Assembly: GCA_016192075.1 (NCBI GenBank)
Contig: JACPUU010000018.1
Span: 124,001-188,000, forward strand
Length of the DNA: 64,000 bases
Reading direction: 5' to 3'
Origin: Bacteroidota bacterium
GTDB taxonomy: Bacteria > Bacteroidota > Bacteroidia > Flavobacteriales_D > Crocinitomicaceae
The notes under the pieces were generated by a model, which made no database searches, had not been told where the DNA came from, and was given only the letters and a program-made list of their open reading frames with translations. Position numbers and translations under genes: made by a program. Of this stretch, positions 1 to 64,000 are shown in pieces (position 1 is the stretch's first letter; each line of letters starts with the position of its first letter).

Positions 1-2
1 GT

Positions 3-725
3 GCTGATTTTCAGGCCGCGCTGGACGACGATTCCATTGATTTTATTTTATGTGCACGCGGTGGTTATGGGTCTGTGCGGATTATTGATGAGCTGGATTT
101 TTCAACCTTTATCAAAAAGCCCAAACTGGTTATTGGTTTTAGTGATATCACGGTTTTTCACAACCACATTCACAACCATTTTAACCTGCCAACACTGCAC
201 GCCAGCGTTCCGCTGAATTTTCAATCCAATACACCAGAGGCCTTAAATTCCCTGCTGAATGTTCTCAACGAAAAGCCAAACCGGTATGACATTCAACCCT
301 CACGCTACAACCGTAACGGTAAGGTACAAGCAATTGTGGTAGGTGGCAATTTATCCATTCTTTATTCGCTGATTGGCACCAATTCAGATTTGCAGACGGA
401 CGGAAAAATTTTGTTTATTGAAGATATTGGCGAACACATTTATGCGCTTGACCGGATACTGTATTCACTCAAAAAATCAAACAAGCTTCAAAATCTTGCA
501 GGCCTTATCGTTGGCGGTATGACGAATATCAAAGACACCGAAATTCCATTTGGAAAAACAATGGAAGATGTAATTTCAGAAATAATGGCTCCGTATAAAT
601 TCCCGGTGTGTTTTAATTTTCCCGCAGGGCATGTTGACGATAACCGGGCTATTCTTTTGGGGAAAGCAGCTACACTTGTTGTTGAAACGGATGCGGTACG
701 ATTTGAGCAATTTTTTACCGCTTAG
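3..725 (+). CDS. LD-carboxypeptidase, peptidase family S66 (5' end truncated by window edge)
   Basis: Frame 3 is open from base 3 (ADFQAALDDDSIDFILCARGGYGSVRIIDEL...), continuous with the 75..725 ORF; RGGYGS, GFSDIT, GGNLSIL, FIEDIGE motifs typical of S66. Confidence 0.9.
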   Translation, partial: ADFQAALDDDSIDFILCARGGYGSVRIIDELDFSTFIKKPKLVIGFSDITVFHNHIHNHFNLPTLHASVPLNFQSNTPEALNSLLNVLNEKPNRYDIQPSRYNRNGKVQAIVVGGNLSILYSLIGTNSDLQTDGKILFIEDIGEHIYALDRILYSLKKSNKLQNLAGLIVGGMTNIKDTEIPFGKTMEDVISEIMAPYKFPVCFNFPAGHVDDNRAILLGKAATLVVETDAVRFEQFFTA

Positions 726-727
726 AT

Positions 728-911
728 ACTGTTAAAAATGAAAACAAGTTTGACAGATACCAGGATTCCCCGCTGATTTGCGCTGATTTAATTTCGCAGA
801 ATACGCTGATTTTTTTGAATTTCTATCCCAATTCTGCGCAATCTGCGGCCCTTATCCGCGACAATTTGCGGGAATCTTTTGATCAAAAAATCAAATTTAA
901 ACAGTTTCTTG
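728..911. repeat. MITE-like non-coding repeat, copy 1
   Basis: Near-identical (reverse-complement) to 6150-6582; ends ACTGTTAAA...TTTAAACAGT form terminal inverted repeats. Confidence 0.75.
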
Positions 912-995
912 GCCATTCTCCTCCAATACCTGCAACGCATAAATCCGCGCGCATCACAATAATTCCCGGTTCAATTCGTACTTTTGGGCTGAACC

Positions 996-1715
996 ATGAA
1001 TCAACCGCCTGCAAATAAGAAGCACTTAAGCCTGATTTTACCTTGTTACAATCCGCCTGTAAACTGGGAAAAGATTGTGGTTGAATCTGTAAAATCCATC
1101 GCTGAAAAAACCGGGCAACAGCTTCAGCTCATCATTGTCAATGACGGTTCCACCAAAAATACCGAACCTGAAAAGGTTGAATTTATCCGTCGGTCTTTGC
1201 CTGATTTTGAGTGGATTTCATATACCGAAAACCGTGGAAAGGGTTATGCGCTCCGGCAAGGAGTAGCAAAGGCAAACAGTGATCTGATGATTTACACGGA
1301 TATTGATTTTCCGTACCTTGAATCCAGTTTTCTGGGGCTCTACAAAACACTGCAGCAGGGGTATGATGTGGTGCCGGGTCACCGCGGAAAAGAGTACTAT
1401 TCAAAAACGCCGTTTTTGCGCAAGGTTATTTCCAAATTTCTGCGATGGACACTGAAAACATTTCTGCGGTTACCAACCGATGACTCACAATGTGGTATCA
1501 AGGGTTTTAACCAAAAGGGAGCCGCGGTTTTTATGGACACCCGGATTGACCGCTTTTTGTTTGACCTGGAGTTTATCAAACTTTCAAGCAAACGAAAACT
1601 CCGTTTTCAGAAAGTTGAAGTGGAGCTTAAACCCAATGTAATTTTCAGCAAGGTAAACGGCCGGATATTGCTGCGCGAATCAGTCAACTTTTTTAAAGTT
1701 TTGTTCCGGAAATAA
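996..1715 (+). CDS. Glycosyltransferase family 2 (dolichyl-phosphate sugar synthase-like)
   Basis: LSLILPCYNPP, IIVNDGST, NRGKGYALRQG, DIDFP motifs. Confidence 0.88.
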   Translation: MNQPPANKKHLSLILPCYNPPVNWEKIVVESVKSIAEKTGQQLQLIIVNDGSTKNTEPEKVEFIRRSLPDFEWISYTENRGKGYALRQGVAKANSDLMIYTDIDFPYLESSFLGLYKTLQQGYDVVPGHRGKEYYSKTPFLRKVISKFLRWTLKTFLRLPTDDSQCGIKGFNQKGAAVFMDTRIDRFLFDLEFIKLSSKRKLRFQKVEVELKPNVIFSKVNGRILLRESVNFFKVLFRK

Positions 1716-1782
1716 TTCCTGTCATTTTACCGGCATGATCTGCGGGGCAGTTACCTGTTTTCGGGGTCAGAAATACCACCGG

Positions 1783-4053
1783 TCAATGCCTGAACGAATC
1801 TGCTTTCAGCCAATAATTATTGTAGATAATGTATTCCTGGTTACCGCGTTTGGTGCGCCTGAATAAAGGATTGCCCTGCGACCGCTGAATCAGCAATTCA
1901 TCAAGGTAATACGGCTCTCCGTTTCCATTACCGGTAATAAGCAGATTGAATTTTTCAATAAGCGGTGAAACTTCAAACTCAAGGGTTACAAAACACCAGT
2001 TGTCTACAATAAATGTGGATTGCGAAACCGGAAACTCATCATACCAGAATGATTTACGATCTGCTACCGAGTCCTGCTCCGCAACAGCTAAAACATCAGG
2101 CCTGTCAACCATCAGGTAATACCAGAATGAAACGGTGTACATACCCGGGTCCAGGGTTCGAGTATCCAGTTCATACACCACATCATACCCTCCTTTTAAT
2201 TTATGCAGGGCTCCGGGTCCGCCAAAACTTTCGCCGGCCTCATGGTCAAATGATTCGTACACAAACCAGGCAGAATCATTTTTTGATTTCCAGCCCTGCC
2301 CTACATCAGTAGAGGCTTGTTGTTCCATTAACAACACGTCATCAAAATAGCGCCGTGAGTTCCAGTTTTCCGGGTTAAATTCAAATGCTGCAAATGCATC
2401 GTTTCTGAACACTTCGGCTGATGAATAGATTAAACGGAGTTCTTCAGACTTAACACCATCACGGTTTTTTACAACGAGTATGCGGGCTGAATCAGGCAAC
2501 TCATAGACCAGGTCTTTTTCTACAAATTCGGGCGAAAAGAAGTTATTGAACTGAATTGCCTCTGTCAGTGACATACGTGACGAAATGGAATTCATCAGCG
2601 GTTTCTGGCTGTGGTAACTCAGCAGAAACGCATCGTAATTTCCCTGTTCAGTACCCATTAGCATAATGTTTTCGCTGGACATGTGCTGAAACGGGACTAC
2701 AATCAGCGCGTCATACTTCTCTTTTTCAATGAACGTCACCAGTTCATGCATTTCATGCGGCAGATTTTTTTTCAGAAACGGATTTTTAACCGTGCTCATT
2801 TGTACACCCAGGTTTTTGTGTACCGGGTAAAACTCAACTGCATAAAACAAAATACCCGCCATAAATACAAGCAGCATGGGTATTTTATTCACCTGCCGGA
2901 GGTAGATTTTGTAAAATCCAACGACTGAAAAAACAGTGAAAACATAAAAGAAAATCCACCCAAAGCGACCTAAGACCCTGAACTGTTTCAAGGGGCCAAA
3001 CAGTTCCACAATCCACCGCATAAAATGATACTTAAGCGGGAAACAAAAGGCAAATAACAAAATGATGTATGCGGCCAGCATAAATACCGCCAGCTCTTTG
3101 CGTACAATGGTTTTGAACGGGAGTGTTTTACGGTTGCGGATGAAATAAACCAGTATAAAACCCGCAAAAACAACCGTTGTAAACCCCACATAGTTCCATG
3201 ATTCCCAATTACCGACATCTATTTTCCAGGTATGGGTTAAATAATTCAAGGGCCCGTCATGCGGTACAAAAACCGATTTCCAGCTGGCATAATAATCAAA
3301 AAAGCCACCCGGCTGACCAACCCGGTTTTCATGCGTATCTGTGATAGCCACCAACCCCTGAAAAATAAAAATGGGCAGCAGTACCTGAATGAAAATATGC
3401 AGCCCGTTTTTCTTCCATTCAGCGCGGTTCCAGGCGGTATTCACCAACCAGAAAAACAAGCTGAAAAAGCAAAGAATCATGCCCAGGTATGGATGTGTAA
3501 AAAAGAAAATCAAAATGTATGCAGTAATACCAAACGACCATAAAAAGGCTTTGCCATGCAGGCATTTTATAATCAGCCACCACAAAGCGGGTATGGCAAA
3601 AACGTAGGCCAATGAAAAATGACCTGTCATTCTGAAAACCTGCGGAGACATAAAGGCAATAGCCACTGCAGCCGGTACCGCCCACCCGTTTTTAACGCCG
3701 TAATGCACCAGTATTTTGTACAGAAAAACCGCACACAGCGGAAAGGAAATCAGCATCAGAAAATTTAAAATTCCAATACCATAATCCTGCAAACCAAAAC
3801 CTTTGATGAGCCAAGATAACAAAGGGTGTCCATCGGTATAAACCATGTGCTCATAATACGGGTAATTCATACCGCCGAAATTCCAGAAATCGGTGTCGTA
3901 CTGAGCGTGAAAAAGGTAGGTGTAATAATTTTTTATACCGTCACCGTTTGGTGCAAAAAGATAGTCGTTCGGATGAGCCAGAACATCTCCATAGAAAAAC
4001 GCGAGAATCAAAAATGCGATCGCAAAAACAAGAAGACTGGTGAACTTATTCAT
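1783..4053 (-). CDS. Large polytopic membrane protein, GT-C/YfhO-like, with C-terminal soluble domain
   Basis: 756 aa, about 10 or more hydrophobic segments then an extracytoplasmic beta-rich domain; family assignment tentative. Confidence 0.6.
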   Translation of the reverse strand: MNKFTSLLVFAIAFLILAFFYGDVLAHPNDYLFAPNGDGIKNYYTYLFHAQYDTDFWNFGGMNYPYYEHMVYTDGHPLLSWLIKGFGLQDYGIGILNFLMLISFPLCAVFLYKILVHYGVKNGWAVPAAVAIAFMSPQVFRMTGHFSLAYVFAIPALWWLIIKCLHGKAFLWSFGITAYILIFFFTHPYLGMILCFFSLFFWLVNTAWNRAEWKKNGLHIFIQVLLPIFIFQGLVAITDTHENRVGQPGGFFDYYASWKSVFVPHDGPLNYLTHTWKIDVGNWESWNYVGFTTVVFAGFILVYFIRNRKTLPFKTIVRKELAVFMLAAYIILLFAFCFPLKYHFMRWIVELFGPLKQFRVLGRFGWIFFYVFTVFSVVGFYKIYLRQVNKIPMLLVFMAGILFYAVEFYPVHKNLGVQMSTVKNPFLKKNLPHEMHELVTFIEKEKYDALIVVPFQHMSSENIMLMGTEQGNYDAFLLSYHSQKPLMNSISSRMSLTEAIQFNNFFSPEFVEKDLVYELPDSARILVVKNRDGVKSEELRLIYSSAEVFRNDAFAAFEFNPENWNSRRYFDDVLLMEQQASTDVGQGWKSKNDSAWFVYESFDHEAGESFGGPGALHKLKGGYDVVYELDTRTLDPGMYTVSFWYYLMVDRPDVLAVAEQDSVADRKSFWYDEFPVSQSTFIVDNWCFVTLEFEVSPLIEKFNLLITGNGNGEPYYLDELLIQRSQGNPLFRRTKRGNQEYIIYNNYWLKADSFRH

Positions 4054-4154
4054 CTGAAAGCCGCTTCACAATTTGGTGAATTTCAAATGTAGTGTTTGTG
4101 CCTGAAAGAAGAGGAACTGTTGCTGTTTTTCTGATGACATAACTCACATTCTCA

Positions 4155-5192
4155 TTATGCCATAACCGACCGTTCTAACGTGCGGATGGTGTGATTATCT
4201 GCATCGATTTCAGCCAAAACCCCAATAGGCAATGTAAATTTGGGCGACATGTGCCCGAATGTGGCACCCATGTATACCGGTATTGAAAGACCCCTGAAAT
4301 GCTGCTCTAAAACCTCGTGCAGGGTAAATGATTTTTCAGGTTCTTCAGGAAAACATTTGTTGAATGACCCAAACACAACGCCCTTTACTTTACCAAAAAT
4401 ACCGGCCTGTTTCATTTGCCAGAACATGCGGTCAATGCGGTATGGTTCTTCCATCGTTTCTTCCAGGAAAAGAATTTTATTGGTCCAGTCGGGCTCATAC
4501 GGTGTGCCAATCATAGAAACCAACACCGTAATATTTCCACCCAGCAATTCTCCTTCTGCCTTACCCGGAGCGAGCGTAAGCAAATCTGTTTTGTAATCGT
4601 CGGGGTTTTGCATGGTAAACGGAGCGCCTAATACCACCGCTTTGGTGACATATACAGTCGAAAAATCGGTCCAGGTAGAATAACCGCAAGGACCGTGGTA
4701 GGTAATGATTCCGGTTTTCAGGTAAACGGCATTTACCAGGGAAGTAATGTCTGAAAAACCCATCAGAATTTTGGGATGCTGGGCAATCACCTCGTAATCG
4801 AGTAAGTCCAGAATACGCGCACAACCCCAGCCTCCGCGCATGGTGAGAATGGCTTTTACCGAATGGTCTTTGTAAAACTCCATCAACTCATTTGCACGCA
4901 CCTCATCTGTACCGGCGAGGTAACCAAATCGCTCATAAAGGGTTTTTCCAAGTTTGAATTTAAAGCCAAGTTCGGTTAGCCTGCTGGTTATACGCTCAAT
5001 GGTTTCGGATTCATAAATGGCTCCGGCAGGCCCTGTAATACCAATGATATCACCCTTCAGCAATGCCTTTGGAAGTGTTTTCACCACTGGATTTGCTGAT
5101 GCTGATTTGGTTTGATTTGATTGAAACGATGGCAACAGGGCTGAGGCAATTCCCAGTCCGGCAACATTTCGTATAAACCTGCGGCGTTTCAT
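4155..5192 (-). CDS. LD-carboxypeptidase, S66 family, with Tat-like signal peptide
   Basis: MKRRRFIRNVAGLGIASALLP twin-Arg-like N-terminus; MRGGWGC, GFSDIT, HGP, FLEETMEEPYRIDRM motifs. Confidence 0.9.
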   Translation of the reverse strand: MKRRRFIRNVAGLGIASALLPSFQSNQTKSASANPVVKTLPKALLKGDIIGITGPAGAIYESETIERITSRLTELGFKFKLGKTLYERFGYLAGTDEVRANELMEFYKDHSVKAILTMRGGWGCARILDLLDYEVIAQHPKILMGFSDITSLVNAVYLKTGIITYHGPCGYSTWTDFSTVYVTKAVVLGAPFTMQNPDDYKTDLLTLAPGKAEGELLGGNITVLVSMIGTPYEPDWTNKILFLEETMEEPYRIDRMFWQMKQAGIFGKVKGVVFGSFNKCFPEEPEKSFTLHEVLEQHFRGLSIPVYMGATFGHMSPKFTLPIGVLAEIDADNHTIRTLERSVMA

Positions 5193-5466
5193 CTCTCTAA
5201 AAATAAGGAATTATTGGTCACGACAGCGAACACGGTTCACAGAATTATTTAGTGCACCTGTTGCGCTATTTTTTGATGCCCCGTTAAATGGTTTGAATGG
5301 CGCTGTCTTGCTCTGCTAACGCTAAGCGCAGTAACTTATCCGGTTAACGTTTGATCCTAACAACTGTTTAATTACCTGCAGGCGATGTCTCTCTTTGGTT
5401 GATAGGACAATGCGGTTGTTTGGGCATTCTGACAAACAAAAAGTACCTCCTGACCCAATTATCACG

Positions 5467-5474
5467 TAACTTTG
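5467..5474 (+). promoter_or_regulatory. Candidate Bacteroidota -7 element TAACTTTG upstream of NFU gene
   Basis: Matches TAnnTTTG 24 nt before ATG at 5499; no clear -33 TTG seen. Confidence 0.35.
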
Positions 5475-5498
5475 TACCAGACTAAAAAATTGACCACC

Positions 5499-6110
5499 AT
5501 GGTTCCAATTACCTTATATGCTGAAATGACCCCAAATCCATTGACGATGAAATTTGTGGCGAATAAATATTTATTGCTGGATGACCGCACCGTTCAGTTT
5601 GAAAGCCTCCAGGAAGCCAAAGGATATTCTCCGCTGGCTGAAGCATTGTTTCAATTCCCCTTTGTAGACGGGGTTTTTATGGCTGGTAATTTTATTACTG
5701 TAACGCGCACCAATAATGTGGACTGGGATTTTATTGTGATGGAACTGCGTGATTTTATTCGCGAATGGCTGGTAAACGGGAAAGACGTTTTGATTATGAT
5801 GCCGGGCCAGAAAAAACCCGTTGAAAATGCCGCGGCCGGTGAGGCTGAAAAACCGGTACGAAAAGAATTTGCACCGTCTGATTTTGATGAACCCATTATC
5901 ATGCTCCTGAATGAATATGTCAGACCTGCTGTTGAAAATGACGGTGGCGCTATTGAGTATGTTGGTTATGAAGATGGTGTGGTAACCGTTGAAATGAAAG
6001 GATCGTGCTCAGGCTGCCCTTCTTCAACAGCAACACTGAAAGGTGGTATAGAGCAATTACTGAAATCACATATTGTGGAAGTGAAAGAAGTGGTGGCGCT
6101 TACGGTCTGA
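5499..6110 (+). CDS. NifU-like (NFU1-type) iron-sulfur scaffold protein
   Basis: N-terminal Nfu domain (ITLYAEMTPNPLTMKFVANK) plus C-terminal NDGGAIE...GSCSGCPSS CxxC motif; start moved to MVPITL. Confidence 0.92.
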   Translation: MVPITLYAEMTPNPLTMKFVANKYLLLDDRTVQFESLQEAKGYSPLAEALFQFPFVDGVFMAGNFITVTRTNNVDWDFIVMELRDFIREWLVNGKDVLIMMPGQKKPVENAAAGEAEKPVRKEFAPSDFDEPIIMLLNEYVRPAVENDGGAIEYVGYEDGVVTVEMKGSCSGCPSSTATLKGGIEQLLKSHIVEVKEVVALTV

Positions 6111-6149
6111 GGAGTTAGGGTTAAAGAGTTAGTTTATTTATCCTGTATC

Positions 6150-6582
6150 CTAAGTAACTGTTTAAATTTGATTTTTTGATCAAAAATATTCCCGCAAAGG
6201 CGAAGTATCGCGACGTGGAAAAAGTGCGCAGATTGCGCATAATTGGGATAGAAATTCAGAAGCAAATCAGCGTATTCTCCGAGCTGTTAAGAAATTAGTT
6301 GCCATCAATGCCTCGGTGTTTTTTACCGCATCGCTTTCGCCAAAGCTTCAGCGACGGCGCAGAGATTATGCAGAGACTTGCGCGGAGAACCGCGGAGTTT
6401 GTATGTGTCGAATTTTTCTCAGGTTGCCTCGGCGCCTTCTTGGCGGCCCTCAGCGGTTAAGAAATTACCATCAATGCCAGTGTGTTTTTTCACAGCCTGC
6501 TGAGTTGTCTGTGTCAAAATGCTATCTGCAAATCAGCGGGGAGTCCTGGTATCTGTCAAATTTGTTTTCATTTTTAAACAGT
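6150..6582. repeat. MITE-like non-coding repeat, copy 2 (inverted; contains ~245 bp nested insertion)
   Basis: AACTGTTTAAATTTGATTTTTTGATCAAAAAT... and ...GCGGGGAGTCCTGGTATCTGTCAAATTTGTTTTCATTTTTAAACAGT are the reverse complement of 728-911; interrupted between ~6284 and ~6530. Confidence 0.75.
6286..6500 (+). repeat. Internal ~44 bp direct duplication inside copy 2
   Basis: gttaagaaattagttgccatcaatgcctcggtgttttttaccgc (6286) versus gttaagaaattaccatcaatgccagtgtgttttttcacagc (6456). Confidence 0.7.
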
Positions 6583-6598
6583 CTCCAAGAGCTAAATC

Positions 6599-7963
6599 CT
6601 AAACAATCACATCATACAACACGGCCTTATCCAGCTTTTGTTCCACAAACCTCACTCCGTATTCTTCCAGCTCGGTCAGAATAGGTTCATAAATCTCTTG
6701 CGTAATAGGCAGGTGTACTCCTTTTTGCTGAATTTTTCCGTTCAGAATCATTTTGGCGCAAATGGCAATGGGTAAACCCACGGTTTTGCTCATGGCTGTA
6801 TGAGTCTGATCTTCTCCCATAATAACCATGTGTGAATTAATCTCATGAAATTTACCATTCAGATTGTAGACAATTTTGTGCCACATCACAATCATATCTT
6901 TATCCTGCGGCTCCAGCTTCCATTTTTCTTCCAGAATTTTCTGAAGAAAAAAGGCCGGTGTCACATCTTCTTTAAAATTCATTTTGGTTTTTTCAAAAAT
7001 GCCCAGCCATACCAATTTGTCCCAGATAACATCGTCCTGGTCAATTTTCAGGTAATGGCGCAGTTTCAATTCAACCGAATCGTAGGGGTGATATGGCAGA
7101 AACGCATTGATAAAATCACGTTTGGTCATGTCTTTACTCCCTTCAAGCACATACGAGTCGTCGGTTGCACCAATCTGCACAAAACAATCCCAGGCTTTTG
7201 AAAAACCTTTCCGTCTCAGCGTTCCGCGATAAATGGTTGGAATGTCATGCAAGCCATAAATGTCACGGTATTTCAATGAATCACGGTTGGCATAACCCTC
7301 AAACTCACCATAAGGTGCAATTTTTATAATTTCGGTTCTTCTGAAAAGCCTGTTGTAAGGAATGTATTTATACTGCCCTTCCTGTATAAACTTAGCAGCA
7401 CCACCTTGTCCGGCAACAACTACGTTACGGGGGTTCCAGGTAAATTTATAGTTCCAGGGGTTGTTATCACTTTGCGGTGCAACAAGCCCGCCGGTAAATG
7501 ATTCAAAAATGTGCATTTTACCACCCTTTGCTTCAACCTCATCGAGTATTTTTTTTGCACTCATGTGATCAATGCCCGGGTCAACGCCCATTTCATTCAT
7601 TATAACAATTCCGGCATCTACACATTGCTGATGAAGTTCTTTCATCGCATCAGAAACGTAAGACGGGGTGATCAGATTTGTTTTGTATTTGATACAGTCT
7701 TTGGCAACTTCAATGTGATAGGCAGCAGGCAGCATTGAAATAACAAGGTCGGCCCATTGAATAAGCGGTCCGCGCTCTTCGGGATCGAGCCCATTCAGCT
7801 GAAACCCTTCTGCCTGCTCACACCCGCTCACTTTTGATTTGGCCAGGTCACCGTTTTGGTCACCTACTTTAATAAACCATCCTTCTTTTTTGGCGTTTTG
7901 ACAGAAATAACGCAACATGGAAGATGCTGAAAGTCCTGCGCCAATAACTAAAATATTTTTCAT
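6599..7963 (-). CDS. Saccharopine dehydrogenase family protein
   Basis: Rossmann VIGAGLSASSMLRY; MNEMGVDPGIDHMSA and FTGGLVAPQSDNNPWNYKFTWNPRNVVVAGQG motifs. Confidence 0.88.
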   Translation of the reverse strand: MKNILVIGAGLSASSMLRYFCQNAKKEGWFIKVGDQNGDLAKSKVSGCEQAEGFQLNGLDPEERGPLIQWADLVISMLPAAYHIEVAKDCIKYKTNLITPSYVSDAMKELHQQCVDAGIVIMNEMGVDPGIDHMSAKKILDEVEAKGGKMHIFESFTGGLVAPQSDNNPWNYKFTWNPRNVVVAGQGGAAKFIQEGQYKYIPYNRLFRRTEIIKIAPYGEFEGYANRDSLKYRDIYGLHDIPTIYRGTLRRKGFSKAWDCFVQIGATDDSYVLEGSKDMTKRDFINAFLPYHPYDSVELKLRHYLKIDQDDVIWDKLVWLGIFEKTKMNFKEDVTPAFFLQKILEEKWKLEPQDKDMIVMWHKIVYNLNGKFHEINSHMVIMGEDQTHTAMSKTVGLPIAICAKMILNGKIQQKGVHLPITQEIYEPILTELEEYGVRFVEQKLDKAVLYDVIV

Positions 7964-8152
7964 TAAGTGGCAGATTGAGTTACAAAACTAACACAAATCA
8001 GCAGCATTGACCTGTATTTACGCCTTTGTCTTTTGGAAAAGATATGCACACGGGTGCTATCTGGCTAATCTCAAACTATTTCGAACTTTTTTTTCAGAAC
8101 GTATTTTGTTTACGATCTGACCCCGGAATATTGTATCAAAGAAAACAGGATT

Positions 8153-8479
8153 ATGGAAAAGTTAATTTCAATGTACGACCAACTGGTGATTCACAAAATT
8201 ACCTATGAAACCAGCCAGTCTGTTGTAACGGCAGAGTGTGAACTGATTCGTCAGAACCAGCGAATTTATACTTCTTTTTTGATTTCACATACCGATTTGA
8301 ACCGCATTATGGCCCGGCTGATTGCCAAAGGGTATAACCTGGATTCTTCTTTTTATGAATCTATTCTCTTTGAAGATGGCACAGAGATCATTGATTGCAA
8401 ATTTGATCAATTGCCTGAAGGGCCTGTAATTCTGGAAGAGTTTGAATTTGCTGATTATGTAACGGAAATCCGGGCATAA
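8153..8479 (+). CDS. Conserved hypothetical protein, 108 aa
   Basis: Uninterrupted ORF, Bacteroidota-like codon usage; no family recognised. Confidence 0.55.
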   Translation: MEKLISMYDQLVIHKITYETSQSVVTAECELIRQNQRIYTSFLISHTDLNRIMARLIAKGYNLDSSFYESILFEDGTEIIDCKFDQLPEGPVILEEFEFADYVTEIRA

Positions 8480-8519
8480 AACAAATTGCTGTTGGGTCCC
8501 CTGTATCAAAAGGCGCTGT

Positions 8520-8568
8520 AGAGTCGGGTCGCAGAGCATGATCGTAAAGTCGGGCGCGACCCGACTCT
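8520..8568. repeat. REP-like inverted repeat
   Basis: 13-bp perfect arms AGAGTCGGGTCGC / GCGACCCGACTCT; nested AGTCGGG-CGCGA-CCCGACT hairpin at 8548-8566. Confidence 0.7.
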
Positions 8569-8597
8569 CCAAAAATCAATCAAAATTATAACCATAT

Positions 8598-8954
8598 ATG
8601 AGCATTCAACGATTAACCACATTCGATTTGTCAGACAGTTTTAACCTGAAATCAATTGCAGCTGTTCAGGAATTGTCAAACCATGATCTGATTTATATCT
8701 ACCATCACCTTAAACCCGGTTGTGATGTGCTATTGGAGTCAGAGGGAACCAACATTAAAGGTGATATCCGCTATAAGGTAACGTTCCGGCACTTTACATT
8801 GGGCTATGTTTCACTGGGAGGGTATTTCAGGGGATATTATGAAAACAATGCTACCCTGACAGCCCGCATTGTTTCTATCAAACAGGAAAAATTTCTGCCC
8901 GCCAGACACATTGACATTGAAGTTGATCTGGTTAAGCTGAAAAACGTTTCGTAA
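8598..8954 (+). CDS. Small standalone HIRAN-like domain protein
   Basis: YHHLKPGCDVLLESEGTNIKGDIRYKVTFRHFTLGYVS...ARIVSI resembles the HIRAN pattern (lkpGd.l.L..E..N..D..ai.V....lGYv); by eye only. Confidence 0.5.
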   Translation: MSIQRLTTFDLSDSFNLKSIAAVQELSNHDLIYIYHHLKPGCDVLLESEGTNIKGDIRYKVTFRHFTLGYVSLGGYFRGYYENNATLTARIVSIKQEKFLPARHIDIEVDLVKLKNVS

Positions 8955-8999
8955 CGATTTTAAGGAGAGTATAAATCGTAACTGCTGCGTTTAAACATG

Positions 9000-9034
9000 A
9001 AATGCGCCGGGTAAATTCCGGCGCATTTCTTTTT
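9000..9034 (+). terminator. Rho-independent terminator
   Basis: AAATGCGCCGG gtaaatt CCGGCGCATTT followed by ctttttc. Confidence 0.85.
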
Positions 9035-9119
9035 CATATAAGGCCGTCTTTCAGGCAACTTAATCGGAAATGCTACGTATTTCTTAAAAATATTTCATAA
9101 CTTTACGAAAACTATTTGT

Positions 9120-9731
9120 ATGAAAAAACTGCTTATTCTGTCCGGAGTAGTAGGATTAGTATCTCTGGTCGCCTGTGAGGATCACGAGGTTATTCCGCCT
9201 CCTGTTCCGATCGTTGACCTTAAGTGTGCCTGTGATGCCGTTATTAATGATTCGGCTGTGCAATACACTGACACATGCCGCTATTTCTCAGCTAAATCAA
9301 TTGTTTCGGGCGGGGTTTCCAAAGCAGCCTATTCTACTACCATTCAACTTGATAACCTGACCCAGGGGATGAAAATTGAAATTTGTTCACTGGAGTGGAC
9401 AGACGATGGTTCAAATACACCAACACTGGCACAGTGGCAAACTTATTTTGACAACAACATGGCTCCCGGATATACTACCGGAACCATTACCAACGGTGTC
9501 AAAGTATGGTGGACAGATTTGAACAACAAAGTATGGGTAAGTGATACCGGTGGAATCTGCATCAGCAATTTCAGCTTTGTAAGCATGATTCAGGATTCAG
9601 ATACAACAGGTGATTACATGCTTTTTGAAGCATCATTCAACTGCAAACTTAAAAACTCTGATTACGGTGTAGTCGACAGTATTAAATGCCTTGAAAACGG
9701 ATACGTAAAATCTGCTTTCCGTTTAGAATAA
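9120..9731 (+). CDS. Lipoprotein, unknown function
   Basis: Signal peptide with lipobox LVAC; 203 aa. Confidence 0.7.
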   Translation: MKKLLILSGVVGLVSLVACEDHEVIPPPVPIVDLKCACDAVINDSAVQYTDTCRYFSAKSIVSGGVSKAAYSTTIQLDNLTQGMKIEICSLEWTDDGSNTPTLAQWQTYFDNNMAPGYTTGTITNGVKVWWTDLNNKVWVSDTGGICISNFSFVSMIQDSDTTGDYMLFEASFNCKLKNSDYGVVDSIKCLENGYVKSAFRLE

Positions 9732-9752
9732 ACTATTTAAAAACAGGAATAT

Positions 9753-9786
9753 AAAAGGGAGATTCACAAAGTCTCCCTTTTTTTTT
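9753..9786 (+). terminator. Rho-independent terminator
   Basis: AAAAGGGAGA ttcacaaag TCTCCCTTTT + T-run. Confidence 0.85.
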
Positions 9787-9820
9787 ACTAATTTAGAACT
9801 GAATCAATGTTCAAAAGCGA

Positions 9821-10528
9821 ATGGAAGACTCACTTCGCATAGCCGTTATAGGAGATTACAATTTTGCGTATCATTCACACAACGCAACCAATCAGGCATT
9901 GCAGCATTGTGAAGATGTGCTTGAAATCCCAATCAACTATTACTGGCTGAATGAGCGTGAATGCTGTGAAGAAAATCTTGATTTTTACACAGACTATGAT
10001 GGGGTGCTGATTGCCCCGGGGCCTTACCGTCAGCCATTTTATTTCCAATCCATCATTGCCCGTTTGCTGGAACAAAAAATTCCGGTTCTGGGTACCGGAG
10101 ATTGTTTTAAAATTCTGGTAGAAACCTATTTTCACTCCAAAGGATTTGACCTCACCAAAGAGCGCATTATTTCTGACAACCTGATAGAGGGCAATTACTT
10201 TACCGGCATTATGCTGGATAAAATTACCGGTGACTTTGTCAAACTCTATCTGAATAAAGCCACTACCGAGTATAGCTCATCACGCTTTTCCATTTTACCT
10301 CAGTATTCTGAAATGTTGAGTGAAAGTTTTGAAATTGGCGCCAGAAATCAGTTTTTTGATCCTGAAATTCTGAAATCGAAAGAACATCCGTTCTTTTTAT
10401 TCACCATGTTTTGCCCGCAGATTGTATCAACCAAAGATGTGCCGCACCCTATTTTTACGCATTTCATTAAACAAATAGGAAAAATCAAGCACCTCAATTC
10501 AGGTATAACGTCTAAAAAAGAAAGCTAA
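9821..10528 (+). CDS. CTP synthase C-terminal (GATase1)-like standalone protein
   Basis: LRIAVIGDYNFAYHSHNATNQAL...GVLIAPGPYRQPFYFQSIIARLLEQKIPVLGTGDCFKILVE resembles CTP-synthase C-terminal-related proteins (PGSPY...GTCGGFQ). Confidence 0.65.
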   Translation: MEDSLRIAVIGDYNFAYHSHNATNQALQHCEDVLEIPINYYWLNERECCEENLDFYTDYDGVLIAPGPYRQPFYFQSIIARLLEQKIPVLGTGDCFKILVETYFHSKGFDLTKERIISDNLIEGNYFTGIMLDKITGDFVKLYLNKATTEYSSSRFSILPQYSEMLSESFEIGARNQFFDPEILKSKEHPFFLFTMFCPQIVSTKDVPHPIFTHFIKQIGKIKHLNSGITSKKES

Positions 10529-10995
10529 CCAATAAAGTCCAGCTCAATTAAAACCTGATTTTTTTCTACGTTTTCAAGTTTTGTGATGTGTACTTTCAGT
10601 ACCACACAATCAACTTCAGCCTTAATGACATTTTCCATCTTCATGGCTTCCAGAATCAGCATGTTGTCTCCTTTGGCCAGTTTATCACCCTCTTTGGCAA
10701 GAATCTCCAGCACTTTGCCCGGCATGGGTGCCTTTACATTTTTATTTACCAGTTCAGCGCTCCGCTTAATACCCATTTTATCCAAAACCAGGTCAAGCTC
10801 ATCTTTGAATACCAGGTCAAACGTTCTGTGATTTGAACGAATGGTCATGCTTTTATCATCCAGATTCACCTTCAAAACCTCTAAAACACAGGTAGTACCG
10901 TTTTTTGTAAGGGCGTATACATTGTCTCCTAACACTTTTAATTCGGATGAAGTTGCTCCTATTAACAGGTCAGCAGTATAAACGGTAACAGACAT
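10525..10995 (-). CDS. Biotin/lipoyl-attachment (biotin carboxyl carrier) protein
   Basis: C-terminal VKAPMPGKVLEI...LILEAMKMENVI biotinylation motif; stop overlaps the convergent stop of the previous gene (CTAA). Confidence 0.9.
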   Translation of the reverse strand: MSVTVYTADLLIGATSSELKVLGDNVYALTKNGTTCVLEVLKVNLDDKSMTIRSNHRTFDLVFKDELDLVLDKMGIKRSAELVNKNVKAPMPGKVLEILAKEGDKLAKGDNMLILEAMKMENVIKAEVDCVVLKVHITKLENVEKNQVLIELDFIG

Positions 10996-11150
10996 ACTCT
11001 AAATTTAATGTGCCTAAAATTAACCATTTTAACGGCATTTAATTACCTTGGATAATTATTTGATCAGCGCTTGTTTACAAAATCATTGATTCAGACAACC
11101 CATCCAAACCGGCGGTGTATCTTATAATACCCTCTAAAAAACTACTTCTT

Positions 11151-14100
11151 ATGAATTATTTTATCAAGTCCTTTTGGTTACTGCTAATCGGATTTTTTTC
11201 CATTCCGGCTTTTTCACAGCTTGATACCGATCATTATTTTCCGGCATTATTTGGCCGTGAAGACCAGGGTACACATTACCTGGTGTTGAGTACACACTCA
11301 TCCATTCCATTTGATGTAACAGTAACAGATGGTGCAGGAAACCTGATTACGACGCTGACCATTTCCAACGCAGCATCAACCACCTATATGTTTGGAAGCG
11401 GTACCACCAGCCCGTTACTGGTAACAGAACCCCAGCTCAATACACCCATGACCAGCAAGGGGCTTATTCTGAGCGGGCAGTATCCGTTTTATGCAACGGT
11501 GCGTGTTATTGCCGGGGCACAAGCTACCGCCATGACATCAAAAGGTCAGAAAGCCGCATTGGGAACTGACTTTCGTACCGGTCACCTTTTCCAAAACACC
11601 GGTGAATCATTCAGAAAAAGTAATGTTTTTGGAATTATGGCTACAGAAGACAATACCGTGGTTAATATCGACGATATCAGACCGGGTGTTATTTTCAGAG
11701 GTACCACACCATCCGGTTCACCCCTTACTTCACCTAACGTAACAGTGACCCTGAATGCCGGTGAAACGTATGTGGTTGCTGCTTTTCTGGATGAAGCCGG
11801 TGCCACCCAAAACGTAAATGGTGTAAACGGAACCCACGTAACATCTGACAAACCGATAGTTATGACCACCGGTTCATGGCTGGGCGGCAACCCCATTGTA
11901 TCTGGCTCACCATCAACCGGGCGCGATATCGGGACGGATCAGATAGCACCCATTGATGTAATCGGAGACGAATACGTAGTGATTAAAGGAGAGGGTATTG
12001 ACAACGAAAAAGTCATTGTTGTTGCCGCCTATGACAATACCGATGTAATGATTAACGGAAGCCCGATACCTGTTGCTACCATTGATGCCGGTGATTATTA
12101 CGTAATTGATGGTACTGCCTTTTCTGCGTTCGACAACTTATACCTGCAGGCCTCAAATGATGTTTATGTTTACCAGACTGCCAATGGCGGTGATGGCGCT
12201 ACCGATGACAACGAGCGCCAGAATGATATGATTTTTCTTCCTCCGGTGGGTTGTACCGGTAGTAAAAATGTAGTGCTTCCAAATGTAAACTGGGTTGGAA
12301 CAGCTTATATCAACATTATTGCCAATGCCGGGTCCAATGTTTATGTTAATGGTACTCCACTGGGTACCGGTGATGCGGTTACCGGCACAACCGGTTATGT
12401 GACCTACAAACTGACATCAGGCTACACCGGAGACGTTACCATTACCAGCGATGACCTTATTCGGGTAGCATTAATAAACCTGAGCGGAAACATTGGTGCC
12501 GCCTGTTATTTTTCAGGATTTACCAAGGATGTAGTTGTTCAGACACAAACCGTAAACGGCGACAACATTGCCCTGGAAGGGTGTATCCCGGCCAGCTTTA
12601 CCTTTAGCCTTGACAGCCCTTCAGATGACGACACCCAAATTTCATATACCGTTGCAGGTACTGCAAACAATGGGGTAGATTATACACACATTGATAATAC
12701 ACTTACCATTCCGGCAGGACAAACCTCTGCAACCGTTTTTGTTAACTCCGTTTCAGACGGTGTACCGGAAGGACAGGAATCTATCTACATCATTTATCAG
12801 CCCGATGCCTGTTCACCGGTAGATACTGCCTTTTTATTTATTGATGATGCGCAACCCATTGAATTTACCATTGACGGAACAGACCTGGATTGTTATAACA
12901 ATAACACCGGTGAAATTCTGGTAAATGCCACAGGTGGCTTTCCAGCCTATACCTACCATGTAACTACCAATGGCGGAACCGGAACGACCACGACGTATGC
13001 CTCCAATCCAATTACCGGACTTGCCGCCGGCACTTATTCTGTGCAGGTTTATGACAGTTACGGCTGCAAGGCAGACGCACTTGTAATTGGCGGTGTATTT
13101 GATGCCGACACCACCTTTTTGCCGGATGGAACCGGTGTGAGCTATACAACCACCATCAACATCAACGGGTTTGGAACCGGTGAGCTTTTGGACGACATGA
13201 GTCAGCTTCAGCAAATTTGTGCCACCATGGAACATTCATACCTGGGTGATTTGCAGATAAAAATTATTTCACCAAGCGGACAGCAGGTTATTCTGAAAGA
13301 ATTCTCAGGCGGTGGAAGTACAGATCTTGGAGAGCCCTTTGCATCAGGTCCTGTAGATGGCGCCAACAGTGATCTTACCGATCCCGGAATTGGATTTGAA
13401 TATTGCTGGAATGATGCACCCGTTTTTGGAACCATGGTTTCAGAAGCCGGAAACTACACACACACCATTCCTGCATCAACCGGCGGTACTTATACAGACA
13501 GTTATTTGCCACAGGGATCATACCAGTCTTTTGCAAACCTTAACGGCCTGCTGGGTTCAACACTGGACGGAGACTGGACGCTGGAAGTATCAGATCAGTT
13601 TGGCCTTGACAACGGGTATATTTTTAACTGGAATATCAGCCTGATGTCTGACCTTCCGGACACTTTGGTTACACTGAATGAACCAAACGGAATGACCCTT
13701 GACGGTTTTGTAACACAGGCACAATGCGGAACAAATGATGGTTCTATTAATCTTTCCGTAACCGGCGATTTTGGTCCGTTCACGTTTGCCTGGTCAAACG
13801 GAGCCATAACAGAAGATCTTTCTGGTATTGGTGCCGGAACATACGAAGTGTTTGTAACCGATGCCAACGGATGCGTTGATTCAGCTGAATTTATTCTGAA
13901 CAACATCAGTTCACTCAACATTACTTCTACGGTTACTGCAGTTACCTGTGCCGGCGGAACAAACGGTGCAATAGCTGTGACGACTTCAGGCGGAACAATG
14001 CCTTATACCTACAGCTGGTCAAACGGAGCCATAACCGAAGATTTAAATGCCATTTCTGCCGGAACGTATACCATTACGATCACCGATAATAACGGTTGTA

Positions 14101-17100
14101 TTTATTCAGAAGACATTGTTGTAAACACCTTACCATCCATGACTATTTCAGCCAGCAGTCTGACCAACGAAGCCTGCGGAACAGGTAATGGGTCTATCGA
14201 CATCAGCGTAACCGGCGGATCAGGATCATACGGTTACTCCTGGAGCAATGGTATGCTGACACAAGACATCAGTTCACTTACAGCCGGCTCTTATACAGTC
14301 ACCGTTACTGACGCATACAGCTGCACCGCGCAACAAACGTATTCACTGCTGAATGATGTTTCAAACTGCTCTATGTATTGTTACCTGGATGCTGTTGTAA
14401 ACACCATCACCGATGAAATTTGCGGAAACGGAACCGGAGCAATTGATATCAGCGTTGCAGATGCAACACAGCCATACACTGTTTCATGGAATACCGGTTC
14501 GACCAATGAAGATCTCACAAACCTGGCAGCAGGTACGTATACCATTACGATCAACGATGCCAATCAATGTGAACACATTGAATCATTCACCGTTGCCAAC
14601 GTAACTTCAGGTCTTGGCATAACAGCCAGCTCAATCAGTGACGAAAATTGCGGAGACGGACAAGGTGCAGTTGACATTACCGTTGGTGGAGGAACCCTTC
14701 CCTATACCTACGCCTGGTCAACCAGTGCCACAACGCAGGATATTAGCGCACTTACCGCCGGCAGTTATTCGGTGACCGTGACTGACGGAAACTCATGCCA
14801 GTTCACCCAATCATTTACCATTACCAACAACAGCGGTTCAATGGCCTACTCAACGGTTGTTACAAATGAATACTGTGACAACAATAACGGAGCCATTAAC
14901 CTGACGGTGACTGGAGCATCAGGCTCTATCAGCTACGATTGGTCAAACGGTGCAACCAGCCAGGATCTCACAGCATTGAATCCCGGAACATATACCTGCA
15001 CCATTACCGATCAGACAGGCTGCACATTAACCACGACCGCAATTACTGTTGGCAATAACCCGGGAACGCTTGAAATTCTCTCAACTACCATTACCAATGA
15101 AAATTGCCTGGACGGGCAGGGAGCCATTGACCTTTCAATACTGGGTGGTGCTACGCCTTATGTCTTCAACTGGAGCAACAGCGCTATCACAGAAGATCTT
15201 TCAGGATTAGCTGCCGGAACCTTTTCATGCACCATAACCGATGACAACGGATGCGCTGTTTCAACCGGTGCGCTCACCGTATGGAATTCACCGGGCACAC
15301 TGGCCCTGTCTACCGATTTTGTGACAGATGAACTTTGCGCAAACGCACAAGGAGCCATTTATGTTTCTACTACAGGGGGCACAGCACCGTATACGTATAG
15401 CTGGAACAATGGCTCTGTCAATGAAGACAACCTGGGTCTGGTAGCAGGAAATTATACCCTTACGGTAACCGATGCCAACGGATGCACCCTGAATCTGAGT
15501 GAGTCTGTCTCCAATTCAGCAGGTACACTTCAAATTGACAACGCTGTTTTAACGCATGAAAATTGCGGGAACGGAGGCGGAGCCATTAACCTGATGGTAA
15601 GCGGCGGAACAATGGCATACAACTATGACTGGTCAAGCGGTCAAACCAGCCAGGATATCAGCTCTCTTTCAGCAGGTACTTATTCCGTCACAGTTACTGA
15701 TGCCAACGGTTGTGAAGTCAGCGACTCCTATACCATCAACAACAATACCGGTACACTCAGCGTGTCATCGGTAAGTACGGCAGAAATATGCAGTGACGCC
15801 AGCGGATCCATTGATCTTACCGTTACCGGTGGTACCCCGGGGTACTCATACCTCTGGTCAAACAGCGCCTTGTCAGAAGACTTATCAGGCCTGAGCGCCG
15901 GAACGTATTCATGTGACGTTACAGATGCAATGGGATGTACATTCAGCACCGGACCTATTGTTATTGGTAACAATCCGGGCACACTGGCTGTAAGTCAAAC
16001 GGTGACCAATGAATCATGTGCCGCATCAAACGGTGCTGTTGATTTAACCGTAACTGGCGGAGACGGCTCATACAGCTATATCTGGTCAACATCAGCCACC
16101 AGCCAGGATATTTCAGGACTCACAGCCGGCAATTACACGTACACCGTTTCTGACGGAAATGGCTGCGAAATTTCAGGTGATGCGGACCTGATCAACACAT
16201 CCGGATCATTCATGGTTACGTATGCTGTGACAGACGAACTTTGTAATAACAACAGCGGTGCCATTGATCTTACCCTTGCGGGTGGAGCTTCACCAATTGT
16301 GTTTGCATGGAGCAACGGAGCCATTTCTGAAGACATTACCGCACTGAATGAAGGCACCTATTCCTGCACCCTAACAGACAACAACGGCTGCCAGGTAAAT
16401 ACCGGCAACCTGGTTGTATCAAACAACCCCGGATCACTTACCCTTGACAACATCGATGTTACCAATGAAAACTGTGGAAACGGCATTGGATCAATTGATA
16501 TTACCGTTTCTGGCGGAACAGCCCCGGTAACCTATCTCTGGAGCACCAGTGCAACAACGCAGGACATTCTGCTGCTGTCTGCCGGTAATTATTCCTGCAC
16601 GGTTACAGCGGCTGGTGGATGTACACTCGATTTAACCGCTACGGTTAATGATGATCCGGGCAATCTCCAGATTTTTGCACAAACGGTAACCAACGAATCA
16701 TGCGGCTCAGATAACGGAGCCATTGACATTACAATGGCCGGTGGAACACCAGGGTATACCTATGTCTGGTCAAACGGATCAACCACACAAGATATCAGTG
16801 CACTGAACGAAGGCACTTATTCACTCTTTGTAAGTGATGCCGGCGGATGCTCATTCAATACTGATTTCACCATCCTTAATGCGGGTGGAAACATGACCAT
16901 TTCAGGCGCTACCACAGGCAATGAAATTTGTGGTAATGCAGCCGGATCAATTGATATCACGTTAACTGACGGAACGGCCCCTTACCTGTTCAACTGGAGC
17001 AACGGTGCCATTTCTGAAGACATCAGCGGATTAACAGCCGGAACCTACACCGTAACCATTACCGATTTCAATTCCTGCACCACCAGCGGATCATTTACTG

Positions 17101-19757
17101 TTGGCAGTGATAACGGCACATTGAACCTGGTTTCATCGGTAGCAACAGATGAAAACTGCGGTGACGGACAAGGGGCTATTGACATTACCATTTCAGGCGG
17201 GTCTGCTCCAATTACCTATGACTGGTCAAACGGCAGCACCACACAGGATCTGAGCGGACTATCTGCCGGAACGTATTCTGTTTTTGTGGAAGACCAGTTT
17301 GGCTGCAACGTTTCTGCTACTGAAATTATTTCAAACATAACCGGTGGGCTTAACGTTGTTATTACTTCAGTGACAGACGAAAACTGTGGTGATGGAACGG
17401 GCGCTGTTGATATTACTGTAACCGGAGGATCGGGCCCTTACCTATACAACTGGAGCAATGGCGCAACGTCTGAAGATCTTACCGGGCTATCTGCCGGAAC
17501 CTATACCGTAACTGTGACGGACGCAAGCGGATGTTCTGTAACCATTTCAGCAACGGTAATCAACAACACCGGCACACTGGCTATTTCTAACGCCGTTGTG
17601 CAGGATGCCAATTGCCTGAGCCCTTCAGGATTCATTGATCTGACAGTCACTGGCGGAACACCGGGTTATTTCTATGCATGGAGTAACACTGCAACTTCAG
17701 AAGATATTTCAGGCCTCAGTGCCGGAACGTATACCTGCCAGATTACGGATGCAGCCGGTTGTATTTTGAATTATTCAGGAACAATCACCAACGGAAGCGG
17801 AGGAATTGCAGCAGATGCTGTTGTGGTAAACGCCATGTGCGGGAATGACAATGGGTCTATTGAAGTAACCGTAACCGGTGGCATCAGTCCGTTCACATTT
17901 AGCTGGACAGGTACTGCACCAAGCACCTGCTGTGAATATACACTTGAAATGCAGGACCTTTTTGGTGACGGATGGAATGGCGGATCACTGGAAGTTTTTG
18001 TAAACGGATCATCTATTGGTAATTTCAGCGCAGCCGGAACTGGTAGTACAGAAATTATTCCGGTCTGTGACGGAGACGCACTGGAGCTTGTTTACAGCGC
18101 CGGTGCCTGGGAAGAAGAGAATATTTATACCCTTTATGATTCACAAGGCAATGCACTGTTTACAGATGGTCCTAACCCAACAACGGGATCAGTTTACACA
18201 GGTACTGCAGCATGTTCAGGCGGAAGCCCGAATACAACCGCTGTTTATAACCTGGCCGCCGGAACCTATGGTTTAACCATTACCGATGATGTAGGTTGTG
18301 CTTTGACCGAATCATACACTATTCAGGCCGTTGCTTCTGATCTGCAACTTAACCTCACCAGTCTTACAGATGATCAGTGCCTGCAAGGTACCGGACAAAT
18401 TGTATACACCATTGCTGGCGGCACCGCACCGTTTGATCCAACACTCAACGGTATACCGGATGGCGGAACACCAGGGCAGTTCTCTAACCTGAACGCTGGT
18501 AATTATGAATTGGTGGTGTGGGATGACATGGGTTGTACCGATACGATGCAGCTGGTTGTAAACAACACCACAACATTTACCACCACTGTGGTTGCAATCG
18601 TTGACGAAACCTGCGGACAGGCCAATGGCTCAATTGACATTGACATTACCGGTGCCGGAACCCTGAACATAAACTGGAGCAACGGAGAAACCACCGAGGA
18701 CATTTCAGGACTTGTTGCCGGTACGTATACCGTCGATCTTTTTGATTTCAGCACGTTCTGCCAGGATCAGCAAACCTATATCATTAATAACATCTCTGAC
18801 ATAACCGTTACCGGTGTTGCCACAAATGAAAACTGCGGAGACGGCGCCGGATCAATTGACCTCACCGTTACCGGCAGCACTGACTTAAGTTTTGACTGGA
18901 GCAACGGAGCTATTACCGAAGATTTAACTGCGTTGACAGCCGGCTCTTACACCTGCACGGTGACCAATAATACAACAGGATGCCAGGTAGTTGTAAGCTA
19001 TGACATTCTTAACGTAACAACAGGGCTTGCCGCAAACGGATTTGCCAACGATGATTTCTGTGGAAACGGAAACGGTTCAATAGACATTACCGTAGGTGGC
19101 GGATCAGGCTTTTACAGTTTTGACTGGAGCAACGGCGAAACTACAGAAGACCTCGCTGCCGTGGGTCAGGGAGACTACTCAGTAACCATAACCGATTTGA
19201 ATGATGGCTGCCAGATGACACTTGATTTTACCGTTGGAAACTTTGCAACGTATGGTGTGAGTGGTGTGGTAACTGATGCTGCCTGTGCAAGCTGCACAGA
19301 AGGAGCTATTGATGTAACCATCAATGAAGGATTCCCTGACGGGCCGTATGTTTTCTCGTGGAGCAACGGTGCAACTACAGAAGATGTTTCAGGCTTAACC
19401 CCGGGCACCTACACCGTAACGGTGACCAGTAATTCAGGCTGCTCAACCATGGTTACCTTTGTGGTTGGCAACTCCAATTCTGTATCAACCGGTGAAATTT
19501 CAACCATCACCACCGTTGATCTTTATCCAAATCCGGCACGTGACCAGTTTGTCATTTCTTACCGGTTTACCAGCGGAGCGCCGGTGGTATTGATTATGAC
19601 AAACGCTGTAGGTGAAACGGTTATGAACACAACCCTTCAGGCCACTCACGGGCAGGAATCAATTGGCATTGATCACCTGGCGCGCGGTGTCTATTTTGTG
19701 ACGGTGACTGATGGCGCTGCCACACAAACCATTAAACTGATTGTTGCGCGTAAATAA
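11151..19757 (+). CDS. Giant T9SS-secreted adhesin: IgGFc-binding-like N-domain, Calx-beta-like, ~25 SprB repeats, embedded P-domain, type A sorting domain
   Basis: Signal peptide MNYFIKSFWLLLIGFFSIPAFSQ (start moved from 11115); repeat consensus TNEnCGngnGsIdItVtGGt.pY.Y.WSnGatteDisgLsaGtYtvtVtDanGC; C-terminal VDLYPNPARDQFVI...GVYFVTVTDGAATQTIKLIVARK. Confidence 0.92.
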   Translation: MNYFIKSFWLLLIGFFSIPAFSQLDTDHYFPALFGREDQGTHYLVLSTHSSIPFDVTVTDGAGNLITTLTISNAASTTYMFGSGTTSPLLVTEPQLNTPMTSKGLILSGQYPFYATVRVIAGAQATAMTSKGQKAALGTDFRTGHLFQNTGESFRKSNVFGIMATEDNTVVNIDDIRPGVIFRGTTPSGSPLTSPNVTVTLNAGETYVVAAFLDEAGATQNVNGVNGTHVTSDKPIVMTTGSWLGGNPIVSGSPSTGRDIGTDQIAPIDVIGDEYVVIKGEGIDNEKVIVVAAYDNTDVMINGSPIPVATIDAGDYYVIDGTAFSAFDNLYLQASNDVYVYQTANGGDGATDDNERQNDMIFLPPVGCTGSKNVVLPNVNWVGTAYINIIANAGSNVYVNGTPLGTGDAVTGTTGYVTYKLTSGYTGDVTITSDDLIRVALINLSGNIGAACYFSGFTKDVVVQTQTVNGDNIALEGCIPASFTFSLDSPSDDDTQISYTVAGTANNGVDYTHIDNTLTIPAGQTSATVFVNSVSDGVPEGQESIYIIYQPDACSPVDTAFLFIDDAQPIEFTIDGTDLDCYNNNTGEILVNATGGFPAYTYHVTTNGGTGTTTTYASNPITGLAAGTYSVQVYDSYGCKADALVIGGVFDADTTFLPDGTGVSYTTTININGFGTGELLDDMSQLQQICATMEHSYLGDLQIKIISPSGQQVILKEFSGGGSTDLGEPFASGPVDGANSDLTDPGIGFEYCWNDAPVFGTMVSEAGNYTHTIPASTGGTYTDSYLPQGSYQSFANLNGLLGSTLDGDWTLEVSDQFGLDNGYIFNWNISLMSDLPDTLVTLNEPNGMTLDGFVTQAQCGTNDGSINLSVTGDFGPFTFAWSNGAITEDLSGIGAGTYEVFVTDANGCVDSAEFILNNISSLNITSTVTAVTCAGGTNGAIAVTTSGGTMPYTYSWSNGAITEDLNAISAGTYTITITDNNGCIYSEDIVVNTLPSMTISASSLTNEACGTGNGSIDISVTGGSGSYGYSWSNGMLTQDISSLTAGSYTVTVTDAYSCTAQQTYSLLNDVSNCSMYCYLDAVVNTITDEICGNGTGAIDISVADATQPYTVSWNTGSTNEDLTNLAAGTYTITINDANQCEHIESFTVANVTSGLGITASSISDENCGDGQGAVDITVGGGTLPYTYAWSTSATTQDISALTAGSYSVTVTDGNSCQFTQSFTITNNSGSMAYSTVVTNEYCDNNNGAINLTVTGASGSISYDWSNGATSQDLTALNPGTYTCTITDQTGCTLTTTAITVGNNPGTLEILSTTITNENCLDGQGAIDLSILGGATPYVFNWSNSAITEDLSGLAAGTFSCTITDDNGCAVSTGALTVWNSPGTLALSTDFVTDELCANAQGAIYVSTTGGTAPYTYSWNNGSVNEDNLGLVAGNYTLTVTDANGCTLNLSESVSNSAGTLQIDNAVLTHENCGNGGGAINLMVSGGTMAYNYDWSSGQTSQDISSLSAGTYSVTVTDANGCEVSDSYTINNNTGTLSVSSVSTAEICSDASGSIDLTVTGGTPGYSYLWSNSALSEDLSGLSAGTYSCDVTDAMGCTFSTGPIVIGNNPGTLAVSQTVTNESCAASNGAVDLTVTGGDGSYSYIWSTSATSQDISGLTAGNYTYTVSDGNGCEISGDADLINTSGSFMVTYAVTDELCNNNSGAIDLTLAGGASPIVFAWSNGAISEDITALNEGTYSCTLTDNNGCQVNTGNLVVSNNPGSLTLDNIDVTNENCGNGIGSIDITVSGGTAPVTYLWSTSATTQDILLLSAGNYSCTVTAAGGCTLDLTATVNDDPGNLQIFAQTVTNESCGSDNGAIDITMAGGTPGYTYVWSNGSTTQDISALNEGTYSLFVSDAGGCSFNTDFTILNAGGNMTISGATTGNEICGNAAGSIDITLTDGTAPYLFNWSNGAISEDISGLTAGTYTVTITDFNSCTTSGSFTVGSDNGTLNLVSSVATDENCGDGQGAIDITISGGSAPITYDWSNGSTTQDLSGLSAGTYSVFVEDQFGCNVSATEIISNITGGLNVVITSVTDENCGDGTGAVDITVTGGSGPYLYNWSNGATSEDLTGLSAGTYTVTVTDASGCSVTISATVINNTGTLAISNAVVQDANCLSPSGFIDLTVTGGTPGYFYAWSNTATSEDISGLSAGTYTCQITDAAGCILNYSGTITNGSGGIAADAVVVNAMCGNDNGSIEVTVTGGISPFTFSWTGTAPSTCCEYTLEMQDLFGDGWNGGSLEVFVNGSSIGNFSAAGTGSTEIIPVCDGDALELVYSAGAWEEENIYTLYDSQGNALFTDGPNPTTGSVYTGTAACSGGSPNTTAVYNLAAGTYGLTITDDVGCALTESYTIQAVASDLQLNLTSLTDDQCLQGTGQIVYTIAGGTAPFDPTLNGIPDGGTPGQFSNLNAGNYELVVWDDMGCTDTMQLVVNNTTTFTTTVVAIVDETCGQANGSIDIDITGAGTLNINWSNGETTEDISGLVAGTYTVDLFDFSTFCQDQQTYIINNISDITVTGVATNENCGDGAGSIDLTVTGSTDLSFDWSNGAITEDLTALTAGSYTCTVTNNTTGCQVVVSYDILNVTTGLAANGFANDDFCGNGNGSIDITVGGGSGFYSFDWSNGETTEDLAAVGQGDYSVTITDLNDGCQMTLDFTVGNFATYGVSGVVTDAACASCTEGAIDVTINEGFPDGPYVFSWSNGATTEDVSGLTPGTYTVTVTSNSGCSTMVTFVVGNSNSVSTGEISTITTVDLYPNPARDQFVISYRFTSGAPVVLIMTNAVGETVMNTTLQATHGQESIGIDHLARGVYFVTVTDGAATQTIKLIVARK

Positions 19758-19780
19758 CCACAGCAAACGACCATTTGTTC

Positions 19781-19814
19781 AAAGCGCCGGAAATTTGTAT
19801 CCGGCGCTTTTTTT
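19781..19814 (+). terminator. Rho-independent terminator
   Basis: AAAGCGCCGG aaatttgtat CCGGCGCTTT + T-run. Confidence 0.88.
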
Positions 19815-19867
19815 ATTCTGCATAAGGTCAACTGAAAATATTCTTATACCTTCATTGTAGAATATTT

Positions 19868-21292
19868 ATGGACCAAAAGGCGCAACTGGAAAAATTAAAG
19901 CTTGAAGTAGCCAGACTTCGCAAGGAGAATGCAACGCTCAAACATGCACTGGATTTTGGTCCACCCAAAAAAACGGTTCAGGTTCCGGATGAATTCAAAG
20001 CCGTTTTTGATGCCGCCGAGATTAATGTCAGAAACTACTTTTCAAATATTTCAAGTGAGCCTGAAAATGGTGAAATTACGATAAACGGTGAGCGGTACAT
20101 TCTTTTTCGTGCTGCAGCAATTTCGTACGAATTTCTGGATGTTTTTAAAGAGTTTTACAGCAATTACCCTGAAGACGAGGCCGTGCAGATTGCCAACAAT
20201 TTTCTTTTTGATATTGCGCATGTACTCGGCCGTGAAGATGCCAAGGTTTTTCATGAAAAAATGAACCTCACTGATCCGCTTCAGAAACTATCTGCAGGCC
20301 CTGTTCATTTTGCCTATACCGGTTGGGCCAATGTAGAAATACTGCCTGAATCACACCCCAGCCCTGACGAAAATTATTACATCCGTTTTTACCATCACAA
20401 TTCCTTTGAAGCACAATCCTGGATTAAAGCCAAACGAAAAAGCGATATACCGGTTTGTACCATGAACTGCGGTTATTCCTCAGGCTGGTGTGAACAGAGT
20501 TTTGGAATACCACTGACCACCGTTGAAGTGGCCTGTGAGGCTCAGGGCGCTGACCATTGCACATTTATTATGGCTCCGCCAGACAAAATTCAGGAATACC
20601 TCTCTAAAAATGATCCTGAAAAAAAATCAAAGCGTTATGAAGTTCCGGTTTTTTTTCAGCGCAAATACAATGAAGATAAGCTGCGCCAGTCATTGCTGCA
20701 GAAAGAGACCTTGCTGAAAGAAGTGCATCACCGTGTTAAAAATAACCTGCAGGTTATTTCCAGCTTGCTGAATCTGCAAAAAAACACTTTTCAGGATGAG
20801 CGCCTGCGGGCTGAGTTTATGTCCAGCATTTCAAGAGTTAATACCATGGCGCGTATTCATGAAATGATTTACGGTGACAAAAATGTATCTTCCATAAACA
20901 TTGAAAAATACTTTAGCAAACTGCTGCGGTCATTGTTTCAACTTTACAATTCTACAAACAACCAGATTGAGCTGAAGGTTGAAATTAATGTCAAGGATGT
21001 AGTCTTTTATCCGGACAAAGCAATACCCCTGGGACTGATCTTGAATGAAATTGCAAGCAATTCATTTAAACATGCGTTTAAAAACAAGGGATTGTTTTAT
21101 TTAAACCTGAGTGAAAAGCAAAACAAGTACACCCTGATTGTGGGTGATAATGGCAAAGGGTTGCCGGCCAATCCTGGCGAGGGAACTTTGGGATTATCGC
21201 TAATCCCGATTTTATGTGAACAAATCGACGCCCAACTGGAGGTAGTTAACTCACCGAACGGACTTGAATACCGAATCACGTTTGACCGATAA
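19868..21292 (+). CDS. Sensor histidine kinase with XylR_N/V4R-like sensory module and HisKA_2 domain
   Basis: V4R-like CTMNCGYSSGWCEQSFGIPLTTVEVACEAQGADHCTF; LLKEVHHRVKNNLQVISSLLNLQ (HisKA_2); GDNGKGLP ATPase motif. Confidence 0.85.
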   Translation: MDQKAQLEKLKLEVARLRKENATLKHALDFGPPKKTVQVPDEFKAVFDAAEINVRNYFSNISSEPENGEITINGERYILFRAAAISYEFLDVFKEFYSNYPEDEAVQIANNFLFDIAHVLGREDAKVFHEKMNLTDPLQKLSAGPVHFAYTGWANVEILPESHPSPDENYYIRFYHHNSFEAQSWIKAKRKSDIPVCTMNCGYSSGWCEQSFGIPLTTVEVACEAQGADHCTFIMAPPDKIQEYLSKNDPEKKSKRYEVPVFFQRKYNEDKLRQSLLQKETLLKEVHHRVKNNLQVISSLLNLQKNTFQDERLRAEFMSSISRVNTMARIHEMIYGDKNVSSINIEKYFSKLLRSLFQLYNSTNNQIELKVEINVKDVVFYPDKAIPLGLILNEIASNSFKHAFKNKGLFYLNLSEKQNKYTLIVGDNGKGLPANPGEGTLGLSLIPILCEQIDAQLEVVNSPNGLEYRITFDR

Positions 21293-21339
21293 CATCCAGT
21301 CGGGCGCAGATTTTAATACATCACCTTTAATTTTTTTGA

Positions 21340-21543
21340 CTAACCGGAACATGCTTCACAAGCACCGTCTTCGTCATTCTCAATGGCATTCATTTTGCGT
21401 TGAAACTCGGCTTCTATCTGCTCCATCGTCCAATCAGGATTGTTAATCTTAATCAATGACTTTAAAAAGGCCCCGTTGTTGGCTGGTTTTTGAACATTCT
21501 GACGGGCTGCCTGTACCCTGTTTAACTGGCTTTGCATAATCAT
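21340..21543 (-). CDS. Small 67-aa protein with C-terminal CEACSG
   Basis: MIMQSQLNRVQAARQNVQKPANNGAFLKSLIKINNPDWTMEQIEAEFQRKMNAIENDEDGACEACSG; AGG upstream of the internal Met; non-overlapping with other CDS. Confidence 0.55.
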   Translation of the reverse strand: MIMQSQLNRVQAARQNVQKPANNGAFLKSLIKINNPDWTMEQIEAEFQRKMNAIENDEDGACEACSG

Positions 21544-21773
21544 CCTGATTTAAGTTTTCCGATTCTCCCCAATTCAGATCTCCTGTCTGATTTCAACATC
21601 AATCAAAACTACGGATTCATGACCGAAAATCACCCTCAGAATTATTGACCACAGCCTGTTGCTAATTTGTGTTTTAGATTGATAATCTGTTGTTTACAAA
21701 TAAATCTCAAGGCTTTCCAGAGGTGGTCGAAGCGCTATAGATAATATCTATAATTGAGATCCGGCAATTTTTC

Positions 21774-22688
21774 TTATCGCGTAGGCGCGGTTTTTTTTGC
21801 CGGTCTGATAACCAGGTAAACCCCACCAAAAATAAACCCGGTACAAATTAATTTTACCGCGTTTATATCACTGGTATAATCTTCTAACCCAAATATTGAA
21901 TAGAGATAAACAAAAAGCGTTGCAAGAACCGGTTGAATGTAGATGTAAACACTGGCAATGGTTGGGCTGACATTTTTCATGGCATAAACCGTCAGCAAAT
22001 AAGGCAATACCGTAACACCCACAATAACAAAACTGATTTTGAAAAACGTAACTGCACTCATTGAATTCCAGCTTACCGCCGGCAATTCAGCAATGCTGTA
22101 AGGCCAAACCAGCACCACCAGCAAACCAAAGGTAAATACCCAGGTAATAACAGTTAGTGCGTTATAGCGGCCCATCAGTGGTTTCACCAGTATCATGTAT
22201 ATGGCATAAGAGGCAGCATTGAGCACAATAAATAAATCACCCAGCCCTGTTGCAAACGTATCTTTTGTACTCTGAAGTGAAAAAACGATGGCAGCCGCTG
22301 CACCAATAAGCACACCTAAAACCTGTGTTTTCCGAATCACCTCTTTCACAAAAATTATCGATAGCAGCAATACCAGAATGGGTGTTGTCACCATAATCAC
22401 AGATGCATTCACCGGTGATGTCAGCATAAGGCCGTTGAAGAAAAAAAGCTGGTTGATGCCTACCCCAAAAATACCACACAAAGCCAGCAGCAATAAATCC
22501 TTTCGTTCGACCTTTTGAAAACGGAATGACAGCAGCATCCAAAATAAAAGTGTGGCACCGGCAACCCGCAGAAAAATAAATCCGTTGGCTCCAATTACGC
22601 CGGGCATCAATCCTTTTGCCAGCAGGTAATTAATGCCGTAAAGCAGGTTTACAGTAAAAAGCGCCAGGTGCGATTTAAGCGATGGCAT
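21774..22688 (-). CDS. EamA/DMT family transporter
   Basis: About 10 TM segments in two EamA halves. Confidence 0.88.
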   Translation of the reverse strand: MPSLKSHLALFTVNLLYGINYLLAKGLMPGVIGANGFIFLRVAGATLLFWMLLSFRFQKVERKDLLLLALCGIFGVGINQLFFFNGLMLTSPVNASVIMVTTPILVLLLSIIFVKEVIRKTQVLGVLIGAAAAIVFSLQSTKDTFATGLGDLFIVLNAASYAIYMILVKPLMGRYNALTVITWVFTFGLLVVLVWPYSIAELPAVSWNSMSAVTFFKISFVIVGVTVLPYLLTVYAMKNVSPTIASVYIYIQPVLATLFVYLYSIFGLEDYTSDINAVKLICTGFIFGGVYLVIRPAKKTAPTR

Positions 22689-23047
22689 TATTTCTGAGAA
22701 TCAAGAAATGCTTTTGCTTCTTTGACATTGGTGGGAGCGTTACCAATGAAGATTTTTTTGCCAACAATCAGTACCGGTCTCCTTAAAAAAGTATACTCCT
22801 CAAGAATCAACTGCCGGTAGTCTTTTTCAGTCAGGTTTTTGTCTTTGAGACCCATTGCCTGATACTTCAGTGAACGCCTGGAGAAAAGGATTTCAGCTGA
22901 GCCGGCCAGTTTTATCATTTCATCAATTTGTTTGGGTGTAATGGGTTCTTCTTTAATATTCTGAAGTACAAAATCTTTTCCCGGTTTCCAGATTTTTAAA
23001 ATTTTCTGGCAGGTAGAACAGGTGGCTAAATGATAGATTTTTTTCAT
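22688..23047 (-). CDS. ArsC/Spx family (arsenate reductase-like) protein
   Basis: TCSTCQKIL CxxC near N-terminus; RRPVLIVGKKIFIG; start/stop overlap (TAATG) with downstream EamA gene. Confidence 0.85.
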   Translation of the reverse strand: MKKIYHLATCSTCQKILKIWKPGKDFVLQNIKEEPITPKQIDEMIKLAGSAEILFSRRSLKYQAMGLKDKNLTEKDYRQLILEEYTFLRRPVLIVGKKIFIGNAPTNVKEAKAFLDSQK

Positions 23048-23209
23048 GATTCAAAGGTACACAATCGGGGTTATCCAAAACAAAAATTTCCCGCAAATAA
23101 CCGCAGAAAAGATACGCTGATTTACGGCGATCACTTTGAAATAAAGTATCCTTCCTTCAGCGCAAGCGTTGCTAAAAAATCAGGCAAATCTGTGGGAAAA
23201 ATACCACAA

Positions 23210-23242
23210 AAAATCCCGCTGTCATTTCTGGAGCGGGATTTT
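23210..23242 (-). terminator. Terminator downstream of metK
   Basis: AAAATCCCGCT gtcatttctgg AGCGGGATTTT, flanked by A-run (T-run on minus strand). Confidence 0.8.
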
Positions 23243-23263
23243 CAATCTTATTCAAATACGAGC

Positions 23264-24520
23264 TTATTTTTTCAATTTAAACGCCGCTTTTACTTTGTCT
23301 ACATAGTCCAGTTTTTCCCAGGTAAACAATTCAACTTTCAGCGTTTTCTTTTTGCCGTCAGGCATGGTGAATGTTTTGGTAACCGTTTCATTTTTACGGC
23401 CCATGTGACCATAAGCAGCCGTTTCACTATACATTGGCGTACGCAGTTTTAAACGCTGTTCAATGAAGTAAGGGCGCATGTCAAACACTTTCTCTACAAT
23501 TTTTGCAATTTCACCGTCTGACATTTTCACTTTGGCTGTGCCGTATGTATTGATGTAAATACCCATTGGTTTTGCAACACCAATAGCGTATGAAACCTGC
23601 ACCAGCACTTCAGCACAAATACCGGCAGCTACCAGGTTTTTTGCAATGTGACGGGTAGCATAGGCAGCTGAGCGGTCAACTTTTGAAGGATCTTTACCAG
23701 AGAATGCACCACCACCATGAGCTCCTTTTCCACCATAGGTATCTACAATGATTTTTCGCCCGGTTAAACCGGTATCTCCATGCGGACCACCAATTACAAA
23801 TTTTCCGGTAGGGTTAATGTGGTACGCAATTTTGTCATTAAACAATTTGGCGTATTTCGGATAGTTCTTTTTAACCCGTGGAATCAGAATTTCAATGATG
23901 TCTTTTTTGATTTTTGCCAGCATTTTTGGCTCTGAATCAAAATCATCGTGCTGGGTTGAAACAACAATGGCATCAATGCGCACCGGTTCATTTTTATCAT
24001 TATACTCCAGCGTTACCTGTGATTTTGCATCAGGACGCAGGTATTTAATTTGTTTGTTTTCTCTTCTCAACGCAGCAAGCTCAAGCAAAATAGCATGTGC
24101 AAGATCAAGCGCCAATGGCATGTAATTAGGTGTTTCGTTGGTTGCATAACCAAACATCATTCCCTGATCACCTGCTCCCTGATCTTCTTTTTTCTTACGC
24201 TCAACACCCTGATTAATGTCTGCAGACTGTTCGTGAATAGCAGAAAGTACACCGCATGAATTGGCTTCAAACATGTATTCTGATTTGGTATATCCTATTT
24301 TACGAATTACACCGCGGGCAATTTCCTGAACATCCAGATACGCTTTTGATTTTACCTCACCGGCAAGAACTACCTGACCGGTTGTTACAAGTGTTTCACA
24401 GGCAACTTTGCTGTCCGGGTCAAATGCAAGAAAGTTATCAATTAGTGCGTCTGAAATCTGATCCGCAACTTTGTCCGGATGCCCTTCAGAAACTGATTCA
24501 GAAGTGAATAAATATGACAT
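23264..24520 (-). CDS. metK: S-adenosylmethionine synthase
   Basis: [54 protein letters not shown]. Confidence 0.97.
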
Positions 24521-24746
24521 AAAAATTTGGTTTCAATTTTTGAATGAGTGCCAAAATTAGTGTTTTTGTCAGATAAAAGCGGATGACAGCAAAAAAAGGT
24601 GTTTTCAGATGAACCCCATTTCTGGTTGTTTCGAAAAAATAACCCGCACATTTGCTTCCACCTGTTTAACTACTTACATATCAAAAATTAACCCTCCTGC
24701 CTGAAAAAAGAAATTCACAAAACAGGCCATTTTTAGTTTTTATACC

Positions 24747-24814
24747 TAAACCGGTTAATATGCATGCATAGCAATTGAAACGGTAGACCAAGTTGCCTTT
24801 TTTATCGTCAAACC
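24747..24814 (+). promoter_or_regulatory. Conserved upstream palindrome/hairpin element, copy A
   Basis: TATGCATGCATA palindrome (24759-24770) followed at fixed spacing by TAGAC, CTTTTT and ATCGTC; matches 54072-54137. Confidence 0.6.
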
Positions 24815-24974
24815 TAATAAAATAAACGATTTCAGAATGGTTAATAACTTGACCCCTGATTTAAATTGTCGTAACTTCTCACCGAACCAATGCTCATATT
24901 ATCGACTACACTGCTACCCCAACCGATTGAATAAAATACCCTTGCGGATAGTATGAGCTCAAAACCAATTCACT

Positions 24975-27900
24975 ATGAAAACGCTCAGACTTTTAACCGT
25001 TTTTCTGGTGTTATTTCATTCAACCTTGTTTTCACAAATTGGAAAAGACGGCAACGTACTAATTACCAACACCCAGGTTGTAAATGAATACACCGCTTTG
25101 TCACAGGATGCGAATCCGGGTGACATGACACTGACCGTTCTGAATTCAGGATTAAACACCAACGGAAACTTCAGCGGTCCGCTTGCTGCCGGTGACCTCA
25201 TCATGATTATACAGATGCAGGGAGCCAGTATCCAGGGAAATATCAATGACATTACCTGGGGACAAATTCTCAATTACAACAACTGCGGTCTTTTTGAATT
25301 TAAAGAAGTAGCTGCTGTACCCAACGGAACACATGTTGACCTTACCTGCCCGGTTCAAAACACTTATTCACAAAGCGGGCATGTTCAGGTTATCCGCGTT
25401 CCGCGCTACAATACATTAACTGTTGATGGAGGAACAATAACCGCGCTGAACTGGGATGGTACCCGCGGCGGCGTTGTTGCCATTGAAGTAAATGGTTTGA
25501 CTACCCTGATTAACGGCGGTGAAATTGATGTTACCGGCCAGGGATTCAGAGGTGGTTTACTCGACAATTCCAGCAGTTACGCTGCGCTGGGATTTGCCTC
25601 ATCCAGCCAGAATGATGGTGGTGAAAAAGGAGAAAGTATTGCCGGCTTTGGAACAGATTATTCACCCCTGGGCGGTCGTTATGGCCGCGGTGCTCCGGCA
25701 AACGGTGGTGGTGGTGGTAACGCTCACAATGCCGGTGGCGGCGGTGGTGCCAACGCAGGCAGTGAATTGCCCTGGAACGGTTTAGGAAATCCGAATCTTT
25801 CAACCATTGGCTGGGCCAGCGCCTGGGACCTGGAAAGCCCTGGATTCTCAGGAAATCTTTCATCCGGCGGCGGACGCGGCGGGTACACCTTTTCAATGGG
25901 AAATCAAAACGCATTGATGCTTGGACCTTCACAAGGAGCATGGGGCGGTGACGCACGCAGAAATACCGGCGGTGTCGGCGGAAGACCTTTAGATTATACA
26001 ACAGGAAGATTATTTCTCGGTGGTGGTGGCGGTGCCGGCGACGGTAACAACGGAGCCGGTACTAACGGAGCGTCCGGAGGCGGTATGGTTTATCTGATCT
26101 CTTACAACGATGTCGTTGGAAATGGTCAGATTGTCGCTTCCGGGCAAACTGCTCCGGTGACTCCTCCGGCTGGTAATGATGCACCGGGCGGTGGTGGTGG
26201 TGGTGGTACCATTGTAATTAACGCCAGCGGAACCATTTCATCAACCCTTTCTTTAATTGCAAACGGTGGTGACGGTGGTGACCAGTTTATTTTAACCACT
26301 GAAGCAGAAGGACCCGGTGGCGGCGGCGGTGGTGGCTATATCGCTTATTCAGGCGGTACTCCTGTAACCAATGTAACCGGCGGTGGTAACGGTACAACCA
26401 ATTCACTGGGGGTAACTGAATTTACACCAAACGGTGCCACTATGGGCGGAGCCGGAATGATTTCGTTTCCGGTCATTGTTGACTATACCATGGATGTTTT
26501 TGCTCAAAACGATACCGTTTGTATTGGCAATTCAACAACGCTTACCGCAAATGCTGAAAACCCGGCTTACAACAATACCATTCAGTGGTTTGATGCTCCT
26601 TATGGCGGCAACCTGCTGGCCACAGGATCATCTTATACAACTCCCGGTTTGTTTGTAACCACTACTTATTACCTGAAAGTTTGTCCAAGTTTGTCGGTTG
26701 ACAGTGTAACTGTAATTGTTGAAAATAACCCGGTTTTTGCTGTGGTAACAGACTCTACAAGCTGCTTTAACGGTACTGACGGATCAGCACAAACCAACTC
26801 ATTCGGGTCATACTTATATGCCTGGAGCAACGGCCAAACCGGGTTAATTGCAACCGGGTTATCTGCCGGCAATTATTCCGTAATAGCATCTACCGCTTCA
26901 GGATGTACAACCACCCAGAATTTTACCATTGCGCAGCCAAACCCAATGGCAATTAATTTCAGCGGAACACCTGCCCTTTGTTTTAATGATCCAAGCGGAA
27001 CGCTTACCGCAGCTGCCTCAGGCGGCACAGGTTCATACGCTTACAATTGGGTTTCACCAGCCGCTTTTGGGCCAACAATCACCAATGTTCCAAACGGCAA
27101 TTACACCGTTAATGTGTATGATGCAAACGGTTGTTTTGCTACCGCAAATGGTTCTGTTACAAGTCCGCTCCCGCTCATTCCTTCAGTAGTTTCACTCAAC
27201 AACGTAAATTGTAACGGTGGAGCAGACGGAAATGTGCAGGTTGGTATTACCGGAGGTACTGCCCCTTATGCGATTGACTGGTTAACACTAACCAACGACT
27301 CTACATTTATGGACAACCTCTCAGCCGGAAATTATGTGGCTGAAATTACAGATGATCATAATTGTACGGCAAGTGTGGTAGCTACGATTTCAGAACCCGG
27401 ACCTTTCACCGCTGACCTGGTTATTATTCAAAACGAAACCTGTTCAGACGGAAATGGACTTGCCGTAACTTCTACAAGCGGCGGTATTGGTACCTTAACC
27501 TTTACCTGGACACCCAATGTATCTACAACCAATGTAGCCATGAATCTCAGCGCCGGACCAATCCAGGTTATCGTGCAGGATGAAAACGGATGTATTGTTA
27601 ATGACGCTGAAACCATTGTAAATTTTGCAACCGGAACAGTTAACCTGGCATCATTGAGCCCTGTCACCTGCGAAAACGGAGCAAACGGAAGTGCAACGGT
27701 GAGTATGACAGGTGGTACTGCACCATTCAACTATAACTGGTCATGCACCTGCCCGAACAGTGACACCGCTAACGGCCTCACTGCAGGCAACTACTCAGTC
27801 ACTGTAACCGATTATTACGGCTGCGTTGATTCAATGGCGGTTGTAATTGATGAATTACCTGCACTGGTGGTAAGTACAACAACGGTAAATGAGCCGCTCT

Positions 27901-29591
27901 GTTATGGAAACAGCGATGGTTCAGCAGAGGTTCAGGCAAATGGCGGAACAGGCCCTTATTTTTTCTCCTGGAATACTATGCCTGCACAATTTAACGCCCT
28001 TGCAACAAACCTTGGTGCCGGCAATTACGCCGTCATTGTTACCGACGCCAACAACTGCCAGGACACCTTGGTTATAACCGTGAATCAGCCAACCCAATTG
28101 AACGTAGATGCCACCGTACTCAGCAACATTATTTGTTTTGGTGATAGCGCCGGTGTTGCAGAAGCAACTGTAAACGGAGGTACACAGCCCTACACCTATG
28201 CCTGGGATAATGGTACAACCAATGATACCATTTCAAACCTGCCGTCAGGCCATTACTATGTCAACGTCACAGACCTCAATGGTTGTACGCAAATGGATAC
28301 CATTGAAATTCTGGAATACCAGAATGTTACCGCAGAGCTGATTGCTGATCCGGTATTTTGCCCGGGTGACCTCGTAACCTTTTACGTTTTGACAAACGGA
28401 ATGAATAACCTGTATGACTACAACTGGTTTGTAAATGGTAACCTTCAGTCTACCCAAAATACTTACACCATACCTGTTTATGCTACTGCTGAAATAAGTT
28501 TTGAGCTGGTGCATGCAGACAATTGCCCAACCCTGGCAGACTCTGTAACCGTGAGCCCTATTCAACTTGATCAGGCCATATTGGATGCCACCGGAACACA
28601 GGATACCATTTGTTTAGGTACTGGCGGTTTGGTGCAGGCATTGATTACAGACTGGGCCTACATTACTGCTGTTACCTGGCCTTCACTTAACATTACCGGA
28701 ACCGGACCACACCTGGTAAAACCAATGGACAACAACACCTACTATGTGGTAACGGTAGAAAACATGTGTCATCAAATGATCCAGGACTCAGTTAAACTGA
28801 ATGTGTTTATGCCGCCTATGGCCAACATGTATGCGTTTGATACTGAAGGATGCGATGAGGTGAATGCCACATTTGGTTTTGATTATGAAGCCTATGATTA
28901 TACACTGACAGATGCAAACTGGAACCTCTTTTTTGACCATTACAACGGCCTTGCACCGGTAGTACATTTTGAATATTCAGCTGACCTGCTGGCGCAGCTT
29001 GAACTAACCTTTTCCAACGGCTGTACTTTCCATTATTCAGACACAATCCGCATTGATGTATTTCCAAGTCCTGAAGCCAATTTCTACTGGAATCCCGATC
29101 CGGCACTTCAAAATGAATTGACTGAATTTGTAGATATTTCACACGGTAACCCAATTGCGTGGGAATGGTACACTGAAAACCAGTTTTTCTCAACCGAAGA
29201 ACGGCCAACATGGGTTTACAATGAACAGGGTAATTTCGTAGTTACACAGATTATTACCAATGAGTTTGGATGCACTGATACCTCAACCCAGGTAGTTGAA
29301 GTCATTGGAGATTTCCTGGTATTTGTCCCTAATGCATTTACCCCGGACGGCAACGATAAAAACAATGTTTTTAAACCCGTTTTTCAAAATGTAAAATCAG
29401 ACAATTATGAATTTCTGATCTTCAACCGCTGGGGTGAAAAAATCTTTGAAGCACACAATCTTGATGCCGAATGGGATGGTAACTATGGCGGTGACCTGGT
29501 TCCCGATGACGTATATGTCTGGGTAATCCGTGTTACCGATAACCGCGACCTGAAACACGAATACACCGGTCACGTTGCACTGCTTAAATAA
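24975..29591 (+). CDS. T9SS-secreted adhesin: Gly-rich N-domain, 7 SprB repeats, PKD-like region, gliding-motility (CHU_C/type B) C-terminal domain
   Basis: Signal peptide; Gly-rich 25.5-26.5 kb; C-terminus FVPNAFTPDGNDKNNVFKP...FLIFNRWGEKIFE...WDGNYGGDLVPDDVYVWVIRVTD. Confidence 0.93.
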   Translation: MKTLRLLTVFLVLFHSTLFSQIGKDGNVLITNTQVVNEYTALSQDANPGDMTLTVLNSGLNTNGNFSGPLAAGDLIMIIQMQGASIQGNINDITWGQILNYNNCGLFEFKEVAAVPNGTHVDLTCPVQNTYSQSGHVQVIRVPRYNTLTVDGGTITALNWDGTRGGVVAIEVNGLTTLINGGEIDVTGQGFRGGLLDNSSSYAALGFASSSQNDGGEKGESIAGFGTDYSPLGGRYGRGAPANGGGGGNAHNAGGGGGANAGSELPWNGLGNPNLSTIGWASAWDLESPGFSGNLSSGGGRGGYTFSMGNQNALMLGPSQGAWGGDARRNTGGVGGRPLDYTTGRLFLGGGGGAGDGNNGAGTNGASGGGMVYLISYNDVVGNGQIVASGQTAPVTPPAGNDAPGGGGGGGTIVINASGTISSTLSLIANGGDGGDQFILTTEAEGPGGGGGGGYIAYSGGTPVTNVTGGGNGTTNSLGVTEFTPNGATMGGAGMISFPVIVDYTMDVFAQNDTVCIGNSTTLTANAENPAYNNTIQWFDAPYGGNLLATGSSYTTPGLFVTTTYYLKVCPSLSVDSVTVIVENNPVFAVVTDSTSCFNGTDGSAQTNSFGSYLYAWSNGQTGLIATGLSAGNYSVIASTASGCTTTQNFTIAQPNPMAINFSGTPALCFNDPSGTLTAAASGGTGSYAYNWVSPAAFGPTITNVPNGNYTVNVYDANGCFATANGSVTSPLPLIPSVVSLNNVNCNGGADGNVQVGITGGTAPYAIDWLTLTNDSTFMDNLSAGNYVAEITDDHNCTASVVATISEPGPFTADLVIIQNETCSDGNGLAVTSTSGGIGTLTFTWTPNVSTTNVAMNLSAGPIQVIVQDENGCIVNDAETIVNFATGTVNLASLSPVTCENGANGSATVSMTGGTAPFNYNWSCTCPNSDTANGLTAGNYSVTVTDYYGCVDSMAVVIDELPALVVSTTTVNEPLCYGNSDGSAEVQANGGTGPYFFSWNTMPAQFNALATNLGAGNYAVIVTDANNCQDTLVITVNQPTQLNVDATVLSNIICFGDSAGVAEATVNGGTQPYTYAWDNGTTNDTISNLPSGHYYVNVTDLNGCTQMDTIEILEYQNVTAELIADPVFCPGDLVTFYVLTNGMNNLYDYNWFVNGNLQSTQNTYTIPVYATAEISFELVHADNCPTLADSVTVSPIQLDQAILDATGTQDTICLGTGGLVQALITDWAYITAVTWPSLNITGTGPHLVKPMDNNTYYVVTVENMCHQMIQDSVKLNVFMPPMANMYAFDTEGCDEVNATFGFDYEAYDYTLTDANWNLFFDHYNGLAPVVHFEYSADLLAQLELTFSNGCTFHYSDTIRIDVFPSPEANFYWNPDPALQNELTEFVDISHGNPIAWEWYTENQFFSTEERPTWVYNEQGNFVVTQIITNEFGCTDTSTQVVEVIGDFLVFVPNAFTPDGNDKNNVFKPVFQNVKSDNYEFLIFNRWGEKIFEAHNLDAEWDGNYGGDLVPDDVYVWVIRVTDNRDLKHEYTGHVALLK

Positions 29592-29636
29592 CTTGCATAC
29601 ACAGCTTTTTTTACACGAACAAATAACCCAAACTCA

Positions 29637-29669
29637 AAGTCCCGGTCAGGTATGACCGGGGCTTTTTTT
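29637..29669 (+). terminator. Rho-independent terminator
   Basis: AAGTCCCGGTCA ggta TGACCGGGGCTT + T-run. Confidence 0.85.
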
Positions 29670-29716
29670 AACACATTACGGCATAGTACTTAACCGAAAA
29701 TCTGTAGTTTTAATCT

Positions 29717-31198
29717 ATGAAAAACCTGTTCGTATACAGTGCGCTGGTATTTGTTACCTGGGCCTGTAATTCAACCGCTGAAAACCATACCGGTCCTGAT
29801 GCCCTTTCAGAAAATCAACAGGCCAGTCAGGCTGACACGGTATTGATTTGCCAGGCAACCACAGATGGCGTGGACGACCAGTTTTATGTTTTTTCTGAAC
29901 AAGAACAAAGCATGACCGATTCCATTACAGAAGTACACATTGTACCGTTGATTTCAGATGCAGAAAATCTGGATTCTTCTACAATCTGTGATTTTATGTT
30001 TGGAATTGTATCAACTGATTTTGCATTGTATTATGATATGTTTGCGGATTTTGACGGAACAATCAGTGTATTTTACGACGCCAGCCGCACCAGGCTGGTT
30101 AGCCGGTTTCAGCTGGTTAACCGGCAGCCAAACGGACCTGTAAATGTTTTTTTGCCGGACGGTGAACGGGTCATCTCGCGCGTTTACAAAAATGGTACCT
30201 GCACTGCTTCATTACTTGATTTGTATGCCATTGACTGGACTTTTAACCCTTCTGAATCAGCCCTGGAAATAGAAAAATTTTCAGCCTACAAAAAAACAGA
30301 TGCAGCCGGAAATACAACCATCGAACTGGGTGAAAGTATGCATCCGAATTCGGGTGAATTTAAAAACGACCTGTATGAATTGATTCAAAAACCGGTTTTT
30401 GAAAATCCGTTTACCCTTAATGGACAAGCCTTTACCGGCACCATTCTGGGATATTACCCGCCAAACCCGTTATTGCCCCAGCTGTATTTTGAACTCCCTT
30501 TTAATGCCGGAAAACTCAATGATACGGTGCGTCTCTACAACTACTGGGGCGAACTGGAACTGGAAGAGCGGTTTGAAAACGGGGTTTTAACGGAGACCAT
30601 TTACGAAATGGAATATTCTGAAACAGAAGGGATGGCCAAGCCGGTCATTTACCTGTACCCTGAGTCAGACGCGCTGGTAAACGTAAAACTTAGCCTCAAG
30701 GGTAAAATGACCCACAGTTATCCCACCTACCCGGCTGAAGGTTGGAATGTAAAAGCAACGCAGAACGGAACGCTTTACGATGAAGGTGGAAAAGAATATT
30801 ATGCCCTTTTCTGGGAAGGTGTTTCGCAAACCCCGTTTACCTATTCTGAAGGATTTGTGGTAAAGGGGAATGAAACTGCCCTTTTTCTTGAAAATGCACT
30901 TGATGTGATAGGGCTTACCCGACGTGAAGCCAACGAATTTATTATGTATTGGCTACCGCAAATGGAAAACAACCCGTACAACCTGATTCATTTCTCAACC
31001 GCCGAATATGCTGACATGGCTGAATTAACCGTTACGCCCAAACCAGAATCACTGCTCCGGGTTATGATGGTATGGTCTCCCCTTGAAAAACCGGTTGAAA
31101 TTCCACAACAAAACCTCTACGACCTGCATGTTGAACGCATGGGATTTACCGTTGTGGAATGGGGCGGAAAAAGACAGGAATTTTACCAGGAGTTTTAG
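29717..31198 (+). CDS. Lipoprotein with conserved uncharacterised C-terminal domain
   Basis: Lipobox TWAC; C-terminal KPVIYLYPE...GWNVKATQNGTLYDEGGKEYYALFWEG...REANEFIMYWLPQMENNPYNLI...GFTVVEWGG. Confidence 0.75.
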   Translation: MKNLFVYSALVFVTWACNSTAENHTGPDALSENQQASQADTVLICQATTDGVDDQFYVFSEQEQSMTDSITEVHIVPLISDAENLDSSTICDFMFGIVSTDFALYYDMFADFDGTISVFYDASRTRLVSRFQLVNRQPNGPVNVFLPDGERVISRVYKNGTCTASLLDLYAIDWTFNPSESALEIEKFSAYKKTDAAGNTTIELGESMHPNSGEFKNDLYELIQKPVFENPFTLNGQAFTGTILGYYPPNPLLPQLYFELPFNAGKLNDTVRLYNYWGELELEERFENGVLTETIYEMEYSETEGMAKPVIYLYPESDALVNVKLSLKGKMTHSYPTYPAEGWNVKATQNGTLYDEGGKEYYALFWEGVSQTPFTYSEGFVVKGNETALFLENALDVIGLTRREANEFIMYWLPQMENNPYNLIHFSTAEYADMAELTVTPKPESLLRVMMVWSPLEKPVEIPQQNLYDLHVERMGFTVVEWGGKRQEFYQEF

Positions 31199-31429
31199 TA
31201 TCAGACCAAATACGTCGTTGAAAAAAGAACACGCCTGCCTGTTCCCCCCACAGACAGGGATTACAGATTCTGACACTTGCCTTTTCTGAATACAGGCAGG
31301 GCTTTTCACAAATCAGCTTTATTCTGAATTCATGCCGTGGAAATGAAAAACACCTGGAGCACATGCAAAAGAAATACGATTTTTGACGCTCACTCTCCAG
31401 CCCGCATAGCCAATCTCAACGCACCCAGG

Positions 31430-33058
31430 CTAATTGGTTTTTAGTATTTTTTTCACCTGCTGCCCGCTGCGGACAATGTAAATTCCGGCAGGTACGGTAG
31501 TCATATCGAGAATTGCCATACCAGAAACAGACTGGTAAAAAACAACACGACCAGAGAGGTCCGTAATTTCTACCTGGTGTACCTGATCATCTGCAAATTC
31601 TACTACCAGTCTATCCACAAACGGCAACGGGTAAGTATCAAAAGAGGCCGTGCCGTTTTCTGGTAGTGCAGCCGTTGATTCAACTGTTATTTTCCACAGA
31701 TCATTTAACAGTCCCAGGGTACCATTTTTATCATAGCCGTTTCCGCCAAAGAGCCAGAAATTTCCGGCAGAATCAGTCCAGCAAACACTCATTCTGCGCG
31801 AACCGGGAATGTTTGTTTCAGCTGCTATTCCGGCAGTGCCATACACCCCTGCCTGGTCGGGCATATCAGATCCGCCAACCCAGGTCCATTCATTGACAGC
31901 AATGTTGTATTTCCACAGATCATTGATTCGTCCAAAAGAGGCGCCCCCGGTGAAACCGGTATGCCCCCAGGCGCTGAACAGCCACAATTCACCGGTGCTG
32001 CTTTTCCAGGATACGCTCATCTGGCGTGCACCCGGATTGTTGGATGGTGAGCTAACGTTTTGGGTTCCATAAGCAGCTACCTGATTGGTTGTATTGGAGC
32101 CTGAAATCCATACCCACTCATTTAGTGAAAGGTCATATTTCCAGAGATCATTCAGGTAATTATGCGTGCCGGTTTCGGGGAATCCATATCCTCCGTAAAC
32201 CCAGAAATTACCGGTATTATCAAGCCACGCAGCACTGGCCTGACGCGCTCCCGGGCAATTTGAACCAGAGCTTGTGCCCATAATTCCATACACGCCATTC
32301 TGATCCGGCAAATCTGATCCGGAAATCCAGGTCCACTGACCACTCGTTAAATCATATTTCCAAAGATCATTATAGCGCTCCTGTGCGGTTGAAAATCCCT
32401 GCCCGCCAAAAAGCCAGAGTGTATTGGTAGTATACCAGGCATTGCCACCATAACGGGAGCCCGGAACATTGGATGCAGACGAAATGCCTTGTGTGCCATA
32501 ATTACCCGGTTGCCCAATTACAGAACTCCCCGAAACCCAGGTCCACTGACCAGTGGCAAGATCATATTTCCACAAATCATTCAGGTAATCCAGAGGGCCG
32601 GCTATTGCATAACCGTATCCGCCAAAAAGCCAGAGATTACCAGTCCCGTCAACCCAGGTACAGGCATTTTGCCTGGCTCCCGGATAATTTCCGGCGCCGG
32701 CAACTCCAAGGCTGCCATAAACGCCATGTTCATTCAGCGTTGTGCTACCCGAAATCCAGGTCCACTGTGCCGTTACCGGATCAAATTTCCAGAGGTCACT
32801 CAGGTATCCCTGAGCACCGGTTGTGGTATATCCGTGACCGCCAAAAAGCCACAAGTTGTTATCACTATCTGTCCAGGACATGCTGTTTTCCCTGGCACCT
32901 GGTATGTTTGTACCGGAGGCAATTCCCTGTACACCGTATGTTCCCTCCTGATCGGTTGTATCACTTCCGTTTACCCACATAATCAAAGGTGCCTGCGCAA
33001 AGTCAGAAACCGGGAAAATAAACAGAAGAAGCGGGAAAAAAATGTAGTTCTTTTTCAT
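31430..33058 (-). CDS. Secreted kelch-repeat beta-propeller protein with T9SS type A sorting domain
   Basis: Six repeats of ..PGAR..s.sW.d..GnLWLFGGyGy....g.lNDLWKYd...w.WisGS; C-terminal FDTYPLPFVDRLVVEF...GIYIVRSGQQVKKILKTN. Confidence 0.9.
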   Translation of the reverse strand: MKKNYIFFPLLLFIFPVSDFAQAPLIMWVNGSDTTDQEGTYGVQGIASGTNIPGARENSMSWTDSDNNLWLFGGHGYTTTGAQGYLSDLWKFDPVTAQWTWISGSTTLNEHGVYGSLGVAGAGNYPGARQNACTWVDGTGNLWLFGGYGYAIAGPLDYLNDLWKYDLATGQWTWVSGSSVIGQPGNYGTQGISSASNVPGSRYGGNAWYTTNTLWLFGGQGFSTAQERYNDLWKYDLTSGQWTWISGSDLPDQNGVYGIMGTSSGSNCPGARQASAAWLDNTGNFWVYGGYGFPETGTHNYLNDLWKYDLSLNEWVWISGSNTTNQVAAYGTQNVSSPSNNPGARQMSVSWKSSTGELWLFSAWGHTGFTGGASFGRINDLWKYNIAVNEWTWVGGSDMPDQAGVYGTAGIAAETNIPGSRRMSVCWTDSAGNFWLFGGNGYDKNGTLGLLNDLWKITVESTAALPENGTASFDTYPLPFVDRLVVEFADDQVHQVEITDLSGRVVFYQSVSGMAILDMTTVPAGIYIVRSGQQVKKILKTN

Positions 33059-33304
33059 AGCAGTTGTTTGTTCAACGTTGGTTTTGACCTTAAAAAAAGG
33101 TATAGGTTTAACCAGCCAGGTACTGAAAAGTCATTACTAATAAATCGGGGACCCCCCATATTTTCATGTACCGTTTTTCACATACGGGGTCCGATAATAC
33201 ACACAACGGCCTTCTGAATTGACTCGAACAGATTCCTGTCGGGATTTCTGCCTGCACTGCATTCCGGCTGACAAGGATGACGTTATTGTGTTTTTGTTCG
33301 TCCG

Positions 33305-35173
33305 TCAAAGACGTACTCCAATAACACAAACGTCATCAACCTGTTCGAGGCTTCCTTTCCAGGCATCGAATACAGTACGTAGTTTTTCTGCTTGTTCCTG
33401 TACCGGGCTTTTGGCAATGGCCGTTAAAAGCTCATTAAGTTGCCTGTATTTGAATTTTTTGCCGTTTGGTCCGCCAAACTGGTCGGCATATCCGTCTGTA
33501 TAAAAATACAACGCATCCCCTTTCTGCAGAACGATTTCATGCAGGTTAAACGAATCTTTTTTCTCACCATACCCCACCGGCATTTTATCAGCGGGCAATT
33601 CCATTATTTTTCCGTCACGAATCAAAACCGGTGTATTGTTTGCGGCAGCGTAATGCAGCGTTTTTGCGTTCACGTCAATGCGGGCCAATATGCCATCAAA
33701 TCCATCTTTCTGGCCTTCTTTGCTAATGCTTTCTATCAACCGCTGACGAACGTAATTGAATACGAGGTGCGGTTCAGCTATTTGCTTTTCATAAATTGCC
33801 TCATTCAGGTAATTGGTATTCAAAAGGCTCATAAAAGCACCCGGTACACCGTGCCCGGTACTATCACAAACGGCCAGGTAAAAATCACGGTGATTCTCTT
33901 CACGATCCATAACAATAGACCAGTAAAAATCACCTGAAACAATGTCTTTGGGTTGAAAAAAAACGAAGTGCGTGCCCAGGAATTTTTCCAGTTCAGGCTC
34001 AGGCGCAAGTATTGTTTTCTGAATGCGGTTGGCGTAATGAATACTGTCTGTAATTTCTTTGTTTTTTTCAGCAATAAGGTCGTATGCATGCTTTAATTCC
34101 ACATTACGCAAACGCTCAATTTCATCTTCTTTTTCTTTGAGTAATTTACTTTCTGACTGCGAAATTTTTGCTTCTTTATCCTGCTGATTGCGTACATTGA
34201 TTACCTCAATGAGTTTCTCAAATGCCGCAACGGATTCATTCAGGTTACCGGTCTTTTTATAAATCTCCGCAACACGCCGGTAAACCACTGCCAGCCGCCC
34301 TGAATGATTGGTTGAAATAGCCAGGGGCTCTGCCTCCAGATAATAAGGCAGGGCTTTATCGTATTCTTCTTTTTCAAAATAAATGCCGGCAATGTCTAGC
34401 AAACTCCCCAGCACAAAATGTTTGAAATTATTTTCTTTACGGATTTTAAGTGCTTCAGAAATATATTCAAGTGCCTTGTCGTATTGTTTCAGCCGCTGGT
34501 AAATTGCACCCAGGTCATTCAACGCACGGCTGACACCAATCTGGTTGTCTTCATACCGAAGCAGTTCAAGCCCTTTCTGCCCCATTTTCAATGCCTCTTC
34601 AAACTCTTCACGACTGCTCAGAATATTGGATAAACCGGTGTAAACACGCGCGTTCCAGCTATTGTAATCCAGATCCGTTGAAATTCCCAGCCTGAAAAAG
34701 CGTTCAGCATCATCGGGCTTTTGCAGATCTTTGTAAATAGTACCAACCACGTAACAGGCCATGGTATAATCCTGGTCTTTCTGCTGGGCATAATAAAACT
34801 CCATCCCCCGCAAACCCAGGTATAATGCAGATTCAGGATTACCGGTAGAATTTTTGATAATGGCCTGTGTCAGAAATGCATTGGCCTCCCACTTTTGATT
34901 CTGTATTTCCTGAAAAATCTGAATTGCTTCTGTGAGATACTTATCTGAAAGCGGATAATCATGGTGAATAATAAAAGCTCCCATGCCCAGGTTGAGCAAT
35001 GATTGCGCTTCACCAAACCGGTAGCTGATCTCGAGTGAATTTTTATAGGCATTTGCAATCAGCTCTTCCGGGTTGTGCCCTGTTTTTGGCGCCGCACGCA
35101 AATTCCAGACCCTGATATTGGCATCATCAATCTCTTTTTTAAGGAGTGCTATTTCTGTTTCTGTGCGCGACAT
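33305..35173 (-). CDS. TPR-SpoIIE/PP2C-type serine phosphatase
   Basis: N-terminal TPRs; ILAPEPELEKFLGTHFVFFQPKDIVSGDFYW...AVCDSTGHGVPGAFMS...LYFYTDGYADQFGG. Confidence 0.9.
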   Translation of the reverse strand: MSRTETEIALLKKEIDDANIRVWNLRAAPKTGHNPEELIANAYKNSLEISYRFGEAQSLLNLGMGAFIIHHDYPLSDKYLTEAIQIFQEIQNQKWEANAFLTQAIIKNSTGNPESALYLGLRGMEFYYAQQKDQDYTMACYVVGTIYKDLQKPDDAERFFRLGISTDLDYNSWNARVYTGLSNILSSREEFEEALKMGQKGLELLRYEDNQIGVSRALNDLGAIYQRLKQYDKALEYISEALKIRKENNFKHFVLGSLLDIAGIYFEKEEYDKALPYYLEAEPLAISTNHSGRLAVVYRRVAEIYKKTGNLNESVAAFEKLIEVINVRNQQDKEAKISQSESKLLKEKEDEIERLRNVELKHAYDLIAEKNKEITDSIHYANRIQKTILAPEPELEKFLGTHFVFFQPKDIVSGDFYWSIVMDREENHRDFYLAVCDSTGHGVPGAFMSLLNTNYLNEAIYEKQIAEPHLVFNYVRQRLIESISKEGQKDGFDGILARIDVNAKTLHYAAANNTPVLIRDGKIMELPADKMPVGYGEKKDSFNLHEIVLQKGDALYFYTDGYADQFGGPNGKKFKYRQLNELLTAIAKSPVQEQAEKLRTVFDAWKGSLEQVDDVCVIGVRL

Positions 35174-35245
35174 GGACTAACTCAAATCTAGTTAAAAAAA
35201 GTGCAATCAGGAGCCGGTTAGCCCGGTAAGTTTCCTTACCAACCT

Positions 35246-37015
35246 TTAATGTGCCGCCACCTCATCATCAAAAGAAATGCCTTGTTTTTTCAGAATACCA
35301 CGCACATAAATGGCAAAAAAAGCAAGGTATGCAAAACAAATAACCCCAACCAAAAACGAGGGTTGAATACCAATCACGTCAGACAATTTTCCCTGGATTG
35401 GAGGAATAATAGCCCCGCCCAAAATCATCATGACCAAAAAGCCGGAGCCCTGAGACTGGTATTTTCCCAGGCCCGCAAGCGCCAGTGAAAAAATGCACGG
35501 CCACATGATAGAGCAGAATAAACCGGCTGAAAGAAAAGCATAAATGGCAATCATTCCGGTTGTTGTAAGACCAATTAAAACTGCTGCAAAACCAAGCAAT
35601 CCAAAAACACCCAGTGTGAGCGCCGGTTTATCATTGGTGGCAAAAAAGGCAACAATCTGAATGAATACGCAGATGATATACCAATACAAAATGTCAACCT
35701 CGTATCCTGTAATTTTGGATACACCCAGCACAATACCAAAGGCAATTAACGGAACAATAAAACGCAGTGTATTTTTAGCTGTCTTACTCAATTTAAACGC
35801 ATTGATAGCACCTACCCAGCGGCCAATCATTAAACTACCCCAGTACATAGAAATGATGGGGGTTATCTGGGAGGAATTGAATCCACCAAAATCAGGTTGT
35901 TTTAAAAGTTCGCCCAAATTACTTCCAATAGTTACCTCCACACCTACGTAAACAAAAATGGCGAGCATGCCCAATGTGAGCTGCGGATACTGCATAGCAC
36001 CCCAACCCTCTTTTTGTTTTTTGCCTTTGAAAAATGCAACCAGGAGTCCACCCAAAACCACCGCCAATGCACCACTGAGCCAAAGCATGCGTTTTTGTTC
36101 AAGGGGCTCTTTGATACTATCAATATCATGAGTAAGCTTACTAATTGCCGGACCCGTTACTACCTCTGATGGCTGTGTCTCGTAGTAAGACAAGCTCTTT
36201 TCTAATTTTTCCAATTCTTTTGCTTCATCTGATCTATAACTCGCAAACACCGGTGCAAAACAAATAATCAGCAAACCTGTCATCACAAACAATGTCACTA
36301 AGGCACGTTTTGCTTTCTCAGGTGTTTCATTTCTGATTCCCGCCGGCACTCTTTTAGAGAAACCAAACATCATGGCTGTTGCCAAAAACAGTATGCCCAC
36401 ACAACTGTAGAGAATAATAACTTTAGACAAGTTCAGCGAGGCAATTGCTTCATCTGAAATAGCTGCTGAAGTGCCAAAAAGTGCCAGTGCAATAACAACC
36501 GGTCCAATGGTTGTTCCAAGGCTATTGACCCCACCGCCCAGGTTGATGCGGTTGCTGCCGGTGGCTTCATCACCCAGTGAAATCATAAATGGATTGGCCG
36601 ATGTTTGCTGCAGGGAGAATCCAAGACCAATAATAAACAACCCAACCAGCATACCGGTAAAAACATTGAGGTAAACCGATACAATCATTGCAGCCGCACC
36701 CAGTGCTGAAAAAAGCAAACCGTATACAATGCTTCGTTTGTAACCCCAGCTCATTACAATGTCTTTTCCTTTACCTGAGCCAACTGCAAAAAGTAAAAGG
36801 GCTCCTAAATAATACGCCAGGTAAAATGCAAAATCAATGAGCTGTCCCTGAAACTGATCAAGGTGAAAATAATGCCGGCAAAATGGTATAAATACAGAAT
36901 TTCCGGCGGCTATAAATCCCCAGAAAAAGAAGACCGTAGTGAGCATGGTCAACGCGCCGTAATTGGTTTTTTTTGTTTCAGCTGAACTCATGGAAAGTGA
37001 TTTGGTGCTGGTCAA
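35246..37015 (-). CDS. MFS sugar transporter, FucP/GluP-like (start could be 36991)
   Basis: [58 protein letters not shown]. Confidence 0.88.
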
Positions 37016-37136
37016 AGCTAATTAAATGTATTGAGATGGCGCATTCTGTTGACAAGACGCGGCAACGGGCCCGGCGTGACGGTGCCAATGTCATTCAGCA
37101 CCTGATGCAGAATCTGTTCAATCCCAACGTAACGAA

Positions 37137-38084
37137 TCACTCGTCATAAATTGCCACATAGCCGTTGCCGGGAATTTCAAAAAATTTACCGGTAATAAAA
37201 CGGTAGTGCCGATCGAGTTTGTGAATGGCATTCCTGTCTGCTTCATCTAATTTGACTGCTGCCGCTGCCAGGTTTTCTTTTTGCCGCACCGGGCTGACTG
37301 ATTTTGGAATCACGGCTGTTCCCCGGTGCACATGCCAGGCTATGAGAATTTGTGCTGTAGTGGCATTGTGTTTTTTGGCAATGGATTGAATCACCGGATC
37401 AGCAAATAAATCAGGTTCGTCGGGCCGCTTCATGCCTTCAGAACGGTCAGCCGATCCAAGCGGTGAATACGCTGTCATCAGAATGCCCTGCGCGTGGCAG
37501 AATTGCAAAAGTTCATTTTGCTGTAAATACGGGTGTAGTTCTACCTGGTTGACCTCAGGCTTTTCAGTACAATTTTCCAACAGGCCGGCCAGTTTTTTCT
37601 GACTGAAATTAGACACGCCAATGTGCCTGGTGAGGCCTTGTTTTTTTGCCGCTTCCATTCCCTGCCAGGTTTCAGAAACCGGAACCTCGGAAAGGGGCAG
37701 GTAATCTTCGGGCAAGGTAGCATTGAGTATTGAATTTTTAATGGCAACCGGCCAATGAATGAGATACAGATCCAGGTAATCCAGTTTCAGATCAGCCAAT
37801 GTTTTTTTCAATGCCGGCAGCACCTCTTCACGGCGGTGCGCATTATTCCATAATTTGGATGTAATCCACAACTCTTCTCTTTTAACAATGCCTCTTTTAA
37901 TGCATTGCTGAATGGCTTCACCAATTTCACGCTCATTCAGGTAAATGGCCGCACAGTCAATATGCCGGTACCCGAGTTCAAGTGCCGACTCAATGGCTTT
38001 TCCAACCACACCGGGCTTTGATTTCCAGGTTCCAAGTCCTATCTGATCACAGTAATCACCGTTTGAAAATTTTAGTTTTGGCAT
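37137..38084 (-). CDS. Aldo/keto reductase
   Basis: GLGTWKS, GYRHIDCAAIYLNE, LDLYLIHWP, IGVSNFS, VIPKSV motifs. Confidence 0.95.
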   Translation of the reverse strand: MPKLKFSNGDYCDQIGLGTWKSKPGVVGKAIESALELGYRHIDCAAIYLNEREIGEAIQQCIKRGIVKREELWITSKLWNNAHRREEVLPALKKTLADLKLDYLDLYLIHWPVAIKNSILNATLPEDYLPLSEVPVSETWQGMEAAKKQGLTRHIGVSNFSQKKLAGLLENCTEKPEVNQVELHPYLQQNELLQFCHAQGILMTAYSPLGSADRSEGMKRPDEPDLFADPVIQSIAKKHNATTAQILIAWHVHRGTAVIPKSVSPVRQKENLAAAAVKLDEADRNAIHKLDRHYRFITGKFFEIPGNGYVAIYDE

Positions 38085-38161
38085 GACCGGAATGAGTTTG
38101 GATTAAAGTTAGTAATTTTCGGATCAGATTCAGAGACAAGCACAACTCATTTTACAGGTAC

Positions 38162-38800
38162 GTGAACAAGATCAAATTTATCATAGGAATTACCGGTGGC
38201 AGCGGCGTGGGCAAAACCACACTCATCAAAAAACTGTATCATGATTTTGCTGACCGCGTTTCTACATTTTCACTGGACAACTATTACCTGCCTAAAGAAC
38301 ATCAATGGGTTGATGAAAACGGTGTGATCAACTTTGATTTACCTACCGCGCTTGATCAAAACCGCATTCAGATGGACCTCACCCGGCTCATTGAAGGGCA
38401 TTCGATTGAACAGGATGTGTACGGTTTCAACAACCCTGAGGCCAACCGCCGCAAACTGGTTATTGAACCCAAAGAACTGCTCATTGTTGAGGGCCTGTTT
38501 GTGATGCATTACCCTTTTGTGCGTGAAGTACTCAATTACACCGTTTATCTTTCAGTTAAGCCTGAGCTTCAGCTGGAGCGCAGAATTTTACGTGATGTGA
38601 ATGAACGCAATTACTCAGAATCTGACATTCTTTACCAATGGCACAATCACGTTATTCCATCATACCACAGCTTTGTGCAGCCACACAAAGAAAAATCAGA
38701 CCTGGTTATTACCAACAACGAAACCTTTGACAACAATATTCACGTATTGACTGATGTTATTTCTAAAAACCTGGAACTGAAAAATGAGCCAAAGGTTTAA
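38162..38800 (+). CDS. udk: Uridine kinase family protein
   Basis: GITGGSGVGKTTL P-loop, SLDNYYLPKEHQ, VEGLFVMHY, RRILRDVNER (GTG start). Confidence 0.85.
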   Translation: MNKIKFIIGITGGSGVGKTTLIKKLYHDFADRVSTFSLDNYYLPKEHQWVDENGVINFDLPTALDQNRIQMDLTRLIEGHSIEQDVYGFNNPEANRRKLVIEPKELLIVEGLFVMHYPFVREVLNYTVYLSVKPELQLERRILRDVNERNYSESDILYQWHNHVIPSYHSFVQPHKEKSDLVITNNETFDNNIHVLTDVISKNLELKNEPKV

Positions 38801-41800
38801 ACGAAAATTCGTCTGGTCAGCCACGTTCGGCTTTTTACTCTGGTTAACCGGATTTTACCTCTATCATTTTGGATTAAAATACAGCATCACAGAAGCAGAT
38901 GTTAAGCAGTTTGAACAGTCCTACCAGGAAAAATGTGCTGAACTTGAAAAGAACCTGCAGACACTTTTAACCGGTGTAGAAACAAGACAAACCGAACCAG
39001 AAAAATTTGATTTTGCGCGTGAATTTGCAGTAAAAACAAATACCGACTATTTTGTATACACGCAGGATACGTTGTCTTTATGGACAACCAGCAGCATTCC
39101 GCTTTCAAACACGTTTGATACCACCATCAGTGACGGAAACATTGTACTGCTGAAAAACGGATGGTATAAGTTTGAATACATTTCGGCCGGTGAACGGCTT
39201 TACGTGGCAGCCATGCTCATCAAATATGAGTATGATTTTGAAAACGATGAACTGATCAACAAATTTTCACCCAACCTGATGCCTGATTTCAAAGGCAAAC
39301 TGGTACTGACCAACGAGGGATACCCCGTTTATAACAAATACGGCAAAAAAATCTTCAACATTGCACCGCTCGATGAAATGGAGAAAAACACGACGCTTGA
39401 GCTCATCATTTTTTTCTGTTACCTGTTTTCATTCTTCATTCTGATTCAGCTTTTGATTAACGGCTTTCAAAAACTGCTGCTCAAAAAACCCCTGATTCTG
39501 ATTATTTTTCCAATAAGCATTGTGCTGCTGCGTATAATGTGGATTAAGCTGAACTGGCTTGGGCCCTTTGATAAATTTGAACTCTTCAGTCCGGAACTGT
39601 TTGCTTCAGATTCAGTACCCTCGCTGGGTGACCTCATCATTAACGTAGCCATTTTTTACCTGCTGGTTCATTTTTTGCTTAAGCGCACCCGAAACTGGTT
39701 TAAACAAGGTAATACGCGGGTTAAACTGGTGATATTTATTGTGCCGCTTTTCATACTCTCTTTTTTGGTGGCCTTTGAAATCAACAACCTCATCAAAGAC
39801 CTGGTGAATGACTCCCAAATCAAATTTGAGCTTGAATATTTGTTTGATCTGAATATCTACAGTTTTATCAGCATAGCGCTCATTGGTATGGCCTTTTACA
39901 GCTATTTCAGGTTGATCCAATACCTGGTTATACAGCTGCGTAAAAGTGATTTGCAGCTCAACCGTCTGGCCTTTTTGTGGTTTATTATTTCAGCCCTGTA
40001 CATTATTATTGACCAATCATATTCTGACCATGTTTTACTCACTTCACTGTGGCCGGTTTTAATGAGCGGAACATTACTCTGGTTCCAGTACAGTGAGCGG
40101 GAATATAAATTTGTGCATGTACTCGCAGCCCTGGCGTTTGTAGCCTTTTACGCAGCATTTATTCTCAAGGGCTACAGTGATTCCAAAGAAAAAGAAATAC
40201 GCAAAGCCCTGGCTGAAATTATCTCCAAAGACCAGGATGAAATGGCAGAATTTGATTACAACGAAATTGAAAAAAATCTTGAAAAAACCAACTTTCTGGC
40301 CCCCTATTTTACCGGTGAATTCAGCCAGGCACAATTTAACAACGACCTTGAGTCAGGGCCGTTTGAAAAATTGCGTGATGATTATGTACTTAGCTTTTAC
40401 CTTTTCAGGCGCAATCATGAAATGGTTGAAGACATTAAAAATTACGACGTAAGGGATTACGAGCGTCTGATTGAGATTATCCGCGAATCAGGAACACAAT
40501 CTACCATTAATCCACACATTTTTTTCATCGAAGATTATAGTGACAAGCTGAGTTACATTGCACATTTTACCATTAGCTCAGGCGACTCATTACACGGCCA
40601 CCTGATTACAGAAATGCGGTCAAAAAAATTCCCTGAAGAAATAGGAATGCCATCGCTGTTGCTTGAAAAACCCGTAAAATTTGCCGATCAGCTAAAATAT
40701 TATTCCATTGCCCGTTATGTCAATGATAAACTGGTATCACCGCCGCGGGGTGATTTTTCATACCCATTAAACGCCGTTAATCACTTCAGTGTTATCAATG
40801 ATTTTGAAGAATCAGATGGTTACAGCCATTACATTCACGCCTGTGAGCACGGTTCACTCACCCTCATTTCAAAACCTATCAACTCAGGCCTTACCTTATT
40901 TACCTCATTCTCTTACCTGCTTTTATTTTTTGGTTTGCTGTTGCTGATACCTACTGGTTTTGAACAGCTTCAGCAAGGTATTTCCATTAAAGGTATAAAG
41001 CTGAATGTGCGCATTCAGGTGGTGATGATTGGTATTATTTTGCTTACGCTGATTTCGTTTGGACTGGGGTCAGGATTCTATGTGGAAAACAAGTACAATG
41101 AAAGCAACAAAGGCCTGATCAAAGAAAAAATTATCTCAGTTGGTATGGAACTTAAAAACAAACTGGGTGGTGAAAAGAAACTGCGGCATGAGCTTTCCGA
41201 TTACCTGGAATACCTGCTGAAAAAATTCTCCAATATCTTTTTAACCGATATCAACCTGTACACTCCTGAGGGTGATTTGCTGGCCTCTTCACAACCTAAA
41301 ATTTACACTGAGGGAATTCTATCACGCAAAATGAACCCCGAGGCTTATGGGCAACTGCGGTTTATGGAAAAAAGTGAATTTATTCATGAAGAGCAGATTG
41401 GAACACTGAGTTACCTTTCAGGCTACACGCCTTTTTTCAATAAAAGCGGTGATATACTGGCTTACCTCAACGTGCAGTATATATCACGGCAGGGTGAGCT
41501 TGAAAACCAGATTTCAGGCTTTTTGCTGGCCATTATTAATATCATGGTGCTGATGCTTGCCTTATCTACCATTTTGGCCATTACCATTTCAAACCGGTTG
41601 ACACGGCCGCTGAAATACATTCAGGACAGTTTGCGGAGCATTCAGATTGGGGCCGTTTCAAAACCTATTGAATACAGCGGCTCTGATGAAATTGGTGAAC
41701 TGGTAAGAGAGTACAATAAAAAAGTAGAAGAACTGCAAATTAATGCTGAACAACTGGCAAAAAGTGAACGTGAAAGTGCCTGGCGTGAAATGGCCAAACA

Positions 41801-42458
41801 GGTTGCACATGAGATCAAAAATCCGCTGACACCTATGAAATTGTCTATTCAGCACCTGAAACGCTCTATTAACCTGGCCGATGACGATTCAAAAGAAAAA
41901 CTGGAACGCGTTACCAAATCATTGATTGATCAGATTGATGCATTGACCCAAATTGCCAATGAGTTTTCAAATTTTGCCAAAATGCCAAAAGCTGCTGAGC
42001 ATGAACTTGACCTCACTGAAATTCTGCGCAACGAAGCCACCGTTTTTGAAGATACTGATGAATACGATTTTAATGTACAGGTTGATTTTACCAAACCTGC
42101 CTGGGTATGGGCCGACAAGGACCTGTTGCTGCGCGTGTTCAACAACCTGATTAAAAACGCCACACAGGCCGTTTACCAGCTGGATGAATTTGACCACAAA
42201 GGAAAAGTGGAGGTGGCACTGGAAGAAACCGCTGATTATTTTATTGTCTCAATCAAAGACAACGGTGCCGGAATTTCTGAAGAAGCCCGAGATAAAATTT
42301 TTGTGCCTTATTTCACCACCAAATCTACCGGCACCGGACTTGGGCTTGCCATGTCAAAACAAATCATTGAAAACCACGGCGGCAAAATATGGTTTGATTC
42401 AAAACCCGGCGAAGGCACTACATTCTACGTGTCATTGAAAAAGCATAAAAAGGCCTAA
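38784..42458 (+). CDS. Large multi-TM HAMP sensor histidine kinase (NtrY-like)
   Basis: Multiple TM segments, HAMP region, REMAKQVAHEIKNPLTPMKLSIQHLKRS, NLIKNATQAV, DNGAGI, GTGLGLAMSK; overlaps udk by 17 bp. Confidence 0.92.
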   Translation: MSQRFKRKFVWSATFGFLLWLTGFYLYHFGLKYSITEADVKQFEQSYQEKCAELEKNLQTLLTGVETRQTEPEKFDFAREFAVKTNTDYFVYTQDTLSLWTTSSIPLSNTFDTTISDGNIVLLKNGWYKFEYISAGERLYVAAMLIKYEYDFENDELINKFSPNLMPDFKGKLVLTNEGYPVYNKYGKKIFNIAPLDEMEKNTTLELIIFFCYLFSFFILIQLLINGFQKLLLKKPLILIIFPISIVLLRIMWIKLNWLGPFDKFELFSPELFASDSVPSLGDLIINVAIFYLLVHFLLKRTRNWFKQGNTRVKLVIFIVPLFILSFLVAFEINNLIKDLVNDSQIKFELEYLFDLNIYSFISIALIGMAFYSYFRLIQYLVIQLRKSDLQLNRLAFLWFIISALYIIIDQSYSDHVLLTSLWPVLMSGTLLWFQYSEREYKFVHVLAALAFVAFYAAFILKGYSDSKEKEIRKALAEIISKDQDEMAEFDYNEIEKNLEKTNFLAPYFTGEFSQAQFNNDLESGPFEKLRDDYVLSFYLFRRNHEMVEDIKNYDVRDYERLIEIIRESGTQSTINPHIFFIEDYSDKLSYIAHFTISSGDSLHGHLITEMRSKKFPEEIGMPSLLLEKPVKFADQLKYYSIARYVNDKLVSPPRGDFSYPLNAVNHFSVINDFEESDGYSHYIHACEHGSLTLISKPINSGLTLFTSFSYLLLFFGLLLLIPTGFEQLQQGISIKGIKLNVRIQVVMIGIILLTLISFGLGSGFYVENKYNESNKGLIKEKIISVGMELKNKLGGEKKLRHELSDYLEYLLKKFSNIFLTDINLYTPEGDLLASSQPKIYTEGILSRKMNPEAYGQLRFMEKSEFIHEEQIGTLSYLSGYTPFFNKSGDILAYLNVQYISRQGELENQISGFLLAIINIMVLMLALSTILAITISNRLTRPLKYIQDSLRSIQIGAVSKPIEYSGSDEIGELVREYNKKVEELQINAEQLAKSERESAWREMAKQVAHEIKNPLTPMKLSIQHLKRSINLADDDSKEKLERVTKSLIDQIDALTQIANEFSNFAKMPKAAEHELDLTEILRNEATVFEDTDEYDFNVQVDFTKPAWVWADKDLLLRVFNNLIKNATQAVYQLDEFDHKGKVEVALEETADYFIVSIKDNGAGISEEARDKIFVPYFTTKSTGTGLGLAMSKQIIENHGGKIWFDSKPGEGTTFYVSLKKHKKA

Positions 42459-42461
42459 ACG

Positions 42462-42484
42462 CAAAAGCCTAGTATACGCTTTTG
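42462..42484. terminator. Possible bidirectional terminator hairpin between convergent genes
   Basis: CAAAAGC ctagtatac GCTTTTG. Confidence 0.5.
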
Positions 42485-42571
42485 ACAGACAAAAAAACAC
42501 CTTTGGCTGACGGGTACTTTCTTTCAACGTGTCAGGGAAAATGAACCGCAGCCATTTCACAGTGAAAGGTA

Positions 42572-43324
42572 TTAGTCCTTTTTTTCTTCGGTTGATTTGG
42601 GTTTATACTCGTAGCGGATTTCAATGCCACTTTCGGGTTCTTTTTCAGGTTGCGGTTCTGCCGGTATAACAGGCTCTTCTTTCCAATACTCAGATTCTGG
42701 TTCAATGCCCAGTTCCTCTTCCAGCTCATAGCGTAGTTTCTGAGGCTGCGGACCTTTGTATTTATACAAAACGGCTACAATTAAACCCGCAAAAAAACCA
42801 AGCGCATGCCCCTCCCAGGAGATGTTTACCGCTGTTGGAAATATGCCCCAGACCATGCTGCCGTAAAGAAAAATAATAAACAACGAAACGGCCGCAACGC
42901 GCATATTTTTTCTGAAAAATCCGCTAAATACCAGAAACGATGTCAACCCGTAAATCACACCACTCATACCAATGTGGTATGAATCACGTGCAAGCAGCCA
43001 CATGGCCATGCCGGTAAGCAGGTAAATAATCACAAACACCCGGGTTGCAATTGTACGGTAATGGTAAAACAACAACCAGGTAAGTATAAAAGCCGGAACG
43101 GAATTGTTGAAAAGGTGGCCCCAATCAGCGGTGCTGTGAATAAACGGCGCCGCAATTATTCCAATCAAACCAGAAGGTGTCTGTGGTAATATGCCATAAT
43201 GATACAGTTCCAGGTCAAACCCCAGGTTGATCACGTGAATAAACCACATGGTAAATACCAGTAAAAATGAAATGATAAGCGCTATGCGCGCTACTTTATT
43301 CTGAAGCATGCCTGACCGGAACAA
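42572..43324 (-). CDS. Rhomboid family intramembrane serine protease
   Basis: GMSGVIYG catalytic Ser motif and SWEGHALGFFAG catalytic His motif in a 6-TM protein. Confidence 0.9.
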   Translation of the reverse strand: MFRSGMLQNKVARIALIISFLLVFTMWFIHVINLGFDLELYHYGILPQTPSGLIGIIAAPFIHSTADWGHLFNNSVPAFILTWLLFYHYRTIATRVFVIIYLLTGMAMWLLARDSYHIGMSGVIYGLTSFLVFSGFFRKNMRVAAVSLFIIFLYGSMVWGIFPTAVNISWEGHALGFFAGLIVAVLYKYKGPQPQKLRYELEEELGIEPESEYWKEEPVIPAEPQPEKEPESGIEIRYEYKPKSTEEKKD

Positions 43325-43381
43325 ATAATATTCCGCAATGCAATACCTGTCTTATTGTCACAAAAACTTAAAAAACACCGA

Positions 43382-45226
43382 CTATTCGACGGTAACCGAT
43401 TTTGCCAGATTACGCGGCTGATCAACGTTGCACCCGCGCATTACAGCAATGTAGTATGAAATAAGCTGAAATGGAATGGTTGCCAGAATTGGCACAATAA
43501 TTTCGTCTGCATCCGGAATTTCGATCACATCCTCGGCCAAATCCCTTACAGAGGTGTCTCCTTCTGTCACAATAGCAATGATGCGTCCTTTGCGGGCCTT
43601 AACCTCCTGAATATTGGAAACCACCTTTTCATAATTGGGTCCTTTGGTTGCAATGACAAAAACAGGCATGTTTTCATCAATCAGCGCAATTGGTCCGTGT
43701 TTCATTTCAGCAGCCGGATACCCTTCAGCATGGATGTATGAAATTTCTTTCAGTTTAAGTGCTCCTTCCAGCGCAATTGGGAATGAGCTGCCGCGACCCA
43801 GGTAAAGTGCATTGTGCGCATCTTTATACTCGGTTGCAATGGCCTTGATGTGGTTGCTGCTTTGCAGCAGTTTTTCGATTTTTTTAGGCAGCGCCTCCAT
43901 TTCATCAAGCAATGCCTGAAAACGGTTGGGTGAAATGGTATTGCGTTTTTTGGCAATCATGGTAGCCAGCATAGCCAGCAATGTTACCTGCGTAGTAAAT
44001 GCCTTGGTTGAAGCTACACCAATTTCAGGTCCGGCGTGGGTGTATGATCCGCCATGTGTAATGCGTGAAATGGAACTTCCAACCACGTTTACAATGCCCA
44101 GAATGGTTGCTCCCATGTCTTTGGACATTTTCAGCGCGGCCAATGTATCAGCCGTTTCGCCCGACTGTGAGATGGCAATAACCACATCGTCTTTACGAAT
44201 AATGGGGTTGCGGTATCTGAATTCACTGGCATACTCTACCTCAACCGGAATGCGGGCCAGATCTTCAATGTAATATTCACCTACCAGGCCTGCATGCCAC
44301 GATGTGCCACAGGCAATAATAATGATGCGGTTTGCATTTGCAATCTGCTCTTCATACTGTTTCAAACCGCCCAGCATAATCCACCCTTCTTTGGCATTCA
44401 ACCGCCCGCGGAAAGAATCATGAATAGCCCGCGGCTGTTCGTAAATCTCTTTCAGCATAAAATGATCATAGCCCCCGCGCTCAAGCTCTTCAAGCTGCAT
44501 GGAAAGTTCTGTTATTTCAGGCGAAACTTCTTTGTTGTGAATGCTGATAATGCGCAACCCTTCTTTGCGGTCAATAATGGCTATCTGCTCATCTTCCAGG
44601 TAAACCACATTTTTGGTGTATTCAATAATCGGTGTTGCATCAGATGCCAGGTAATACTCATCTTCACCCAAACCAACCACCAGCGGACTACTTTTTTTGG
44701 CTGCAATTAATTTATTGGGTTCGTCTTTGGAAACAATGACAATAGCATAAGCACCATGCACTTCATTCAATGCAAGGCGCAGCGCTTCTACCAGGTCAAC
44801 TTTGTATTTTGATTTGATTTCTTCAATCAGGTGAACCAATACTTCAGTATCTGTTTCACTTTTGAATGTGTGACCCCGTTTAACCAGTTCTTTTTTAAGA
44901 ACATCGTAGTTTTCAATAATTCCATTGTGTACCAGCACCATTCGCCCGTCACCTGAAAAGTGCGGATGCGCATTGATGTCATTGGGTAAACCATGTGTTG
45001 CCCAGCGGGTATGGCCAATTCCAACTGACCCCAGGGTTGATTTTCCTTCAACAAAAGCAACCAGGTCCTGCACTTTTCCCTGTCGCTTGTAAACATTCAG
45101 CTGATTATCATTTTCAAGCAGTGCCACACCGGCGCTGTCATATCCACGGTATTCGAGTCTGCTCAATCCTTTGATCAAAACAGGATACGCTTTTTTACTT
45201 CCAATATATCCAACAATTCCGCACAT
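43382..45226 (-). CDS. glmS: Glutamine-fructose-6-phosphate aminotransferase (isomerizing)
   Basis: MCGIVGYIG, GHTRWATHG, two SIS domains, C-terminal NLAKSVTVE. Confidence 0.98.
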   Translation of the reverse strand: MCGIVGYIGSKKAYPVLIKGLSRLEYRGYDSAGVALLENDNQLNVYKRQGKVQDLVAFVEGKSTLGSVGIGHTRWATHGLPNDINAHPHFSGDGRMVLVHNGIIENYDVLKKELVKRGHTFKSETDTEVLVHLIEEIKSKYKVDLVEALRLALNEVHGAYAIVIVSKDEPNKLIAAKKSSPLVVGLGEDEYYLASDATPIIEYTKNVVYLEDEQIAIIDRKEGLRIISIHNKEVSPEITELSMQLEELERGGYDHFMLKEIYEQPRAIHDSFRGRLNAKEGWIMLGGLKQYEEQIANANRIIIIACGTSWHAGLVGEYYIEDLARIPVEVEYASEFRYRNPIIRKDDVVIAISQSGETADTLAALKMSKDMGATILGIVNVVGSSISRITHGGSYTHAGPEIGVASTKAFTTQVTLLAMLATMIAKKRNTISPNRFQALLDEMEALPKKIEKLLQSSNHIKAIATEYKDAHNALYLGRGSSFPIALEGALKLKEISYIHAEGYPAAEMKHGPIALIDENMPVFVIATKGPNYEKVVSNIQEVKARKGRIIAIVTEGDTSVRDLAEDVIEIPDADEIIVPILATIPFQLISYYIAVMRGCNVDQPRNLAKSVTVE

Positions 45227-45235
45227 AGGCTAATC

Positions 45236-46591
45236 TTAATAATTCGTATACGTAATTTCTAAACGGGCTTTTTGTTTGAGTGTTGTTTCTGAACCATTAA
45301 AAACTATTCGTTCAATGGTTGATCCAAAGAAGCTTGGGCTGTAAATGCGGAAACCTGTAAAATCACGCTCACCGGTTAACATTGCCTGAACCTCACGCGT
45401 TACCAGAAAACGGTATTCTTTGTTATCATCATCGTAAGCAACGGTTAACAGACTTGTGCCGGAACTGGCGTAATCAAGTGTTGTGGTTGAAAGCTGCCCA
45501 TCAATTATTTTGGCAATAAATAGTTTTGCAGAGGCATCAAAAACATCTGCCGTAAAATCCTGAACCGGCAAAATCAATTCGGCTTTGTTAATCACTTTAG
45601 GATCCCAGTTACCAAGCGAATCATAATTAAAATCCATCAGGTGTGGAATTTCAATGACTCCGCGCAAGGCACTTCCCTGGCTGTAAAATGCCTGTTCGCC
45701 TTTAGACTGATCAGCCAGTGCAGCTGCCACATCGGTTCCGGTGCGGTCATATTTAATATCATTGTAACGGGCACCTGAGCTGTTGAATTCAAAGGCATAT
45801 TCTTTGGGTGTTCCATTGTCTTTAAAGTACATGGTTACACCTGAAATTGAATTTTCAAGCACGGTGTAAAGTATCGTTCCCTGACCGGGTACCAGCCCCG
45901 TACCATTTACTTTAATGTAAAGCCCGTTGAAATACGACACAAAGCCATCATCTGTAGCCATATAACCACCATCGTTGGCAGCAACCATAGCCATTCCAAA
46001 TGCAGGATCAAGGTGAATGCGCAGGTGAGCCGGCAGGGTATCATCACCCACAATTTGTTCGGATACAATATCAGGCTGCTGGGTTTCAGATCCGGCCAGA
46101 ACAAGATTTGATCCGGTGGTTGTAGCAGAACTAAAGGTATAATACGTTGCATCACGATCCAGATCATCGGTAATTTCATAAACCTCAAATGTCATGGGTT
46201 GAATGTTTCCATAATAATTGAGGCTTGTATAACGCAGTGAAAGAACCACTGAATCCATTTGCAGTGTACCGGTAGCACCAAAAACAGGGCTTACCGAAGA
46301 GAGCCTCAGCTGGGTAACAATTCCACAATCTACTTTACCAAAAACCGGATCAGAATAAGACCCCAGCAGGTTAACTGCTGTTTCATCGGTTTCAACACTG
46401 TCAACCTCTTCGGTATAGGTTACCAGGGAAAATGTGTCTGTATAGGCTACACCCAATGAGCTTCCCTGAAGTTCATTACCAACCGGTGTTACTTCTTTTT
46501 TACAGGAAACCAGTGTATGGATTGCCATAAAAAAAACAGCGGAAAGTTTTAAAACCTTCCGCCGACTATTTATTTTTTTCTTTTCAGTCAT
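45236..46591 (-). CDS. DUF4270 family lipoprotein
   Basis: VSCKKEVTPVGNEL lipobox; LLGSYSDPVFGKVDCGIVTQLRLS typical DUF4270 segment; neighbourhood. Confidence 0.8.
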   Translation of the reverse strand: MTEKKKINSRRKVLKLSAVFFMAIHTLVSCKKEVTPVGNELQGSSLGVAYTDTFSLVTYTEEVDSVETDETAVNLLGSYSDPVFGKVDCGIVTQLRLSSVSPVFGATGTLQMDSVVLSLRYTSLNYYGNIQPMTFEVYEITDDLDRDATYYTFSSATTTGSNLVLAGSETQQPDIVSEQIVGDDTLPAHLRIHLDPAFGMAMVAANDGGYMATDDGFVSYFNGLYIKVNGTGLVPGQGTILYTVLENSISGVTMYFKDNGTPKEYAFEFNSSGARYNDIKYDRTGTDVAAALADQSKGEQAFYSQGSALRGVIEIPHLMDFNYDSLGNWDPKVINKAELILPVQDFTADVFDASAKLFIAKIIDGQLSTTTLDYASSGTSLLTVAYDDDNKEYRFLVTREVQAMLTGERDFTGFRIYSPSFFGSTIERIVFNGSETTLKQKARLEITYTNY

Positions 46592-46592
46592 T

Positions 46593-47411
46593 CTAAACTA
46601 CTACTTCTTCTATAATCTGATCGTAAAACTCGTCCATAGGCTTAACGAAAGATTCTTCAGGATAGTATTCAAGGAACGGAACACCTGATTTGCGGATGAT
46701 CGTTTTAAGTTCTGAACTGATTTCAGCACTTCCCTGAACCACACCGTCTGAAACCTTAATAGCCGCTTCATTGAGCGCATTGAAGTCTGTTTTTTTCAAA
46801 GGAGCAATGGTAGCCTCGTCAAAGCCGTCAAATTTAAGTTTTTCGTAAAATTTAGGGTCCCAATTTTTGTTAAATGCGTTGTCGTAAACTGAATAGATTA
46901 CTTTGGCCTCTGCAAAATGCGGGTCATTGTTGTATAATTTCTTGATATACAAGGGTGTTAATGCTGTCATCCAGCCGTGGCAGTGAATAATGTCCGGTTT
47001 CCAGCCCAGTTTTTTGACTGTCTCCAGCACACCGCGGCCAAAAAACATGGCGCGCTCGTCATTATCGGCATGATAATTTCCCTTATCATCACAAACAGTT
47101 GTTTTGCGACGGAAAAAATCTTCATTGTCAATAAAATAGACTTGAATTTTAGCTTGCGGTACAGATGCCACCTTAATAATAAGCGGGTGGTCAACATCGT
47201 TAATAATCAGGTTCATTCCCGACAGACGAATTACCTCATGTAACTGGTGTCTGCGCTCGTTGATACATCCGTAACGCGGCATAAATGCACGGATTTCTTT
47301 ACCGGCCTCCTGAATTCCCTGAGGGAGTTTTCGGGTGGCTACTGAGATGTCGCTGTTAGGTAAAAAAGGGGAAATTTCTTGTGAGATGAATAGCACTCGT
47401 TTTTTTTCCAT
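46593..47411 (-). CDS. Glycogen/starch synthase-like protein, GT5 N-terminal domain only
   Basis: KRVLFISQEISPFLPNSDISVATRKLPQGIQEAGKEIRAFMPRYG...PDIIHCHGWMTALTPLYIKK; 272 aa, ends before a GT-B C-terminal domain. Confidence 0.85.
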   Translation of the reverse strand: MEKKRVLFISQEISPFLPNSDISVATRKLPQGIQEAGKEIRAFMPRYGCINERRHQLHEVIRLSGMNLIINDVDHPLIIKVASVPQAKIQVYFIDNEDFFRRKTTVCDDKGNYHADNDERAMFFGRGVLETVKKLGWKPDIIHCHGWMTALTPLYIKKLYNNDPHFAEAKVIYSVYDNAFNKNWDPKFYEKLKFDGFDEATIAPLKKTDFNALNEAAIKVSDGVVQGSAEISSELKTIIRKSGVPFLEYYPEESFVKPMDEFYDQIIEEVVV

Positions 47412-47520
47412 AAAGGATGTCTACATTGAATAGTTAGCAAAATTACGAAAAAAAAAGCACATTTTCAACCAAAAAATATAGATTTGCCAGTTTGCCCAAT
47501 TCTAAAAGTAGGTCGTTCCC

Positions 47521-48372
47521 GTGCAAGTTTTCAACACAGCAGCCCGCCTGGCGGACTTTATCAAACAACTCAAAACTGAAAATACAGCTGTAAAAATAGG
47601 TTTTGTACCCACCATGGGCGCCCTGCATGAAGGGCACATGAAACTCATTAAGCAGGCCAAAGCCAATGCTGATGTGGTTTTAGCCTCTATTTTTGTGAAC
47701 CCAACCCAATTTAACGACCCTAAAGACCTGGAGCGCTACCCGCGTACGCCGCAGGCCGACCTGGATCTTTTAAAGCAGCACGGCTGTGACGGTGTCTTTA
47801 TGCCGGCTGTTGCTGATATCTACCCAAACGGTACTGCTGAAAACTATGTATTAGACTTTCAAGGCCTTGACCGGGTTATGGAAGGCGCCTTCAGACCGGG
47901 TCATTTCAACGGGGTGGCCCAGGTTGTCGAACGGTTTTTCAGAATTGTGAATCCTGACCTGGCCTTTTTTGGACGAAAAGACTTTCAGCAGGTAGCCATT
48001 ATCAAACACCTGGTGCGCGTAAAACACCTGCCGGTAGAAATTGTGGTGGTTGACACTGCCAGAAGTGTGGACGGGTTGGCTCTCAGCTCAAGAAATACCT
48101 TGCTGTCAGCTGACCAGAAAAAAGATGCACTGATCATTTTTAAAACGCTTTCAAAGGCTGTTGAACTGGCCAGGACCGAAAAAGATGCCAAAAAAGTGAA
48201 AGAACAACTTATTTCTTTTTTCAATACCGGATCACTGCGGCTTGAGTACCTTGAAATTGCAGATGATAGCACCCTGCAGCCCGTTGACACCCTTAAAGCC
48301 GGCTGTACCTGCTGCATTGCAGCCTTTTGCGGAACGGTCAGGCTAATTGATAACATGCCGCTTAACGGGTAA
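47521..48372 (+). CDS. panC: Pantothenate synthetase (GTG start)
   Basis: VPTMGALHEGHMKLI, SIFVNPTQFN, FFGRKDFQQVAII, SSRNTLLS. Confidence 0.97.
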   Translation: MQVFNTAARLADFIKQLKTENTAVKIGFVPTMGALHEGHMKLIKQAKANADVVLASIFVNPTQFNDPKDLERYPRTPQADLDLLKQHGCDGVFMPAVADIYPNGTAENYVLDFQGLDRVMEGAFRPGHFNGVAQVVERFFRIVNPDLAFFGRKDFQQVAIIKHLVRVKHLPVEIVVVDTARSVDGLALSSRNTLLSADQKKDALIIFKTLSKAVELARTEKDAKKVKEQLISFFNTGSLRLEYLEIADDSTLQPVDTLKAGCTCCIAAFCGTVRLIDNMPLNG

Positions 48373-48445
48373 CTGCAATTTTCAAGGCCTTATGCCCACA
48401 AGGTTTCCCTTCTTACATGTATCTTCAAACACAAAATAGCTTTCT

Positions 48446-50281
48446 TTGAGAAACCTGTGGATACTATATTGCCTTTTTCACGCGGCTGAACTCTTTTCAT
48501 TTGAAACCCGTTTTGCAGATAGCCTCTACCAGGAGGCCCGCACCCTGAATGGCAGAAAAGGTCTTGAATTTATGCTGGATCATTTCTATCCGGTTTTTAC
48601 GCGGAATTATCAGGACGGTACTACCTGGACTCAACAATCACTTCATTATTCAATGCTTTCTGCTGATCAGCACCTGATTGGCCGAAGTTATTTAAACCTG
48701 GGCATGAGCCATTACATGCGGGGTGACTATCCGGCTTGTTTGTTAAACTATCAGAAAGCCCTTGACCTTTTTGAAACGGTCAACGATCAGTCTTATATAG
48801 GAAGAACCTGCAATGAATTTTCAGTTTACTGGCGCAAACAAAAACAGTTTGACACCGGGCTTGAATACCTTGACCGGTCACTCAGCGTCTGCTCTGCCTG
48901 CCATGATACTGCCTGCGTGGAGACATCACTTAACAACCGGGCGGTGATTTATGAAATGATGGGCCGTTATGACCTGGCGCTTACTTATTATCGAAAAGCC
49001 GAAGAGGTAGCTGCAAGCATTCACGATTCACTTGGGCAAGCCTATACCTATATGGATGCGGCTCAATGTCACCGGTTAAATGGCAGCCTTGACTCGGCTG
49101 AAATGCTGATTGACCGTTCCATTGAAATTTTAACGCAGCTGGGAAACCTGCAGGGTGTTGGTTTAAACCTGGTGAACAAAGCTGCCCTGCTGGTTGAAAA
49201 AAATGAATTGAACAGCGCCGTGAGCGTTTATGAAGAATGCATCAGGCTGGCAGAGCGCATTAAGTATACCGATTTACTTAAAACCGCACATTATCAATTG
49301 GGGCAGACATACGCGCAGCAGAAAAATTTTGAAAAATCATTCGTGCATATTGAACGCAGCTATTTTCTGAGAGATAGTCTTTTGAACGAAGATAAATTAA
49401 AAGCACTTTCAGACATGGAGGTGAAGTATGAGACTGAAAAAATTGAAAAAAATCTGTTGGCCGAGCAGCAGGAGCATGTAAAAACAGAACTGCAGGTTGC
49501 AACACGTACCAACTGGCTCATTGGTTTGGGTGGATTTTCAGCTACTGCCCTTTTCCTGGGATTATTTCTCTACCAGCGCACATCACGCCTGGCACAAGCT
49601 GAAAAAGACCGTGCCGTTATTGCGGAGCGTGAAAAAAGCATTCAGGCCGTTTTTGACGCCACCGAAAAAGAGCGCAGCCGCATATCACGTGAACTGCACG
49701 ACGGCATTGGGCAACAGATGAGTGGCCTTAAACTGGCCTGGCAAAACCTGGCTGCCTCATCGGGTAACCAACTAACCGGCAACGAAAAAAACAAGCTGCA
49801 AACCCTTTCAAAAATTCTGGATGAAACGGCCGCAGAAGTACGCACACTCTCACACCAGATGATGCCTAAAGTACTCGAGAGTTTTGGCCTGACACCGGCA
49901 TTGGAAGATATGCTGGAAAAAGCCCTGCAGCACACACCGGTTAAATACCAGTTTGAAACTTATAATTTCAATGAACGGCTCCCTCAAAAAACAGAGCTCG
50001 CCCTTTTCAGAATTGCGCAGGAACTAATCAGCAACGTGATCAAACATGCCGCCGCCGATTTTGTATCAGTGCAACTTTTCAAAAATCAAAATCAACTGAT
50101 ACTGATTGTAGAAGACAATGGCAAAGGAATGCCTGAAACGCTGACGGCTGAAGGTCACGGTTTATTAAACATCAAATCAAGATTGAGCACCATTCAGGGG
50201 CAGGTAAATTTTGAACGCGGCCAAAATTCCGGAACTACAGTAACCGTAAGAGTTGTATTGGAGGCAGGTGACCTTGTCTGA
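48446..50281 (+). CDS. TPR-containing sensor histidine kinase (HisKA_3/NarX-DesK type; TTG start in track)
   Basis: TPR array, one TM, ERSRISRELHDGIGQQMSGLKLAWQNL, DNGKGMP...GHGLLNIKSR. Confidence 0.88.
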   Translation: MRNLWILYCLFHAAELFSFETRFADSLYQEARTLNGRKGLEFMLDHFYPVFTRNYQDGTTWTQQSLHYSMLSADQHLIGRSYLNLGMSHYMRGDYPACLLNYQKALDLFETVNDQSYIGRTCNEFSVYWRKQKQFDTGLEYLDRSLSVCSACHDTACVETSLNNRAVIYEMMGRYDLALTYYRKAEEVAASIHDSLGQAYTYMDAAQCHRLNGSLDSAEMLIDRSIEILTQLGNLQGVGLNLVNKAALLVEKNELNSAVSVYEECIRLAERIKYTDLLKTAHYQLGQTYAQQKNFEKSFVHIERSYFLRDSLLNEDKLKALSDMEVKYETEKIEKNLLAEQQEHVKTELQVATRTNWLIGLGGFSATALFLGLFLYQRTSRLAQAEKDRAVIAEREKSIQAVFDATEKERSRISRELHDGIGQQMSGLKLAWQNLAASSGNQLTGNEKNKLQTLSKILDETAAEVRTLSHQMMPKVLESFGLTPALEDMLEKALQHTPVKYQFETYNFNERLPQKTELALFRIAQELISNVIKHAAADFVSVQLFKNQNQLILIVEDNGKGMPETLTAEGHGLLNIKSRLSTIQGQVNFERGQNSGTTVTVRVVLEAGDLV

Positions 50282-50432
50282 TATACTGGTCCTGTATTGA
50301 CTAAAAAGTTTGCCTGGATTCGTATACATCAACAATCGGTTAGCACAAATTTTGCAAACGGAAAATGCCGCGCTGGTAAAAAACCAGGGTTGAACTATGT
50401 TCTGGATCAGAATCAGTTGACCGTTTATCGTT

Positions 50433-50440
50433 TATCTTTG
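50433..50440 (+). promoter_or_regulatory. Candidate -7 element TATCTTTG
   Basis: Matches TAnnTTTG 20 nt before response-regulator ATG. Confidence 0.3.
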
Positions 50441-50460
50441 AACTGACAGATTGTTATTTC

Positions 50461-51117
50461 ATGGGTAAAAAGCGTGTTCTTCTGGTTGATGATCACCAGT
50501 TGATTATTGATGGTTTGCGTGGTTTTATTGAAGCCGCTCCGGCGTATGCCGTGGTAGGTGAAGCCAACACCGGTACAGAGGCCGTAAGGCTTGCTGCTGT
50601 GCTAAACCCTGACGTTATTCTGATGGATATTGAAATGCCTGAAATGAGTGGCATTCAGGCCTGCCAGGAGATTAAAAAAACAATGCCTGATGTCAAAATC
50701 ATCATTGTATCCATGCATCATGAAAAACAACTTATCAAAAAATTAATTGACCTGGGCGCAGATGGTTACCTGCTCAAAAATTCCCAGCAGCAAGAGGTGA
50801 TGGATGCCCTTGAAAAAGTGCTCCGCAACCAATCGTATTTTTCGCAGGATGTGACCCTGTCACTGCTTGATAAATCAAACTCCAAAAACGCGTCGACCCA
50901 TTCTTCAGCTGTTTTACATGTTTCTCAACTGACGGAACGTGAAATTGAAATTCTGAAACTGGTAGCACAGGGCATGACAAATAAAGAAATTGGTGATTCA
51001 CTGAACATTTCACACCGCACAGTAGATACGCACCGCACCAACCTGATGAAAAAACTGGAGGTAACGAATGTGGCAGGCTTAATTCGTTTTGCGTTTAAGA
51101 ACGGGTTAATTCAATAA
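50461..51117 (+). CDS. NarL/LuxR-family response regulator
   Basis: VLLVDDHQLIIDGL, DVILMDIEMPEMSG, LTEREIEILKLVAQGMTNKEIGDSLNISHRTVDTHRTNLMKKL. Confidence 0.95.
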   Translation: MGKKRVLLVDDHQLIIDGLRGFIEAAPAYAVVGEANTGTEAVRLAAVLNPDVILMDIEMPEMSGIQACQEIKKTMPDVKIIIVSMHHEKQLIKKLIDLGADGYLLKNSQQQEVMDALEKVLRNQSYFSQDVTLSLLDKSNSKNASTHSSAVLHVSQLTEREIEILKLVAQGMTNKEIGDSLNISHRTVDTHRTNLMKKLEVTNVAGLIRFAFKNGLIQ

Positions 51118-51190
51118 CGTGTCTGTATACATAACCCACTGAGCGCTGCAAATTCCGCCGCCTATTCAAAAAGTAAATCTGACATTCTTG

Positions 51191-52387
51191 TTACTCCACC
51201 AACCCTGGCACAGTAACTATTTCATTGACATCCGCCGCATAATTTACACCTGCCGCTTTGAAGCCAAAAAGCCCGAAAAATTCATCGCTGTATCCGGGCA
51301 AGTCACCCAAAGCACCCAGGTTTTCAGTGGACGCTTTTTCCCACAGCCCGGCAACCTCAGCCTGAACATCATCACGCATTTCCCAATCGTCAACACGAAT
51401 TCTGCCCTTTTCATCTACCGGAATATTTGCCGGATCTTTATACAACCGATCCTGAAACAAACGTTGTATTTGTTCAATACAGCCTTCGTGAATGCCCTTT
51501 GCTTTCATCACTTTATACAGCAATGAAATATACAGCGGTATAACCGGAATGGCCGAACTTGCCTGTGTAACCAGCGCTTTGTTAACTGAAACATAAGCAT
51601 TGCCACCCAATTCTTTTAACGCATCTGAAATTTCAAACGCCGTTGCCTCCAGGTGATCTTTAGCACGACCTATTGTTCCCTTGCGATAAACCGCTTCTGT
51701 CAGTTTTGGGCCAATGTAAGAATAGGCTACCGTGACAACGTTTGGTGCAAGTAAATTTGCTGCTTTAAGCGCTTCAATCCACATGGCCCAGTCTTCACCC
51801 CCCATTACCGCAACGGTATTGGCAATCTCCGCTTCATTGGCCGGATCAATGGATATTTCTGAAACTTTGCCGGTATGAAAATCAACCGTTTTATTGGTGA
51901 ATGCACCTCCGATTGGCTTCAGTGTAGAACGGTACGTTACACCATCTTTTGGATTTGTTCTGACCGGTGATGCCAGGCTGTAGATAATCAAATCTACCTG
52001 CCCCAGATCTGCCTTAATCAGATCCATTGTTTTTTGTTTTACCTCATTGGAGAACGCATCACCATTAATGCTTTTGGCATATAACCCCGCGCGGTGTGCC
52101 TCCTGTTCAAAGGCTGCTGTATTATACCATCCCGGTGAGGCCGGTTTGCCTTCTGATGCTGGTTTTTCAAAATAAACGCCAATGGTTGCCGCATCTGATC
52201 CATACGCCGCTGTAATTCTGGATGCCAAACCAAATCCGGTAGATGCTCCAATCACCAGCACTTTTTTGGGTCCGGCAACTTTACCTTTTGACTTTATGTA
52301 ATTAATTTGTTTTACCACGTTGTGTGCACAACCGGTTGGATGGGCTGTTACACAAATAAAGCCCCGGGTTTTTGGTTCAATAATCAT
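51191..52387 (-). CDS. fabV: Trans-2-enoyl-CoA/ACP reductase (NADH), FabV family
   Basis: MIIEPKTRGFICVTAHPTGC, KKVLVIGASTGFGLASRI, GAFTNKTVDFHTGKV; start set at the conserved MIIEP. Confidence 0.93.
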   Translation of the reverse strand: MIIEPKTRGFICVTAHPTGCAHNVVKQINYIKSKGKVAGPKKVLVIGASTGFGLASRITAAYGSDAATIGVYFEKPASEGKPASPGWYNTAAFEQEAHRAGLYAKSINGDAFSNEVKQKTMDLIKADLGQVDLIIYSLASPVRTNPKDGVTYRSTLKPIGGAFTNKTVDFHTGKVSEISIDPANEAEIANTVAVMGGEDWAMWIEALKAANLLAPNVVTVAYSYIGPKLTEAVYRKGTIGRAKDHLEATAFEISDALKELGGNAYVSVNKALVTQASSAIPVIPLYISLLYKVMKAKGIHEGCIEQIQRLFQDRLYKDPANIPVDEKGRIRVDDWEMRDDVQAEVAGLWEKASTENLGALGDLPGYSDEFFGLFGFKAAGVNYAADVNEIVTVPGLVE

Positions 52388-52430
52388 AGGGATATTTTTT
52401 GGTTTTGTTTTGTAGATGTGTGTCGCAATA

Positions 52431-52465
52431 TTTTGTAGGTGTGTGCGCGACACACACCTACAAAA
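52431..52465. repeat. REP-like perfect palindrome between fabV and asnS
   Basis: 15-bp arms TTTTGTAGGTGTGTG / CACACACCTACAAAA with CGCGA loop; degenerate half copy at 52408-52426. Confidence 0.8.
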
Positions 52466-52472
52466 TGAATTA

Positions 52473-53912
52473 TTAAAATTCTGCTTTTTTGGGCGTGCGC
52501 GGGAATGGAATAACATCGCGTATATTGGTCATGCCGGTTACAAACATAACCATGCGTTCAAAGCCCAATCCAAAGCCGGCGTGAGGCACGGTTCCAAATT
52601 TGCGGGTTTCAAGGTACCACCAGATTTCAGATTCAGGAATATGGAAGGCCTTGCATTTTTCAAGCAAAATATCATACCGCTCTTCACGCTGTGAGCCGCC
52701 AATAATTTCACCTATGCCCGGGAATAAAATATCCATGGCTGCCACTGTTTTTCCATCATCATTCTGACGCATGTAAAATGCTTTAAACGAAGCCGGATAA
52801 CCGGTAATAATAACCGGTTTTTTAAATTCTTTTTCTACCAGGTACCGTTCATGTTCACTTTGCAAATCAGTTCCCCACTCCACCGGATATTTGAATTTTT
52901 TCTTTTTATACGGTGTTGAGTTTTTGAGCACTTCAATTGCCTCGGTATATGTCAGCCGCTGAAAGTCATTGGAAATAACAAAATTCAACCGGTCAATCAA
53001 ACTCATTTCATTGCGTTCAGCCTGTGGTTTGGTTTGATCTTCCTGCACCTCACGGTCATTTAAAAATTTCAGATCATCGGCATTGTGTTCCAGCACATAT
53101 TTGCAGATATAGCGCAGAAAATCTTCGGCCAGGTCCATGTTATCATAAATATCATTGAACGCAACTTCGGGTTCAATCATCCAGAATTCTGCCAGGTGGC
53201 GGGCCGTGTTGGAATTTTCAGCCCTGAACGTTGGACCAAATGTATACACTTTGCTAAGTGCCAGCGCAGCAAGTTCTGCCTCCAGCTGGCCTGATACGGT
53301 GAGGTTGGTTTCTTTACCAAAAAAATCTTCGGCATAATTGATCTTACCCTCTTCTGTCAGCGGTGGATTTTTAGGATCAAGTACTGATACGCGGAACATC
53401 TCTCCCGCCCCTTCAGCGTCAGAACCGGTAATAATTGGGGTGTGAATGTAGTAATAGCCGCGGTCATTAAAATACTTGTGAATGGCGTATGCAACCGCAT
53501 GGCGGATTCTGAAAACAGCGCCAAACAGGTTTGTTCTGAAACGCAAATGAGCCTGTTCACGCAAAAATTCCAGGCTATGCTTTTTGGGCTGCATAACCGT
53601 TTTGCTTACTTCTTCAGGGTCGGCATCTCCTAAAATTTCCAGTTTTTCAACGGCAATTTCAACTTTTTGGCCGGCGCCCTGAGATTCTACCAGCTTACCG
53701 GTAATTGCCAGTGCAGCGCCGGTTGTTACACGTTTCAGCAAGGCCTCGTCAAATTTTTCAAAATCAACCACGGCCTGAATGGTGTGTATGGTTGACCCAT
53801 CGCTTAACTGAATAAAACGATTACTGCGGAATGCCTTTACCCATCCTTTGACAAGAATGTCCTGCCCTGTTTTTTCTGATTGCAATGCGGCAACAATTTC
53901 GGTACGTTTCAT
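52473..53912 (-). CDS. asnS: Asparaginyl-tRNA synthetase
   Basis: Class II aaRS motifs; [54 protein letters not shown]; start set at MKRTEI. Confidence 0.97.
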
Positions 53913-53937
53913 TTTAAGCAAGTTGAATTTAAACGCG

Positions 53938-53945
53938 CAAAAGTA
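53938..53945 (-). promoter_or_regulatory. Candidate -7 element TACTTTTG upstream of asnS
   Basis: Matches TAnnTTTG on minus strand 25 nt before ATG. Confidence 0.3.
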
Positions 53946-54071
53946 CAATTTTTAGCGTGTTGTGGCGCTGAGCACAGCCCTTTTGATGCTATTTTCTGTT
54001 CCGGTAAAACAGATTGATCCGCTTATTTTGAAATCTGGTCGAAAAAAACAGTGATTTATGCAACGAATGCA

Positions 54072-54137
54072 TGAACCGTTTTATATGCGCGCATAGCTTT
54101 AAATTGCTTAGACGAAACTCGCTTTTTAATCGTCTAA
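54072..54137 (+). promoter_or_regulatory. Conserved upstream palindrome/hairpin element, copy B
   Basis: TATGCGCGCATA palindrome (54084-54095) and TTAGACGA/TCGTCTAA 8-bp hairpin (54108-54137), same spacing as copy A. Confidence 0.6.
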
Positions 54138-54228
54138 ATCTTTTATTACTGCCTTTCACCGTCGAAAAAAAGTAGGCCGGTACCTATCACCTGTGTACCT
54201 TATTGGTGAACCATTTAAACTTACTCTT

Positions 54229-54891
54229 ATGAAAACGACTCTTACACTTGCTGCGGCTATTCTTTGCCTGTACTCTTTTGCTGAAACAACACCACCCGTA
54301 ATTTCCGGTACAGAAACCGGATCTGTATTAACCATCACCATACTGGATGTAAAATTACCCAGCTGCAATGGCGCCTCCAATGCCTCTGTTACTATTGAGG
54401 TCAAAGGTGGTAAAGCACCTTATACCTATAGCTGGAATACTTTTCCGGCACAGACTACACCGCAGGCCATAAACCTGAAACAGGGTTTGTATTTTATACA
54501 GGTAACAGATGCCGAAGGGGCCGTTCACTTTGAATCTGTCCAGATCAATGACCCTATTCAGACAACCACCCATTCAACCGCATTACTTTCTGCTGAAAAA
54601 CCAATGGTTGAAATTGAATCTCCGGCTGAAATGAGTTACACCTGTATACTGGATGGACACTCTTTGTCAGAACCATTGATTACAGACCTGGATATTGGAA
54701 TTCACCAACTGGTTATTTCAAGCAATACCGGTTGCACAGTAGTTCAGTACATCCAGGTTTTTGAGGTAGCACCTGAAAATAACTGCGCTTATACAGAACC
54801 TGAAATCCGGACAGAAACAACCCCGTTGCTTTCTATTGAAGCGCTTGAGGCTGATTATTTTAACGTGGCTATTTCCATGGTGCAGGAATGA
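54229..54891 (+). CDS. Small secreted protein with a single SprB-like repeat, no sorting domain
   Basis: Signal peptide MKTTLTLAAAILCLYSFAE; PSCNGASNASVTIEVKGGKAPYTYSWNTFPAQTTPQAINLKQGLYFIQVTDAEG. Confidence 0.75.
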   Translation: MKTTLTLAAAILCLYSFAETTPPVISGTETGSVLTITILDVKLPSCNGASNASVTIEVKGGKAPYTYSWNTFPAQTTPQAINLKQGLYFIQVTDAEGAVHFESVQINDPIQTTTHSTALLSAEKPMVEIESPAEMSYTCILDGHSLSEPLITDLDIGIHQLVISSNTGCTVVQYIQVFEVAPENNCAYTEPEIRTETTPLLSIEALEADYFNVAISMVQE

Positions 54892-54945
54892 CGTTCCGAT
54901 TTGATTTCCGGTTATGGGATTTTGCCCTGCAGCGGAGATTCAGTT

Positions 54946-55662
54946 TTACTGTACCCCTAAAAGTGTTAAGGTTTCCCTGGAGGCCTGCTGCTCTGCTTCT
55001 TTCTTAGACTGGCCCTTGCCCATGCCCCATTCTTTTTCATTGATGACAACCTGTGAAATATACTGGTAGTCATTTTCTTTGGCGGCATCCTGCAGAATTT
55101 TATAGGTAATGGCCAGTTTGTTTTTCTGACCCCAGATCAGCAGGGCTGATTTAAAATCAATCTCCTGCTCCAGCACCTGGTTTAAATCTACATAATTGCG
55201 GATTATGTAATTATTAAAGATTTTTTTGGTGGTGTCAAAATCAGAGTCCAGGTAAATGGCCCCAATCAAGGCTTCAAACGCATTTCCCTCAATGGTTGCA
55301 ACACGAATGGATCTGCCGGTTTTATAACGGATATGTTCAGCCAGTTCAAGTTCAGCCCCAATTTGTGAAAGCATGTTGCGGTTCACAATTTTAGACTTTA
55401 GTTTGGTGAGGTAGCCTTCATCCCGGTCAGGGAATTTTTCAAATAAAAAATGTGCTACGATGAGATCAATAACAGTATCACCCAAGTACTCGAGGCGCTC
55501 ATTGCTCTGAATATCATCGCGCAGGTTGCTGTACGATTTATGTGTGAGCGCTTTGTGAAACAGTTCGAGATTCTTTGGTCTGTACCCTAATTTCTTTACC
55601 AGGAAAGAAATTAATTTCAGGTCACTGTCACTTTTTTTGTTCCGAAAAAAGAATCGCAACAA
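54946..55662 (-). CDS. rnc: Ribonuclease III
   Basis: NERLEYLGDTVIDLIVAHFLFEKFP, EGNAFEALIGAIYLD, C-terminal dsRBD. Confidence 0.95.
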   Translation of the reverse strand: MLRFFFRNKKSDSDLKLISFLVKKLGYRPKNLELFHKALTHKSYSNLRDDIQSNERLEYLGDTVIDLIVAHFLFEKFPDRDEGYLTKLKSKIVNRNMLSQIGAELELAEHIRYKTGRSIRVATIEGNAFEALIGAIYLDSDFDTTKKIFNNYIIRNYVDLNQVLEQEIDFKSALLIWGQKNKLAITYKILQDAAKENDYQYISQVVINEKEWGMGKGQSKKEAEQQASRETLTLLGVQ

Positions 55663-55672
55663 GCTATTTTGG

Positions 55673-56926
55673 TTATTGTTCGTAGGCTTTGAATATCACA
55701 GATGTATTATGTCCTCCGAAACCGAAGGTATTACTCAGCGCATAACGCACCTGTCTTTTCTGGGCAACGTTAAACGTAAAATTGAGTTTGTTGTCGATTT
55801 CAGGATCGTCTGTGAAGTGATTGATGGTTGGCGGCACAATACCATGTTTGATAGCCATGATACAGGCAATTGCTTCAATAGCGCCTGCCGCTCCCAGCAA
55901 GTGACCAGTCATTGATTTGGTCGATGAGATATTTAATTTGTACGCATGGTCCCCAAACACCGATTTAATTGCCTTTGTTTCAGCAATATCTCCCAATGGT
56001 GTTGATGTACCATGTACATTGATATAGTCAATGTCTTCTGTTTTTGCGCCGGCTTCTGCCAGTGCTTGTTTCATGCAGCTGATTGCTCCCAACCCTTCAG
56101 GATGCGGGGCAGTAATGTGATACGCATCTGCTGATAATCCGCTTCCGGCAATTTCACAATAAATTTTTGCACCGCGTGCCTTTGCATGCTCCAGTTCTTC
56201 CAGAATAATAGCGCCGGAACCTTCACCCAGCACAAATCCTTCACGGTCAAGGTCAAACGGACGCGATGCCGTTTTTGGATCATCGTTTCGGGTAGAAAGT
56301 GCTTTAAGCGCATTAAATCCGCCTACACCGGCCTGGTTGACACATGCCTCAGAACCGCCTGAAATGAAAAGATCAGCTTTTCCAAGGCGAATGAGGTTAA
56401 AGGCGTCTATCAGGGCGTTGTTTGAAGAGGCACAGGCTGATACCGTCACATAATTGGGCCCTCTGAAACCGTAGTTTATAGAGATGTGTCCGGCAGCAAT
56501 GTCAACAATCATTTTAGGAATAAAGAAAGGGTTGAACCGCGGAATTTCGCCGCCTCCATAATAGTCCCTGACTTCATCCTGGAATGATTTTAATCCGCCA
56601 ATTCCTGAACCCCAGATAACGCCGGCGCGCTCGGGATTGATTTTTGTAACATCAATCCCTGAGTCCGCCATGGCTTCAGCAGATGAAACCAGGGCGTACT
56701 GGGAAAATTGGTCTAGTTTTCTTGCTTCTTTTTTATCGAGGTGATTTTCGATATTGAAGTTTTTCAACTCACAGGCAAACTGTGTCTTAAATTTTTCGGC
56801 GTCAAAATAGGTGATTCTGGCTGCGCCGCTGACTCCGTTAATAAGAGAATTCCAGTAATCGGTTAAATTATTACCAATAGGTGTCAAAGCGCCTAAGCCG
56901 GTTACAACCACTCTTTTTAACTCCAT
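55673..56926 (-). CDS. fabF: Beta-ketoacyl-ACP synthase II
   Basis: VVVTGLGALTPIGN, VSACASSNNAL, INVHGTSTPLGD, STKSMTGHLLGAAGA. Confidence 0.97.
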   Translation of the reverse strand: MELKRVVVTGLGALTPIGNNLTDYWNSLINGVSGAARITYFDAEKFKTQFACELKNFNIENHLDKKEARKLDQFSQYALVSSAEAMADSGIDVTKINPERAGVIWGSGIGGLKSFQDEVRDYYGGGEIPRFNPFFIPKMIVDIAAGHISINYGFRGPNYVTVSACASSNNALIDAFNLIRLGKADLFISGGSEACVNQAGVGGFNALKALSTRNDDPKTASRPFDLDREGFVLGEGSGAIILEELEHAKARGAKIYCEIAGSGLSADAYHITAPHPEGLGAISCMKQALAEAGAKTEDIDYINVHGTSTPLGDIAETKAIKSVFGDHAYKLNISSTKSMTGHLLGAAGAIEAIACIMAIKHGIVPPTINHFTDDPEIDNKLNFTFNVAQKRQVRYALSNTFGFGGHNTSVIFKAYEQ

Positions 56927-56965
56927 TTAAGAAACTATTCGTTAAACCTGTCTAGCGAAGTAAGA

Positions 56966-57202
56966 TTATTTTGCGTTAGCTTCAATATAAGCAATCGCAT
57001 CTCCAACTGTCTGGATTTTTTCAGCTTGATCATCCGGAATAGCGATATTGAATTCTTTTTCGAATTCCATAATCAGCTCTACAGTGTCCAAAGAATCTGC
57101 TCCCAGATCGTTTGTGAAGCTTGCTTCTGCTGTTACTTCATCTTCAGCTACTCCTAATTTGTCAACGATGATTGACATTACTCTTGATTTTACATCAGAC
57201 AT
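56966..57202 (-). CDS. acpP: Acyl carrier protein
   Basis: [23 protein letters not shown] phosphopantetheine site. Confidence 0.98.
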
Positions 57203-57267
57203 AATAATCTGTTTTAATGGTTTATTTCAGTGTGCAAAGAAAATACATATCTGAACAAAATCAAAAT

Positions 57268-57933
57268 TTACTCAAAATAAATTGCAATTTCATCGTAAGC
57301 CTTCCGGGTCAGATCCGGGACTTTGCAGGCCTCAGCGGGGTATCCAACGGGTAATAAAAGATATGGTTTTTCAATATCGGGCCGGTTTAGCGCTTTTGCA
57401 ATAAAATTCATGGGGCTTGGCGTGTGTGTAAGCGTTACCAGGCCTGCGTTGTGAATAGCTGCAATCAAAAATCCGCTGGCAATACCTACCGATTCGTTTA
57501 CATAATAGTTGTTTGTTTTGGTCCCGTCTGCATCCTGGTCATACGATTTTTTCATAACCACAATAATCCAGGGTGCTATGTCAATAAATTCTTTCTTTTC
57601 ATTGGTGCCCAGCGGGGCCAGATCTTTGATCCAGCGCTCACTCATGCGGCCTTCGTAGTTTTTCTTTTCCTCTTCCTCAGCCAGCGCCCGCAAACGGCTT
57701 TTCAGTGTTTTGTTGCGAATAACACAAAAAACCCAGGGTTGTTTATGTGCCCCCGATGGAGCCGTACCGGCTGTTTTAACAATGTTGCGGATAATTTCTT
57801 CCGGCACATCCCTGTCTGAAAAATCACGGACCGAACGTCGCTGATCCATTAAATCATAAAACACCTTTGAGCGGCTGATCATTTCAGATTCGCCAAACTG
57901 AACCGGTTTGTAAGTTATAAACGGATATTCCAT
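57268..57933 (-). CDS. Nitroreductase-fold flavoprotein, iodotyrosine deiodinase (IYD)-like
   Basis: RRSVRDFSDRDVPEEIIRNIVKTAGTAPSGAHKQPW, EEEEKKNYEGRMSERWIKDLAPLGTNEKKEF, HTPSPMNFIAKALNRPDIEKPYLLLPVGYP. Confidence 0.85.
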   Translation of the reverse strand: MEYPFITYKPVQFGESEMISRSKVFYDLMDQRRSVRDFSDRDVPEEIIRNIVKTAGTAPSGAHKQPWVFCVIRNKTLKSRLRALAEEEEKKNYEGRMSERWIKDLAPLGTNEKKEFIDIAPWIIVVMKKSYDQDADGTKTNNYYVNESVGIASGFLIAAIHNAGLVTLTHTPSPMNFIAKALNRPDIEKPYLLLPVGYPAEACKVPDLTRKAYDEIAIYFE

Positions 57934-57973
57934 ACAGCTTGATTTTTACTAAAAGTACTTTTTTTTGGATTAC

Positions 57974-58083
57974 AGGGAAGAGCCTTGAGGGAAAGGGAAG
58001 AGGGTAATATGCCTTTGCCCCGCTTGCCGACTTGGTTGTTTTTTTAGGAAACTCCACATGGCTCTTCCCTCTTCCCCTTTACC
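57974..58083. repeat. Purine/pyrimidine-biased interleaved inverted repeats
   Basis: AGGGAAGAGCC (57974) / GGCTCTTCCCT (58060); GGGAAAGGGAAGAGG (57989) / CCTCTTCCCCTTTACC (58068), order X-Y-X'-Y'. Confidence 0.65.
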
Positions 58084-58093
58084 TCTTTTTCAC

Positions 58094-58101
58094 TACCTTT
58101 G
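58094..58101 (+). promoter_or_regulatory. Candidate -7 element TACCTTTG upstream of purN
   Basis: TAnnTTTG 18 nt before ATG 58120. Confidence 0.4.
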
Positions 58102-58119
58102 CAACGAATTTTCCACCAC

Positions 58120-58692
58120 ATGAAAACCAACATTGCCATATTTGCATCCGGCGGCGGAAGTAATGCTGAAGAAATTATGCGGTATTTCCGCAACCACCAA
58201 ACCATTGCTGTTGCGCTGGTGGTAACCAACAATCCAAAAGCAGGTGTTTTGCACCGTGCTGAAGGTTTTCATGTGCCGTGCTACATCTATCAGCCCGAGG
58301 AAATGGAAAACGGAATTCTGAAAAAAACACTACAGGCTTATAAAATTGATTTCATTGTTTTGGCCGGATACCTGAAAAAAGTACCTGCCTGGCTCATTCA
58401 AAATTATGCACATAAAATGGTGAATATACACCCGGCACTGCTGCCAAATTACGGTGGCAAGGGCATGTATGGCATGCATGTGCACAAGGCTGTTGCTGCT
58501 GCACGTGAACCCAAATCAGGCATAACCATTCATTTTGTAAACGAGCATTACGATGAAGGGGCTATTATTGAACAACACGAAGTTTCAATTAACCCGACCG
58601 ATTCGCCTGAACGGGTTCAGCAAAAAGTGCTGGAGCTGGAACATCGCTATTTTGCACCTTGTATTGAAAAATTAATCTCCGGACAGCACTAA
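58120..58692 (+). CDS. purN: Phosphoribosylglycinamide formyltransferase
   Basis: NIAIFASGGGSNAEEIM, NIHPALLPNYGGKGMYGMHVHKAV, DEGAII; start set at MKTNIA. Confidence 0.95.
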   Translation: MKTNIAIFASGGGSNAEEIMRYFRNHQTIAVALVVTNNPKAGVLHRAEGFHVPCYIYQPEEMENGILKKTLQAYKIDFIVLAGYLKKVPAWLIQNYAHKMVNIHPALLPNYGGKGMYGMHVHKAVAAAREPKSGITIHFVNEHYDEGAIIEQHEVSINPTDSPERVQQKVLELEHRYFAPCIEKLISGQH

Positions 58693-58718
58693 ACAGCCAC
58701 CGGGTCAAAACACAAAAA

Positions 58719-59303
58719 ATGGGATTGGATATTGTTGAAATAGGAAAAGCTTTCCTGGTTTTATTCGCTGTAATTGATATTGTAGGGTCTGTACCGGTTA
58801 TTATTAAAGTCAAACAAACTGCCGGAGACATTCAGCCCTTAAAAACAACCCTGGTGGCACTGGGTATTATGGTTGGCTTTCTTTTTGGCGGTGAACTTAT
58901 ACTGTCTGCACTTGGGGTTAACATCAAAGCATTTGCTGTTGCCGGTTCGCTGATTATTTTTGCCATTGCGGCAGAAATGATTTTTGGTGTGAATCTTTTT
59001 CGACCCAACACATCCGGCTCAAAAACAGCTTCGGTTGTTCCGCTGGCTTTTCCCTTAATTGCCGGTGCCGGAACCATGACTACCCTGGTTTCATTGCGCG
59101 TTGAATATGAAGCAATCAATATTGTCATTGCTATTATACTCAACGTTATCCTTGTATATGTGGTTCTGAGGCTGACCAAAAAAATTGAACAACTGTTAGG
59201 TGTCGGAGGTATTGAAATTCTGAAAAAAGTATTTGGAATTATTCTGCTTGCCATTGCGGTGAAATTATTTGCAGATAATGCACGCGCGCTTTTTACGGCC
59301 TAG
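58719..59303 (+). CDS. MarC family membrane protein
   Basis: FAVIDIVGSVPVI, PLAFPLIAGAGTMTTLVSL. Confidence 0.92.
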   Translation: MGLDIVEIGKAFLVLFAVIDIVGSVPVIIKVKQTAGDIQPLKTTLVALGIMVGFLFGGELILSALGVNIKAFAVAGSLIIFAIAAEMIFGVNLFRPNTSGSKTASVVPLAFPLIAGAGTMTTLVSLRVEYEAINIVIAIILNVILVYVVLRLTKKIEQLLGVGGIEILKKVFGIILLAIAVKLFADNARALFTA

Positions 59304-59380
59304 TATAATCTGCCCCTGATTCCATTTTGCACTTTACAGCAAACAGATTGTACTTATATTTGGTTCAAAACACTATTCCC

Positions 59381-60238
59381 ATGATGCGTCTTTTTTATTG
59401 TCTGCTTATACTTTTTTCAGTGAATACATTTGCCCAGGTATTCAACCAGGGATATACCAATGAAGCATTTAAAAACCTGGTTACAAACGGCATCACATAC
59501 ATCAAAACAGGCAATACGGTATTTGACAGTGTCATGATTGAGACACTTGAAGACAACTGGAAAATTTCTTCGTTCACCAGCATAGAGCGGTACAAAGAAC
59601 CTGAGCAAAATTCAACCGCACTTTTTGTAACCCATCAGAAACCCATTCGCGAGCATCAGCAAGACCGCAAAAACGACGGTATTATTACACTGATGCCGGC
59701 TAAATTCTTTGACGAAGGTGCCGATTATGAACACAACCCGGTAGACATGACAAAAACTCTGGGGTATATGTTCTTCAATGGATTTCATGACATTATTTAT
59801 GAAAAAGACGAGTACCGTTATTTGAAAATGATGATTGTTTGTCTCAACCAGGGCCTTACTACCATTAAAGAGGAAGAAATCACCGATGTGGAAGACCTGC
59901 TGAACAGCAAAGTGAGCAGCGCTGTCCTTGCCAAATACAAAGGACTGGTAGGAAACACCCTGATCATTCACCGCGACCAGATTAAACGGGCCATTGATAT
60001 TGAAAAGGTGAAAGCATCGGGCATTCGCTATCGCTTACTGGCTACAGAAGAATATCAGCAGGTACTGGAGAAAAAAGATCCATCACATTATGTGCTTTAC
60101 TTTGGTGAAAACAAATACACCGAGCTCTCGGTCATTCGCATTGAAACAGGCGAGCTGATCTATACCAAACACTTTCCGCAGGATTACCTGACCATTGGTA
60201 AAAAAGAGATGAAGGCGATTTTTGCTTATTTCAGGTAG
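59381..60238 (+). CDS. Secreted protein, unknown function
   Basis: Signal-peptide-like MMRLFYCLLILFSVNTFAQ; no family recognised. Confidence 0.65.
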   Translation: MMRLFYCLLILFSVNTFAQVFNQGYTNEAFKNLVTNGITYIKTGNTVFDSVMIETLEDNWKISSFTSIERYKEPEQNSTALFVTHQKPIREHQQDRKNDGIITLMPAKFFDEGADYEHNPVDMTKTLGYMFFNGFHDIIYEKDEYRYLKMMIVCLNQGLTTIKEEEITDVEDLLNSKVSSAVLAKYKGLVGNTLIIHRDQIKRAIDIEKVKASGIRYRLLATEEYQQVLEKKDPSHYVLYFGENKYTELSVIRIETGELIYTKHFPQDYLTIGKKEMKAIFAYFR

Positions 60239-60301
60239 GATAGGGCAGCAATCGTTTGAGCAAGAGCAACAGGTACTCTTCCTTCTCTTGCTGATTTTCC
60301 G

Positions 60302-60309
60302 TACCTTTG
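60302..60309 (+). promoter_or_regulatory. Candidate -7 element TACCTTTG immediately before ygiQ-like start
   Basis: TAnnTTTG ends 6 nt before ATG 60316. Confidence 0.35.
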
Positions 60310-60315
60310 CACCGC

Positions 60316-62292
60316 ATGTCAGATCACAAACGCCCGTTAACAGACTGGTTACCCATTACCAAAAAAGAGCTCGAGTACCATGGCTGGGACGAGCTGGACG
60401 TGATTATTGTATCGGGTGATGCGTATGTCGATCACCCTTCTTTTGGCACCGCCGTTATTGGCCGCATTATTGAGAGTGAGGGTTTTCGGGTAGGCATTAT
60501 TCCGCAGCCGCAATGGCAGGATGATTTGCGTGATTTTAAAAAATTTGGCAAACCTAAGTACTTTTTTGGGGTAACTGCGGGCTGCATGGATTCCATGGTA
60601 AATCATTACACTGCCGGAAAACGAAAACGCTCTACCGATTCGTATACCCCCGGCGGCGCATCTGGTTTCAGACCCGATTATGCAACCACTGTATACAGCA
60701 AAATTCTAAAACAAATTTACCCCGATGTGCCGGTAGTTATTGGCGGAATTGAAGCATCACTGAGGCGCGTAACGCATTACGATTATTGGTCGGATAAACT
60801 TTTTCCAACCATTTTAGAAGACAGCGGTGCTGACCTTTTGGTGTACGGTATGGGCGAACAGCCGCTGCGTGAGTTGCTTCAGTTATTAAAAAAGGGCGTT
60901 CCGTTTTCATCCATCAAAACCATTCCGCAAACGTCTGTTCTGATTCACAAAGATGAAATACTGCCCAAAAATAAAAACTGGGAAGATGTAGAACTGCATT
61001 CACACGAGGTTTGTTTAACCGACAAAATCAAATACGCTTCTAATTTCAAAACGGTAGAGGTAGAATCAAATAAACTTGCCGCACGGCGCATTCTGCAAAA
61101 AGTGGGTGATAAAATTGCCGTTATCAATCCGCCGTTTTACACCATGACCGAGGCTGAAATTGACCGGTCATTTGACTTGCCCTATACACGTTTACCGCAT
61201 CCCAAATATGAAAAACGCGGTGCCATTCCGGCGTATGAAATGATCAAGTTTTCAATTAACATGCACCGCGGCTGTTTCGGCGGCTGCAGCTTTTGCACCA
61301 TTTCAGCCCACCAGGGAAAATTTATTGCCTCACGCAGTGAAAAATCTATTTTGAAAGAAGTAGAGGCGGTGGTAAATCATCCGGAATTTAAAGGTTATAT
61401 CTCTGACCTTGGCGGACCATCAGCCAACATGTATAAAATGAAAGGCATTGATGAGGCCATTTGCGAGCGCTGTGTCAGCCCGTCATGCATTCACCCGGTA
61501 GTTTGTTCAAACCTGGACACCAATCATAAACCACTGCTCGAAATTTATAAAAAAGTAGATGCACACCCAAAAGTAAAAAAGGCATTTGTCGGGTCCGGAA
61601 TCCGTTACGATCTGCTGGTGAAAGACTACAACAAAAATCTGGATGAAAAAGTAGCTGAAGAATACATTACGCAGCTTGTTACACGCCACGTTTCAGGCCG
61701 GTTGAAAGTAGCGCCCGAACATACCGCAGACAATACCCTGCGCATTATGCGCAAACCACCGTTCCGCTATTTTCATAAGTTCAAGGACGTGTATGACCGT
61801 ATCCAGAAAAAGAATGGCTTAAATCAGCCGTTGATTCCTTACTTTATTTCTTCTCACCCGGGTTGTGAAGAGGCTGATATGGCTGACCTGGCTGCTGAAA
61901 CCAAAGAGATGGGTTTTAAACTGGAACAGGTGCAGGATTTTACACCAACACCCATGACCGTTGCTACTGAAATTTATTACACGGGTGTTCATCCATACAC
62001 ACTCAAACCAACGTTTGTTCCCAAATCAAAAAAAGAAAAAGAAGATCAGCACCGGTTCTTTTTCTGGTATAAAAATGAGAACAAGGGCTGGATCAAAGAC
62101 AAATTAAAATCTGCCGGAAAACCTGAACTTGCTGAACGTTTGCTGGGGAAAGAATTGCGCTTTGAATCTGATAAAAAATCATACGGTTCAAAACAGCAGG
62201 AGCAACGGCAAGGACAACAGAAATTACAACAGCGCGATAAAAAAGAAGTTCCTAAATGGCTGGCCGAAAAGCGGCGCGACCGGAGAAAATAA
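60316..62292 (+). CDS. YgiQ family (UPF0313) radical SAM protein
   Basis: NMHRGCFGGCSFCTISAHQGKFI radical SAM CxxxCxxC; KVAPEHT; start at MSDHKRP. Confidence 0.95.
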   Translation: MSDHKRPLTDWLPITKKELEYHGWDELDVIIVSGDAYVDHPSFGTAVIGRIIESEGFRVGIIPQPQWQDDLRDFKKFGKPKYFFGVTAGCMDSMVNHYTAGKRKRSTDSYTPGGASGFRPDYATTVYSKILKQIYPDVPVVIGGIEASLRRVTHYDYWSDKLFPTILEDSGADLLVYGMGEQPLRELLQLLKKGVPFSSIKTIPQTSVLIHKDEILPKNKNWEDVELHSHEVCLTDKIKYASNFKTVEVESNKLAARRILQKVGDKIAVINPPFYTMTEAEIDRSFDLPYTRLPHPKYEKRGAIPAYEMIKFSINMHRGCFGGCSFCTISAHQGKFIASRSEKSILKEVEAVVNHPEFKGYISDLGGPSANMYKMKGIDEAICERCVSPSCIHPVVCSNLDTNHKPLLEIYKKVDAHPKVKKAFVGSGIRYDLLVKDYNKNLDEKVAEEYITQLVTRHVSGRLKVAPEHTADNTLRIMRKPPFRYFHKFKDVYDRIQKKNGLNQPLIPYFISSHPGCEEADMADLAAETKEMGFKLEQVQDFTPTPMTVATEIYYTGVHPYTLKPTFVPKSKKEKEDQHRFFFWYKNENKGWIKDKLKSAGKPELAERLLGKELRFESDKKSYGSKQQEQRQGQQKLQQRDKKEVPKWLAEKRRDRRK

Positions 62293-62324
62293 CCCTGCTG
62301 ATTCAAAAAAAAATTAATGCTATC

Positions 62325-63287
62325 ATGAAATTCATTTTTATCTGTGTATTGGTATTACAGCCAATTTTAAGTAGTTCGCAGGCAGATTTTGAAAAACAAA
62401 TTTCCGGCAGTCTGGATTCTTCCTTGCATTTACACGCAATCTCATGGGATGATACGCACAACGAGTTTATGATTTTTGCCAGTTCACTTTTTAAAAAGAC
62501 CCAAAGCGTAACCGGCTTTTTATCTGCGCTGCAGGAAAAACCAGAGAAGGTTTATAAAAACAAAATTGGCCCGTCTGAATATCCCAAACTTAATGCGCTT
62601 TCAGCGGCTTCTCCAAAAATTATGGCTGCCTTGCAAACCACACTATTTCAGTTTGCGCTTCATGATAAAAATTATGCCGATTACTGTGAAATGAGTCCCA
62701 TTGCAGAGTTCTACTGGTTACTTTATGAGTACAGCCAAAGCTTTAACGGTTCTCATGGTGTTTTGGGAGTTACTCAAAAAATAAAGACCATCACCAATGA
62801 TATGACTGATGCCGTGCTGCGCGATAAACTTGCCGTTCTTCTGCTAATCAGACATCTTGTTGAAAAAGGTGAGACTATTTACAAAGACCCTGTTGAGCTC
62901 GAACGAAATGCTATTGAAGTTGTTCCGTGTAACTTTAAACCGGCTATGGATTCTTCTGCCACAAAATCTGCCAGCACTATTTCTCTTGAGGAAGTTGAGC
63001 CTTGTTTTTTTGGTGGTGAAAAAGCACTGATTCGGTTCATTCAAATGACAATAGAATACCCGGCAGAGTCACGTGAAAAAGAAGAACAGGGATTCGTCTA
63101 CGTAAGTTTTACCGTGAATGAAGATGGCACCGTTAGCGACATTTGTATTGAACAATCATCCTACGAATTATTATCCAAAGAGGCCATTCGCGTTATTCAG
63201 CACATGCCAACCTGGTTACCTGCCAAACAAAACGGAAAACCCGTGCGTGTGCGTTATTCTTTCCCAATCAGATTCAGCCTGGCCTAG
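62325..63287 (+). CDS. Secreted protein with TonB C-terminal-like domain
   Basis: Signal peptide; GFVYVSFTVNEDGTVSDICIEQSSYELLSKEAIRVIQHMPTWLPAKQNGKPVRVRYSFPIRF. Confidence 0.8.
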   Translation: MKFIFICVLVLQPILSSSQADFEKQISGSLDSSLHLHAISWDDTHNEFMIFASSLFKKTQSVTGFLSALQEKPEKVYKNKIGPSEYPKLNALSAASPKIMAALQTTLFQFALHDKNYADYCEMSPIAEFYWLLYEYSQSFNGSHGVLGVTQKIKTITNDMTDAVLRDKLAVLLLIRHLVEKGETIYKDPVELERNAIEVVPCNFKPAMDSSATKSASTISLEEVEPCFFGGEKALIRFIQMTIEYPAESREKEEQGFVYVSFTVNEDGTVSDICIEQSSYELLSKEAIRVIQHMPTWLPAKQNGKPVRVRYSFPIRFSLA

Positions 63288-63480
63288 CAAATCTGCGATC
63301 TCAATTCTATTTCGATTTAGATTAAGCCCCCCATCCCTTTATCAGGGATAAAGCAACTTGTAACATGTTATAAAACCCATGAAACCCAACGCTCTTGTGT
63401 AATTTTTCGTCATCTGTTTAAGCGCCCTCAAAAAATCCGAACTTTAAGTTCGCCTCTTGTTTTACCCGCGGCATTGTTTT

Positions 63481-64000
63481 ATGCAACGATTTTCGATTTT
63501 ATTTTTCCTTGCAAGTATTCCTATCCATCAGGGTTTGGGACAGATTGTCTATTTTGAAGATTTTGGAACCGGATGTACAACCGGTACGCTGGCGACTACT
63601 TTTGGATGGGTTCTCACCAGTACCGGTACCAACGAGATTACGGCCAATACCTGGTACGTCAGTGCTGACGAGAATGGTGTGGGCTCAGGCAATTGCGGCA
63701 TAGGCTGCGGAGGCGCCAACAGCAGAACTTTACATGTGGGTGCCCATTTGGATGCCGGTGGTGATTTGGGTGCCGCTTACTTTGAATCCAGCGCATTTTT
63801 CTGTGCCTTTTTAGGTTTATGCTCAGCAACCGATAAACGCATTCAGTCACCCACTATTAACTGCACCGGTATTTCAACCATTACCCTTTCATTTGACTAC
63901 ATTGAAAACGGTGAAGGGACTGCCGATAATGCAACCGTTTGGTATTCGGCCGACAACGGCACAACATGGATTCAGATTGATGATCCGCCAAAAACAAGTT
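63481..64000 (+). CDS. Secreted protein, 3' end beyond window (absent from ORF track)
   Basis: ATG at 63481 open to window end: MQRFSILFFLASIPIHQGLGQIVYFEDFGTGCTTGTLATTFGWVLTSTGTNEITANTWYVSADENGVG...SFDYIENGEGTADNATVWYSADNGTTWIQIDDPPKTS. Confidence 0.85.
   Translation, partial: MQRFSILFFLASIPIHQGLGQIVYFEDFGTGCTTGTLATTFGWVLTSTGTNEITANTWYVSADENGVGSGNCGIGCGGANSRTLHVGAHLDAGGDLGAAYFESSAFFCAFLGLCSATDKRIQSPTINCTGISTITLSFDYIENGEGTADNATVWYSADNGTTWIQIDDPPKTS

Follow-up and report, generated by a model that had tools for sequence, protein, structure and literature searches.

Two T9SS adhesin genes, gene A and gene B, of the window (the whole 64,000-nucleotide stretch of DNA that was analysed) were found to be preceded by a shared element which, with a probability of about 0.6, is a composite promoter in which a fatty-acid operator of the MarR type precedes an adhesin-specific TNGAC-N15-WTCGT element. 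The two genes appear to be ancestral neighbours placed under one composite transcription-control region, in which the palindrome TTAnTATGCnnGCATAnTAA would be the operator of a family-wide MarR-type beta-oxidation regulator. At the metabolic genes, this regulator most likely represses transcription until a fatty acid or an acyl-CoA is bound. At the adhesin genes, the operator would precede, by about 10 bp, a second conserved block, most likely an ECF-sigma promoter, followed by the presence of a putative housekeeping promoter 90-91 bp downstream of the palindrome in most of the orthologues. From this composite layout, adhesin output would be expected to track both fatty-acid status and an ECF-sigma signal. 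The conservation of the element, its positions, the shared motif and the gene contexts are apparent from the sequence, and the features of the window were as follows.

23264-24520, minus strand: metK, the ancestral upstream neighbour of gene A
24747-24814: copy A of the element, upstream of gene A, with the core TATGCATGCATA at 24759-24770
24749-24758, plus strand: the 5′ flank AACCGGTTAA of copy A, from alignments
24755-24774, plus strand: the predicted operator of copy A, 20-mer TTAATATGCATGCATAGCAA, ranked first in the 64-kb window by the beta-oxidation matrix
24784-24809, plus strand: the second block TAGAC-N15-ATCGTC of copy A, a candidate promoter of the ECF-sigma type (GAC-N17-CGTC), or else a bipartite factor site
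24849-24877, plus strand: the putative housekeeping promoter of gene A, TTGAC-N18-TAACTT (−33/−7), 90 bp from the palindrome start
24975-29591, plus strand: gene A, a T9SS type-B adhesin of 1538 aa with five SprB repeats and CHU_C
47521-51117, plus strand: panC, a TPR-HisKA_3 histidine kinase (48446-50281) and a NarL/GerE response regulator (50461-51117), assigned by domains
54072-54137: copy B of the element, upstream of gene B, with the core TATGCGCGCATA at 54084-54095
54080-54099, plus strand: the predicted operator of copy B, 20-mer TTTATATGCGCGCATAGCTT, ranked second in the window by the beta-oxidation matrix
54109-54134, plus strand: the second block TAGAC-N15-ATCGTC of copy B
54173-54201, plus strand: the degenerate housekeeping promoter of gene B (TAGGCC ... 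TACCTT), 89 bp from the palindrome start
54229-54891, plus strand: gene B, a secreted protein of 220 aa with one SprB repeat
54946-56926, minus strand: rnc and fabF, the ancestral downstream neighbours of A-B

The two copies were found at the places given by the sequence-only reading and were confirmed to align without gaps, with 45 nt from the palindrome start to ATCGTC in copy A and copy B alike. Both copies were present in divergent intergenic regions, between metK (−) and gene A (+) and between lysS (−) and gene B (+), and genes A and B were, as that reading had held, the only SprB-repeat genes of the window besides the giant adhesin (11115-19757). When up to three mismatches were allowed, TATGCNNGCATAGC-N11-TAGAC was matched twice in the window versus 0.05 matches expected from shuffles. 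The longer pattern including ATCGTC, at the same limit, was also matched twice in the whole 4.65-Mb genome, at copies A and B, and its reversed control was found to have no match in the 4.65-Mb genome. The two-copy match cannot be due to chance. No match of the exact pattern was found in viral contigs. In the alignments (genomes are given by G numbers, and own refers to the genome of the window), the AACCGTTTAA-type 5′ flank of copy A was common to own B, G139 and G008, and the variant AACGGTTTAA/AACGGTTTAG was found in G004_A/G025_A.

The orthologues of gene A were 45-48% identical over about 990 aa, and those of gene B in G004, G025 and G138 were 38-42% identical. In the product of gene A, TIGR04131 (T9SS type B sorting domain) scored above its cut-off, and NCBIfam NF047640, for an AgmC-like N-terminal region, scored below its own. 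In sister genera, A and B were found as neighbours flanked by metK and rnc-fabF, being adjacent in G004 and G025, and the panC-kinase-regulator cluster adjoined metK-A-B. G138 was found to contain B only, G139 and G008 contained A only, and the genomes of genus g12 that were viewed contained neither gene beside rnc. With rnc as the anchor, the ancestral order was panC - kinase - NarL-type regulator - metK - (DedA) - A - B - rnc - fabF, of which individual genomes may miss some members. The cluster is split in the window into metK-A (23-30 kb), panC-kinase-regulator (47.5-51 kb) and B-rnc-fabF (54-57 kb). A 493-aa protein without a match in Pfam and NCBIfam was present at 29717-31198, and its C-terminal 180 residues were 48-58% identical to Clostridia-labelled and Bacteroidota metagenome proteins.

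Conservation of the palindrome in orthologous promoters was borne out, as it was found upstream of all nine A/B orthologues examined (own A and B, G139, G008, G004 A and B, G025 A and B, and G138 B), in a diverged form in G008. The sequence between the palindrome and the promoter was not conserved, with 24-33% identity in the 91-bp cases. Among 240 family genomes, one further near-perfect copy of the element was found; it belongs to G139, lies between metK and rnc-fabF, and precedes the start of a SprB/CHU_C gene by about 180 nt. The search with a sequence model built from the three copies (R1; own A, own B and G139) added G008 and G004, and also G169 and G164, where the genes are non-orthologous T9SS genes. 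An R1 match in a trpG/pabA-like region of G105 and most of the R1 matches below 20 bits look like chance.

The palindrome was not confined to adhesins. Its tie to them, as first proposed, holds at the A/B orthologues, and the same site was also found at beta-oxidation genes across the family, the 20-mer TTAnTATGCnnGCATAnTAA being shared by A/B, the marR-led beta-oxidation operon and the fadE promoters. A model of the palindrome plus flanks (R2), run on 40 genomes, was found to match directly upstream of a FadE-type acyl-CoA dehydrogenase in 11 genomes, upstream of a nitronate monooxygenase with a hotdog-like protein in G151 and G106, and upstream of T9SS genes in G146 and G169, followed by lower-scoring matches at etfB/etfBA in G025 and at marR in own, G022, G008 and G140. 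The marR gene heads an operon of 3-hydroxyacyl-CoA dehydrogenase/enoyl-CoA hydratase, thiolase, a GNAT-like protein and acyl-CoA dehydrogenase in G022 and in own, where it is located on contig C20 (L199:7631-8077, minus strand). The exact TATGCnnGCATA was conserved upstream of marR in own, G022, G008 and G140, and the MarR orthologue of G066, a locus chosen without use of the motif, was found to contain a two-mismatch site 55 nt upstream. In nearly every promoter of fadE and marR, the end of the 20-mer was 11-13 nt before a TAnnTTTG-like box, TAnnTTTG being the sigma-A −7 box of flavobacteria (PMC9723704), and it covered the −33 region at the marR operon (own and others) and at fadE (11 genomes). 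Because of this placement, MarR would most likely act as a repressor of the metabolic genes.

A metabolic matrix was made of 17 sites, none of which came from own genome or from adhesins. Among the 64,000 positions of the window, it ranked copy A first (24.4 bits) and copy B second (15.5 bits), and it gave the own marR site a score of 24.3. Against 60 Markov windows, A was above all of them and B was exceeded by three of the 60 window maxima. With R2 the own marR site alone was not significant (14.8 bits, E 0.14). As the single-site E-values at the metabolic genes spanned 3e-4 to more than 0.1, it is the repeated occurrence at the same genes that carries the claim, and the gene contexts were classified after the matches were seen. 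No published description of this fatty-acid degradation regulon was found in the literature searched. Two other occurrences of the palindrome were observed. In G011, a near-perfect palindrome (L196:4667-4686, 26 bits) was located outside promoters, in a gap between genes that converge, and a terminator-like inverted repeat follows it. The same palindrome was also found 55-82 nt upstream of DUF7793-type small proteins in G139, G025 and G089 (L204:4492-4961, with a Pfam match, and similar ORFs at L213:6543-7020 and L211:6945-7438), an unexplained further member of the regulon.

The palindrome may instead be bound, at the metabolic and the adhesin genes alike, by another conserved regulator that is not MarR, as MarR binding was deduced from the autoregulatory position only. 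This was considered unlikely, since the site was found directly upstream of marR in four of the five loci and in a degenerate form in the fifth, which is the usual mark of autoregulation. We infer MarR as the binder, and likewise its ligand and the sigma factor; the adhesins may either rise or fall with fatty acids.

Six promoters (own A, own B, G139_A, G008_A, G169 and G164) were found to contain the second block, TNGAC-N15-WTCG, with a fixed internal spacing and 24-25 nt downstream of the palindrome start. On the plus strand of the window, TNGAC-N15-WTCG was present at A and B only. In all DNA examined, only five loci (own A, own B, G139 A, G169 and G164) combined it with a near-perfect palindrome 24-25 nt upstream, and all five were those of T9SS-type genes. 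The same module is carried by non-orthologous T9SS genes of another genus (g19). The block was absent at the metabolic sites and in G004, G025, G138 and G146. Five of the six second blocks contained GAC-N17-CGT, with CGC in G169, and the −35 was GAC, not AAC. The block is probably an adhesin-specific ECF-sigma promoter of the form GAC-N17-CGTC; in Flavobacterium psychrophilum, T9SS genes are transcribed from a motif of the ECF type with a CGT −10 box (PMC9723704).

The palindrome start was followed by TTGAC-N18/19-TAACTT or TAAATT after 90 bp in own A and after 91 bp in G139_A, G025_A, G025_B and G138_B, and the own B promoter was aligned with CTTGACC...TAAATT of G138_B. The distance to the promoter was 80 bp in G008_A and 21 bp in G004_B, and no clear housekeeping promoter was found after the palindrome in G004_A. 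The repressor position, with the operator over the core promoter, was found at fadE/marR and not at A/B, where the operator precedes TTGAC by 90 bp and TNGAC by about 10 bp. Counting against the composite promoter are the placement of the adhesin operator, far upstream of the housekeeping promoter and not over it, and the absence of the second block in G004, G025, G138 and G146.

The B promoters of own (54132-54175), G025 (L117) and G138 (L116) were also observed to contain TNGTCGAAAA repeats, of which one directly precedes the −33 box (palindrome +74/+76) and another lies 27-49 bp ahead of the palindrome; the B promoter of G004 did not have them. As a lead only, the repeats resemble gttttgtcgaaaaaaat, the site of PorX reported at sigP of P. 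gingivalis (PMC8265659). In the adhesin promoters of L113 and L095 and in L207, a CTAAACCGTTTAAT-like motif was observed, which abuts the palindrome in the A/B genes and stands apart from it in the T9SS promoters of genus g19; it is possibly an independent site.

Three T9SS genes of genus g19 were found to carry two palindromes each, spaced by 91 bp in G169 (22.0 and 21.8 bits, both full sites), by 102 bp in G164 (15.0 and 15.0 bits, both imperfect) and by 91 bp in G146 (19.7 and a weak 6.7 bits). These spacings (91, 102, 91), together with the palindrome-TTGAC spacings of 90, 91, 91, 91, 91 and 80, form a small sample that may point to a constraint of helical phase, for example looping; the 21 bp of G004_B and the promoter of G004_A, which was not clear, are contrary cases. 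A tentative and rather doubtful extension is that the adhesin promoters would be phased two-point switches, in which a MarR-type fatty-acid sensor would loop the DNA from a site about 91 bp (± one helical turn) away from the promoter or a second operator, and lipid catabolism would thereby gate adhesion directly.

Alternatively, the palindrome, read as a 7-2-7 inverted repeat, which is the geometry of the NarL family, may be bound by the NarL-type regulator of the window (50461-51117). Orthologues of this regulator with at least 63% identity were found in only six of the 240 family genomes, five of which contained A and/or B. The order panC-kinase-regulator-metK-A was seen directly in G139, whose response regulator was 69% and whose histidine kinase was 47% identical to that of the window. 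In the loci viewed outside own genome, such orthologues were found beside metK. However, the one-contig genome G004 keeps near-perfect A/B palindromes with a best regulator match of 42% identity, G022 contained the regulator with no A/B beside rnc or beside the regulator, and the palindrome was present before fadE or marR in many genomes without an orthologue. MarR is preferred because the palindrome persists without the NarL-type regulator, at A/B in G004 and at fadE in many genomes, and binding of the palindrome by the latter is improbable. The orthologue was found in five of the six A/B genomes, not in G004, and because of this link to the adhesins the NarL-type regulator would be a good candidate for a reader of the second block or of the TNGTCGAA repeats in the B promoters.

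The sequence-only reading had associated the element with SprB/CHU_C genes in general, and this did not hold. Own genome was found to contain at least 36 SprB-repeat genes, and among the 36 upstream regions taken only those of A and B carried the element; it was found in none of the other 34, where the best upstream score was 6.7 versus 23.8 and 15.4 for A and B. As A and B are ancestral neighbours, they may be tandem duplicates, and the two copies may merely be a gene-linked promoter duplication that is not under selection. This is very improbable, since the palindrome was kept across genera while the flanks diverged, and it recurs at unrelated genes. Between the dimer site and the RNA stem that were first offered as alternatives, the selected palindromic dimer site was retained, with its central two bases free, and the stem or hairpin was not. 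A transcribed RNA leader with hairpins is scarcely credible, even with the perfect 8-bp inverted repeat TTAGACGA/TCGTCTAA of copy B, since the fold energies equalled those of shuffles (z-scores 0.09, −0.06 and −0.14), no pair of the proposed stems was changed on both sides among five sequences, an Rfam search of the window gave no match, and the predicted transcription starts are downstream of the palindrome.

Gliding bacteria choose among dozens of T9SS adhesins, of which 36 SprB genes were examined here. For this choice the shared site, if true, would name a regulator (a single MarR gene), its probable signal, namely fatty acids or acyl-CoA, and the exact bases to mutate, and the fatty-acid degradation regulon of this family would be described. 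The site suggests that one signal may switch both the use of fat and adhesion at the cell surface.

The system resembles that of lipid-sensing MarR regulators such as FabT, in that the protein is a winged-helix MarR member (Pfam PF01047), its own promoter has an inverted repeat across the −33 region, and lipid-metabolism genes share this repeat. It differs from the FabT type in the best NCBIfam equivalog score, which was 43.9 bits versus a cut-off of 240, and in the presence of adhesin genes in the regulon. The FabT site also differs from the operator TTAnTATGCnnGCATAnTAA. Like the FadR and PsrA regulons, it would place fadE, 3-hydroxyacyl-CoA dehydrogenase, thiolase and etfBA under one regulator, whereas the protein family and the operator are other than those of the MarR system. 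FadR belongs to the GntR or TetR family and PsrA to the TetR family, and we know of no T9SS adhesins in their regulons. The TNGAC-N15-WTCGT element resembles the CGT −10 of T9SS-related genes in the SigP/PorXY system of Porphyromonas gingivalis and in the SM6 ECF promoters of F. psychrophilum (PMC9723704), in which the sprB operon was reported to contain sigma-54 and SM5 promoters (PMC9723704). The SigP/PorXY and SM6 systems serve mainly secretion-machine genes, whereas the genes found here are cargo adhesins with an adjoining metabolic operator.
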